Shown here: positions 1 to 64,000 of the stretch, piece after piece
How positions within the stretch are numbered: position 1 is the stretch's first letter
How the letters are laid out: each line of letters begins with the position of its first letter
Origin: Papaver somniferum
Taxonomy: Eukaryota; Streptophyta; Magnoliopsida; Ranunculales; Papaveraceae
Assembly (NCBI RefSeq): GCF_003573695.1
Contig: NC_039358.1
Location: 195,698,150 to 195,762,149, forward strand
Reading direction: 5' to 3'
Length of the DNA: 64,000 nt
Program-made: the position numbers and the translations under genes
Notes under the pieces: model-generated
What the model was told of the DNA's origin: nothing
Databases searched by the model: none
The model's input: only the letters and a program-made list of their open reading frames with translations

Positions 1-1342
1 CAGAGTTAATATGTTCTAAGGCAATACGTCTAGTAAAAATTGCATTTCTATGTACGTTGATTCAAGAAAATATGAAGGAAGTCAAATTTCACAATAGAAG
101 AAGGTTGAAAGACCAAGCAGAACTAATCCAAATCCTGACAAATTTCATCAATCTTGAATCAGATAGAAACACAAAGCCAACACAAAAGGAAAGAGTTCAT
201 AAAAATGTTAAATTTTATATATGTTAACTGAAAAAAGTCTACACACTTCGTTATAAGTCGGAAGTTGAATTCTGAGACTAAATTTTAAACTAGATAAATT
301 CATCTTTAACAGAAAAGTTTGAAAAATATATTGTAATTACAATTAATATTTTCTAAGGTAATACCTCTAATAAAAATTTCATTTCTATGTACGTTGATTC
401 AAGAAAATATCAAGGAAGTCAAATTTCACAATAGAAGAAAGATGAAATATCATGCAGAACTAATCCAAATCCTAACGAATTTCATCTATCTTGAATCAAA
501 TAGAAAGACAAAGCCAACAGAAAAAGAAAGAGTTCATAAATATGTTGAATTTTATATACGTTAACTCAAAATAGTCTACACACTTCGTTATAAGTCGGAA
601 ATTGATTTCTGAGGCTAAATTGTAAAGTAAATAAACTCATCTTTAACATAAAAGTTTGAAAAATGTATTGTAATCAGAGTTAATATGTTCTAAGGCAATA
701 CGTCTAGTAAAAATTGCATTTCTATGTACGTTGATTCAAGAAAATATGAAGGAAGTCAAATTTCACAATAGAAGAAGGTTGAAAGACCAAGCAGAACTAA
801 TCCAAATCCTGACAAATTTCATCAATCTTGAATCAGATAGAAACACAAAGCCAACACAAAAGGAAAGAGTTCATAAAAATGTTAAATTTTATATATGTTA
901 ACTGAAAAAAGTCTACACACTTCGTTATAAGTCGGAAGTTGATTTTTGAGACTAAATTGTAAACTAGATAAATTCATCTTTAACAGAAAAAGTTTGAAAA
1001 ATATATTGTAATTACTATTAATATGTTCTAAGGTAATACCTCTAATAAAAATTTCATTTCTATGTACGTTGATTCAAGAAAATATCAAGGAAGTCAAATT
1101 TCACAATAGATGAAAGATGAAAGGCCAAGCAGAACTAATCCAAATCCTGACAAATTTCATCTATCTTGAATCAGATAGAAAGACAAAGCAAACATAAAAA
1201 GAAAGAGTTCATAAAAATGTTTAATTTTTTATACGTTAACTCAAAAAAGTCTACACATTTCGTTATAAGTCGGAAATCGATTTTTGAGACTAAATTGTAA
1301 ACTAGATAAACTCATATTTAACAGAAAAAGTTTGAAAAATGT

Positions 1343-1356
1343 ATTGTAATTACAAT
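1343..1356. other. Example of the perfect 14-bp palindrome in satellite monomers
   Basis: ATTGTAATTACAAT is its own reverse complement. It lies just before the TTAATATGTTCTAAGG landmark of the monomer and recurs in most monomers of the later blocks. B-type monomers in S1 (ATTGTAATTACTAT), and A-type monomers reading TGTAATCAGA, have lost the symmetry. It could be a protein-binding dyad or may form a small cruciform. Its function is unknown. Confidence 0.85.
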
Positions 1357-4017
1357 TAATATGTTCTAAGGCAATACGTCTAGTAAAAATTGCATTTCTA
1401 TGTTCGTTGATTCAAGAAAATATGAAGGAAGTCAAATTTCACAATAGAAGAAAGATGAAAGGCCATGTAGAACTAATCCAAATCCTAACATATTTCAGCT
1501 ATCTTGAATCAAATAGAAATACAAAGCCAACACAAAAAGAAAGAGTTCATAAAAATGTTGAATTTTATAATTGGAAAATAATTTTTGAGACTAAATTGTA
1601 AACTAGATAAATTCATCTTTAACAGAAAAAGTTTAAAAAATATATTGTAATTACTATTAATATGTTCTAAGGTAATACCTCTAATAAAAATTTCATTTAT
1701 ATGTACGTTGATTCAAGAAAATATCAAGGAAGTCAAATTTCACAATAGATGAAAGATGAAAGGCCAAGCAGAACTAATCCAAATCCTGACAAATTTCATC
1801 TATCTTGAATCAGATAGAAAGACAAAGCCAACATAAAAAGAAAGAGTTCATTAAAATGTTGAATTTTATATATGTTAACTCAAAATAGTCTACGCACTTC
1901 GTTATAAGTCGAAAATTGATTTCTGAGACTAAATTGTAAATTAAATAAACTCATCTTTAAATGAAAAGTTTGAAAAATGTATTGTAATCAGAATTAATAT
2001 GTTCTTAGGAAATCGTCTAGTAAAAATTGCATTTCTATGTACGTTGATTCAAGAAAATATGAAGGAAGTCAAATTTCACAATAGAAGAAAGATGAAAGGC
2101 CATGTAGAACTAATCCAAATCCTAACATATTTCATCTATCTTGAATGAAATAAAAAGACAAAGCCAACATAAAAAGAAAGAGTTCATAAAAATGTTGAAT
2201 TTTATAATCGGAAGTTGATTTTTGAGACTAAATTGTAAACTGGATAAATTCATCTTTAACAGAAAAAGTTTGAAAAATATATTGTAATTACTATTAATAT
2301 GTTCTAAGGTAATACCTCTAATAAAAATTTCATTTCTATGTACGTTGATTTAAGAAAATATCAAGGAATTCAAATTTCACAATAGATGAAAGATGAAAGG
2401 CCAAGCAGAACTAATCCAAATCCTGACAAATTTCATCTATCTTGAATCAGATAGAAAGACAAAGCCAACATAAAAAGAAAGAGTTCATTAAAATGTTGAA
2501 TTTTATATTCGTTAACTCGAAATAGTCTACGCACTTCGTTATAAGTCGAAAATTGATTTCTGAGACTAAATTGTAAATTAAATAAACTCATCTTTAAATA
2601 AAAAGTTTGAAAAATGTATTGTAATCAGAATTAATATGTTCTAAGTCAATACGTCTAGTAAAAATTGCATTTCTATGTACGTTGATTCAAGAAAATATGA
2701 AGGAAGTCAAATTTCACAATACAAGAAAGATGAAAGGCCATGTAGAACTAATCCAAATCCTAACATATTTCATCTATCTTGAATGAAATAAAAAGACAAA
2801 GCCAACATAAAAAGAAAGAGTTCATAAAAATGTTGAATTTTATAATTGGAAGTTGATTTTTGAGACTAAATTGTAAACTAGATAAATTCATCTTTAACAG
2901 AAAAAGTTTGAAAAATATATTGTAATTACTATTAATATGTTCTAAGGTAATACCTCTAATAAAAATTTCATTTCTATGTACGTTGATTTAAGAAAATATC
3001 AAGGAAGTCAAATTTCACAATAGATGAAAGATGAAAGGCCAAGCAGAACTAATCCAAATCCTGACAAATTTCATCTATCTTGAATCAGATAGAAAGACAA
3101 AGCCAACATAAAAAGAAAGAGTTCATAAAAATGTTGAATTTTATATACGTTAACTCAAAATAGTCTACGCACTTCGTTATAAGTCGGAAGTTGATTTTTG
3201 AGACTAAATTGTAAACTAGATAAATTCATCTTTAACAGAAAAAGTTTGAAAAATATATTGTAATTACTATTAATATGTTCTAAGGTAATACCTCTAATAA
3301 AAATTTCATTTCTATGTACGTTGATTCAAGAAAATATCAAGGAAGTCAAATTTCACAATAGATGAAAGATGAAAGGCCAAGCAGAACTAATCCAAATCCT
3401 GACAAATTTCATCTATCTTGAATCGTATAGAAAGACAAATCCAACTTAAAAAGAAAGAGTTCATAAAAATGTTTAATTTTTTATATGTTAACTCAAAAAA
3501 GTCTACACATTTCGTTATAAGTCGGAAATCGATTTCTGAGACTAAATTGTAAACTAGATAAACTCATCTTTAACAATAAAAGTTTGAAAAATGTATTGTA
3601 ATTATAATTAATATGTTATAAGGCAATACGTCTAGTAAAAATTGCATTTCTATGTACGTTGATTCAAGAAAATATGAAGGAAGTCAAATTTCACAATAGA
3701 AGAAAGATGAAAGGCCATGTAGAACTAGTCCAAATCCTAACATATTTCATCTATCTTGAATCAAATAGAAAGACATATCCAACACAAAAATAAAGAGTTC
3801 ATAAAAATGTTGAATTTTATATACGTTAACTCAAAATAGTCTACACACTTCGTTATAATCGGAAGTTGATTTTTGAGACTAAATTGTAAACTAGATAAAT
3901 TCATCTTTAACTGAAAAAGTTTGAAAAATATATTGTAATTACTATTAATATGTTCTAAGGTAATACCTCTAATAAAAATTTCATTTCTATGTACGTTGAT
4001 TCAAGAAAATATCAAGG

Positions 4018-4030
4018 AAGTCAAATTTCA
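4018..4030. repeat. LINE-A target-site duplication, left copy
   Basis: AAGTCAAATTTCA directly precedes the T-run (poly(A) on the minus strand) of LINE-A. It recurs at 11176-11188 beyond the element's 5' end. The sequence belongs to the satellite monomer. Confidence 0.85.
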
Positions 4031-4096
4031 TTTTTTTTTGTAAGTCCAAAATTGTATTAATGAATATCAAAAAATAACAAGAAGTTTACAAGATAA

Positions 4097-4113
4097 GAGG
4101 TTTAGAAAACCCC
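4097..4113 (-). other. 3'-terminal hairpin of LINE-A
   Basis: In the sense direction it reads GGGGTT-TTCTA-AACCTC, a 6-bp stem with a 5-nt loop and one G-U pair. It lies about 60 nt upstream of the poly(A). The same 6+5+6 layout occurs in LINE-B, C and D. In several LINE systems a 3' stem-loop is what the reverse transcriptase recognises, and that role is inferred here. Confidence 0.6.
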
Positions 4114-4910
4114 AAAAACTCACAAACTAATTAAATCTATAATATGGAAATTTGGATATTCTAAAGAACTAACAAAATAAGGTCTCTCATCATAGTTCAT
4201 CCCTTCACCATTACCAAGTAAACATCCTCTTTTTGCCATAGAGTCTGCTGCAAAATTTGCTTCACGGTATGTGTGCATAAATCTAATAGAGTCATAATTC
4301 TCCTGAATACTTCTCCAACGCTGCTTTGCAAACCATGGAATATTATTATGAGAGAAAGCCATAATAGCTCCAATTGAATCTGAGTGCACCAACACCTTTC
4401 TAATCTCCCACTTTTGGGCCCATTCCAAACCAACAATCACACCATATAACTCAGCCAAGAAATTATTTGTGCAACCTAGACCAATGCTCATAGCACCAAT
4501 GAAGTTGCTGTCATGATCTCGGGCTACAACTCCATCCCCAGCAATCCCCGGATTCCCTTTCGAAGCACCATCACAACACAAAAGAAGTTCATCTCTATTT
4601 GGAGGGTACCAAAAACACTCAATAGGTTGAGTATTCTTCACTTTCCTATGCTTAACACGGAAGTAGTTCAGAATTTCCAAGTCTTCAGCAGTGTTATACA
4701 TAAAACTCTTCAAACGCATAGAGTATTCATGAATCTGATGAAAAACTCTTTGCTTGAAAAAATGAATGCTTATGCTTTTGTTTTCAAAATACTCCAGATT
4801 TCTAGCATGCCACAGTTCAGCTCGAACAACTAGGATTGATAACAGCCAAAGATCTTTGATAATTCTACTTCTTCCTTTTGAAACTTTGTAAGCATCAACA
4901 ATATTAAAAT

Positions 4911-4923
4911 GAGGTTGAAGAGA
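4911..4923. repeat. NA-1 target-site duplication, left copy
   Basis: GAGGTTGAAGAGA is part of LINE-A ORF2. It is duplicated without mismatch at 6110-6122, on the other side of NA-1. Confidence 0.95.
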
Positions 4924-5055
4924 CAAGAGTCCGTGCAAACTAGGAAAGCTCAGCAAGAGTCTGTACAAACTGGGAAAGCTCAGCAAGAATCCGTGCAAAC
5001 TAGGGAAGCTCAGCCAATTTTGGGAGATCAGTCCGTGCAAACTCTTAAAGCCCAG
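4924..5055 (+). repeat. 30-bp coding minisatellite in NA-1 ORF1
   Basis: Three near-identical 30-bp units lie at 4924-4953, 4954-4983 and 4984-5013. A spacer and a partial unit (5032-5055) follow. Each unit encodes QESVQT[R/G][K/E]AQ. They sit where other ORF1 copies in the window have a Ser/Val/Thr/Gln-rich linker, so repeat-length change in this linker is likely. Confidence 0.9.
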
Positions 5056-5934
5056 CAAGAGTTCGTGTCTAAAAAGAATTTGGAAGATATTCCAAATATT
5101 CAGTATGATTCTGCGTTTATAACAAACTCAGTTATGGAAACAAATTCCGTGTTCAAGCAAAATCCTGAAAAGGGTACTACCAGTTCTAAAGAGGATTGGA
5201 AAATAGTTATGGGTAAGAACTCCCCTAATAAACGTACATCTTTTAAATTTAAATCTTTTGATACTCCTTTGGTGGATGAGCTTTTTCAAGCTGAACTTGT
5301 GGTGAATAACAAGTATGGTGCCCTAGCTTCAGAGTTAGGTCTTACTAATGATTCTAGTGAGTTTTTGGTGGAGGAGGAACAAGATGATTCTAGTGACTCG
5401 GACAATAGTATGGGTTCGAAAGATTGGGGTGAAGTTGTTGCAGATATTCTAGCCAGGAAGCAAGCTAGAAAGGCCAAGCAAGCTGCCAAGATCATGGCTA
5501 TGAATTCAAAGTGTAATGAGGACAGTCCAAGCCGTGAGCATAACAAGGACATTCAAGCAGGGTTGGAGGAAAATGTTTTTGATCTAGATAATATTTTGTC
5601 TACAGAGGAACTAGATGAGGCAAGTACTATTCAACTTGATGAAGTGCGTACTAAATTCATTAGAGATCCATCCTTTCGACGAGACTATTTAGAGGAAAAA
5701 AAGAAGAAAATGGATAAAATGTCAACAAAAAAGAATGTTCAATCTCCTATTAAGCTTGTTCCAGGTGGTAATTATGCTTCAGATGAAAATGAACAGGATT
5801 ATGACAATGATGAAACTTATGATGATTATGAAGATGAATTCAAGGGGCACTATGATTTGACTAAAATAATTGATGATCTCATTCCCAAGAAGAGGAATTT
5901 TAGAGTTGGAAATAAGGGGAGAAAACGTTATTAG
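4924..5934 (+). CDS. NA-1 ORF1 C-terminal fragment (no native start)
   Basis: The frame is open from before the insertion point to TAG at 5932-5934, about 336 codons within the element. The ATG at 4909 lies in LINE-A target sequence and is not a native start. The fragment begins with decapeptide repeats (QESVQTRKAQ type). An acidic, low-complexity middle follows. Its C-terminus carries PIKLVPGGNYASDE, an acidic Asp/Tyr stretch and a basic tail, LIPKKRNFRVGNKGRKRY. NA-2 has the same signature (PIKLVPGGNYASDE, and a PKKKNFKVGKGRKRC tail). The N-terminal RNA-binding region and zinc knuckle are missing through 5' truncation. The part present has no internal stop, which suggests a recent insertion. 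It is probably not expressed, since no promoter of its own is visible. Confidence 0.8.
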   Translation, partial: QESVQTRKAQQESVQTGKAQQESVQTREAQPILGDQSVQTLKAQQEFVSKKNLEDIPNIQYDSAFITNSVMETNSVFKQNPEKGTTSSKEDWKIVMGKNSPNKRTSFKFKSFDTPLVDELFQAELVVNNKYGALASELGLTNDSSEFLVEEEQDDSSDSDNSMGSKDWGEVVADILARKQARKAKQAAKIMAMNSKCNEDSPSREHNKDIQAGLEENVFDLDNILSTEELDEASTIQLDEVRTKFIRDPSFRRDYLEEKKKKMDKMSTKKNVQSPIKLVPGGNYASDENEQDYDNDETYDDYEDEFKGHYDLTKIIDDLIPKKRNFRVGNKGRKRY

Positions 5935-6109
5935 TTTTCTTCTTTATGCTATTTTTTAGTGCTTAAGAGTTTATTTTATGCGTTTTTTAGAGTTCTTTGC
6001 CCCTTTGGTTTATGGGGGTATGGAGGCCTAGCGCCTCCCATTTTGTAATTCTTGTAATTACGTTTTTTTGCTTTAATAAACCATTTTGACCTAGCAAAAA
6101 AAAAAAAAA
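5935..6109 (+). other. NA-1 3' UTR with hairpin and poly(A)
   Basis: This non-coding tail holds an inverted repeat at 6020-6041 (ATGGAGGC, loop CTAGC, GCCTCCCAT with one bulged base). It then has TTTAATAAACC and GACCTAGC followed by 14 A. NA-2 has the homologous tail. The last 26 or so nt also resemble the LINE-B end (CTTTAATACAATTTATTGAC, then TTATCA). Confidence 0.85.
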
Positions 6110-6122
6110 GAGGTTGAAGAGA
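6110..6122. repeat. NA-1 target-site duplication, right copy
   Basis: GAGGTTGAAGAGA follows the NA-1 poly(A) and matches 4911-4923 exactly. Confidence 0.95.
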
Positions 6123-9100
6123 GAAAATACCTGCAATCCACTCCCAAACTTGTGTTGCATAAGAACAAGTCTACAAAATATGATATAAGGATTCCTCTTC
6201 ACACTTACACAAGTAACATCTATTAGCCAATTCCACTTTAAACCTACTTCTGATCTTGTCAGAAGTTGCGCAAGCTTCTTGGCAGAGTTTCCAGTTTTGT
6301 GCAGCAAGTTTAGGGTGATTAGACTTCCTCCATAGCAAGCCAAAATCCTCCAAAACTGTATACTTCTTCCTAATAAGCTCCTTGGCTGATTTAACCATGA
6401 AAACCCCATGTAAATCATGCATCCAGACCCTGCAGTCAGCTCCTCCACGTAAAACTGGCAGATTTGAGGCTTCAACACCAGCACTCATCAACACCTGACC
6501 GTGAACTCCATGAAGATGCAAAGCATTATCAATAAGAATATCACTCACCTTGGTAGAAAAATCCTGTTCATAGTTTCCTAATATATCAGCAATGCTTTGA
6601 GTACCATACCAAACATCATAATAAAGAGATGTTGATCTTCCATCACCAAGAAGAACTTTAGTGTTTTTATCAACCAGATTCTGAACTACTTTAATCCCTG
6701 GAAATATAGAGGATTTAACACCATAACGCTTCAATCTCCCACAAGTATAAGTATATTTCACCCATAAGAAACGCGCCCATTTTTTTGAGAAGAATGAATA
6801 CTCCACCACAACTTCATAAGCATAGCTCTATTGGTGATTTCCATGCTCGTAATACCTAAGCCACCTTCTTTCAAAGGACAACAAACTTTAGGAAAACCAA
6901 CAACAAATTTTCTAGCTATCTACGCATCACCAGACCAAAGGAAGTTACGAATCACTCTTTCAGCTTGTTGAATGAACTTCTTAGGCCATTTATAGACATC
7001 CATGTTGTGAATGGTGTAACTAGAAATCACTGAGTTAATTAGAAAAATTCTATCTTGAAAAGAAAGAAGTTTACCTTTCCAAACAGCAAGTTGATTTTTG
7101 ATTTTATCAATAACATTGCTTATGTGACGATATCGAACTGCACCAGGCATAATTTGCACACCCAAGTATCTATCAGGGAAAGTAATAACACTCATATCAA
7201 GTAAATCAGTGATAGTTCTGCATCTACTCAACGAACCTCCACCATAACATACCTTACTTTTATGACGACAAACAGATTGACCAGAGGCCGCTTGATATTT
7301 TCCAAGCAAAACAAGAAGGTTATTCAAGCTCTTCCTGTTGCCCTTACAAAAGATCATAATGTCATCAGCAAAGAAGAGATGAGTGGGAGAAATACCTCTT
7401 TTAGAGAGCATAGGAGTTATCTTCTTTTCTAGAAAAAGCTTGGTAAGATTTCTACTGAGCACATCTTCAATTAGGACAAAAATCAGAGGAGATAAGGGGT
7501 CACCTTGTCTTAGACCTCTATTAATCTTGAAGAATCCTTCTGGGTTACCATTTAGTAGAATAGAAATACGCGCCGAGTTCAGAATTGAAAGAATCCAAGA
7601 GCACCAATTGTCAGAAAAACCATACCTCCGAAAGACCTCCAAGACAAAAGACCAGCTAACCGTATCAAAAGCTTGAGTAATATCAAGCTTGAGACCAGCA
7701 TTGCCATCCTTACGTTTTGTCTTAAGATCATTAACCATTTCTGAAGCAACACTTATGTTTTCATGAATGTTACGCCCCTTCATAAACGCAACTTGCTCTT
7801 CTGAAACAAGATTATCAAGGACACTACCAAGTCTAGTAGCTAGGATCTTAGTGAAAATTTTAAAGAAAAAATTACTAAGACCAATAGGCCGAAAATTATT
7901 AAGAGTGTTTGCTCCTTTTACCTTGGCAAGTAAAATCAAGAGACTAGAATTAGTACCTTGAGGAATAACCTTCTCTGTCCAGCAATAAATGATAGCATTA
8001 TAGATGTCTTGCTGAATTATCTCCCAACAATGTCTATAGAAACAACCAGAGAAACCATCAGGGCCAGGCGCACTGTCAGCTCCAAGATTAAAAACCGCCT
8101 CTTTAATTTCATCTAGATTCGGAATTGCATCCATTCTTTGACTGTCTTCAACAGAAATAATGTTGTGCTCATACTCAAACAGATCTTCCTCTATAGGCAG
8201 GTCTGAACCATTAAATTTAGCCTCATAAAAAGACACAACATGGTCTCGAATTTGTTCAAAATCTGTTAGAACATTCCCATTACCATCTACCACTTCAGAA
8301 ATCATATTGTTGCTCCTACGAGTTCTAATATTGGCATGAAAGAAAGAAGTATTACTTGCACCCTCCAACAACCATTTACTTCTTGATTTTTGTTTTAACA
8401 TAATGGCTTGTTGAGCTCTAATGTCTTGGAGAGTAATTGACGCATCTTTGGCAGCATTAAGCTTGCTAACATCCTCAGGATCTTCATCAGAAATACGAAG
8501 AGCAACTTCTAAAGTCAGTTTAGCTTGCTTAAACCTAGCATGAACATTACCAAAAACCCTCATATTCCATTCTTTTAGACCATTCTTCAATCGCTTAAGC
8601 TTGAAGGGAAAGATAAAAGCCGGAGAACCTAAAACAGGAGCATTCCAGTTCTCCCTAACCAAACTCATGAAATCATTATGCACAAACCACATCTTTTGAA
8701 ACCTGAAAGGAGCTCTTTTTGGCCTCAAAAAAGTAATAGGAAAACCAATAATTGCAGAGTGATCGGATACTTCCCTAGGGAGAGCCTTACATCTCCAGTT
8801 CTCAAATTTATTCAGCCAAGCTTCATTAATCAAGGCTCTATCCAATTTACAAAGAATTCTTCTTACACCTGATTGACCATTAGCCCAAGTGAATTTAGAA
8901 CCCAAGGAGTCTGCTTCAAAGAGATCATTATCATCCATCCAATCAGCAAATTCATTGATGACAGAAGTTCTAGGCTCACGCCCTCCTCTTTTTTCCTCAT
9001 TACGTAAGACACAGTTGAAATCTCCCATGACTAACCAAGGAGTTGTACAATCACGAGAAGACAGTTGCTGCCATAAGTTTCTTCTAGTGACTTGAATACA

Positions 9101-9415
9101 ACTTGCGTGAATGAAAGAGATCATAACACCATCAACTTCAATTGTAACAGCTTGTTTGCTAGAGTTTATTACATTAGGCATTACCATCTCCTCAGACCAA
9201 AAGATCCAAATATTCCCTTTCAACCTCCCAACAGAATTATGAATAATGTTTCTCATATAACCAGAAATATGTAAACCTTGCACAAATTTATCAGAACAAT
9301 AAACCTTAGGTTCTGCAATGCAGAATATATCAGGCTTAAATTCTTTAATTAACTCCTTCAGCTTGTCTCTGGCTGCCTCACGAGCAACTCCATTGATGTT
9401 CCAGAAGAGAACACG

Positions 9416-9420
9416 CATTA
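9416..9420 (-). promoter_or_regulatory. TAATG stop/start overlap between LINE-A ORF1 and ORF2
   Basis: In sense direction the ORF1 stop TAA (9420-9418) shares its last A with the ORF2 ATG (9418-9416). LINE-B has the same TAATG and LINE-D has TGATG. UAAUG coupling by termination-reinitiation is known for the silkworm LINE SART1. A similar mechanism is inferred here. Confidence 0.8.
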
Positions 9421-10990
9421 CAAACAAGTTTTGGAGGAAACATTACCCATCTTAGAGGATTCACCAGAGTATAAACTCAACGTGTTTCCTTTTGTCAAAC
9501 AACTTCCTTTTCCTACACAATTTCCTAACAAAGAAACGTTCTCAGTTTGGAAAGCCTCATCAGTTTGGGAGACCGTGTGAGTTTGGGAAACCCTACCCGT
9601 AGAATTATTAATACGTCGCTGCATGATTTGCATGCGATTACGTTTAAGCTCTTGTTCAGCCCTAAATTTTGCATCAGCCTCACTTTCAGGCATCTCATTC
9701 CCTAGGTTTAGAGCATCAAACTTATTTCTCTTCAACAAGTACTCACCATCCATCAGTTGATCACTAAGAGGAGTTGGAGTTGAACCAGTCCTAACAGATT
9801 TAGGAATCTTAGTTACTACCTCACCTGTCTTAGTTGATGATTCAATTTCACCCACTGAACCATCATTAACTAAAACTGAATTTGATGCATGAATTTGTTT
9901 AGTTCTTTCCAATTCAACATAAACAGCATCAAGTTCAGCTTGGGACTTAGCCATTGCAACCTCCAACTGCTGAGCCTTCTCTAGTTTAGCAACATACTCC
10001 ACATCAACATCTCCAGTTATACTAATATCTGTTGTTTCATTAGAAAACTGCTGTTTTTTTTTTTTTGCTAAGACAAGAAAATATATTGATAAAAAACTGC
10101 TGTTTTTTGCTGCTTTGAAGCCTTCTTACCCTTTTTCTTACGCTGCGCCACCTTCCATTTTGTACCTTGTTGGACCTCAGAACTAGATCGCTGTTGGACA
10201 GCTACAATCTGTTGTGTTGGAACTTGGTTATCCACATTGTTTTTGGCTTGTTTTCTACATTCCTGATCTGTATGACCAATTATCTTGCACTTAGAACAGA
10301 ATTTCGGAATCTTTTGAATCTCAACAGGTTGTAAGAAATCCACACCACCACCAGAAACATGGATAGCATCAGTAGCAGGCTCTGCGAAGTCAATATCCAC
10401 CAGAACTGCAGCAAAGTGACCATATTCATGAGCTAAAGTACGTTTATCAACAACTATAGGAGTACCCAGAGACTTTGCCATTGTTAACAGCGTTTTTCAG
10501 TCCAAAACTCCATTGAAAGTCCAGGAAAAGTAACCCATACCGAAGCATGAGAAGAACGTTGCTTCTCAGCATCAAAACCTGGAAACCATTCTATTAGGTT
10601 TAACTTCTGATGGCCAAAAAACCAAGCTTCTACGTTCATAATCTTATCTTTTGCTTCTTGAGATCTTAGCTTGATAATGAAGAAACCCCTGCTCATAGGG
10701 ATAAATTGTAATAACTCTTGCCCTAATTGCCATTTCTGTTCAAAATGATTTTTAACCTCTTGAAAGTTTATACCTTTTAGATCAAGACGACCTATAAGGC
10801 TACATTTCCAAATATCACAACCTTCATAATAGAATGAATCCGGAAGAACCACAGCTGGTTTTCCTTCTTTCACCGTGGGTTTTGGAAGAGTATTAATATC
10901 AATCATGGTTGTTGGAAGCTGTTGCTTTCCCCTCACTTGATCCGCATATGTCATGGTCTTTAACCTTGTTGTTTGAGCTTCATCACTCAT
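9418..10990 (-). pseudogene. LINE-A ORF1, nucleic-acid-binding protein (frameshifted)
   Basis: This would be an RNA-binding chaperone that packages LINE RNA. The start MSDEAQTT is at 10990. A DUF4283-like region spans about residues 45-200 (landmarks MSRGFFIIKL and WFPGFDAEKQ). The intact CCHC knuckle CSKCKIIGHTDQEC follows. After it come a basic KKGKKASK stretch, a helical Lys/Ala/Glu segment (EYVAKLEKAQQLEVAMAK) and a linker with SQT repeats. Breaks: a 1-base frameshift near 10488 at an A-run (EKRC then stop, with the frame continuing as LLTMAKSLG), and a 39-bp LINE-tail insertion plus duplicated target at 10044-10102, which shifts the frame again. The ORF ends in the TAATG overlap with ORF2. 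Confidence 0.9.
10054..10092 (-). mobile_element. 39-bp LINE 3'-end micro-insertion in LINE-A ORF1
   Basis: A run of 13 T followed by GCTAAGACAAGAAAATATAT is flanked by AAAACTGCTG at 10044-10053 and 10093-10102. In minus-strand sense this is only the last 26 or so nt of a LINE plus poly(A). It matches the end of LINE-D (TTTGCTAAGTC at about 48402-48412, then AAGAAAATATATTGATAAAAA) with about one mismatch. It is an extremely 5'-truncated insertion. Confidence 0.85.
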
Positions 10991-11175
10991 TCCAAATCAC
11001 CAAAAGATGATTGAAATCCGTGAAGAATAATGAAAAGAATTTTTTTTTTTTTGTAAAACCTTAACAAAAACGCCTTGGAGGGATTTTTTTCAGGAGAGAG
11101 AAAAAAAGTATCGCTACCTAGGATGTGATTTGGGAAACCTTGTAACCTTACAAGGAATGATTTTTCAGTTGAGGA
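10991..11175 (-). other. LINE-A 5' UTR
   Basis: This 185-bp leader lies between the element 5' end and the ORF1 ATG. It contains pyrimidine-rich stretches and an 18-nt inverted repeat at 11138-11155 (CCTTGTAA-CC-TTACAAGG). An internal promoter would be expected in a full-length plant LINE, but I see no diagnostic motif. Confidence 0.65.
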
Positions 11176-11188
11176 AAGTCAAATTTCA
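11176..11188. repeat. LINE-A target-site duplication, right copy
   Basis: AAGTCAAATTTCA is where the satellite resumes after the LINE-A 5' end. It matches 4018-4030. Confidence 0.85.
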
Positions 11189-14100
11189 GAATAGATGAAA
11201 GATGAAAGGCCAAGCAGAACTAATCCAAATCCTGACAAATTTCATCTATCTTGAATCAGATAGAAAGACAAAGCCAACATAAAAACAAAGAGTTCATAAA
11301 AATGTTGAATTTTATATACGTTAACTCAAAAAAGTCTACACATTTTTGTTATAAGTCGGAAATTGATTTCTGAGACTAAATTGTAAACTAGATAAACTTA
11401 TCTTTAACAGAAAAAGTTAGAAAAATGTATTTTAATTACAATTAATATGTTCTAAGACAATACGTCTAGTAAAAATTGCATTTCTATGTACGTTGATTCA
11501 AGAAAATATGAAGGAAGTCAAATGTCACAATAGAACAAGGATGAAAGACCATGCATAACTAATCCAAATCCTAAGAAATTTCATCTATCTTGAATCAAAT
11601 AGAAAGACAAAGCCAACACAAGAAAAAAGAGTTCATAAAAATGTTGAATTTTATACATGTTAACTCAAAAAAGTCTACACACTTCGTTATGAGTCGGAAA
11701 TTGATTTCTGAGGTTAAATTGTAAACTAAATAAACTCATCTTTAACATAAAAGTTTGAAAAATGTATTGTAATAAGAATTAATATGTTCTAAGGCAATAC
11801 ATCTAGTAAAAATTGCATTTCTATGTACGTTGATTCAAGAAAATATGAAGGAAGTCAAATTTCACAATAGATGAAGGTTGAAAGACCAAGCAGAACTAAT
11901 CCAAATCCTGACAAATTTCATCTATCTTGAATCAGATAGAAAGACAAAGCCAACAGAAAAAGAAAGAGTTCATAAAAATGTTGAATTTTATATACGTTTA
12001 CTCAAAAAAGTCTACACACTTCGTTATAAGTCGGAAATTGATTTCTGAGACTAAATTATAAACTAAATAAACTCATCTTTAACAGAAAAGTTTGCAAAAT
12101 GTATTGTAATCAGAATTATTATGTTCTAAGGCAATACGTCTAGTAAAAATTGCATTTCTATGTACGTTGATTCTTGAAAATATGAAGGAAGTCAAATTTC
12201 ACAATAGAAGAAGGTTGAAAGACCAAGCAGAACTAATCCAAATTCTTACAAATTTCATCAATCTTGAATCAGATAGAAAGACAAAGCCAACACAAAAGGA
12301 AAGAGTTCATAAAAATGTTAAATTTTATATATGTTAACTGAAAAAGTCTACACACTTCGTTATAAGTCGGAAGTTGAATTCTGAGACTAAATTGTAAACT
12401 AGATAAATTCATCTTTAACAGAAAGAGTTTGAAAAATATATTGTAATTACTATTAATATGTTCTAAGGTAATACCTCTAATAAAAATTTCATTTCTATGT
12501 ACGTTGATTCAAGAAAATATCAAGGAAGTCAAATTTCACAATAGATGAAAGATGAAAGGCCAAGCAGAACTAATCCAAATCCTGACAAATTTCATCTATC
12601 TTGAATCAGATAGAAAGACAAAGCCAACATAAAAAGAAAGAGTTCATAAAAATGTTTAATTTTTTATACGTTAACTCATAAAAGTCTACACATTTCGTTA
12701 TAAGTCCGAAATCGATTTTTGAGACTAAATTGTAAACTAGATAAACTCATCTTTAACAGAAAAAGTTTGAAAAATGTATTGTAATTACAATTAATATGTT
12801 CTAAGGCAATACGTCTAGTAAAAATTGCATTTCTATGTTTGTTGATTCAAGAAAATATGAAGGAAGTCAAATTTCACAATAGAAGAAAGATGAAAGGCCA
12901 TGTAGAACTAATCCAAATCCTAACATATTTCATCTATCTTGAATCAAATAGAAAGACAAAGCCAACACAAAAAGAAAGAGTTCATAAAAATGTTGAATTT
13001 TATAATCGGAAGTTGATTTTTGAGACTAAATTGTAAACTAGATAAATTCATCTTTAACAGAAAAAGTTTGAAAAATATATTGTAATTACTATTAATATGT
13101 TCCAAGGTAATACCTCTAATAAAAATTTCATTTCTATGTACGTTGATTCAAGAAAATATCAAGGAAGTCAAATTTCACAATAGATGAAAGATGAAAGGCC
13201 AAGCAGAACTAATCCAAATCCTGACAAATTTCATCTATCTTGAATCCGATAGAAAGACAAAGCCAACATAAAAAGAAAGAGTTCATTAAAATGTTGAATT
13301 TTATATACGTTAACTCAAAAAAGTCTACGCATTTCGTTATAAGTCGGAAATTGATTTCGGAGAATAAATTGTCAACTAGATAAACTTATCTTTACCAGAA
13401 AAGTTAGAAAAATGTATTGTAATTACAATTAATATGTTCTAAGGGATTACGTCTAGTACAAATTGCATTTCTATGTACGTTGATTCAAGAAAATATGAAG
13501 GAAGTAAAATTTCACAATAGATGAAGGTTGAAAGACCAAGCAGAACTAATCCAAATCCTGATAAATTTCATCTATCTTGAATCAGATAGAAAGACAAAGC
13601 CAACAGAAAAAGAACGAGTTCATAAAAATGTTGAATTTTATATATGTTAACTCAAAAAAGTCTACACACTTCGTTATAAGTCGGAAATTGATTTCTGAGA
13701 CTAAATTGTAAATTAAATAAACTCATCTTTAAATGAAAAGTTTGAAAAATGTATTGTAATCAGAATTAATATGTTCTAAGGCAATACATCTAGTAAAAAT
13801 TGCATTTCTATGTACGTTGATTCAAGAAAATATGAAGGAAGTCAAATTTCACAATAGAAGAAGGTTGAAAGACCAAGCAGAACTAATCCAAATCCTGACA
13901 AATTTCATCTATCTTGAATCAGATAGAAAGACAAAGCCAACACAAAGGGAAAGAGTTCATAAAAATGTTAAATTTTATATATGTTAACTGAAAACAGTCT
14001 ACACACTTCGTTATAAGTCGAAAGTTGAATTCTGAGACTAAATTGTAAACTAGATAAATTTATCTTTAACAGAAAAGTTTGAAAAATATATTTTAATTAC

Positions 14101-17100
14101 AGTTAATATGTTCTAAGGTAATACCTCTAATAAAAATTTCATTTCTATGTACGTTGATTCAAGAAAATATCAAGGAAGTCAAATTTCACAATAGATGAAA
14201 GATGAAAGGCCAAGCAGAACTAATCCAAATCCTGACAAATTTCATCTATCTTGAATCAGATAGAAAGACAAAGCCAACATAAAAAGAAAGAGTTCATAAA
14301 AATGTTGAATTTTATATTCGTTAACTCAAAAAAGTCTACACATTTTTGTTATAAGTCGGAAATTGATTTCTGAGACTAAATTGTAAACTAGATAAACTTA
14401 TCTTTAACAGAAAAAGTTAGAAAAATGTAGTTTAATTACAATTAATATGTTCTAAGACAATACGTCTACTAAAAATTGCATTTCCATGTACGTTGATTCA
14501 AGAAAATATGAAGGAAGTCAAACGTCACAATAGAACAAGGATGAAAGACCATGCATAACTAATCCAAATCCTAAGAAATTTCATCTATTTTGAATCAAAT
14601 AGAAAGACAAAGCCAACACAAGAAGAAAGAGTTCATAAAAATGTTGAATATTATACATGTTAACTCAAAAAAGTCTACACACTTCGTTATGAGTCGGAAA
14701 TTGATTTCTGAGGTTAAATTGTAAACTAAATAAACTCATCTTTAACATAAAAGTTTGAAAAATGTATTGTAATAAGAATTAATATGTTCTAAGGCAATAC
14801 ATCTAGTAAAAATTGCATTTCTATGTACGTTGATTCAAGAAAATATGAAGGAAGTCAAATTTCACAATAGATGAAGGTTGAAAGACCAAGCAGAACTAAT
14901 CCAAATCCTGACAAATTTCATCTATCTTGAATCAGATAGAAACAAAGCCAACAGAAAAAGAAAGAGTTCATTAAAATGTTGAATTTTATCTACGTTTACT
15001 CAAAAAACTCTACACACTTCGTTATAAGTCGGAAATTGATTTCTGAGACTAAATTATAAACTAAATAAACTCATCTTTAAAAGAAAAGTTTGCAAAATGT
15101 ATTTTAATCAGAATTAATATGTTCTAAGGCAATACGTCTAGTAAAAATTGCATTTCTATGTACGTTGATTCAAGAAAATATGAAGGAAGTCAAATTTCAC
15201 AATAGAAGAAGGTTGAAAGACCAAGCAGAACTAATCCAAATTCTTACAAATTTCATCAATCTTGAGTCAAATAGAAAGACAAAGCCAACACAAAAGGAAA
15301 GAGTTCATAAAAATGTTAAATTTTATACATGTTAACTGAAAAAAGTCCACACACTTCGTTATAAGTCAGAAGTTGAATTCTGAGACTAAATTGTAAACTA
15401 GATAAATTAATCTTTAACAGAAAAGTTTGAAAAAATATATTGTAATTACACTTAATATGTTCTAAGGTAATACCTCTAATAAAAATTTCATTTCTATGTA
15501 AGTTGATTCAAGAAAATATCAAGGAAGTCAAATTTCACAATAGATGAAAGATGAAAGGACAAGCAGAACTAATCCAAATCCTGACAAATTTCATCTATCG
15601 TGAATCAGATAGAAAGACAAAGCCAACATAAAAAGAAAGAGTTCATTAAAATGTTGAATTTTATATACGTTACTCAAAAAAGTCTACACATTTCTTTATA
15701 AGTCGGAAATTGATTTCTGAGAATAAATTGTAAACTAGATAAACTTATCTTTACCAGAAAAAGTTAGAAAAATGTATTGTAATTACAATTAATATGTTCT
15801 AAGGCAATACGTCTAGTACAAATTGCATTTCTATATACTTTGATTCAACAAAATATGAAGGAAGTCAAATTTCACAATAGATGAAGGTTGAAAGACCAAG
15901 CAGAACTAATCCAAATCCTGATAAATTTCATCTATCTTGAATCAGATAGAAAGAAAAAGCCAACAGAAAAAGAACGAGTTCATAAAAATGTTGAATTTTA
16001 TATACGTTAACTCAAAAAAGTCTACACACTTCTTTATAAGTCGGAAATTTATTTCTGAACTAAATTGTAAATTAAATAAACTCATCTTTAAATAAAAATT
16101 TTGAAAAATGTATTGTAATCAGAATTAATATGTTCTAAGGCAATACGTCTAGTAAAAATTGCATTTCTATGTACGTTGATTCAAGAAAATATGAAGGAAG
16201 TCAAATTTCACAATAGAAGAAGGTTGAAAGACCAGGCAGAACTTAGCCAAATCCTGACAAATTTCATCTATCTTGAATCAGATAGAAAGACAAAGCCAAC
16301 ACAAAAGGAAAGAGTTCATAAAAATGTTAAATTTTATATATGTTAACTGAAAACAGTCTACACACTTCGTTATAAGTCGGAAGTTGAATTCTGAGACTAA
16401 ATTGTAAACTAGTTAAATTTATCTTTAACAGAAAAGTTTGAAAAATATATTTTAATTACAATTAATATGTTCTAAGGTAATACCTCTAATAAAAATTTCA
16501 TTTCTATGAACGTTGATTCAAGAAAATATCAAGGAAGTCAAATTTCACAAAAGAAGAAAGATGAAAGATCATGCAGAACTAATCCAAATCCTAACAAATT
16601 TCATCTATCTTGAATCAAATAGAAAGACAAAGCCAACACAAAAAGAAAGAGTTCATAAAAATGTTGAATTTTATATACGTTAACTCAAAATAGTCTACAC
16701 ACTTCGTTATAATTGAAAGTTTATTTTAGAGACTAAATTGTAAACTAGATAAATTCATCTTTAACAGAAAAAGTTTGAAAAATATATTGTAATTACTATT
16801 AATATGTTCTAAAGTAATACCACTAATAAAAATTTCATTTCTATGTACGTTGATTCAAGAAAATATCAAGGAAGTCAAATTTCACAATAGATGAAAGATG
16901 AAATGCCAAGCAGAACTAATCCAAATCCTGACAAATTTCATCTATCTTGAATCAGATAGAAAGACAAAGCCAATATAAAAAGAAAGAGTTCATAAAAATG
17001 TTTAATTTTTTATACGTTAACTCAAAAAAGTCTACACATTTCGTTATAAGTCGGAAATCAATTTTTGAGACTAAATTGTAAACTAGATAAACTCATCTTT

Positions 17101-20100
17101 AACAGAAAAAGTTTGAAAAATGTATTGTATTACAATTAATATGTTCTAAGGCAATACGTCTAGTAAAAATTGCATTTCGATGTACGTTGATTCAAGAAAA
17201 TATGAAGGAAGTCAAATTTCACAATAGAAGAAAGATGAAAGGCCATGTAGAACTAATCCAAATCCTAACATATTTCATCTATCTTGAATCAAATAGAAAG
17301 ACAAAGCCAACATAAAAAGAAAGAGTTCATAAAAATGTTGAATTTTATATACGTTAACTCAAAAAAGTCAAAACATTTCGTTATAAGTCAGAAATTGATT
17401 TCTGAGACTAAATTGTAAACTAGATAAACTTATCTTTAACAGAAAAAGTTAGAAAAATGTATTGTAATTACAATTAATATGTTTTAAGGCAATACGTCTA
17501 GTAAAAATTGCATTTCTATGTACGTTGATTCAAGAAAATATGAAGGAAGTTAAATGTCACAATAGAACAAGGATGAAAGACCATGCATAACTAATCCAAA
17601 TCCTAAAAAATTTCATCTATCTTGAATCAGATAGAAAGACAAAGCCAATACCAAAATAAAGAGTTCATAAATATGTTGAATTTTATATACGTTAAATCAA
17701 AATAGTCTACACACTTCGTTATAAGTCGGAAGTTGATTTTTTAGACTAAATTGTAAACTAGATAAATTCATCTTTAACAGAAAAAGTTTGAAAAATATAT
17801 TGTAATTACTATTAATATGTTCTAAGGTAATACCTCTAATAAAAAATTCATTTCTATGTACGTTGATTCAAGAAAATATCAAGGAAGTCAAATTTCACAA
17901 TAGAAGAAAGTTGAAAGACCAAGCAGAACTAATCCAAATCCTAACAAATTTCACCTATCTTGAATGAGATAGAAAGACAACGCCAATATTAAAATAAAGA
18001 GTTTATAAATATGTTGAATTTTATATACGTTAACTCAAAATAGTCTACACACTTCGTTATAAGTCGGAAGTTGATTTCTGAGACTAAATTGTAAACTAGA
18101 TAAACTCATCTTTACTAGAAAAAGTTTGAAAAATATATTGTAATTACCATTAATATGTTCTAAGGTAATACCTCTAATAAAAATTTCATTTCTATGTACG
18201 TTGATTCAAGAAAATATCAAGGATGTCAAATTTCACAATAGAAGAAAGATGAAAGATCATGCAGAACTAATCCAAGCCCTAACAAATTTCATCTATCTTT
18301 AGTCAAATAGAAAGACAAAGCTAACATAAAAAGAAAGAGTTCATAAAAATGTTTAATTTTTTTATACGTTAACTCAAAAAAGTCTACACATTTCGTTATA
18401 AGTCGGAAATCGATTTTTGAGACTAAATTGTAAACTAGATAAACTCATCTTTAACAGAAAAAGTTTGAAAAATGTATTGTAATTACAATTAATATTTTCT
18501 AAGGCAATACGTCTAGTAAAAATTGCATTTCTATGTACGTTGATTCTAGAAAATATCAAGGAAGTCAAATTTCACAATAGAAGAAAGATGAAAGGCAATG
18601 CAGAACTAATCCAAATCCTAACAAATTTCATCTATCTTGAATCAAATAGAAAGACAAAGCCAACATAAAAAGAAAGAGTTCATTAAAATGTTGAATTTTA
18701 TATACGTTAACTCAAAAAAGTCTACACATTTCGTTATAAGTCGGAAATCGATTTCTGAGACTAAATTGTAAACTAGATAAACTCATCTTTAACAGAAAAA
18801 GTTTGAAAAATGTATTGTAATTACAATTAATATGTTCTAAGGCAATACGTCTAGTAAAAATTGCATTTCTATGTACGTTGATTCACGAAAATATCAAGGA
18901 AGTCAAATTTCACAATAGAAGAAAGATGAAAGGCCATGCAGAACTAATCCAAATCCTAACAAATTTTATCTATCTTGAATCAAATAGAAAGACAAAGCCA
19001 ACATAAAAAGAAAGAGTTCATAAAAATGTTGAATTTTATATACGTTAACTCAAAAAAGTCTACACATTTCGTTATAAATCGGAAATCGATTTCTGAGACT
19101 AAGTTGTAAACTAGATAAACTCATCTTTAACAGAAAAAGTTTAAAAAATGTATTGTGATTACAATTAATATGTTCTAAGGCAATACGTCTAGTAAAAATT
19201 GCATTTCTATGTACGTTGATTCAAGAAAATATGAAGGAAGACAAATTTCACAATAGAACAAGGGACCATGCAGAACTAATCCAAATCCTAACAAATTTCA
19301 TCTATCTTGAATCAAATGGAAAGGCAAAGCTAACACAAGAAGAAAGAGTTCATAAAAATGTTGAATTTTATATATGTTAACTCAAAAAAGTCTACACATT
19401 TCGTTATAAGTCGGAAATTGATTTCTGAGACTAAATCGTAAACTAGATAAACTCATCTTTAACATAAAAAGTTTAAAAAATGTATTGTGATTACAATTAA
19501 TATGTTCTAAGGCAATACGTCTAGTAAAAATTGCATTTCTATGTACGTTGATTCAGGAAAATATGAAGGAAGACAAATTTCACAATAAAACAAGGATGAA
19601 AGACCATGCAGAACTAATCCAAATCCTAACAAATTTCATCTATCTTGAATCAAATGGAAAGAAAAAGCTAACACAAGAAGAAAGAGTTCATAAAAGTGTT
19701 GAATTTTATATATGTTAACTCAAAAAAGTCTACACACTTCGTTATCAGTCGGAAATTGATTTCTCAGACTAAATTTTAAACTAAATAAACTCATCTTTAA
19801 TAGAAAAAGTTTGAAAAATGTATTGTAATTACAATTAATATGTTCTTAGGTAATACGTCTAGTAAAAATTTCATTTCTATGCATGTTGATTCAAGAAAAT
19901 ATCAAGGAAGTCAAATTTCACAATAGAAGAAAGATGAAAGATCATGCAAAACTAATCCAAATCCTAACAAATTTCATCTATCCTGAATCAAATAGAAAGA
20001 CAAAGCCAACATAAAAAGAAATAGTTCATAAAAATGTTTAATTTTTTATACGTCAACTCAAAAAAGTCTACACATTTCGTTATAAGTCGGAAATCGATTT

Positions 20101-20450
20101 CTGAGACTAAATTGTAAACTAGATAAACTCATCTTTAACAGAAAAAGTTTGAAAAATGTATTGTAATTACAATTAATATGTTCTAAGGCAATACGACTAG
20201 TAAAAATTGCATTTCTATGTACGTTGATTCAAGAACATATCAAGGAAGTCAAATTTCACAATAGAAGAAAGATGAAAGGCCATGCAGAACTAATCCAAAT
20301 CCTAACAAATTTTATCTATCTTGAATCAAATAGAAAGACAAAGCCAACATAAAAAGAAAGAGTTCATAAGAATGTTGAATTTTATATACGTTAACTCAAA
20401 AAAGTCTACGCATTTCGTTATAAGACGGAAATTGATTTCTGAGACTAAAT

Positions 20451-20466
20451 TGTAAACTAGATAAAA
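20451..20466. repeat. LINE-B target-site duplication, left copy (imperfect)
   Basis: TGTAAACTAGATAAAA precedes the LINE-B 5' end. The sequence after its poly(A) (28785-28800) is TGTAAAATAACTAAAC, matching at 12 of the first 15 positions. The differences fit an old insertion. Confidence 0.6.
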
Positions 20467-20599
20467 CATATTTTTCATTTTCTTGAATTCCTGGTCATAG
20501 AGGAGGGGTATTATGAGGAGAAAGAAAATCTGGCGATTTTCCTAGGGTTTTGTGCGTTTTTCAATTTTCTTCTTCAATTATTGTTTAATCTTCAGATTA
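20467..20599 (+). other. LINE-B 5' UTR
   Basis: This 133-bp leader contains CTGGCGATTTTCCTAGGG and TTTTGTGCGTTTTTC. LINE-C has nearly the same string in its leader (CTGGCGACTTCCTTAGGG, then TTTTGTGCG), and NA-2 has GGCGATTTTC. It is a candidate internal promoter or RNA element shared by autonomous and non-autonomous members. Confidence 0.6.
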
Positions 20600-20775
20600 A
20601 TGATAACTGAGGAAACTGTGTTACGTATTACGAATGGATCACCAACTCCAACCTTTGCGGAAAAAGTGAAGGTACGTCAAACTTTACAGCTTACGGCTGT
20701 TGATGTTAGTAGTCTGCCAAATCCCACGTTAATTAATAGAGAACCATCTTTGGTAATCCCTACCGATTTTTACCT

Positions 20776-20789
20776 GGAAGGTTGTAAGC
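20776..20789. repeat. NA-2 target-site duplication, left copy
   Basis: GGAAGGTTGTAAGC lies in LINE-B ORF1 just before the NA-2 T-run. It is perfectly repeated at 23062-23075. Confidence 0.95.
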
Positions 20790-20854
20790 TTTTTTTTTTT
20801 TGCTAGGTCAAAATGGTTTATTAAAGGAAAAAAATGTAATTACAGAATTACAAA

Positions 20855-20878
20855 GTGGGAGGCTCAAGGCCTCCCCAC
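20855..20878 (-). other. 3' UTR hairpin of NA-2
   Basis: In sense direction it reads GTGGGGAGGC, loop CTTGA, GCCTCCCAC, with one bulged G. NA-1 has the homologous hairpin closed by A-T (ATGG/CCAT) where this one is closed by G-C (GTGG/CCAC). That is a compensatory pair change supporting a selected RNA structure. It may be a recognition element for ORF1 protein or for reverse transcriptase. Confidence 0.7.
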
Positions 20879-20983
20879 CCCCATAAACCAAAGGGGAGAA
20901 AAATTAACATCAAAAGTCACTAGAAACTCATAAAATAAGCTCATAAACTCAAATAACTAACAAAAAAGAAGAAAAATAGGAAC

Positions 20984-22930
20984 TTAACATCGTTTGCGCC
21001 CCTTTCCCACCTTAAAATTCTTCTTCTTAGGTTGGAGACCAGCAAGGATTTCCGCCAAAACTTCAGGGTCTCCATAAAACTCATTATATTCAATATCATA
21101 AATATCATCATATTCATCTTCATCCGAAGCATAATTACCACCGGGAACAAGCTTAATAGGAGTTTGAGGTTTTTTCTTCTGTCTTTTTTCTTTAATGCCT
21201 ACCTCTGCAAGCTCCTCTTCATTGAGAATATTTTCCGTCCTTTGTTGCCTTATAGCTTCTAATCTATCAAGAAAAGCTTTCTTCTTTTCTGCATCAACAG
21301 TTTCAGTTGAACTCTCAACTAAATCTGTAGCCTTTGAAACATTGCTATTCTTGTTTTTATTGTGATCACTAATCGTACCCCATTCAGTAGAATTTTTAAC
21401 TTCAGCTGCCATATTAGCAGCAAGCAATTCAGCCTCTTCCTCATCTAAATCTTCAACAATACTTTGCTGAACTTCCTCCAAATTAGCACCCTCAACATCA
21501 TCTCTAAAACCCAATTCTGAACTTAACACTTCATATGTATTTTTCCTAACTTTTTCAGAAGATTCAAGTAAAGCATCAGTTAGAGGCGTAAAAGAAATTT
21601 TTTTACCTTTCACTGGCGTCCAATTCTCATTAGATGCCTTAGTAAACGTAATAGGGTTGGAAACTGACTCGTTTTCCAAATCAGACTTGGAAACTGACTT
21701 CTTGTTGGTCACGGACTTGTGAACCTCAGAGTTTTGCAAAGTCACAGACTTTTCTTCCAAATTAGCCCCAGGAGTATTTTCCAAAGTAGACACGGTTTCA
21801 GAATTTTGCTTGGACTTAGTTGTACCAATCTTGTTCCCGGACATACCAGCTTCAACAGGCTTAGTCACAGCTCCTTTACGTGCAGAAATAGCTTCCTTAG
21901 CTGCAATTACGCTTTTGCACTTGATTAACCTGAATTGAGCCTCATGGAATTCTTTTGAAGAAATAGCAAGCTCATTCTCCAACTGTTCAGTGCTAGATTG
22001 AACGGTAGCCTCAATTCTGTTATCATTAGTAACTCCAATAGTACTTGAATCTGAAGCACAAAGTATAGTTTCCTGATTTGCAGCCTTGTGCTTCTCAAAA
22101 TCTTGTTCAATTTTATTAGTGTTACCATCCACGCCCACACTACCTTCTGGTAAAACAACTTTAGATTTGATTTGCCATCTCTTACCAGCATTAGGATCAT
22201 AACTACCCTTAAAAGTCTTCTCTCCCACGACTACTTGTTGTTGTTTCTCTTTGTTCCCATCAAGTTTAGTCGACTTCTTCTTGCATTCAGCATCCGCATG
22301 ACCAATAATATTACACTTTGAACATAACTTTGGATATTTTTGAATATCAATATATTGCCAAAACTCTTTTCCACCTGAGGTTATATGAATTCTCTCTGGA
22401 ATATGCTTAGCAAAATCAATATCTATTAAAACTGAAGCATAAAAACCATAATCAAGTTGTAAAGTTTTTTCATCCACCACAATTGGATTACCTAGAATCT
22501 TACCAATTGAAAGCAAAGACTTTTCAGTCCGAAGCTCAACCGGTAAATCTGGAAACATAACCCAAACAGCAGCATGTGAAGAACACGAAAGCATAACTAT
22601 GAAGAAACCTTTATCCATTGGAAGAAATTTAATCCGTTCAAGGTTCCATTGATCTAAAGGTTGTGTCTTAACTTCAGAAAACTTCAAACCCGTGAAGTCT
22701 AATCTAGCAATAAAACTATGTTGAAATCTGATGCAACCCTGTTGAAACAAATCCAAAGGGATTTCTAACGCAGGTTCACCTTCTTTAAGAGTTGGATTAG
22801 GTAACTTGGAAAGATCAACAGATGTTGGAATTAGGGTTTTCTTTCCTTTGAGAATATCAGCAAAAGAACCATGACTACCATTAGGATTTTTAATCCCTGA
22901 TGTTGTAGGGATTGATGATTCAATCATCAT
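20984..22930 (-). CDS. NA-2 ORF1 protein, DUF4283-like plus CCHC zinc knuckle, intact
   Basis: The ORF is 648 codons, starting MMIESS (the second Met could be used). Residues 40-185 or so resemble the LINE ORF1 DUF4283 region (LPNPTLKEGEPAL, FIARLDFTGLKF, MDKGFFIVML, NPIVVDEKTL). Relative to LINE-A, B and C it lacks about 36 residues in frame between FIVMLS and SHAAVWV, the stretch that holds the RNKKW and DWYPGFDPERQ motifs. CSKCNIIGHADAEC is an intact CCHC knuckle. Downstream come a long Ser/Thr/Glu-rich region, a linker with repeated SV[S/T] motifs, an acidic segment, PIKLVPGGNYASDE and a basic tail, KKKNFKVGKGRKRC. The role is inferred as binding element RNA and possibly recruiting ORF2 in trans. 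No stop or frameshift is seen. Expression is unknown. Confidence 0.88.
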   Translation of the reverse strand: MMIESSIPTTSGIKNPNGSHGSFADILKGKKTLIPTSVDLSKLPNPTLKEGEPALEIPLDLFQQGCIRFQHSFIARLDFTGLKFSEVKTQPLDQWNLERIKFLPMDKGFFIVMLSCSSHAAVWVMFPDLPVELRTEKSLLSIGKILGNPIVVDEKTLQLDYGFYASVLIDIDFAKHIPERIHITSGGKEFWQYIDIQKYPKLCSKCNIIGHADAECKKKSTKLDGNKEKQQQVVVGEKTFKGSYDPNAGKRWQIKSKVVLPEGSVGVDGNTNKIEQDFEKHKAANQETILCASDSSTIGVTNDNRIEATVQSSTEQLENELAISSKEFHEAQFRLIKCKSVIAAKEAISARKGAVTKPVEAGMSGNKIGTTKSKQNSETVSTLENTPGANLEEKSVTLQNSEVHKSVTNKKSVSKSDLENESVSNPITFTKASNENWTPVKGKKISFTPLTDALLESSEKVRKNTYEVLSSELGFRDDVEGANLEEVQQSIVEDLDEEEAELLAANMAAEVKNSTEWGTISDHNKNKNSNVSKATDLVESSTETVDAEKKKAFLDRLEAIRQQRTENILNEEELAEVGIKEKRQKKKPQTPIKLVPGGNYASDEDEYDDIYDIEYNEFYGDPEVLAEILAGLQPKKKNFKVGKGRKRC

Positions 22931-23061
22931 AAACCAACCGTAGCTGTTTTAGATGATCAAAACGTGAGAAAAATCAAAACCTAGGCGTGAAAAAAAGTTG
23001 GAAAAGAAAATCGCCTTTTAGAGAAAAAAACGGACATAACTTCTCTCTTGAAAAGGTATTA
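22931..23061 (-). other. NA-2 5' UTR
   Basis: This 131-bp, T-rich leader has the GGCGATTTTC motif shared with LINE-B and a CCTAGGTTTTG segment resembling CCTAGGGTTTTG of LINE-B. It is the likely site of an internal promoter, by analogy only. Confidence 0.55.
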
Positions 23062-23075
23062 GGAAGGTTGTAAGC
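23062..23075. repeat. NA-2 target-site duplication, right copy
   Basis: GGAAGGTTGTAAGC precedes the resumption of LINE-B ORF1 and equals 20776-20789. Confidence 0.95.
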
Positions 23076-24567
23076 CTTTTGAGTTTAGATTTATTGCAAG
23101 ACTCAACTTCACGGGTTTGAAGTTTTTGGAGGTGAAGAACAATTTAGTTACTCAATGGCAGATAAACCCTAACTCGGTTAGGTTTATGTCTATGAGTAAG
23201 GGTTTCTTTGTAGTTATGTTGCGTGATGAGCATACAAAAGCCAGAATCCGTAACAGGAAATGGTTTGTTAATCAACAAGAGCTACGTATGATGGATTGGT
23301 ACCCTGGTTTCGATCCTGAAAGACAAAATACTTCCCATGCACCTGTTTGGGTTCATCTCCCGGGTCTTCATGCAGAGTTATGGACTGAGAGATCTTTGTT
23401 ATCCATTGGGAAAGCAGTTGGTAATCCGATTGTAGTTGATCAAAGAACATTGAATCTGGAGTTTGGAAGCTACGCATCAGTGCTAGTTGATGTAGATTTT
23501 GCAAAACACATTTCTGACAGAATTCTACTAACAGCTGGTGGGAGAACTTTCTGGCAATATGTGGAGATACCTAAGCATCCAAAATTCTGTTTGCATTGTA
23601 ACATTATTGGACATAATGAGAGTGAGTGTAGGAGGAAACCAAAGTCTGATGAATCTGTCAAGGAGACGGAGGATACTCAAGAATGGCAGGCAGCTAAAGG
23701 TAAGAAGCGATCACGCAATCGTAAGAAGAATAACAATCAAGAAGGTACTAGTGGTGTTGACAAGTCAGGCGATGCAAACACTGGCGCGGGGAAACTGTTA
23801 ATGTGCCTGGTGCAGGTAAAGATATTAATATACTTGTTGTTGTTGGGGAGAATGTTGCTGGTAAGGAGGATACTAGTCAGCTTGAAGAGGTGCTGGCTGC
23901 TTCTGAAGCTCAGCTTCGTGCAGCGTCTGACGCTGTTGAGACAGCTAAACAGGCGCTTGCTGCGAAAAGAGCATTAGCTAACATACTGATGGTAGATGAA
24001 ACCACAATTGCATCTAAGTCAGGAAAGAGTGATGAATTGGCGAGAACTAATCACTCTAGTACTGATAGGAACCAGGCCAACTCTTCTACTCCCTTTATAC
24101 CTATTCAAGACGCAGTGGTTCATAGTATTGCGGAGACACCTACCTGCAATGCTTTGACGGATAATACTGTGGTTATCTCACCGAATAAATTTGATGTTTT
24201 GACAGCTGAGTTGGGGCTAGACAACACAGTGCAACAATCTAATCAGGAGGAGGAGAGTTCGGATGAGGAACTCACGCCAGAGAAAGCATCAGCAGGTGTC
24301 AAGGGAGCCAAATGGTCCGAGATTCCAGTTGAGAAAGTTGTGACTAAGCAAACTAGGAAGCCTGGTCGTGTTCTAATTCAGACTAGTTCGCAACAAAGTA
24401 CTTCACAAAGTTATACTCAAAACAAATCTCCAGAATCCAAGTCTGACTCGGACTCTGAGGTTAATGATTTGGGAATCAGAGTTAGCAAAGGTTTCTCTCC
24501 AGTTATTGAAAAAAGAGTTCCGATTAAGAATCCTAAGATATCTTCTAAACCAAAAAAGACGGTTTCC

Positions 24568-24572
24568 TAATG
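24568..24572 (+). promoter_or_regulatory. TAATG stop/start overlap between LINE-B ORF1 and ORF2
   Basis: The ORF1 TAA (24568-24570) and ORF2 ATG (24570-24572) share one A. The arrangement is the same as in LINE-A, which supports coupled translation. Confidence 0.82.
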
Positions 24573-25641
24573 CGAGTTCTCTTTTGGAATGTCAATGGAG
24601 TGTCGAAGGTGGAGGCTGGTTTGAAGTTACGTGAGTTAGTTAAGGAGTTTAAGCCGGTTCTTATGTGTATTGCTGAGCCGGAAATCCCTTATTCAGATGG
24701 TGTTATGTTACGGATTAATTTAGTTGGTTTTGTTAAGAAGGCAGTTCATAATTCTACTTCAAGTTCTATTGGTAATCTTTGGATTATTTGGAGTGTAGAT
24801 ATTGAAGAGCCAGTGGTGTTAAATATGACTAGGCAGGCTATTACGGTGAAAACAGAAGGAGTCTTTATTTCTTGTGTTCATGCTAGTTATATCCAAGTTT
24901 TTAGAAGGAGATTATGGAGTCAACTTTCTGCGGTGGATTCTACTACTCCTTGGTTGGTAATTGGAGATTTTAACTGTGTTCTTCGTAATGATGAGAAGAA
25001 GGGTGGTAGAGATGTTCTTACTTCTAGTATTAATGAATTCATGACTGGATGGAAGAGACTTTTTGAGGCAGATTCTTTGGGTTCCAAGTTCACTTGGACT
25101 AATGGTCAATCGGGGGTGAGAAGAATTATTAGAAAGTTGGATCGTGCTATTATTAATGAACCTTGGTTAACTAAATTTTCGAATTGGCGGTGTAAAGCTC
25201 TTCCTAGGGAAGTTTCCGATCATTCGACTCTTATTGGTTATCCTTTTGTTGCTTCTAGGCCGAGACATGCTCCTTTCAGAATTCAGAAAATGTGGTTTAC
25301 GCATCCTGATTTTTTGAGAATGGTTGAGACTTCTTGGAATGCTCCGGTGTATGGTAATCCTGATTTTATTTTTCCTTTCAAGCTGAAGAGATTGAAGGTA
25401 GCTATGAAGTTGTGGAATCAGCAGGTGTTTGGTAATGTGAATGCAAGACTCAAACAGACTCAATTGAAGTTTGAAGTGGCTAGTAGGAATTCGAATGAAG
25501 ACCCGTTTGACACTTCTAAGCAGAATGAGATGAAGGATGCGCTTGTGGCTGTTCAGGAGGTGCGTATGCAGCAGCATATTATGTTGAAGCAAAAATCTCG
25601 CACCAAATGGATCTTGGAGGGTTCTAGTAATACTTCGTATT

Positions 25642-25657
25642 CTTAGCAAAAAAAAAA
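25642..25657 (+). mobile_element. 16-bp LINE-tail micro-insertion with 14-bp target duplication
   Basis: CTTAGC followed by ten A lies between TAATACTTCGTATT (25628-25641) and TAATACTTCATATT (25658-25671), which differ at one base. CTTAGCA-An is the very end of the LINE 3' tail (GACTTAGCA-An in LINE-D). This looks like a target-primed reverse transcription product that stopped after only about 6 nt of template beyond poly(A). It puts a TAG in ORF2. Confidence 0.8.
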
Positions 25658-26091
25658 TAATACTTCATATTTCCATAATACTATTAATACTCGTAGAAGT
25701 GCCAATACAATTTCGGAGTTGGTAACAGATGATGGGTCCCTTATCATTGATCCAGACCACTTAAGAGACCATGTTGTTTCTTATTATGAAAGTAAATTTA
25801 ATGGAGTAGATACGCAGATTGAGGATAGTTTGTTTGAGTATGATCATAATTCTATTTCTCTTGAGGAAAGGTATATGCTGGATTCTATTCCTTCTTTGGA
25901 GGAAATTAAGGTGGCGGTGTTTGATTTGGGTGTGGATAGTGCTCCAGGTCCGGATGGTTTCTCGGGGTGTTTTTATAGACATTGTTGGGGTTTAATTCAT
26001 CAAGACCTAGCTAAGGCTATTATTTTTTGCTGGAACAACAAAACTATTCCTAATGGGGCTAATTCTAGTCTCATTCTTTTGCTTGCTTCAA

Positions 26092-26165
26092 CATAATATG
26101 CAAGATTTTAGTAACCAATTGGTCTAAGTAAAAAAAATTTCAAAATTTTTACAAAATTTTAGCAA
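26092..26165 (+). other. Deletion/rearrangement scar in LINE-B reverse transcriptase
   Basis: The segment between LLLA and ATRLG of the RT is shortened and degenerate. Only CCAATTGGTCTAAGTAA and nearby bases still resemble the PIGLSNFFFKIFTK coding region of the other LINEs. The bases between 26090 and about 26122 do not align with the homologous codons. Confidence 0.65.
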
Positions 26166-28678
26166 CCAGACTTGGAAAAGTCTTAGATAATTTGGTTTCA
26201 GAGGAACAAGTGGCTTTTATGAAGGGGAGAAATATTCATGAAAATATTAGTTTGGCGTCTGAATTGGTTAATGAGCTTCACATTAAAAGAAAGGATGGCA
26301 ACTTAGGTCTCAAACTTGATATTTCTCAAGCTTTTGATACAGTAAGTTAGACTTTCGTCTTGGAGCTGTTTCGTAGATATGGTTTCTCAGAGGATTGGTG
26401 TACTTGGATTCACAATATTCTGAAGTCTGCCAGGATTTGTATTCTTCTTAATGGGAGTCCGGAGGGTTTTTTCAAGATTAATAGAGGTTTGCGTCAAGGG
26501 GATCCACTTTCTCCTCTTATATTTGTTTTGATAGAGGATGTTCTAAGTAGGAACATTACTAAACTCTTTCAAAATAAGTGTATGACTCATATGGTGAAGC
26601 GTAATGGTATTGCTCCAACTCATTTATTTTTTGCTGATGATATTATGATCTTTTGCAAGGGTAATATGATGAGTCTAACAAACTTAGTGAAGCTCCTGGG
26701 TGATTATCAACAAGCTTCTGGTCAGCGAGTTTGCAGGGAGAAGAGCAAAATTTATTTTGGAGGTGGGTCTTTGCATAGGAGGCAGTCTATTGTAGACTTC
26801 TTAGGCATGGGAGTGACTTATTTCCCGGATAGATATTTGGGGGTTAAAGTGATGCCTGGAGTGGTGAAGTATAGCCATATTAGTAACGTGGTGGATAAAC
26901 TGAAGGACCATCTTTCGGTTTACAAAGGTAAGATGCTTTCATTTCAGGATCGTGTGGTACTTGTTAAAACCGTCCTTTCAAGTTATGCGATTCATAGCAT
27001 GGCTGTGTATAAATAGCCTATTAAATTTGTTAAACAATGTGAACGTGTGATTCGTAATTTCCTTTAATCGGGAGATTCAAACTTGGCTAAAGCTTTTGTG
27101 GTTGGTTATGACAAGATCTGCAGTCCGGTGCGGGAAGGGGGTCTTGGGATAACTAGCCTAAGCAACATGAACAAGGCACTGATTATGAAGTTGTGGTGGA
27201 GTATTAAAGCTTCTACGAATAAATGGGCTAGATTTCTGGATTCGAAATTCACTTGTAGAGATGGTCGGCTGAAGTTGGCTGGAGTTAAATCTTCAATTCT
27301 TCCTGGGATTCGTTGGGTGCACACTGAAGTTATGCGAAATACTATATCTTTAATTGGTGACGGTAGAGCAACTTCACTATTTTATGATGTTTGGTACGGG
27401 TCTGAAGCTTTGGCAGATGTTTTGCAGCGAACTGACCTTGACAGAAATGCAAGGGTTAGTGATATCATTGTGCAGGATCAATGGCAGCTGGAAGGAGTTC
27501 ATATGCACGACCTCGTCAGTGCTGGTGTGGTTCTGGAGAGCTTGCCAAGGAGGCACACAGGCAGTGATAGGAATATATGGATGCCGGACCTTAAAGGTTT
27601 ATTCTCTGTTAAGTTTGCAAGGGAGCTGGTGAGGACGAGATATCCGGTGCTGGAGGAAGCAAACCTGTTATGGAAGAGTGTTGTGCACCCTTCTCTGGCA
27701 ACGCAAAATTGGAAGTTTGTCAGGGGAGCTTGTGCAACTCTGGATAAAGTAAATAGGAGGTTCAAGATAACTCTTCCGTCGAGGTGCAGTGTGTGCCAGA
27801 TTGAGGAGGAGTCTTTGGAACATGTTCTTTGGAGCTGTAGTGTTGCGAAACGTGCTTGACAATGGCTGGCAGGTATTTTCCATATTATTCCTCATTATAA
27901 CTTGCTTGCTGCTAACAAGGAAGCGAAAGGGCGTAGTAGAATGGTTAAAGACCTGTGGTTAGTCTCAATCTTGGTGCTGCGTTCGGAGCTGTGGTACCAA
28001 AGGAATAAGATGGTTTATGAAAAGAAGAAGCCTTGCTGGACTTTGTTCAAAAAACGTGTGTTTAACCTCATTCATGAGTACTCGGCTAGAATGACAGGAT
28101 GTATGTTCAACAAGGTAGAAGATCTTGAGATTCTGAATTTTTTCAGAGTTGAATGCCGTAGGGTGAAGATGTTAGAGCCTGTTGAGTGTTTTTGGCAACC
28201 TCCTATGCAAAATAAGCTCTTGCTGTGCTGTGACGGTGCCTCTAGAGGCAATCCAGGGGTGGCGGGAGCTGGTGTGGTGGCGAAAAATTCGACTTGTGAA
28301 GTGGTTGGGGCGATGCGTGTTGGTCTTGGTATTATTTCCAATTATATGGCGGAATTGTATAGCATTCTGATTGGTTTAGAATGGGAAGTTCAATGGGGAT
28401 ACCGTGATGTTCTAGTGCGGACTAATTCATCAAGTGTCATTACAGCTTTGGAAGGGGAATCTATTCCTTGGTTTGCTAGACAGAGATGGTGTGATGTTAA
28501 GGGCATGTTTGATTCTATAAATTTTGTGCACACGTACTGTGAAGCCAATTTCGCAGCTGACAAGATGGCGAAGACTGGTTGCTTTTTAGATTATTGAGTG
28601 AGACTCACTTTTGTTGGTCGTCCTGATTTGTTAAATTCAATAGAATTCCCATATGTTTCCTATTTTCGATTTAAATAG

Positions 28679-28784
28679 TATTTTGAGTTTTTGGGGTTGC
28701 TGTGACCTCTTTTCTCATGTACTATCTTGTAAATAACTCTTTTCTTTAATACAATTTATTGACTTATCAAAAAAAAGAAAAAAA
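28679..28784 (+). other. LINE-B 3' UTR with hairpin and poly(A)
   Basis: It contains the hairpin GGGGTT-GCTGT-GACCTC at 28693-28709. TTTAATACAATTTATTGAC, TTATC and an A-rich tail interrupted by one G follow. The terminal 26 or so nt resemble the NA-1 and NA-2 ends. Confidence 0.75.
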
Positions 28785-31700
28785 TGTAAAATAACTAAAC
28801 TCATCTTTAACAGAAAAAGTTTGAAAAATGTATTGTAATTATAATTAATATGTTCTAAGGCAATACGTCAAGTAAAGATTGCATTTCTATTTACGTTGAT
28901 TCAAGAAAATATGAAGGAAGTCAAATTTCACAATAGAACAAGGATGAAAGACCATGCAGAACTAATCCAAATCCTAACAAATTTCATCTATCTTGAATCA
29001 AATAGAAAGACAAAGCCTACACAAAAATAAAGAGTTCATAAAAATGTTGAATTTTATATACGTTGACTCAAAAAAATCTACACATTTCGTTATAAGTCGG
29101 AAATTGATTTCCGTGACTAAATTGTAAACTAGATAAACTCATCTTTAACAGAAAAAGTTTGAAAAATGTATTGTAATTACAATTAATTTGTTCTAAGGCA
29201 ATTCATCTAGTAAAAATTGCATTTCTATGTACGTTGATTCAAGAAAATATGAAGGAAGTCAAATTTCACAATAGAAGAAAGATGAAAGGCCATGCAGAAA
29301 TAATCCAAATCCTAACAAATTTCATCTATCTTGAATCAAATAGAAAGACAAAGCCAACATAAAAAGAAAAATTTCATATAAAAGTTGAATTTTATATACG
29401 TTAACTCAAAAAAGTCTACACATTTCGTTATAAGTCGGAAATTGATTTCTGATACTAAATTGTAAACTAGATAAACTCATCTTTAACAGAAAAGTTTGAA
29501 AAATGTATTGTAATCAGAATTAATTTGTTTTAAAGCAATACATCTAGTAAAAAATGCATTTCTATGAACGTTGATTCAAGAAAATATGAAGGAAGTCAAA
29601 TTTCACAATAGAAGAAGGTTGAAAGACCAAGCAAAACTAACCAAAATCCTGACAAATTTCATCTATCTTGAATCAGATAGAAAGACAAACCAACACAAAA
29701 GGAAAGAGTTCATAAAAATGTTAAATTTTATATATGTTAACTGAAAAAAAGTCTACACACTTCGTTATAAGTCGGAAGTTGATTTCTGAGTCTAAACTGT
29801 AAACTAGATAAATTCTTCTTTAACAGAAAAATTTGAAGAATATATTGTAATTACAATTAATATGTTCTAAGGTAATACCTCTAATAAAAATTTCATTTCT
29901 ATGTACGTTGATTCAAGAAAATATCAAGGAAGTCAAATTTCACAATAGAAGAAAGATGAAAGATCATGCAGAACTAATCCAAATCCTAACAAATTTCATC
30001 TATCTTGAATCAAATAGAAAGACAAAGCCAACATAAAAAGAAAGAGTTCATAAATATGTTGAATTTTATATACGTCAACTCAAAAAAGTCTAAACATTTC
30101 GTTATAAGTCGGAAATTGATTTCCGAGACTAAATTGTAACCTAGATAAACTCATCTTTAACAGAAAAAGTTTGAAAAATGTATTGTAATTACAATTAATA
30201 TGTTCTAAGGCAATACGTCTAGTAAAAATTGCATTTGTATGTACGTTGATTCAAGAAAATTTGAAGGAAGTCAAATTTCACAATAGAAGAAAGATGAAAG
30301 GCAATGCAGAACTAATCCAAATACTAACAAATTTCATCTATCTTGAATCAAATAGAAAGACAAAGCCAACATAAAAAGAAAGAGTTCATAAAAATGTTGA
30401 ATTTTATATACGTTAACTCAAAAAAGTCTACACATTTCGTTATAAGGCGGAAATTGATTTTTGGGACTAAATTATAAACTAGATAAACTCATCTTTAACA
30501 GAAAAAGTTTGAAAAATGTATTGTAATTACAATTAATATGTTCTAAGGCAACACGTCTAGTAAAAAATTGCATTTCTATGTACGTTGATTCAAGAAAATA
30601 TGAAGGAAGTCAAATTTCATAATAGAAGAAAGATGAAAGGCCATGCAGAACTAATCCAAATCCTAACAAATTTCATCAATCTTGAATCAAATCGAAACAC
30701 AAAGCCAACATAAAAAGAAAGAGTTCATAAAAATGTTGAATTTTATATACGTTAACTCAAAAAAGTCTACACATTTCGTTATAAGTCAGAGATTGATTTC
30801 TGAGAATAAATTGTAAACTAGATAAACTCATCTTTAACAGAATAAGTTTGAAAAATGTATTGTAATTACAATTAATATGTTCTAAGGCAATACGTCTAGT
30901 AAAAATTGTAATTCTATGTACGTTTATTCAAGAAAATATCAAGGAAGTCAAATTTCACAATAGAAAAAAGATGAAAGACCATGCAGAACTAATCCAAATC
31001 CTAACAAATTTCATCTATCTTGAATCAAATAGAAACACAAAGCCAACATAAAAACAAAGAGTTCATAAAAATGTTGAATTATTTATACGTTAACTCGAAA
31101 AAGTCTACACATTTCGTTATAAGTCGAAAATTGATTTCTGTGACTAAATTGTAAACTAGATAAACTCATCTTTAACAGAAAAAGTTTTAAAAATGTATTG
31201 TAATAACAATTAATATTTTCTAAGGCAATACATCTGGTAAAAATTGCATTTCTATGTACGTTGATTCAAGAAAATATAAAGGAAGTCAAATTTCACAATA
31301 GAAGAAGGACGAAAGACCATGCAGAACTAATCCAAATCCTGACAAATTTCATCTATCTTGAATCAAATTGAAAGACAAAGCAAACACAAAAAGAAAGAGT
31401 TCATAAAAATGTTGAATTTAATATACGTTAACTCAAAAAAGTCTACACACTTCGTTATAAGTCGGAAATTGATTTCTGAGACTAATTGTAAACTAGATAA
31501 ACTCATCTATAACATAAAAAGTTTGAAAAATATATAGTAATTACAATTAACATGTTCTAAGGCAATACGACTAGTAAAAATTGCATTTCTATGTACGTTG
31601 ATTCAAGAAAATATGAAGGAAGTCAAATTTCACAATAGAAAAAGGATGAAAGACCATGCAAAACTAATCCAAATCCTAATATATTTCATCTATCTTGAAT

Positions 31701-34700
31701 CAAATAGAAAGAAAAAGCCAACACAAAAAGAAAGAGTTCATAAAAATGTTTAATTTAATATACTTTAACTCAAAAAAGTCTACACACTTCGTTATAAGTC
31801 AGAAATTGATTTCTGAGACTAAATTGTAAACTAGATAAACTCATCTTTAACAGAAAAAGTTTGAAAAATATATTGTAATTACAATTAATATGTTCTAAGG
31901 AAATACGTCTAATAAAAATTGCATTGTTGATTCAAGAAAATATGAAGGATGTCAAATTTCACAATAGAAGAAGGATGAAAGACCATGCATAACTAATCCA
32001 AATCCTAACAAATTTCATCTATCTTGGAACAAATAGAAAGACTAAGCCAACACAAAAAGAAAGAGTTCATAAAAATGTTGAATTTAATATACGCTAACTC
32101 AACAAAGTCGACACATTTCGTTATAAGTCAGAAATTGATTTCCGAGACTAAATTGTAAACTAGATAAACTCATCATTAACAGAAAAAGTTTGAAAAATGT
32201 ATAGTAATTACAATTAATATGTTCTAAGGCAATATGACTAGTAAAAATTGCATTTCTATGTACGTTGATTCAAGAAAATATGAAGGAAGTCAAATTTCAC
32301 AATAGAAGAAGGATGAAAGACCATGCAGAACTAATCCAAATCCTAACAAATTTCATCTATTTTGAAACAAATAGAAAGACCAAGCCAACACAAAAAGAAA
32401 GAGTTCATAAAAATGTTGAATTTAATATACGTTAACTCAAAAAGGTCCACACACTTCGTTATAAATCGGAAATTGATTTCTGAGACTAAATTGTAAACTA
32501 CATAAACTCATCTTTAACAGAAAAAGTTTGAAAAATGTATTGTAATTACAATTAATATGTTCTAAGGAAATACGTCTAATAAAAATTGCATTTCTATGTA
32601 CGTTGATTCAAGAAAATATGAAGGAAATCAAATTTCACAATAGAAGATAGATGAAAAACCATGCAAAACTAATCCAAATCCTAACAAATTTCATCTATCT
32701 TGAATCAAATAGAAAGACAAAGCCAACACAAAAAGAAAGAGTTCATAAAAATGTTGAATTTAATATACCTTAAATCAAAAAAGTCTACACATTTCGTTAT
32801 AAGTCGAAAATTGATTTGTGAGACTAAATTGTAAACTAGATAAACTCATCTTTAACAAAAAAAGTTTTAAAAATGTATTGTAATAACAATTAATATTTTC
32901 TAAGGCAATACGTCTGGTAAAAATTGCATTTCTATGTACGTTGATTCAAGAAAATATAAAGGAAGTCAAATTTCACAATACAAGAAGGACGAAAGACCAT
33001 GCAGAACTAATCCAAATCCTGACAAATTTTATCTATCTTGAATCAAATAGAAAGACAAAGCAAACACAAAATGAAAGAGTTCATAAAAATGTTGAATTTA
33101 ATATACGTTAACTCAAAAAAGTCTACACACTTCGTTATAAGTCGGAAATTGATTTCTGAGACTAAATTGTAAACTAGATAAACTCATCTATAACATAAAA
33201 AGTTTGAAAAATATATAGTAATTACAATTAACATGTTCTAAGACAATACGAATAGTAAAAATTGCATTTCTATGTACGTTGATTCAAGAAAATATGTAGG
33301 AAGTCAAATTTCACAATAGAAAAAGGATGAATGACCATGCAAAACTAATCCAAATCCTAATATATTTCATCTATCTTGAATCAAATAGAAAGAAAAAGCC
33401 AACACAAAAAGAAAGAGTTCATAAAAATGTTTAATTTAATATACGTTAACTCAAAAAAGTCTACACACTTCGTTATAAGTCAGAAATTGATTTCTGAGAC
33501 TAAATTGTAAACTTGATAAACTCATCTTTAATAGAAAAAGTTTGAAAAATATATTGTAATCACAATTAATATGTTCTAAGGAAATACGTCTAATAAAAAT
33601 TGCATTTTCTATGTACGTTGATTCAAGAAAATATGAAGGATGTCAAATTTCACAATAGAAGAAGGATGAAAGACCATGCATAACTAATCCAAATCCTAAC
33701 AAATTTCATCTATCTTGGAACAAATAGAAAGACTAATCCAACACAAAAAGAAAGAGTTCATAAAAATGTTGAATTTAATATACGTTAACTCAAAAAAGTC
33801 GACACATTTCGTTATAAGTCAGAAATTGATTTCTGAGACTAAATTGTAAACTAGATAAACTCATCATTAACAGAAAAAGTTTGAAAAAATGTATAGTAAT
33901 TACAATTAATATGTTCTAAGGAAATACGACTAGTAAAAATTGCATTTCTATGTACGTTGATTCAAGAAAATATGAAGGAAATCAAATTTCACAATAGAAG
34001 AAGGATGAAAGACCATGCAGAACTAATCCAAATCCTAACAAATTTCATCTATCTTGAAACAAATAGAAAGACCAAGCCAACACAAAAAGAAAGAGTTCAT
34101 AAAAATGTTGAATTTAATATACGTTAACTCAAAAAGGTCCACACACTTCGTTATAAATCGAAAATTGATTTCTGAGACTAAATTGTAAACTAGATAAACT
34201 CATCATTAACAGAAAAAGTTTGAAAAATGTATAATTACAATTAATATGTTCTAAGGCAATACGACTAGTAAAAATTGCATTTCTATGTACGTTGATTCAA
34301 GAAAATATGAAGGAAATCAAATTTCACAATAGAAAAAGGATGAAAGACCATGCAAAACTAATCCAAATCCTAATATATTTCATCTATCTTGAATCAAATA
34401 GAAAGATAAAGCCAACACAAAAAGAAAGAGTTCATAAAAATGTTTAATTTAATATACGTTAACTCAAAAAAGTCTACACACTTCGTTATAAGTCAGAAAT
34501 TGATTTCTGAGACTAAATTATAAACTAGATAAACTCATCCTTAACAAAAAAAGTTTGAAAATTATATTGTAATTACACTTATGTTCTAAGGCAATACGTC
34601 TGATAAAAATTGCATTTCTATGTACGTTGATTCAAGAAAATATGAAGGAAGTCAAATTTCACAATAGAAGAAGGATGAAAGACCATGCAAAACTAATCCA

Positions 34701-37361
34701 AATCCTAACAAATTTCATCTATCTTGAAACAAATAGAAAGACCAAGCCAACACAAAAAGAAAGAGTTCATAAAAATGTTGAATTTAATATACGTTAACTC
34801 AAAAAGGTCCACACACTTCGTTATAAATCGGAAATTGATTTCTGAGACTAAATTGTAAACTACATAAACTCATCTTTAACAGAAAAAGTTTGAAAAATGT
34901 ATTGTAATTACAATTAATATGTTCTAAGGCAATACGTCTAATAAAAATTGCATTTCTATGTAAGTTGATTCAAGAAAATATGAAGGAAATCAAATTTCAC
35001 AATAGAAGATAGATGAAAAACCATGCAAAACTAATCCAAATCCTAACAAATTTCATCTATCTTGAATCAAATAGAAAGACAAAGCCAACACAAAAAGAAA
35101 GAGTTCATAAAAATGTTGAATTTAATATACGTTAACTCAAAAAAGTCTACACACTTCGTTATAAGTCAGAAATTGATTTCTGAGACTAAATTGTAAACTA
35201 GATAAACTCATCATTAACAGAAAAAGTTTGAAAAATGTATAGTAATTACATTAATATGTTCTAAGGCAATACGACTAGTAAAAATTGCATTTCTATGTAC
35301 GTTGATTCAAGAAAATATGAAGGAAGTCAAATTTCACAATAGAAAAAGGATGAAAGACCATGCAAAACTAATCAAAATCCTAATATATTTCATCTATCTT
35401 GAATCAAATAGAAAGATAAAGCCAACACAAAAAGAAAGAGTTCATAAAAATGTTTAATTTAATATACGTTAACTCAAAAAAGTCTACACACTTCGTTATA
35501 AGTCAGAAATTGATTTCTGAGACTAAATTGTAAACTAGATAAACTCATCTTTAACAAAAAAAGTTTGAAAAATATATTGTAATTACACTTAATATGTTCT
35601 AAGGCAATACGTCTAATAAAAATTGCATTTCTATGTACGTTGATTCAAGAAAATATGAAGGAAGTCAAATTTCATAATAGAAGAAGGATGAAAGACCATG
35701 CATAACTAATCCAAATCCTAACAAATTTCATCTATCTTGAAACAAATAGAAAGACCAAGCCAACACAAAAAGAAAGAGTTCATAAAAATGTTGAATTTAA
35801 TATACGTTAACTCAAAAAAGTCTACACACTTCGTTATAAATCGGAAATTGATTTCTGAGACTAAATTGTAAACTACATAAACTCATCTTTAACAGAAAAA
35901 GTTTGAAAAATGTATTGTAATTACAATTAATATGTTCTAAGGCAATACGTCTAATAAAAATTGCATTTCTATGTACGTTGTTTCAAGAAAATATAAAGGA
36001 AGTCAAATTTCACAATAGAAGAAGGACGAAAGACCATGCAGAACTAATCCAAATCCTGACAAATTTCATCTATCTTGAATCAAATAGAAAGACAAAGCAA
36101 ACACAAAAAGAAAGAGTTCATAAAAATGTTGAATTTAATATACGTTAACTCAAAAAAGTCTACACACTTCGTTAAAAGTCAGAAATTTCTGAGACTAAAT
36201 TGTAAACTAGATAAACTCATCTTTAACAGAAAAAGTTTGAAAAATGTATTGTAATTACAATTAATATGTTCTAAGGCAATACGACTAGTAAAAATTGCAT
36301 TTCTATGTACGTTGATTCAAGAAAATATAAAGGAAATCAAATTTCACAACAGAAGAAAGATGAAAAACCATGCAAAACTAATCCAAATCCTAACAAATTT
36401 CATCTATCTTGAATAAAATAGAAAGACAAGCCAACACAAAAAGAAAGAGTTTATAAAAATGTTGAATTTAATATACGTTAACTCAAAAAAGTCTACACAC
36501 TTCGTTATAAGTCGGAAATTGATTTCTGAGACTAAATTGTAAACTAGATAAACTCATCTTTAACAAAAAAAAGTTTGAAAAATGTATTGTAATTACAATT
36601 AATATGTTCTAAGGCAATACATCTAGTAAAAATTGCATTTCTATGTACGTAGGTTCAAGAAAATCTGAAGGAAGTCAAATTTCACAATAGAAGAAGGATG
36701 AAAGACCATGCAGAACTAATCCAAATCCTAATATATTTCATCTATCTTGAATCAAATAGAAAGACAAAGCCAACACAAAAAGAAAGAGTTCATAAAAATG
36801 TTGAATTTAATATACGTTAACTCAAAAAAGTCTACACACTTCGTTATAAGTCGGAAATTGATTTCTGAGACTAAATTGTAAACTAGATAACTCATCTTTA
36901 ACAGAAAAAGTTTGAAAAATATACTGTAATTACAATTAATATGTTCTAAGGCAATACGTCTAGTAAAAATTGCATTTCTATGTACGTTGGTTCAAGAAAA
37001 TATGAAGGAAGTCAAATTTCACAATAGAAGAAGGATGAAAGACCATGCAGAACTAATCCAAATCCTAATATATTTCATCTATCTTGAATCAAATAGAAAT
37101 ACAAAGCCAACACAAAAAGAAAGAGTTCATAAAAATGTTGAATTTAATATACGTTAACTCAAAAAAGTCTACACACTTCGTTATAAGTCGGAAATTGATT
37201 TCTGAGACTAAATTGTAAACTAGATAAACTCATCTTTAACAGAAAAAGTTTGGAAAATATATTGTAACTACAATTAATATGTTCTAAGGCAATACGTCTA
37301 GTAAAAATTGCATTTCTATGTACGTTGATTCAAGAAAATATGAAGGAAGTCAAATTTCACA
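28785..37361 (+). repeat. Satellite block S3
   Basis: About 25 monomers, mostly A type in long homogeneous stretches, show local higher-order structure. The variant with AATATAAAGG and GAAGGACGAAAG occurs at about 31263, 32943 and 35983 (steps near 1680 and 3040 bp). Many monomers from about 31.4 to 37.2 kb read GAATTTAATATACG where earlier ones read GAATTTTATATACG, a block-specific change consistent with local homogenisation. No gene is present. Confidence 0.94.
37348..37361. repeat. LINE-C target-site duplication, left copy
   Basis: AGTCAAATTTCACA before the LINE-C T-run matches 43572-43585 exactly. The insertion point in the monomer is only 2 bp from that of LINE-A. Confidence 0.9.
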
Positions 37362-37428
37362 TTTTTTTTGATAAGTCAAAAAATCGTATTGATCAAAAAA
37401 ATTATTTACAAGATAGTTTATGAGAAAA

Positions 37429-37445
37429 GAGGTCAAAGCAACCCC
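37429..37445 (-). other. 3'-terminal hairpin of LINE-C
   Basis: The sense strand reads GGGGTT-GCTTT-GACCTC, a 6-bp stem with two G-U pairs. The layout is the same as in the other LINEs. It is followed by the terminal GACTTATCA-An. Confidence 0.6.
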
Positions 37446-40400
37446 AAAAACTCAAAAAACTATTTAAAACGATAATAAATTACATTAGGAAACTCAATAT
37501 TCCTTAAGAAAGAAGGACGCCCAACAAATTGGATTCTCACTCCCTTATCTAACATGCACCCAGGCTTTGCCATACCATCCGCTGCAAAATTTGCTTCTTG
37601 ATAAGTATGAACAAAACGAATAGAATCATAGAGACCCTTAACCTCCAACCATCTTTGCTGCGCGAACCAAGGAACAGTATTCTCCTCCAAGGCTGTTAGA
37701 ACACTAGCCGAATCTGATCTAAGCACAATAAGTCTATATCCCCACTGTTTCGCCCAATCCAAGCCAATCAAAATACCATATAACTTCGCAATATAGTTAG
37801 ACACGATGCCTAAACCAATGCACATAGCTCCAACCACTTCACAACTTGAATTTCTGGCCACAACACCAGCTCCCGCCACTCCATGGTTGCCCTTTGAGGC
37901 ACCATCCATGCATAACAACAGTTCATCATTATTTGGCGGAAACCAATAACACTCTTTAGGATCAGTGCACTTCACCTTTCTGTAGCTTACACGAAAGAAG
38001 TCAAGGATCCTCAAATCCTCCATCGTATTATGCATAAAACTCTTCATTCTAATGAGTACTCTTGCACCAAGTTAAAAAATCGTTTTTGGAACAACGTCCA
38101 GCAAGGGGTTTTATTTTCATAAACTTTTTTGTTCCTCATGAACCATAATTCAGAGCGGACAACCAGGTTCGCCACCAGCCATAAATCGTTAACAATGCCA
38201 CTACGATGCTTAGCTTCATTGTATGAGGTAATCAGATCATAATGGGGTTTGATATTAAAAATACCTGCAAGCCAATTCCAGGCCTTTTCCGCAAAACTGC
38301 AACTCCAAAGCACATGTTGAAGAGACTCCTCAGCACTTTGACAAACACAGCAGTTTGAAACTAACGAAATATGGAACCTGCTACGAACTTTGTCGAGTGT
38401 TGCGCATGCACCACGAACAAACTTCCAGTTCTGTGCTGCTAGAGAGGGATGAACTACCGTTCTCCATAACAACGAAGCTTCTTTCATAATAGGATATTTC
38501 GTTCTAATCAAATTCTTAACCGACTTGATAGAAAACACTCCCTTCAGGTCAGGCATCCAAATTCTTCTATCCTGGCTATTGCTAAGCCGAGGCAAGTCTT
38601 CCAAAACCACTCCTGCGCTAGTTAGATCTTGCAAATGAATACCCTCCAGCTGCCAGTTACCTTGCACAGTAATATCACAAACCCGTGTTGATCTGTCCAA
38701 GTCTGTGCGGTTCAAAACCTTAGCTAAAGACTCAGTTCCATACCGAACGTCATAGAATAAATAAGTAGTTCTTCCATCGCTAATAATGCACTTCGAATTA
38801 TCTAACATATCCTGATGAACCAAACGAAAGCCAGGTAAAATGGAAAATTTAACGCCTGCCATCTTAATACGACCATCCCTACAAGTGAACTTCGCCTCCA
38901 AAAAACGATCCCATTTCTTATTAGAATATTTAATCGACCACCACAATTTCATAAGCAACGCTTTATTCATAGTCCGCAGGCTAGTAATCCCAAGACCACC
39001 TTCCTTCACCGGGCTACAGATTTTGTCATAACCAACCACAAACGCCCTAGTAAGATTTGAATCTCCCGACCAAAGGAAATTGCGAATCACACGCTCACAT
39101 TGTTGGATGAACTTAACCGTCCATTTATACACAGCCATGTTATGAATAGAATAACTCGAAAGAACATTTTTAACAAGCACAACCCTATCTTGAAAAGATA
39201 GTAACTTGCCTTTTAAAACCGAAAGATGATCCTTAAGCTTGTCAACAACATTGCTGATATGCCTATACCTCACCGCACCTGGCATAACCTTAACTCCCAA
39301 ATAACGGTCCGGAAAATAAGTTATTTCCATACCTAAGAAATCTGCAATGGTCTGACGCCTACTTAAAGACCCACCACCATAGTAAATCTTGCTCTTTTCT
39401 CTACAAACTTGTTGGCCAGAAGCACGCTGATAAGACTCAAGTAACTTCACCAAGTTTGTTAAGCTTTTCATATTTCCCTTGCAAAAAATCATAATATCAT
39501 CAGCAAAGAATAAATGTGTAGGAGCAATACCATTACGTCTTACCATATGAGACATATCTTTATTCTGAAAGAGTTTAGAGATGTTACGGCTAAGAACATC
39601 CTCTATCAAAACAAAAATAAGAGGCGAAAGGGGATCCCCTTGACGCAAACCTCTATTAATCTTGAAAAAACCTTCTGGGCTCCCATTAAGAAGGATGGAA
39701 ATACGAGCTGATTCCAGAATTTTCTGAATCCAAGTACACCAGTCCTCTGAGAAACCATATCTTCGAAACACCTCCATAACAAAAGACCAACTCACACTAT
39801 CAAAAGCTTGAGAAATATCAAGCTTTAGACCCAAATTTCCATCTTTCCTTTTGATGTGTAGCTCATTCACCATTTCAGAGGCTAAACTTATATTTTCATG
39901 AATATTTCTTCCCTTCATGAAAGCAACCTGCTCCTCAGACACCAAATTTCCCAAGACCTTACCAAGCCTGGTAGCAAGAATCTTAGTGAAAATTTTAAAG
40001 AAAAAATTACTGAGCCCAATAGGTCTATACTTCCTCAAGCTATCAGCACCACGGACCTTAGCAAGTAAAAGAATAAGACTCGAATTAGCTCCATTCGGAA
40101 TGGTTTTATTAGCCCAGCAATAAGTAACAACAGAAAAAAGGTCGAGATGAATCAAATCCCAATAATGTCTATAAAAACACCCTGAGAAACCATAAGGACC
40201 AGGTGCACTATCCGCACCTAAATCAAAAACCGCCGCCTTAATCTCTTCAATAGAAGGAATAACATCCAGCATCTGACCCTCATCCAAAGAAATTGAATCA
40301 TGGGTATAGTCAAACAGCTGATTATATATAGGAAGGTCCTCCCCATTGAAGTTAGCCTGATAATAAGAAACTACATGGTCATGAATATGGTTAGGATCAG

Positions 40401-41243
40401 AAATTGTAACACCATCTTCATTAACAAGCTCCGAAATAGTATTAGCACTTCTTCGAATGTTGATTGAATTATGGAAGAAAGAAGTATTACTAGAACCCTC
40501 TAATAACCACTTATTACGAGATTTCTGTTTTAGCATAACATGTTGTTGCATACGAAATTCCTGGACAGCAACTAGAGCATCCTTCATAACATTGAGTTTA
40601 GAATTATCAAACGGATCTTCATCCGAATTCCTACAAGCCACTTCAAAATTTAGCTGCGCCTGCTTTAGTCTAGCATTCACATTACCAAAAACCGTTTGAT
40701 TCCATAACTTGATAGCCTCTTTCAATCGCTTCAGTTTGAAAGGAAAGATAAAATCCGGGCTACTATAAACCGGAGCATTCCAAGAAGCCTCCACCATTCT
40801 CAAAAAATCTGGATGAGAAAACCACATCTTCTGAATACGAAAAGGAGCACGCCTAGGCCTAGGAGCAATAAAAGGAAAACCAATAAGAGTCGAATGATCG
40901 GAAACTTCTCTTGGAATAGCTTTACACCGCCAATTCGAGAACTTAGTTAACTAAGGTTCATTAATTATAGCAAGATCAAGTCTACTAAGAATCCTCCTAA
41001 CGCCAGATTGTCCATTAGTCCAAGTAAACTTAGACCCCAAAGAATCAGCCTCAAAAAGATCATTGTCCGCCATCCAGTCTGTAAACTCATTGATGCAAGA
41101 AGTACGAGTTTCTCTGACCCCTTTCTTCTCATCTTCCCTAAGAATACAATTGAAATCTCCTATGACCAGCCAAGGAGTTGTAGAATCTACCGTTGAGAGT
41201 TGACTCCATAACCTCCTTCGATAAACTTGAATATAACTAGCAT

Positions 41244-41468
41244 TTTTTTTTTGTTTTTTTTTTGTTCATAAAAATGTTGAATTTTATATATGTTAACTAA
41301 AAAAGTCTACACACTTCGTTATACGTCTGAAATTGATTTCTGAGACTAAATTGTAAACTAGATAAACTCATCTTTAACAGATTTTTTTTGATAAGTCAAA
41401 ATTTTGTATTAATAGATAACAAAATTTACAAGAAATAGTTTACAAGAAAAGAGGTTACAAAAGAGGTT
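41244..41468 (-). mobile_element. LINE 3' end fused to satellite: probable 3' transduction
   Basis: In minus-strand sense the order is: about 79 bp of LINE 3' end finishing TTTTGACTTATC (41468-41390), A8 (41389-41382), 118 bp of satellite (41381-41264), then a second A-rich tail, A10-C-A10 type (41263-41243). The whole is flanked by ACTAGCAT (41236-41243) and ACTAGAAT (41469-41476). The target is the LINE-C endonuclease, which resumes after it. The simplest reading is a LINE sitting in satellite whose transcript read past its own poly(A), ended in satellite and was reinserted 5'-truncated. Confidence 0.82.
41264..41381 (-). repeat. Satellite fragment carried inside the chimeric insert
   Basis: GTTCATAAAAATGTTGAATT through CATCTTTAACAGA is a partial satellite monomer, isolated within LINE-C. 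It lies between two A/T runs and is not continuous with any array. Confidence 0.93.
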
Positions 41469-41783
41469 ACTAGAATGAACAAAAGAGATGTAAACCCCCT
41501 CAGTTTTAACCGTAATGGCCTGCCTTGTCATATTAATCACCACCGGCTCTTCAATATTCTCAGTACAAAGAACCCATAGATTACCTATATATTTGAAGAG
41601 GAATTATGAATTGCTTTCTTACAAAACCCACTAAATTAAGCCTCGACATCACACCCTCAGAATAAGAGATCTTCGGTTCAGCAATGCAAAGAATAACTGG
41701 CTTATACACATTAACTAACTCACGAAGCTTCAAACCCGCCTCCATCTTCGCCACCCCATTGATATTTCAATAGAGCACACGAA

Positions 41784-43436
41784 TTAGGAAACAGTCTTTT
41801 TTGGCTTATTAATTATTTTCGGATTCTTACCAGGAACCCTTTTTCAATGATTGGAGAAAATCCTTTGCGAACACGGATACCCAATTCATTAACTTCAGTA
41901 TCAGAATCAGATTTGGATTCTGAAGTTCTACTTAGATGCAAATTACTTTGTTATGAACTAGACATCCGAACACATCCAGGTTTCCTTGGATGTTTAGGAT
42001 CAATTTTCTCCACTGGTATCTCAGCCCATTTAGAACCCTTAACACCCAAAAATGCTTTTTCTCGTGTTAACTCTTCATCAACGGGTTGTCAAAACCCAAC
42101 TCAGCATTCAAAACATCGAATTTATTTGGCGAAATCACAATGGAAGAGTCACCTATAGCATTACAGATAGGGGTATCCGCAATGTTATCAACCACCGTGT
42201 CTTGTTGATGAACTTGTTCACCTAAAATTTCAAGAGGAGTAGACGAACAACTAGCATTGTCCCTATCAGTACTAGAGTGGTTAGTTCGTGCCAATTCACC
42301 ACTACTTCCTGACTTAGCTGTAGTTGTAGTTTCAGCCACTAAAAACCTGTTAGCTAATGCTCGTTTCGCAGCCAATGCCTGTTTAGCTGTCTCAACAGCT
42401 TCAGTCACAGCGCGAAGTTCAGCTTCAGAAGCAGCTAGTTCATCTTCAAGCTGTTTGGTTTCCTCCACACCAAAAACATTCTCCCCAACATTACCTGTCT
42501 CAAAGACTCCCGTACCATCGTTTAAATTGTTCTCAGCGTTCTCAGCTGTCTTAACAATACCACTAGACCTTCCTGATCATTGTTCTTCTTACGATTGCGT
42601 GAACGTTTTTTACCTTTAGTTGTCTGCCATTCCTGAGTAGCCTAATTCTTAGCATCATTCTCCTTTGATAAATCATCTTCCTTTGGTTTTCGTTTACACT
42701 CGTTATTAGTGTGACCAATGATGCAATAGTGCAAACATAATTTTGGGTATTTAGGGATATCCACATATTGCCTGAAAGTTCTACCACCAGCAGTAAGAAG
42801 AATCCTGTCTGGAACATGTTTTGCAAAATCAACATCCACAAGAACCGAAGCAAAGGTCCCAAATTCCAGATTTAGGATTTTTTGATCAACCACTATTGGA
42901 TTACCAACTGCTTTACAGATTGAAAGCAACGATTTTTCTGTCCATAATTCAGCATGAAGCTCTGGTAGATGAACCCATACATTTGCATGGCAAGTATTCT
43001 GACGTTCAGGATCGAAGCCAGGATACCAATCCATCAACATTAGTTCTTGTTGGTTAACATACCACTTTTTGTTACGGATTATAGCTTTGGTTTGTTCATC
43101 ACTCAACATAACCACAAAGAAACCCTTACTCATTGCCATAAACCTCACAGAATTAGGGTTTAGCTGCCATTGAGTAACTAAGCTATTTTTCACTTCCACA
43201 AACTTCAAACCCGTGAAGTTTAATCTCGCAATAAAACTGAACTCAAAAGGCTTGCATCCTTCTTGATAAAATTCAGCAGGGATTACCAAATATGGTTCTC
43301 CATTAAGTAATGTGGGATTAGGTAAACTCTTCACATCTACAGCTGTGGGCTGCAAAGTCTGTCTCACTTTCACTTTCTCAGCAAAGGAGGGATTTTTGGT
43401 ACTATTTTTAAGAAGTAACACTTGGTCTTCAACCAT
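41784..43436 (-). pseudogene. LINE-C ORF1 (stops and frameshifts)
   Basis: The start is taken at MVEDQVLL (43436), matching LINE-B; a longer in-frame ATG at 43487 lies in the leader. The DUF4283-like region is complete (FIARLNFTGLKF, MSKGFFVVMLSDEQTK, DWYPGFDPERQ). The knuckle reads CLHYCIIGHTNNEC, so the second Cys of CX2C is Tyr. A TAG lies at about 42642, then a frame change. An Ala-rich helical segment (EDELAASEAELRAVTEAVE) is readable at 42468-42067, and another frame change follows. The native C-terminus KPKKTVS and TAA are at 41786-41784. Confidence 0.87.
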
Positions 43437-43571
43437 CGTTAACCAAAGATCAATCAAAGTTGAAGAAAATTTTGAAAAAACGCACAAAACCCTAAGGAAG
43501 TCGCCAGAATTTCTCTCTTCTCATTTTTAATTATTTTTTCGATACATGTGTCATCAAAAAGAAGTCCCGGG
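43437..43571 (-). other. LINE-C 5' UTR
   Basis: This leader of about 135 bp includes CTGGCGACTTCCTTAGGG and TTTTGTGCG, matching the LINE-B leader. The element boundary is set by the target duplication starting at 43572. Confidence 0.6.
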
Positions 43572-46500
43572 AGTCAAATTTCACAATAGAAGAAGGATGA
43601 AAGACCATGCAGAACTAATCCAAATCCTAACAAATTTCATCTATCTTGAATCAAATAGAAAGACAAAGCCAACACAAAAAGAAAGAGTTCATAAAAATGT
43701 TGAATTTAATATAAGTTAATTTAAAAAAGTCTACACACTTTGTTATAAGTCGGAAGCTGATTTCTGAGACTAAATTGTAAACTAGATAAATTCATCTTTA
43801 ACAGAAAAAGTTTGAAAAATTTATTGTAATTACAATTAATATGTTCTAAGGTAATACCTCTAATATAAATTTTATTTCTATGTACGTTGATTCAAAAAAA
43901 TATCAAGGAAGTCAAATTTAACAATCGAAAAAAGATGAAAGATCATGCAGAACTAATCCAAATCCTAACAAATTTCATCTATCTTGAATCAGATAGAAAG
44001 ACAAAGCCAACACAAAAAGAAAGAGCTCATAAAAATGTTGAATTTTATATACGTTAACTCAAAAAAGTCTACACATTTCGTTATAAGTCGGAAATTGATT
44101 TTTGAGACTAAATTGTAAACTAGATAAACTCATCTTTAACAGAAAAAGTTTGAAAAATGTATTGTAATTACAATTAATATGTTCTAAGGTAATACCTCTA
44201 ATATAAATTTCATTTCTATGTACGTTGATTCAAGAAAATATCAAGGAAGTCAAATTTCACAATAGAAGAAGAACGAAAGACCATGCAGAACTAATCCAAA
44301 TCCTAAAAAATTTCATCTATCTTGAATCAAATAGAAAGACAAAGCCAACATAAAAAGAAAGAGTGCATAAGAATATTGAATTTTATATACGTTAACTCAA
44401 AAATGTCTACACATTTCGTTATAAGTCGGAAATTGATTTTTGAGACTAAATTTTAAACTAGATACTCATCTTTAACAGAAAATTTGAAAAATGTATTGTA
44501 AATACAATTAATATGTTCTAAGGCAATACGTCTAGTAAAAATTGAATTTCTATGTACGTTGATTCAAGAAAATATGAAGGAAGTCAAATTTCACAATAGA
44601 AGAAGGATGAAAGACCATGCAGAACTAATCCAAATCCTAACAAATTTCATGTATCTTGAATCAAATAGAAAGACAAAGCCAACACAAAAAGAAAGAGTTC
44701 ATAAAAATGTTGAATTTAAGGCAATACGTCTAGTAAAAATTGAATTTGTATGTACATTGATTCAAGAAAATATGAAGGAAGTCAAATTTCACAATAGAAG
44801 AAGGACGAAAGACCATGGAAAACTAATCCAAATCCTAAAAAATTTCATCTATCTTGAATCAAATAAAAAGACAAAGCCAGCATAAAAAGAAAGAGCGCAT
44901 AAGAATGTTGAATTTTATATACGTTAACTCAAAAATGTCTACACATTTCGTTATAAGTCGGAAATTGATTTCTGAGGTAATACCTCTAATAAAAATTTCA
45001 TTTCTATGTACGTTGATTCAAGAAAATATCAAGGAAGTCAAATTTCACAGTAGAAGAAGGACGAAAGACCATGCAGAACTAATCCAAATCCTAAAAAATT
45101 TCATCTATCTTGAATCAAATAGAAAGACAAATCCAACATAAAAAGAAAGAGTTCATAAGAATGTTGAATTTTATATATGTAAACTTAAAAAAGTCTACAC
45201 ATTTCTTTATAAGTCGGAAATTGATTTCTGAGACTAAGTTGTAAACTAGATAAACTCATCTTTAACAGAAAAAGTTTGAAAATGTATTGTAATTACAATT
45301 AATATGTTCAAATCCAATATGTCTAATAAAAATTGCATTTCTATGTACGTTGATTCAAGAAAATATGAAGGAAGTCAAATTTCACAATAGAAGAAGGACG
45401 AAAGACCATGCAGAACTAATCCAAATCCTAACAAATTTCATCTATCTTTAATCAAATAGAAAGACAAAGCCAACATAAAAAGAAAGAGTTCATAAAAATG
45501 TTGAATTTAATATACGTTAACTCAAAAAAGTGTACACACTGCGTTATAAGTCGGAAATTGATTTCTGAGACTAAATTGTAAACTAGATAAACTCATCTTT
45601 AACAAAAAAAGTTTGAAAAATATATTGTAATTACAATTAATATGTTCTAAGGTAATACCTCTAATTAAAATTTCATTTCTATGTACGTTGATAAAAGAAA
45701 ATATCAAGGAAGTCAAATTTCACAATAGAAAAAAGATGAAAGATCATGCAGAACTAATCCAAATCCTAACAAATTTCATCTATCTTGAATCAGATAGAAA
45801 GACAAAGCCAACATAAAAAGAAAGAGTTCAAAAAAATGTTAAATTTTATATACGTTAACTCAAAAAAGTCTACACATTTCGTTATAAGTTGGAAATTGAT
45901 TTTTGAGACTAAATTGTAAACTAGATAAACTCATCTTTAACAGAAAAAGTTTGAAAAATGCATTGTAATTACAATTAATATGTTCTAAGGCAATACGTCT
46001 GGTAAAAATTGGATTTCTATGTAAGTTGATTCAAGAAAATATGAAGGAAGTCAAATTTCACAATAGAAGAAGGATGAAATACCATGCAGAACTAATCCAA
46101 ATCCTAACAAATTTCATCTATCTTGAATCAAATAGAAAGACAAAGCCAACATAAAAAGAAAGAGTTCATAAGAATGTTGAATTTTATATACGTTAACTCA
46201 AAAAATCTACACATTTCGTTATAAGTCGGAAATTGATTTCTGAGACTAAATTGTAAACTAGATAAACTCATCTTTAACTGAAAAAGTTTAAAAATGTATT
46301 GTAATTACAATTAATATGTTCAAAGGCAATACGTCTAATNNNNNNNNNNNNNNNNNNNNNNNNNNNNNNNNNNNNNNNNNNNNNNNNNNNNNNNNNNNNN
46401 NNNNNNNNNNNNNNNNNNNNNNNNNNNNNNNNNNNNNNNNNNNNNNNNNNNNNNNNNNNNNNNNNNNNNNNNNNNNNNNNNNNNNNNNNNNNNNNNNNNN

Positions 46501-48395
46501 NNNNNNNNNNNNNNNNNNNNNNNNNNNNNNNNNNNNNNNNNNNNNNNNNNNNNNNNNNNNNNNNNNNNNNNNNNNNNNNNNNNNNNNNNNNNNNNNNNNN
46601 NNNNNNNNNNNNNNNNNNNNNNNNNNNNNNNNNNNNNNNNNNNNNNNNNNNNNNNNNNNNNNNNNNNNNNNNNNNNNNNNNNNNNNNNNNNNNNNNNNNN
46701 NNNNNNNNNNNNNNNNNNNNNNNNNNNNNNNNNNNNNNNNNNNNNNNTTGATTCAAGAAAATATGAAGGAAGTCAAATTTCACAATAGAAGAAGGACGAA
46801 AGACCATGCAGAACTAATCCAAATCCTAACAAATTTCATCTATCTTGAATCAAATAGAAAGACAAAGCCAACATGAAAAGAAAGAGTTCATAAAAATGTT
46901 GAATTTTATATACGTTAACTGAAAAAAGTCTACACATTTCGTTATAAGTCGGAAATTGATTTCTGAGACTAAATTGCAAAATAGATAAACTCATCTTTAA
47001 CAAAAAAAGTTTGAAAAATGCATTGTAATTACAATTAATATGTTCTAAGGCACGTCTAGTAAAAATTGCATTTCTATGTACGTTGATTCAAGAAAATATG
47101 AAGGAAGTCAAATTTCACAATAGAAGAAGGATGAAAGACCATGCAGAACTAATCCAAATCCTAACAAATTTCATCTATCTTGAATAAAATAGAAAGACAA
47201 AGCCAACACAAAAAGAAAGAGTTCATACAAATGTTGAATTTAATATACGTTAACTGAAAAAAGTGTACACACTTCGCTATAAGTCGGAAATTGATTTTTG
47301 AGACTGAATTGTAAACTAGATAAACTTATCTTTAACAGAAAAAGTTTGAAAAATATATTGTAATTACAATTAATATGTTCTAAGGTAATACCTCTAATAA
47401 AAATTTCATTTCTATGTACGTTGATTCAAGAAAATATCAAGGAAGTCAAAGTTCACAATAGAAAAAAGATGAAAGATCATGCAGAGCTAATCCAAATCCT
47501 AACAAATTTCATCTATCTTGAATAAAATAGAAAGACAAAGCCAACACAAAAAGAAAGAGTTCATAAAAATGTTGAATTTAATATACGTTAACTCAAAAAA
47601 GTCTACACACTTAGTTCCAAGTCGGAAGCTGATTTCTGAGACTAAATTGTAAACTAGATAAATTCATCTTTAACAGAAAAAGTTTGAAAAATATATTTTA
47701 ATTACAATTAATATGTTCTAAGGTAATACCTCTAATATAAATTTCATTTCTATGTACGTTGATTCAAGAAAATATCGTCAAATTTCACAATAGAAAAAAG
47801 ATGAAAGATCATGCAGAACTAATCCAAATCCTAACAAATTTCATCTATCTTGAATAAGATAGAAAGACAAAGCCAACATAAAAAGAAAGAGTGCATAAGA
47901 ATGTTGAATTTTATATACGTTAACTCAAAAATGTCTACAAATTTCGTTATAAGTCGGAAATTGATTTCTGAGACTAAATTGTAAACTAGATAAATTCATC
48001 TTTAACATAAAAACTTTGAAAAATGTATTGTAATTACAATTAATATGTTCTAAGGAAATACGTCTAGTAAAAATTGCATTTCTATGTACGTTGATTCAAG
48101 AAAATATTAAAGAAGTCAAATTTCACAATAGAAGAAGGATGAAAGACCATGCAGAACTAATCCAAATCCTAACAAATTTCATGTATCTTGAATCAAATAG
48201 AAAGACAAAGCCAACACAAAAAGAAAGAGTTCATAAAAATGTTGAATTTAATATAAGTTAATTTAAAAAAGTCTACACACTTTGTTATAAGTCGGAAATT
48301 GATTTCTGAGACTAAATTGTAAACCAGATAAACTCATCTTTAACACAAAAAGTTTGAAAAATCTAATGTAATTACAATTAATATGTTCTAAGGCA
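43572..48395 (+). repeat. Satellite block S4
   Basis: Mixed A/B monomers, plus orientation, interrupted by 408 N. Two consecutive internally shortened monomers occur near 44533-44972, where GAATTTAAGGCAATACG and GATTTCTGAGGTAATACC join distant parts of the monomer. The first 14 bp are the right target duplication of LINE-C. The block stops at CTAAGGCA where LINE-D begins. No gene is present. Confidence 0.93.
46340..46747. other. Assembly gap, 408 N
   Basis: Unknown bases within satellite. Both flanks are A-type monomer sequence, breaking at GTCTAAT and resuming at TTGATTCAAG. True length is uncertain. Confidence 0.99.
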
Positions 48396-48463
48396 TTTTT
48401 TTTTGCTAAGTCAAGAAAATATATTGATAAAAAAGATATTTACAAGATAGGTGAAGGAGAAAA

Positions 48464-48480
48464 GGGATCAGAGAAACCCC
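48464..48480 (-). other. 3'-terminal hairpin of LINE-D
   Basis: The sense strand reads GGGGTT-TCTCT-GATCCC. Compared with the other copies, changes in the right arm keep all six pairs (Watson-Crick or G-U). Confidence 0.6.
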
Positions 48481-48497
48481 TAAAAAACTCCTAAAAC

Positions 48498-51400
48498 CTA
48501 TTTAAAACGATAATAAATTACATTTGGAAACTCAATAGAACTTAAAAAAACTGGTCGACCTTCAAAGTGAAAACCAACCCCGTCCTCTACTAAACAACCA
48601 CGCTTTGCCATTGCATCAGCTGCAAAATTTGCCTCTCTAAAAGAATGTTCAAAACGAATTGAACCATATAAACCTTTAACTTCCATCCATCTTTGCCTAG
48701 CAAACCAAGGAACGTTATCTTCTTCCAAAGCCTTCAACACACTTGTAGAATCTGATCTAATAACAATGCAAGCATATCCCCACTGAACTGCCCACTCCAT
48801 ACCCACAATAATACCATACAATTCAGCCAAATAATTAGAAGTAACTCCCAAACCAATACACATTGCACCTACCACTTCACAATTTGCATTCCTTGCAACA
48901 ACACCAGCTCCCGCCACCCTAGGATTACCTCTTGAGGCGCCATCCGTGCACAAAAGCAATTCATTATCATTAGGAGGAAACCAAAAACACTCCTTGGGAT
49001 CACTAAACTTCACCTTTCTATGTCGAACCCTAAAAAACTCCAGAATTCTCAAGTCATCCATAGAATTATGCATATAACTCTTCATACGAACTGAATAATC
49101 TTGCGTCAAACTAAAAACACGTTTTTGAAATAAAGACCAACAAGGGTTCTTCTTTTCATACACTTTTTTGTTCCTAGTGAACCATAATTCTGAACGCACA
49201 ACCAAATTCACTACCAACCACAAATCCTTAACAATACCACTATGATTTTTTGCCTTTTGGTAAGAAGTAATGATATCATAATTAGGTTTAATTTTGAAAA
49301 TACCTTCAATCCACTCCCAAGCTTGACGCGCAAAATTACAGCTCCAAAGAATATGATGGAGAGACTCCTCCTCAATCTGACACACACTACATTCAGATGC
49401 AAGTTGAATTTTAAATCTGCTACGTACCTTATCAAGAGTAGCACACGCACCACGAATAAACTTCCAGTTCTGAGCCGCCAATGAAGGATGCACCACCCTC
49501 TTCCATAACAACCCCGCCTCCTTCAAAATAGGATATTTCTTCCTAATCAATTCCCTAGCTGACTTGACAGAAAATTTACCTTGTAAATCAGGCATCCAAA
49601 AACGCCTATCCACTCCCATATGAATTTTTGGTAAATCCTGTTGCACCACACCAGCACTTAAAAGGAGTTGCGAATGAACTCCATGAATCTGCCAATCACC
49701 TTGCACAATAATATCACAAACACGAGCTGATCTGTCTAAATCCATGCGATTTAAAACACTAGCTAAGGTTGTATTTCCATACCATATATCAAAGAATAAA
49801 GAAGTATCCCTACCGTCACCAATAAAACACTTCGTGTTGTCCACCATCTCCTTATGAACCCAACGAAGACCAGGAAGAATAGAAGATTTCACCCCTGCCA
49901 TCTTAATACGACCATCCCTACAAGTGAATTTGGCTTCCAGAAACCTCGCCCACCTCTTACGAAAAGATTTTATAGCCCACCACAATTTCATCATCAAAGC
50001 TTTATTCATAGTCCTTAGGCTAGTGATCCCAAAACCACTTTCCTTTAAAGGACTACAAATCTTATCAAAACCAACTACAAAAGCTCTAGAAAGATTAGAA
50101 TCACCCGACCACAGAAAATTACGAATCACACGCTCACATTGAAGTGTGAATTTTACTGGCCATTTGTACACAGCCATGTTATGAATAGAATAACTCGAAA
50201 GAACATTCTTAACAAGCACAACCCTATCTTGAAAAGATAACATCTTACCTTTCAGAACCGAAAGTTGATCCCTCAACTTATCAACAACGTTGCTGATGTG
50301 ACTATACTTAACCATCCCCGGCATCACCTTAACTCCCAAATATCTATCAGGAAAGTTAGAAATTGCCATACCTAAGAAAGTTGCAATGGTCTGGCGCCTA
50401 CTCAAAGTCCCACCACCGAAGTAGATCTTGCTCTTCTCCCTACAAACCCTCTGACCAGAAGCTTGTTGGTAATTCTCCAAAAGTTTCACCAGATTCTTCA
50501 CACTCTTCATATTTCCCTTGCAAAAAAATCATAATATCATCAGCAAAAAATAAATGAGTAGGAGCAATACCCTTACGTTTTACCATATAAGACATATCCT
50601 TATTCTGAAAGAGTTTAGTGATGTTGCGGCTAAGCACATCCTCAATCAAAACAAAAATAAGTGGAGATAGAGGATCCCCCTGCCGTAAACCCCTATTAAT
50701 CTTGAAATAACCCTCCGGACTACCATTAAGAAGAATAAAAATACGCGCCGAATCCAAAATTTTCCAAATCCAAGAGCACCAATCTTCAGAAAAACCATAC
50801 CTTCTAAAAACCTCAAGAACAAAAGACCAGCTCACCGTATCAAAAGCCTGAGAGATATCAAGCTTCAAACCCAAATTACCGTCCTTCCTTTTGATGTGCA
50901 ATTCATTCACCATCTCAGAAGCTAAACTAATATTCTCATGGATATTCCTTCCCTTCATGAAAGCCACTTGCTCTTCAGACACCAACTTTCCCAACACCCT
51001 ACCAAGCCTAGTAGCCAAGATTTTAGTAAAAATCTTAAAAAAGAAATTACTTAAACCAATCGGCCTAAAGTTCTTCAACCTAGCAGCTCCCCTAACCTTT
51101 GCAAGCAAAAGAATAAGACTAGAATTAACCCCATTAGGAACGGTTTTAGAAGACCAGCAATAAGTAACCGCTAAAATCAGATCCCTTTGAATAATCTCCC
51201 AACAATGTCTATAAAAACACCCCGAGAAACCATCTGGACCTGGCGCACTATCAGCTCCCAAATCAAAAACCGCCTGTTTAATCTCATCACAAGTAGGAAT
51301 AGCATCCAACATATGCGACTCTTCCACAGTAATAGAATCATGATCATAATCAAAAAGAGTTTCACTTACCTGACCATCCTCACCATTGAATTTAGCCTGA

Positions 51401-52593
51401 TAGTAAGAAACCACATGAGCACTAAGATGAACCGGATCAGTAATAGTACTCCCATCTTCAGCAACAAGCTCCGAGATTGTATTAGCACTTCTACGAATTT
51501 TAATAGAGTTGTGAAAGAAAGAAGTGTTACTAGAACCCTCCAACAACCACTGATTTCTAGATTTTTGCTTTAACATTATCTGTTGCTGCCTTTGAATATC
51601 TTGAACCTCAACAAGAGCATCCTTCATATTATTAAGTTTTGAAACATCAAACGGATCTTCATCAGAATTTCTACTAGCTACCTCAAACTTAAGCGTTGCT
51701 TGTTTTAGTCTAGCATTGACATTACCAAAAACCATTTGATTCCATAACTTAATTGCCTCCTTCAACCGCTTCAATTTGAAAGGAAAGATAAAACCATGAT
51801 TACCATACACCGGCGCCATCCAAGATAACTCCACCATCTTCAAAAAATCCGGATGAGAAAACCACATCTTCTGTATACGAAAAGGAGCACGTCTAGGCCT
51901 AGGATCACAAAAAGGAAAACCAATAAGAGTCGAATGGTCAGAAACTTCCCTAGGAAGAGCTTTACACCGCCAATTCGAAAACTTAGACAGCCAAGGTTCA
52001 TTAATAATAGCACGATCCAACTTACTAATAATTCTACCAACACCAGTCTGACCATTGGTCCAAGTAAACTTAGACCCCAACGAATCTGCTTCAAACAAGT
52101 TATTATCCTCCATCCAATCAGAAAACTCATTAATACAAGAGAGACGAGTTGTCCTACCCCCTTTCTTTTCATCTTGACGAAGAACACAATTGAAATCACC
52201 CATAACCAACCAAGGAGTAGTTACGTTAACCGCTTCAAGTTGACTCCAAAGCCTCCTACGAAAAACTTGAATATAACTAGCATGAACAAAAGAGATAAGA
52301 ACCCACTCAGTTTTAACCGTAATGGCCTGTCTAGACATATTAATCACCACCGGCTCCTCAATACAATCATCCCAAAGAATCCACAAAATACCCAAAGAAC
52401 TAGAAGTAGAATTATGAATTACCTTTTCATTATAACCAGCCAAATTTAACCTTATCATTATATTGTCAGTGCAACGAATCTTAGGCTCAGCAATACAAAG
52501 TACTACCGGTTTGTATTCATGCACCAATTTACGTAACTTACTACCCGCTTCCACCTTCTCCACCCCATTAATATTCCAATATAGAACTCTCAT
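48498..52593 (-). pseudogene. LINE-D ORF2, nearly intact endonuclease-RT-RNase H polyprotein
   Basis: It starts MRVLYWNINGV at 52593 and ends VIYYRFK at 48498; without one extra base it would be about 1364 codons. Endonuclease (residues 1-230): IAEPKIR, VMGDFNCVL and SDHST are intact. RT: QAFDTVSW, RGLRQGDPLSPL and FFADDIMIF (about residue 685). zf-RVT: CSVCQIEEESLHHILWSC (about 1066-1084). RNase H (about 1210-1330): CTDGASRGNP, ELYGI, RSDSTSV and EANFAADAMA keep the Asp, Glu, Asp, Asp set. The only break is a T-run of seven where the other copies have six, just after FADDIMIF near 50520, with the next frame continuing as MKSVKNLV. It could be a real lesion or a base-calling error in a homopolymer. 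Confidence 0.92.
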
Positions 52594-52595
52594 CA
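52591..52595 (-). promoter_or_regulatory. TGATG stop/start overlap between LINE-D ORF1 and ORF2
   Basis: The ORF1 TGA (52595-52593) shares its A with the ORF2 ATG (52593-52591). The stop codon differs from LINE-A and LINE-B (TAA) while the one-base overlap is kept, which suggests the spacing matters. Confidence 0.82.
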
Positions 52596-53762
52596 GGAAA
52601 CACTCTTCTTTTTATTATGAATAGCTTGTGGAATCCTGCTAGGAATCCTACTTTGTAAAACAGGAGAGACACCCTTCCTAACTCGGTTTCCCAAAGAATT
52701 CACTTCAGAATCCGAATATGATTTGTAATCATTAAAACGTTGTTGAGAAGAACTAGAACTTGTAATCAAAACCCGGCTTGGTTTTCTACTTTTCTTTGGC
52801 ATATCCACTGGTATTTCCGCCCACTTAACACCCTTAACACCTGATGAAGCTTTCTCAGGCGTCAACTCTTCATCCGAACTACCTCCAGAAGTGTTTTCTG
52901 CCGCATCCGAACCCCCTCCAGAAAAGTGTTCAACATCATCATTATCCACACCCAACTCATCATTCAAAACATTGAACTTATTAGGAGAAACCACGATAGA
53001 AGTTTCAGCAACAGCTCTGTAGCTTGAGATATCCTCAATATTATCAACCACCATGTCTTGCAAATACTTATTACCAGCCTCAACCGGCGTAAAAGAAGAA
53101 CTCGCCTCATTCCTGTCGCTAGAGTGATTAGTTCTTGCCAATTCACCACTCTTAGTTGACTTAGATGAGGTTGCAATTTCAAACATTGACAACCCAATAA
53201 CCGAACTCTTTTGCAATGCTAACGCCTTCTTAGCCTTCTCAAAAGCTTCAGACGCTGCATGAAGATTGGCTTCAGTATTCGCTAAATCATTCTCTAGCTG
53301 AAGAGTTTGCTCCAAACCACCAGAACTCTCCACTAAACCAGCTTCAACCACCCCATTCACCACAGCTCCACCGTGCCCTACAGCAAGAGCATCATCCACA
53401 TTACCACCAGCACCGTTAACAACATCATGCACCACAATAGCACCATCGTTTACACCACCTACAGCAGCGCCAACACCTACAGCAACAGCGTTTACACCAC
53501 CTACAGCAGCGCCAACACCTACAACAACAGCGTTTGTACCACCAGCAACAACCACGGTTGCGTCAGCTCCATCACCCTTACGGTTTCTCCTATTACGCAC
53601 ATTCTGCCACTCCCCTTTCGCATCAGCCTTAGTAGTTTTCTCATCATTCTTTGATTGTCTTCTACATTCAACATCATTGTGACCAATTATGCAGCACTTC
53701 ATATAGAATTTAGGTGATTTTGGGATATCCAAGTATTGCCAAAACGTCCTCCCCCCAGCTGT
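52593..53762 (-). CDS. LINE-D ORF1, 5'-truncated
   Basis: About 390 codons are open from the truncation point (TAGGRTFWQYLDIPK) to TGA at 52593. The apparent ATG a few codons upstream lies in flanking satellite. The DUF4283-like region is almost wholly missing. The zinc knuckle reads YMKCCIIGHNDVEC, so its first Cys is Tyr. A Gly/Ala/Val-rich stretch from a 42-bp tandem repeat follows (about 53400-53540), then a helical segment (LEQTLQLENDLANTEANLH), an acidic Ser-rich region and the basic C-terminus HNKKKSVS. It is non-functional without its N-terminus. Confidence 0.85.
   Translation of the reverse strand, partial: TAGGRTFWQYLDIPKSPKFYMKCCIIGHNDVECRRQSKNDEKTTKADAKGEWQNVRNRRNRKGDGADATVVVAGGTNAVVVGVGAAVGGVNAVAVGVGAAVGGVNDGAIVVHDVVNGAGGNVDDALAVGHGGAVVNGVVEAGLVESSGGLEQTLQLENDLANTEANLHAASEAFEKAKKALALQKSSVIGLSMFEIATSSKSTKSGELARTNHSSDRNEASSSFTPVEAGNKYLQDMVVDNIEDISSYRAVAETSIVVSPNKFNVLNDELGVDNDDVEHFSGGGSDAAENTSGGSSDEELTPEKASSGVKGVKWAEIPVDMPKKSRKPSRVLITSSSSSQQRFNDYKSYSDSEVNSLGNRVRKGVSPVLQSRIPSRIPQAIHNKKKSVS
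53448..53540 (-). repeat. 42-bp coding minisatellite in LINE-D ORF1
   Basis: Units starting GTTTACACCACCTACAGCAG lie at 53448 and 53490, and a diverged GTTTGTACC copy starts at 53532, all exactly 42 bp apart. They encode a Gly/Ala/Val-rich repeat (VGVGAAVGGVNA type) not seen in the other ORF1 copies. Confidence 0.9.
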
Positions 53763-53984
53763 AAATATGAAGGAAGTCAAATTTCACAATAGAAGAAGGA
53801 CGAAAGACCATGCAGAACTAATCAAAATCCTAACAAATTTCATCTATCTTGAATCAAATAGAAAGACAAAGCCAACATAAAAAGAAAGAGTTCATAAGAA
53901 TGTTGAATTTTATATACGTTAACTCAAAAAAGTCTACACATTTCGTTATAAGTCGGAAATTGATTTCTGAGACAAATTGTAAAC

Positions 53985-55780
53985 TAGATAAACTCATCTT
54001 TAACCAAAAAACTTTGAAAAATGTATTGTAATTACAATTAATATGTTCTAAGGCAATACGTCTAGTAAAAATTGCATTTCTATGTACGTTGATTCAAGAA
54101 AATATGAAGGAAGTCAAATTTCACAATAGAAGAAGGATGAAAGACCATGCATAACTAATCCAAATCCTAACAAATTTCATGTATCTTGAATCAAATAGAA
54201 AAATAAAGCCAACACAAAAAAAAGAGTTCATAAAAAGGTTGAATTTAATATAAGTTAATTTAAAAAAGTCTACACACTTCGTTATAAGTCAGAAATTAAT
54301 TTCTGAGACTAAATTGTAAACCAGATAAACTCATCTTTAACAGAAAAAGTTTGAAAAGTGTAATGTAATTACAATTAATATGTTCTAAGGTAATACCTCT
54401 AATTAAAATTTCATTTCTATGTACGTTGATTCAAGAAAATATCAAGGAAGTCAAATTTCACAATAGAAAAAAGATGAAAGATCATGCAGAACTAATCCAA
54501 ATCCTAACAAATTTCATCTATCTTGAATAAAATAGAAAGACAAAGCCAACACAAAAAGAAAGAGTTCATAAAAATGTTGAATTTAATATACGTTAACTCA
54601 AAAAAGTCTACACACTTAGTTCTAAGTCGGAAGCTGATTTCTGAGACTAAATTGTAAACAAGATAAATTAATCTTTAACAGAAAAAGTTTGAAAAATATA
54701 TTTTAATTACAATTAATATGTTCTAAGGTAATACCTCTAATATAAATTTCATTTCTATGTACGTTGATTCAAGAAAATATCAAGGAAGTCAAATTTCACA
54801 ATAGAAAAAAGATGAAAGATCATGCAGAACTAATCCAAATCCTAACAAATTTCATCTATCTTGAATAAGATAGAAAGACAAAGCCAACACAAAAAGAAAG
54901 AGTTCATAAAAATGTTGAGTTTTATATACGTTAACTCAAAAGGTCTACACATTTCGTTATAAGTCGGAAATTGATTTTTGAGACTAAATTGTAAACTAGA
55001 TAAACTCATCTTTAACAAAAAAAGTTTGAAAAATATATTGTAATTACAATTAATATGGTCTAAGGCAATACGTCTAGTAAAAATTGAATTTGTATGTACA
55101 TTGATTCAAGAAAATATGAAGTAAGTCAAATTGCACAATAAAAGAAGGACGAAAGACCATGCAAAACTAATCCAAATCCTAAAAAAATTCATCTATCTTG
55201 AATCAAATAGAAAGACAAAGCCAACATAAAAAGAAAGAGTGCATAAGAATGTTGAATTTTATATACGTTAACTCAAAAATGTCTACACATTTCGTTATAA
55301 GTCGGAAATTGATTTCTGAGACTAAATTGTAAACTAGATAAACTCATCTTTAACACAAAAAGTTAGAAAAATCTAATGTAATTACAAATAATATGTTCTA
55401 AGGCAATACGTCTAGTAAAAATTGCATTTCTATGTACGTTGATTTAATAAAATATGAAGGAAGTCAAATTTCACAGTAGAAGAAGGACGAAAGACCATGC
55501 AGAACTAATCCAAATCCTAACAAATTTCATCTATCTTGAATCAAATAGAAAGACAAATCCAACATAAAAAGAAAGAGTTCATAAGAATGTTGAATTTTAT
55601 ATATGTAAACTCAAAAAAGTCTACACATTTCTTTATAAGTCGGAAATTGATTTCTGAGACTAAATTGTAAACTAGATAAACTCATCTTTAACAGAAAAAT
55701 TTTGAAAATGTATTGTAATTACAATTAATATGTTCAAAGGCAATACGTCTAATAAAAATTGCATTTCTATGTACGTTGAT
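53985..55780 (+). repeat. Higher-order repeat copy 1 (partner at about 58645-60440)
   Basis: Diagnostic variants over about 1.8 kb recur 4660-4661 bp downstream in the same order, with very few differences. A third partial copy lies about 2635 bp downstream, after the 10-N gap. Confidence 0.85.
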
Positions 55781-57054
55781 TCAAAAAAAAAATATGAAGG
55801 AATACAAATTTCACAATAGAAGAAGGACGAAAGACCATGCAGAACTAATCCAAATCCTAACAAATTTCATCTATCTTGAATCAAATAGAAAGACAAAGCC
55901 AACATAAAAAGAAAGAGTTCATAAGAATGTTGAATTTTATATACGTTAACTCAAAAATGTCTACACATTTCGTTATAAGTCGGAAATTGATTTCTGAGAC
56001 TAAATTGTAAACTAGATAAACTCATCTTTAACAGAAAAACTTTGAAAAATGTATTGTAATTACAATTAATATGTTCTAAGGCAATACGTCTAGTAAAAAT
56101 TGCATTTCTATGTACGTTGATTCAAGAAAATATGAAGGAAGTCAAATTTCACAATAGAAGAAGGATGAAAGACCATGCATAACTAATCCAAATCCTAACA
56201 AAATTCATGTATCTTGAATCAAATAGAAGAAAAAAAGCCAACACAAAAAGAAAGAGTTCATAAAAATGTTGAATTTAATATAAGTTAATTTCAAAAAGTC
56301 TACACACTTCGTTATAAGTCGGAAATTAATTTCTGAGACTAAATTGTAAACCAGATAAACTCATCTTTAACAGAAAAAGTTTGAAAAGTGTAATGTAATT
56401 ACAATTAATATGTTCTAAGGTAATACCTCTAATTAAAATTTCATTTCTATGTACGTTGATTCAAGAAAATATCAAGGAAGTCAAATTTCACAATAGAAAA
56501 AAGATGAAAGATCATGCAGAACTAATCCAAATCCTAACAAATATCATCTATCTTGAATCAGATAGAAAGACAAAGCCAACATAAAAAGAAAGAGTTCAAA
56601 AAAATGTTAAATTTTATATACGTTAACTCAAAAAAGTCTACACATTTCGTTATAAGTCGGAAATTGATTTCTGAGACTAAATTATAAACCAGATAAACTC
56701 ATCTTTAACACAAAAAGTTTGAAAAATCTAATGTAATTACAATTAATATGTTCTAAGGCAATACGTCTAGTAAAAATTGCATTTCTATGTACGTTGATTT
56801 AAGAAAATATGAAGGAAGTCAAATTTCACAGTAGAAGAAGGACGAAAGCCCATGCAGAACTAATCCAAATCCTAACAAATTTCATCTATCTTGAATCAAA
56901 TAGAAAGACAAATCCAACAAAAAAAGAAAGAGTTCATAAGAATGTTGAATTTTATATATGTAAACTCAAAAAAGTCTACACATTTCTTTATAAGTCGGAA
57001 ATTGATTTCTGAGACTAAGTTGTAAACTAGATAAACTCATCTTTAACAGAAAAA

Positions 57055-57064
57055 NNNNNNNNNN
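57055..57064. other. Assembly gap, 10 N
   Basis: The flanks match positions near 55690 and 55783 of the higher-order copy. About 90-95 bp present there is absent here, so the 10-N size is probably nominal. Confidence 0.95.
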
Positions 57065-58644
57065 AAAAAAAAATATGAAGGAATACAAATTTCACAATAG
57101 AAGAAGGACGAAAGACCATGCAGAACTAATCCAAATCCTAACAAATTTCATCTATCTTGAATCAAATAGAAATACAAAGCCAACACAAAAAGAAAGAGTT
57201 CATAAAAATGTTGAATTTAATATACGTTAACTCAAAAAAGTCTACACACTTAGTTCTAAGTCGGAAGCTCATTTCTGAGACTAAATTGTAAACAAGATAA
57301 ATTAATCTTTAACAGAAAAAGTTTGAAAAATATATTTTAATTACAATTAATATGTTCTAAGGTAATACCTCTAATATAAATTTCATTTCTATGTACGTTG
57401 ATTCAAGAAAATATCAAGGAAGTCAAATTTCACAATAGAAAAAAGATGAAAGATCATGCAGAACTAATCCAAATCCTAACAAATTTCATCTATCTTGAAT
57501 AAGATAGAAAGACAAAGCCAACACAAAAAGAAAGAGTTCATAAAAATGTTGAGTTTTATATACGTTAACTCAAAAAGGTCTACACATTTCGTTATAAGTC
57601 GGAAATTGATTTTTGAGACTAAATTGTAAACTAGATAAACTCATCTTTAACAAAAAAAGTTTGAAAAATATATTGTAATTACAATTAATATGGTCTAAGG
57701 CAATACGTCTAGTAAAAATTGAATTTGTATGTACATTGATTCAAGAAAATATGAAGTAAGTCAAATTTCACAATAAAAGAAGGACGAAAGACCATGCAAA
57801 ACTAATCCAAATCCTAAAAAAAATCATCTATCTTGAATCAAATAGAAAGACAAAGCCAACATAAAAAGAAAGAGTGCATAAGAATGTTGAATTTTATATA
57901 CGTTAACTCAAAAATGTCTACACATTTCGTTATAAGTCGGAAATTGATTTCTGAGACTAAATTGTAAACTAGATAAACTCATCTTTAACACAAAAAGTTA
58001 GAAAAATCTAATGTAATTACAAATAATATGTTCTAAGGCAATACGTCTAGTAAAAATTGCATTTCTATGTACGTTGATTTAATAAAATATGAAGGAAGTC
58101 AAATTTCACAGTAGAAGAAGGACGAAAGCCCATGCAGAACTAATCCAAATCCTAACAAATTTCATCTATCTTGAATCAAATAGAAAGACAAATCCAACAA
58201 AAAAAGAAAGAGTTCATAAGAATGTTGAATTTTATATATGTAAACTCAAAAAAGTCTACACATTTCTTTATAAGTCGGAAATTGATTTCTGAGACTAAGT
58301 TGTAAACTAGATAAACTCATCTTTAACAGAAAAAGTTTGAAAATGTATTGTAATTACAATTAATATGTTCAAAGGCAATAGGTCTAATAAAAATTGCATT
58401 TCTATGTACATTGATTCAAGAAAATATGAAGGAAGTCAAATTTCACAATAGAAGAAGGACGAAAGACCATGCAGAACTAATCCAAATCCTAACAAATTTC
58501 ATCTATCTTGAATCAAATAGAAAGACAAAGCCAACATAAAAAGAAAGAGTTCATAAGAATGATGAATTTTATATACGTTAACTCAAAAATGTCTACACAT
58601 TTCGTTATAAGTCGGAAATTGATTTCTGAGACTAAATTGTAAAC

Positions 58645-60440
58645 TAGATAAACTCATCTTTAACCAAAAAACTTTGAAAAATGTATTATAATTACAATTA
58701 ATATGTTCTAAGGCAATACGTCTAGTAAAAATTGCATTTCTATGTACGTTGATTCAAGAAAATATGAAGGAAGTCAAATTTCACAATAGAAGAAGGATGA
58801 AAGACCATGCATAACTAATCCAAATCCTAACAAATTTCATGTATCTTGAATCAAATAGAAAAATAAAGCCAACACAAAAAAAAGAGTTCATAAAAAGGTT
58901 GAATTTAATATAAGTTAATTTAAAAAAGTCTACACACTTCGTTATAAGTCAGAAATTAATTTCTGAGACTAAATTGTAAACCAGATAAACTCATCTTTAA
59001 CAGAAAAAGTTTGAAAAGTGTAATGTAATTACAATTAATATGTTCTAAGGTAATACCTCTAATTAAAATTTCATTTCTATGTACGTTGATTCAAGAAAAT
59101 ATCAAGGAAGTCAAATTTCACAATAGAAAAAAGATGAAAGATCATGCAGAACTAATCCAAATCCTAACAAATTTCATCTATCTTGAATAAAATAGAAAGA
59201 CAAAGCCAACACAAAAAGAAAGAGTTCATAAAAATGTTGAATTTAATATACGTTAACTCAAAAAAGTCTACACACTTAGTTCTAAGTCGGAAGCTGATTT
59301 CTGAGACTAAATTGTAAACAAGATAAATTAATCTTTAACAGAAAAAGTTTGAAAAATATATTTTAATTACAATTAATATGTTCTAAGGTAATACCTCTAA
59401 TATAAATTTCATTTCTATGTACGTTGATTCAAGAAAATATCAAGGAAGTCAAATTTCACAATAGAAAAAAGATGAAAGATCATGCAGAACTAATCCAAAT
59501 CCTAACAAATTTCATCTATCTTGAATAAGATAGAAAGACAAAGCCAACACAAAAAGAAAGAGTTCATAAAAATGTTGAGTTTTATATACGTTAACTCAAA
59601 AAGGTCTACACATTTCGTTATAAGTCGGAAATTGATTTTTGAGACTAAATTGTAAACTAGATAAACTCATCTTTAACAAAAAAAGTTTGAAAAATATATT
59701 GTAATTACAATTAATATGGTCTAAGGCAATACGTCTAGTAAAAATTGAATTTGTATGTACATTGATTCAAGAAAATATGAAGTAAGTCAAATTTCACAAT
59801 AAAAGAAGGACGAAAGACCATGCAAAACTAATCCAAATCCTAAAAAAAATCATCTATCTTGAATCAAATAGAAAGACAAAGCCAACATAAAAAGAAAGAG
59901 TGCATAAGAATGTTGAATTTTATATACGTTAACTCAAAAATGTCTACACATTTCGTTATAAGTCGGAAATTGATTTCTGAGACTAAATTGTAAACTAGAT
60001 AAACTCATCTTTAACACAAAAAGTTTGAAAAATCTAATGTAATTACAAATAATATGTTCTAAGGCAATACGTCTAGTAAAAATTGCATTTCTATGTACGT
60101 TGATTTAATAAAATATGAAGGAAGTCAAATTTCACAGTAGAAGAAGGACGAAAGACCATGCAGAACTAATCCAAATCCTAACAAATTTCATCTATCTTGA
60201 ATCAAATAGAAAGACAAATCCAACATAAAATAAAGAGTTCATAAGAATGTTGAATTTTATATATGTAAACTCAAAAAAGTCTACACATTTCTTTATAAGT
60301 CGGAAATTGATTTCTGAGACTAAGTTGTAAACTAGATAAACTCATCTTTAACAGAAAAATTTTGAAAATGTATTGTAATTACAATTAATATGTTCAAAGG
60401 CAATACGTATAATAAAAATTGCATTTCTATGTACGTTGAT
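58645..60440 (+). repeat. Higher-order repeat copy 2
   Basis: Partner of 53985-55780 at a constant offset of 4660-4661 bp. Confidence 0.85.
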
Positions 60441-62696
60441 TCAAGAAAATATGAAGGAAGTCAAATTTCACAATAGAAGAAGGACGAAAGACCATGCAGA
60501 ACTAATCCAAATCCTAACAAATTTCATCTATCTTGAATCAAATAGAAAGACAAAGCCAACATAAAAAGAAAGAGTTCATAAAAATGTTGAATTTAATATA
60601 CGTTAACTCAAAAAAGTGTACACACTTCGTTATAAGTCGGAAATTGATTTCTGAGACTAAATTGTAAACTAGATAAACTCATCTTTAACAGAAAAAGTTT
60701 GAGAAATATATTGCAATTACAATTAATATGTTCTAAGGTAATACCTCTAATAAAAATTTCATTTCTATGTACGTCGATTCAAGAAAATATCAAGGAAGTC
60801 AAATTTCACAATAGAAGAAGGATGAAAAACCATGCAAAACTAATCCAAATCCTAAAAAATTTCATCTATCTTGAATCAAATAGAAAGACAAAGCCAACAC
60901 AAAAAGAAAGAGTTCATAAAAATGTTGAATTTAATATACGTTTACTGAAAAAAGTCTACACACTTCGTTATAAGTCGGAAATTGATTTATGAGACTAAAT
61001 TGTAAACTAGATAAACTCATCTTTAACAGAAAAAGTTTGAAAAATGTATTGTAATTACAATTAATATGTTCTAAGGCAATACGTCTAGTAAAAATTGGAT
61101 TTCTATGTAAGTTGATTCAAGAAAATATGAAGGAAGTCAAATTTCACAATAGAAGAAGGATGAAAGACCATGCAGAAATAATCCAAATCCTAACAAATTT
61201 CATCTATCTTGAATCAAATAGAAATACAAAGCCAACATAAAAAGAAAGAGTTCATAAGAATGTTAAATTTTATATACGTTAACTTAAAAAATCTACACAT
61301 TTCGTTATAAGTCGGAAATTGATTTCTGAGACTAAATTGTAAACTAGATAAACTCATATTTAACTGAAAAAGTTTGAAAATGTATTGTAATTACAATTAA
61401 TATGTTCAAAGGCAATACGTCTAGTAAAAATTGCATTTCTATGTAAGTTGATTCAAGAAAATATGAAGGAAGTCCAATTTCACAATAGAAGAAGGATGAA
61501 AGACCATGCAGAACTAATCCAAATCCTAACCAAATTTCATCTATCTTGAATCAAATAGAAAGACAAAGCCAACACAAAAAGAAAGAGTTCATAAGAATGT
61601 TGAATTTAATATACGTTAACTGAAAAAGATCTACACATTTCGTTATAAGTCGGAAATTGATTTCTGAGACTAAATTGTAAACTAGATAAACTCATCTTTA
61701 ACAGAAAAACTTTGAAAAATGTATTGTAATTACAATTAATATGTTCTAAGGCAATAAGTCTAGTAAAAATTGCATTTCTGTGTAAGTTGATTCAAGAAAA
61801 TATGAAGGAAGTCCAATTTCACAATAGAAGAAGGATGAAAGACCATGCAGAACTAATCCAAATCCTAACAAATTTCATCTATCTTGAGTCAAATAGAAAG
61901 ACAAATCCAACACAAAAAGAAAGAGTTCATAAGAATGTTGAATTTAATATACGTTAACTGAAAAAAATCTACACATTTCGTTATAAGTCGGAAATTGATT
62001 TCTGAGACTAAATTGTAAACTAGATAAACTCATCTTTAACTGAAAAAGTTTGAAAAATGTATTGTAATTACAATTAATATGTTCAAAGGCAATACGTCTA
62101 GTAAAAATTGCATTGCTATGTAAGTTGATTCAAGAAAATATGAAGGAAGTCCATTTCACAATAGAAGAAGGATGAAAGACCATGCAGAACTAATCCAAAT
62201 CATAACAAATTTCATCTATCTTGAATCAAATAGAAAGACAAAGCCAACATAAAAAGAAAGAGTTCATAAGAATGTTGAATTTAATATACGTTAACTGAAA
62301 AAAATCTACACATTTCGTTATAAGTCGGAAATTGATTTCTGAGACTAAATTGTAAACTAGATAAACTCATCTTTAACAGAAAAACTTTGAAAAATGTATT
62401 GTAATTACAATTAATATGTTCTAAGGCAATACGTCTAGTAAAAATTGCATTTCTATGTAAGTTGATTCAAGAAAATATGAAGGAAGTCCAATTTCACAAT
62501 AGAAGAAGGATGAAAGACCATGCAGAACTAATCCAAATCCTAACAAATTTCATCTATCTTGAATCAAATAGAAAGACAAAGCCAACACAAAAAGAAAGAG
62601 TTCATAAAAATGTTGAATTTAATATACGTTAACTGAAAAAAATCTACACATTTCGTTATAAGTCGGAAATTGATTTCTGAGAATAAATTGTAAACT

Positions 62697-62743
62697 AGAT
62701 CCTAACAAATTTAATATCCAAATCCTAACAAATTTCTATTTGA
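62697..62743. other. Inversion junction in the satellite
   Basis: Plus-oriented monomer stops at TAAACTAGAT. Two scrambled fragments follow (CCTAACAAATTTAATAT and CCAAATCCTAACAAATTT, sharing CCTAACAAATTT). The array then continues in reverse orientation from CTATTTGAT and TCAACGTACATAG. The first inverted monomer also lacks internal sequence. Confidence 0.9.
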
Positions 62744-64000
62744 TCAACGTACATAGAAATGCAATTTTTACTAGACGTATTGCCTGAGAACATAATAATT
62801 GTAATTACAATACATTTTTCAAACTTTTTCTGTTAAAGATGAGTTTATCTAGTTTACAATTTAGTCTCAGAAATCAATTTCCGACTTATAGCGAAATGTG
62901 TAGACTTTTTCGAGTTAACAGATGTAAAATTCAAAAATTTTATGAACTCTTTCTTTTTGTGTTGGCTTTGTCTTTCTATTTGATTCAAGATAGATGAAAT
63001 TTGTTAGGATTTTGATTAGTTCTGCATGGTATTTCATCCTTCTTCTATTGTGAAATTTGACTTCCTTCATATTTTCTTGAATCAACGTACATAGCAATGC
63101 AATTTTTACTAGATGTATTGCCTTAGAACATATTAGTTATAATTACAATACATTTTTCAAACTTTTTCTGTTAAAGTTGAGTCTATCTAGTTTACAATTT
63201 AGTCTCAGAAATAAATTTCCCGACTTATAACGAAATGTTTATACTTTTTTGAGTTAACGTATATAAAATTCCATATTTATATGAACTCTTTCTTTTTGTG
63301 TTGGTTTTGTCTTTCTATTTGATTCAAAATAGATGAAATTTGTTAGGATTTGGATTATTTCTGCATGGTCTTTCATCCTTCTTCTATTGTGAAATTTGAT
63401 TTCATTCATATTTTCTTGAATCAACGTACATAGAAATGCAATTTTTACTGGACGTATTGCCGGAAAACATATTAATTGTATTTACAATGCATTTTTCAAA
63501 CTTTTTCTGTTAAAGATGAGTTTATCTAGTTTACAATTTAGTCTCAGAAATCAATTTCCGACTTATAACGAAATGTGTAGACTTTTTTGAGTTAACGGAT
63601 GTAAAATTCAAAATTTTTTTGAACTCTTTTTTTTTGTGTTGGATTTTTCTTTCTATTTGATTCAAGATAGATGAAATTTGTTAAAATTTTGATTAGTTCT
63701 GCATGGTCTTTCATCCTTCTTCTATTGTGAAATCTGACTTCCTTCATATTTTCTTGAATCAACGTACATAGAAAGGCAATTTTTACTAGACGTATTGCCT
63801 TAGAACATATTAATTGTAATTACAATACATTTTTCAAACTTTTTCTGTTAAAGATGAGTTTAACTAGTTTACAATTTAGTCTCAGAAATCAATTTCCCAC
63901 TTATAACGAAGTGTGTAGACTTTTTTGAGTTAACGTATATTAAATTCAACATTTTTATGAACTCTTTCTTTTTGTGTTGGCTTTGTCTTTCTATTTGATT
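62740..64000 (-). repeat. Satellite block S6, inverted orientation
   Basis: About four monomers read in reverse complement: CAACGTACATAGAAATGCAA, TAGACGTATTGCC and ACAATACATTTTTCAAAC recur every 335-340 bp to the window end. The sequence is A type. There is no gene; the short minus-strand ORF near 62915-63097 is the same repeat-derived peptide reading seen in the plus-oriented blocks. Confidence 0.95.

Follow-up and report, generated by a model that had tools for sequence, protein, structure and literature searches.

Among LINEs, elements that encode ORF1 only have been described in mammals (HAL1) and in flies (HeT-A). HAL1 is described as a non-autonomous derivative of L1 that carries ORF1 alone and originated several times in mammals (PMC5753468). 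HeT-A, a component of Drosophila telomeres, encodes Gag and no reverse transcriptase, and negative selection is reported to act on its gag gene (PMC5537684). A different kind of dependence has been reported from maize, where ZmSINE2 and ZmSINE3 have a hairpin-bearing 3' tail in common with LINE1-1_ZM, a LINE of the L1 clade (PMC3747384). The same 2013 review proposed recognition of a hairpin tail for one plant L1 lineage, considered mammalian L1 to read the poly(A), and listed no more than three SINE/LINE pairs for flowering plants (PMC3747384). Among autonomous plant elements, the centromeric LINE Celine of poplar is nested in centromeric DNA and combines a DUF4283 domain in ORF1 with a full ORF2 (PMC11288735), and in opium poppy LINEs are reported to be more prevalent than Copia elements in the regions occupied by PsoCENH3 (PMC11406182). 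Among titles and abstract openings of the open-access literature, a body of text outside which most subscription journals fall, we came across no description of a plant LINE that has ORF1 only.

We analyzed a stretch of 64,000 nucleotides from opium poppy, Papaver somniferum (NC_039358.1, positions 195,698,150 to 195,762,149), referred to here as the window. It contains two copies of ORF1-only retroelements, termed el and c2, together with four LINEs, A to D, which are embedded in a 338-bp satellite (Table 1). A sequence-only reading of the window had described el as an ORF1-only unit, and its delimitation proved exact: at 20790-23061 the flanking 14-bp duplication is perfect, the poly(A), both UTRs and the 648-codon frame are present, and ORF2 is absent. 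The element is inserted in antisense orientation into the ORF1 of the decayed LINE B. Our best explanation, which we consider very probable, is that el and c2 belong to a multi-copy, L1-type family of plant retroelements that has ORF1 only and would be copied in trans by the ORF2 of resident LINEs through a shared 3' tail.

Table 1. Features of the window; positions are counted from its first nucleotide (TSD, target-site duplication).
Feature	Position	Strand	Remarks
el, ORF1-only non-LTR retroelement	20790..23061	-	5' end complete relative to other copies; internally shortened
el TSD, left, 14 bp	20776..20789	.	perfect, GGAAGGTTGTAAGC
el TSD, right, 14 bp	23062..23075	.	perfect, GGAAGGTTGTAAGC
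el 5' UTR	22931..23061	-	131 nt
el ORF1-type frame, 648 codons	20984..22930	-	partial DUF4283; CCHC by eye; C-terminal block KLVPGGNYASDE...KGRKR in common with c2
el junction of 105-bp in-frame deletion, in DUF4283	22583..22584	-	comparison with 27 other aligned copies
el 3' UTR, 194 nt	20790..20983	-	ends in poly(A)
el poly(A), 12 A (T on + strand)	20790..20801	-	sequence
el LINE-type 3' tail	20794..20884	-	covariance model from LINEs A-D only: 34.4 bits, E 0.0018
el tail hairpin letters	20857..20875	-	single-sequence folding
c2, second ORF1-only copy, 5'-truncated, other subfamily	4924..6109	+	inside LINE A
c2 TSD, left, 13 bp	4911..4923	.	
c2 TSD, right, 13 bp	6110..6122	.	
c2 LINE-type 3' tail	6012..6103	+	covariance model from LINEs A-D: 35.5 bits, E 0.0011
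LINE A, ORF2-bearing, host of c2, candidate helper lineage	4031..11175	-	13-bp duplication 4018/11176
LINE B, ORF2-bearing, decayed, host of el	20474..28776	+	start approximate
LINE C, ORF2-bearing	37362..43571	-	14-bp duplication 37348/43572
LINE D, 5'-truncated, ORF2-bearing	48394..53762	-	

The ORF1 of the el family is homologous to the ORF1 of LINEs A-D. For LINE B and LINE D, no target duplication was found in the flanks tested. The segment 41382-43571 of LINE C was considered as a third ORF1-only element and rejected, since 41181-43620 is one LINE, interrupted by a short insertion of LINE-tail and satellite sequence. Protein searches, in which the best 8000 candidates by shared words were scored, led from el to three proteins and from the el/c2 alignment to three. 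Residues 430-648 of el gave no match in the protein search, and a scan of IMG/VR found no relative.

The sequence-only reading had called the frame of el intact. Open is the right word and intact the wrong one, because an in-frame gap cuts the DUF4283 core. Compared with other genomic copies, el is missing 105, 21, 45 and 63 bp, all four gaps being in frame and amounting to 78 codons. The 105- and 21-bp stretches are wholly missing in one of the 27 other aligned copies (L046, in which a single large deletion runs across both), the 45-bp stretch is wholly missing in none of them, and the 63-bp stretch is missing in eight. The el protein matches only positions 73-124 of the 124 in the DUF4283 model, whereas the proteins of the genomic copies L025 and L063 match 3-124, and the CCHC motif (CSKCNIIGHADAEC) was recognized by eye and not reported by Pfam at E 0.1. 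For LINE C ORF1, the predicted structure has low confidence overall (mean pLDDT 48) but a confident part at about residues 81-150, where strands and helices follow the order strand-helix-strand-strand-helix-strand. From this order, as in the RRM fold, we take the DUF4283 core to be RRM-like. Placed on the model, the 105-bp deletion covers about residues 130-164, corresponding to the second helix and the last strand. As modeled, the ORF1 protein of el has lost the second half of the RRM-like domain, and we predict that it is probably impaired. The open frame itself is not a product of chance: with 0.1, 0.2 and 0.4 substitutions per site, the last 298 codons remained stop-free in 19, 2 and 0 of 2000 runs of a neutral simulation, respectively.

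A search of the 2.715-Gb opium poppy assembly with el yielded 2318 first-look candidates, the best 40 of which were scored (109 matching pieces). We fetched the 39 best-matching places; 37 contain the 3' end, and L041 and L047, which do not, stand outside the 37. The counts that follow concern these best-scoring places and are no census. The copies have a median span of 2396 bp, and their 5' end is common as well as their 3' end, because 20 of the 37 reach query position 21 or less. The family follows one plan, in which a 5' UTR is succeeded by an ORF1 frame whose length ranges up to 726-730 codons and directly by the 3' UTR. If el were a deletion derivative, as the sequence-only reading had itself considered, the usual genomic copy should have ORF2 between ORF1 and the 3' UTR. 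This was not what we found: similarity to ORF2 lies inside the element in none of the 37 copies, and in the flanks of 11. An infrequent or more distant relative with both ORF2 and the same 3' UTR may nevertheless lie beyond these best-scoring places. With the second subfamily alike, the ORF1-only plan is the normal form among the sampled copies.

The copies are retroposed, as their target duplications, poly(A) and the 5' truncation of some show. The proposed count of copies with target duplications gave duplications of at least 9 bp in 18 of the 37 best-matching copies versus 27 of 1332 controls with mismatched flanks, and of at least 11 bp in 14 versus 11 of 1332; segmental duplicates were kept in the duplication and flank counts. 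One such duplicate, L022, repeats the window locus with LINE B sequence adjoining. A frame of 722-747 codons is open in five of the 37 copies (L009, L012, L025, L026 and L029) and not in the other 32. L025 and L029 probably represent one insertion that was duplicated, because their flanks are common to both. The frame of L026 continues beyond the usual C-terminus. The 338-bp satellite lies within 1 kb of 16 of the 37 copies, a raw count that includes segmental duplicates and carries no genome-wide background. SINEs are short and non-coding and have a Pol III promoter; full-length copies of the poppy family measure 2.2-2.5 kb, and the open ones carry frames of 648-730 codons, which makes them neither short nor non-coding.

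A separate search of the assembly with the 3' UTR, in which the best 40 of 1494 candidates were scored, added nine loci (L048-L056) with eleven 3' ends. Ten of these eleven 3' ends cross the junction from stop to 3' UTR, and five have a direct repeat of at least 10 bp (raw count). One locus, L054, has ORF2 sequence nearby and was considered as an ORF2-linked relative; it was rejected, as its 3' end belongs to a 5'-truncated insertion with a 12-bp duplication.

The second subfamily was sampled by searching the assembly with c2, which gave 1837 first-look candidates. Among the best 40 places scored, 36 (counting c2 itself) match 1150 or more of the 1186 query bases at 96-100% identity, the other copies of the subfamily being 96-99% identical to c2. 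Eight c2-type loci were fetched, four of which (L059-L061 and L063) are full length at about 2.48 kb, measured against L063. L062 resembles L063 over a longer stretch. The frame of L063 has 730 codons and terminates in the C-terminal block also present in el and c2. A direct repeat of at least 11 bp occurs in five of the eight loci, a raw count in which two loci have the identical repeat and are apparently duplicates. ORF2 similarity was detected in two of the eight (L057 and L058), and only outside the element. Judged by their divergence, el and c2 represent anciently separated subfamilies with the same ORF1-only plan.

One alternative is that el and c2 lost ORF2 independently, from two related LINEs, in the way that HAL1 arose several times in mammals. 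Such a history is a variant of the best explanation and compatible with it, although we regard it as unlikely. It would agree with the tree of a 107-column ORF1 segment, where el and c2 are not resolved as sisters and a long branch leads to the c2-type protein P0006. However, both subfamilies share the C-terminal ORF1 block, which we did not find in LINEs A-D other than in c2 itself, and their 3' UTRs can be aligned from just past the stop, with 50 of 63 positions agreeing in the initial part and 88 of 97 in the final one. A derivation of the ORF1 C-terminus from ORF2 found no support in blastn against LINEs A-D, where nothing but c2 itself scored below E 0.05. The end of the two 3' UTRs is identical at 88 of 97 positions, though the silent sites of the frames are near saturation.

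The comparison of dN and dS across ORF copies, which the sequence-only reading had suggested, was run between and within the subfamilies. Over 665 aligned codons of L025 and L063, dN was 0.55 and dS 1.46, and the resulting dN/dS of 0.38 is to be read with the bias toward low dN that protein-guided alignment of diverged copies brings. The ratio was 0.27 for the part from DUF4283 to CCHC, and zero lay outside the bootstrap intervals of pS-pN. Between the window copies el and c2, dN/dS was 0.46 over 293 codons and 0.60, not significant, over the last 61. Within the el subfamily we used 28 copies, namely the 37 plus the window copy minus ten rows: five segmental duplicates (L022, L029, L036, L037 and L040) and five copies with the 5' end beyond query position 130 (L023, L024, L027, L039 and L042). 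Here dN/dS was 0.71, mildly below 1, at a median dS of 0.057.

Most variation among the 28 copies is private to single copies. The 537 private variants comprise 125 silent and 412 replacement changes, including 21 stops; the 190 shared variants comprise 53 silent and 137 replacement changes, with one stop. Stops were thus rarer among shared than among private variants (1/190 vs 21/537, Fisher p 0.023), and so were frame-shifting indels (0 of 6 shared vs 23 of 38 private, p 0.008, the remaining 15 private and all 6 shared ones being in frame). Both p-values serve as guides, because the copies treated as independent are related. The nonsynonymous share, 0.88 for private and 0.69 for shared variants, did not differ significantly (p 0.20). 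Diversity by codon position was 0.032, 0.045 and 0.045, so that position 2 varies as much as position 3. Taken together, the comparisons indicate that the ORF1 frame of the family is under purifying selection. The suggestion of an element kept coding and mobile by retaining ORF1 function is partly supported: the family is multi-copy, retroposed and selected for its frame, while the ORF of el itself is not intact.

The 3' tail of el and c2 is homologous to that of the ORF2-bearing LINEs A-D in the window. All six tails follow the order GC stem, TTGTAA, T-rich stretch, AATA, TTGACYTA and poly(A), from which LINE A departs slightly; the end reads TTGACTTAGCA(n) in LINE D and TTGACCTAGCA(n) in el and c2. 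With the poly(A) removed, none of 3000 dinucleotide shuffles matched the local alignment scores of el with B or C, or of c2 with A, B or C, while 1, 6 and 23 of 3000 matched those of el-A, c2-D and el-D, respectively. Furthermore, we scanned the entire window, with filters off, with a covariance model (R1) that was derived from LINEs A-D alone and to whose scores poly(A) contributes. Its top eight matches were the four LINEs, two LINE-tail remnants, c2 and el; the next match scored 22.3 bits, compared with 34.4 for el and 35.5 for c2. R1 also matched 36 of the 37 el 3' ends (L027 was missed) and all eleven of L048-L056, which are mutual relatives. Single-sequence folding produced a hairpin in every tail folded, whereas the alignment-based hairpin lacks compensatory pairs, and some rows break two of the six. 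For this reason, we consider the homology of the tails firm at the level of sequence and the hairpin structure plausible. The likeness of the el 5' UTR to those of the LINEs was unconvincing, its score being matched by 392 (A), 242 (B) and 42 (C) of 1000 shuffles.

A selected open frame with many retroposed copies could also arise from a domesticated host ORF1 gene, comparable to L1TD1, whose mRNA was retroposed by LINEs. We consider this improbable, since both subfamilies are multi-copy, the copies have their 5' end in common too, and the tail is homologous to LINE tails. Still slightly less credible is the view that every copy goes back to a LINE with ORF2 and lost the latter separately, through an internal deletion at the time of insertion or later. 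The window is rich in nested insertions and decayed LINEs, as this view would have it. However, the junction from stop to 3' UTR is alignable across two subfamilies with a near-saturated dS of about 1.5, no sampled el copy has ORF2 similarity inside, and the sole candidate in the window, 41382-43571, belongs to the interrupted LINE C. As an account of every copy, deletion is largely refuted in the sample; as a single event at the ancient origin of the family, it is possible. We also rejected an origin from a LINE ORF1 transcript that was polyadenylated too early and then retroposed, since the 3' UTR bears the LINE tail and does not consist of ORF2 sequence.

Because the family has no enzyme of its own and shares its tail with LINEs, we infer copying in trans by LINE ORF2, with SINE/LINE pairs and a plant L1 lineage that has hairpin tails as the analogues (PMC3747384). 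The RNA of the element would be bound by its own ORF1 protein, and the ORF2 protein of resident LINEs would reverse-transcribe it in trans at the target DNA, presumably after recognizing the shared tail with its hairpin, TTGTAA, TTGACYTAGC and poly(A). The selection results suggest that ORF1 acts on its own RNA, and the frame would stay open in lineages that replicate, since each ORF1 protein serves the RNA from which it was translated. A steering or sequestering role of ORF1 is speculation. A wider and distinctly more tentative reading is that long-lived ORF1-only lineages of plants parasitize LINEs with a double key, consisting of a selected ORF1 of their own, which acts on their own RNA, and a copied, structured 3' tail read by the helper ORF2. 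As part of this reading, ORF1 may, like the Gag of HeT-A, steer insertion to satellite and LINE-rich chromatin.

Comparison with the known systems places the poppy family among them as follows. Like Celine, it is a plant element with DUF4283 in ORF1, but Celine has both ORF1 and ORF2, and the available part of its description mentions no ORF1-only form (PMC11288735). With ZmSINE2 and ZmSINE3 it has in common that it is non-autonomous and carries a 3' tail shared with L1-clade LINEs; it differs in being about 2.5 kb long and coding for ORF1, whereas those SINEs are short and non-coding. HeT-A is likewise a non-LTR element with Gag/ORF1 and without reverse transcriptase. However, HeT-A adds to chromosome ends, and does so without target duplications, whereas the poppy copies are inserted internally, within LINEs and satellite, with target duplications. 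HAL1 resembles the family in encoding ORF1 only and being non-autonomous. The differences are the plant host, the ORF1 with DUF4283 and CCHC, and a 3' tail with homology to the tails of LINEs in the host genome. A poppy host and a DUF4283-type ORF1 do not fit descent from mammalian L1, so that the family is HAL1-like in its working and is not HAL1. The earlier description of el as a plant equivalent of HAL1 is upheld in this sense, as a way of working, with no claim of common descent. With two old subfamilies, many copies and a selected frame, the poppy family would provide an independent example of a parasite of LINEs, one that retains the ORF1 gene instead of depending on poly(A) alone. Two questions thereby become testable in plants: does the ORF1 of plant LINEs act in cis, and do eudicot L1-clade LINEs read a specific 3' tail? 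By analogy, and with regard to the mode of working only, the family is best read as a plant counterpart of HAL1 and HeT-A.

In LINEs A and B, two of the four ORF2-bearing LINEs in the window, an ORF2 ATG overlaps the ORF1 stop codon in a TAATG motif (9418-9427 in LINE A and 24570 in LINE B), an arrangement that at the sequence level suggests translation of ORF2 by coupled re-initiation. No such junction follows the ORF1 stop codon in either the ORF1-only element lying antisense in ORF1 of LINE B or the second, 5'-truncated ORF1-only copy (c2). The in-frame repeat in ORF1 of c2 also occurs in ORF1 of its relatives.

Features in the window and at a related poppy locus
Feature	Coordinates	Strand	Context
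L022	G000:C1:107559504-107563655		copy of the window locus made by segmental duplication
338-bp satellite array	1-64000		interrupted by four LINEs
Truncated LINE tail, poly(A), satellite and A-rich run	41230-41475	-	within LINE C ORF2
Very short LINE tail with poly(A)	10059-10115	-	in LINE A ORF1
QESVQTRKAQ/QESVQTGKAQ in-frame repeat	4924-5030		ORF1 of c2

The duplication represented by L022 takes in both the ORF1-only element and its host LINE, and the counterpart of the element there is without about 121 bp. At another fetched locus, L056, three LINE-type tails lie within about 450 bp (L056:461-912), and the sequence fetched for L056 also holds an ORF1-only 3' end (L056:2980-3069).

The orientation of the satellite array is inverted over approximately 62740-64000. 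In the composite insertion in LINE C, the LINE tail with its poly(A) is followed on the minus strand by about 118 bp of satellite and then by a second A-rich run, as if satellite downstream of a short LINE copy had been carried along by 3' transduction. The tail in LINE A is only about 33 nt long, resembles that of LINE D and, together with its poly(A), is flanked on both sides by a direct repeat with CAGCAGTTTT; it is an insertion with extreme 5' truncation.
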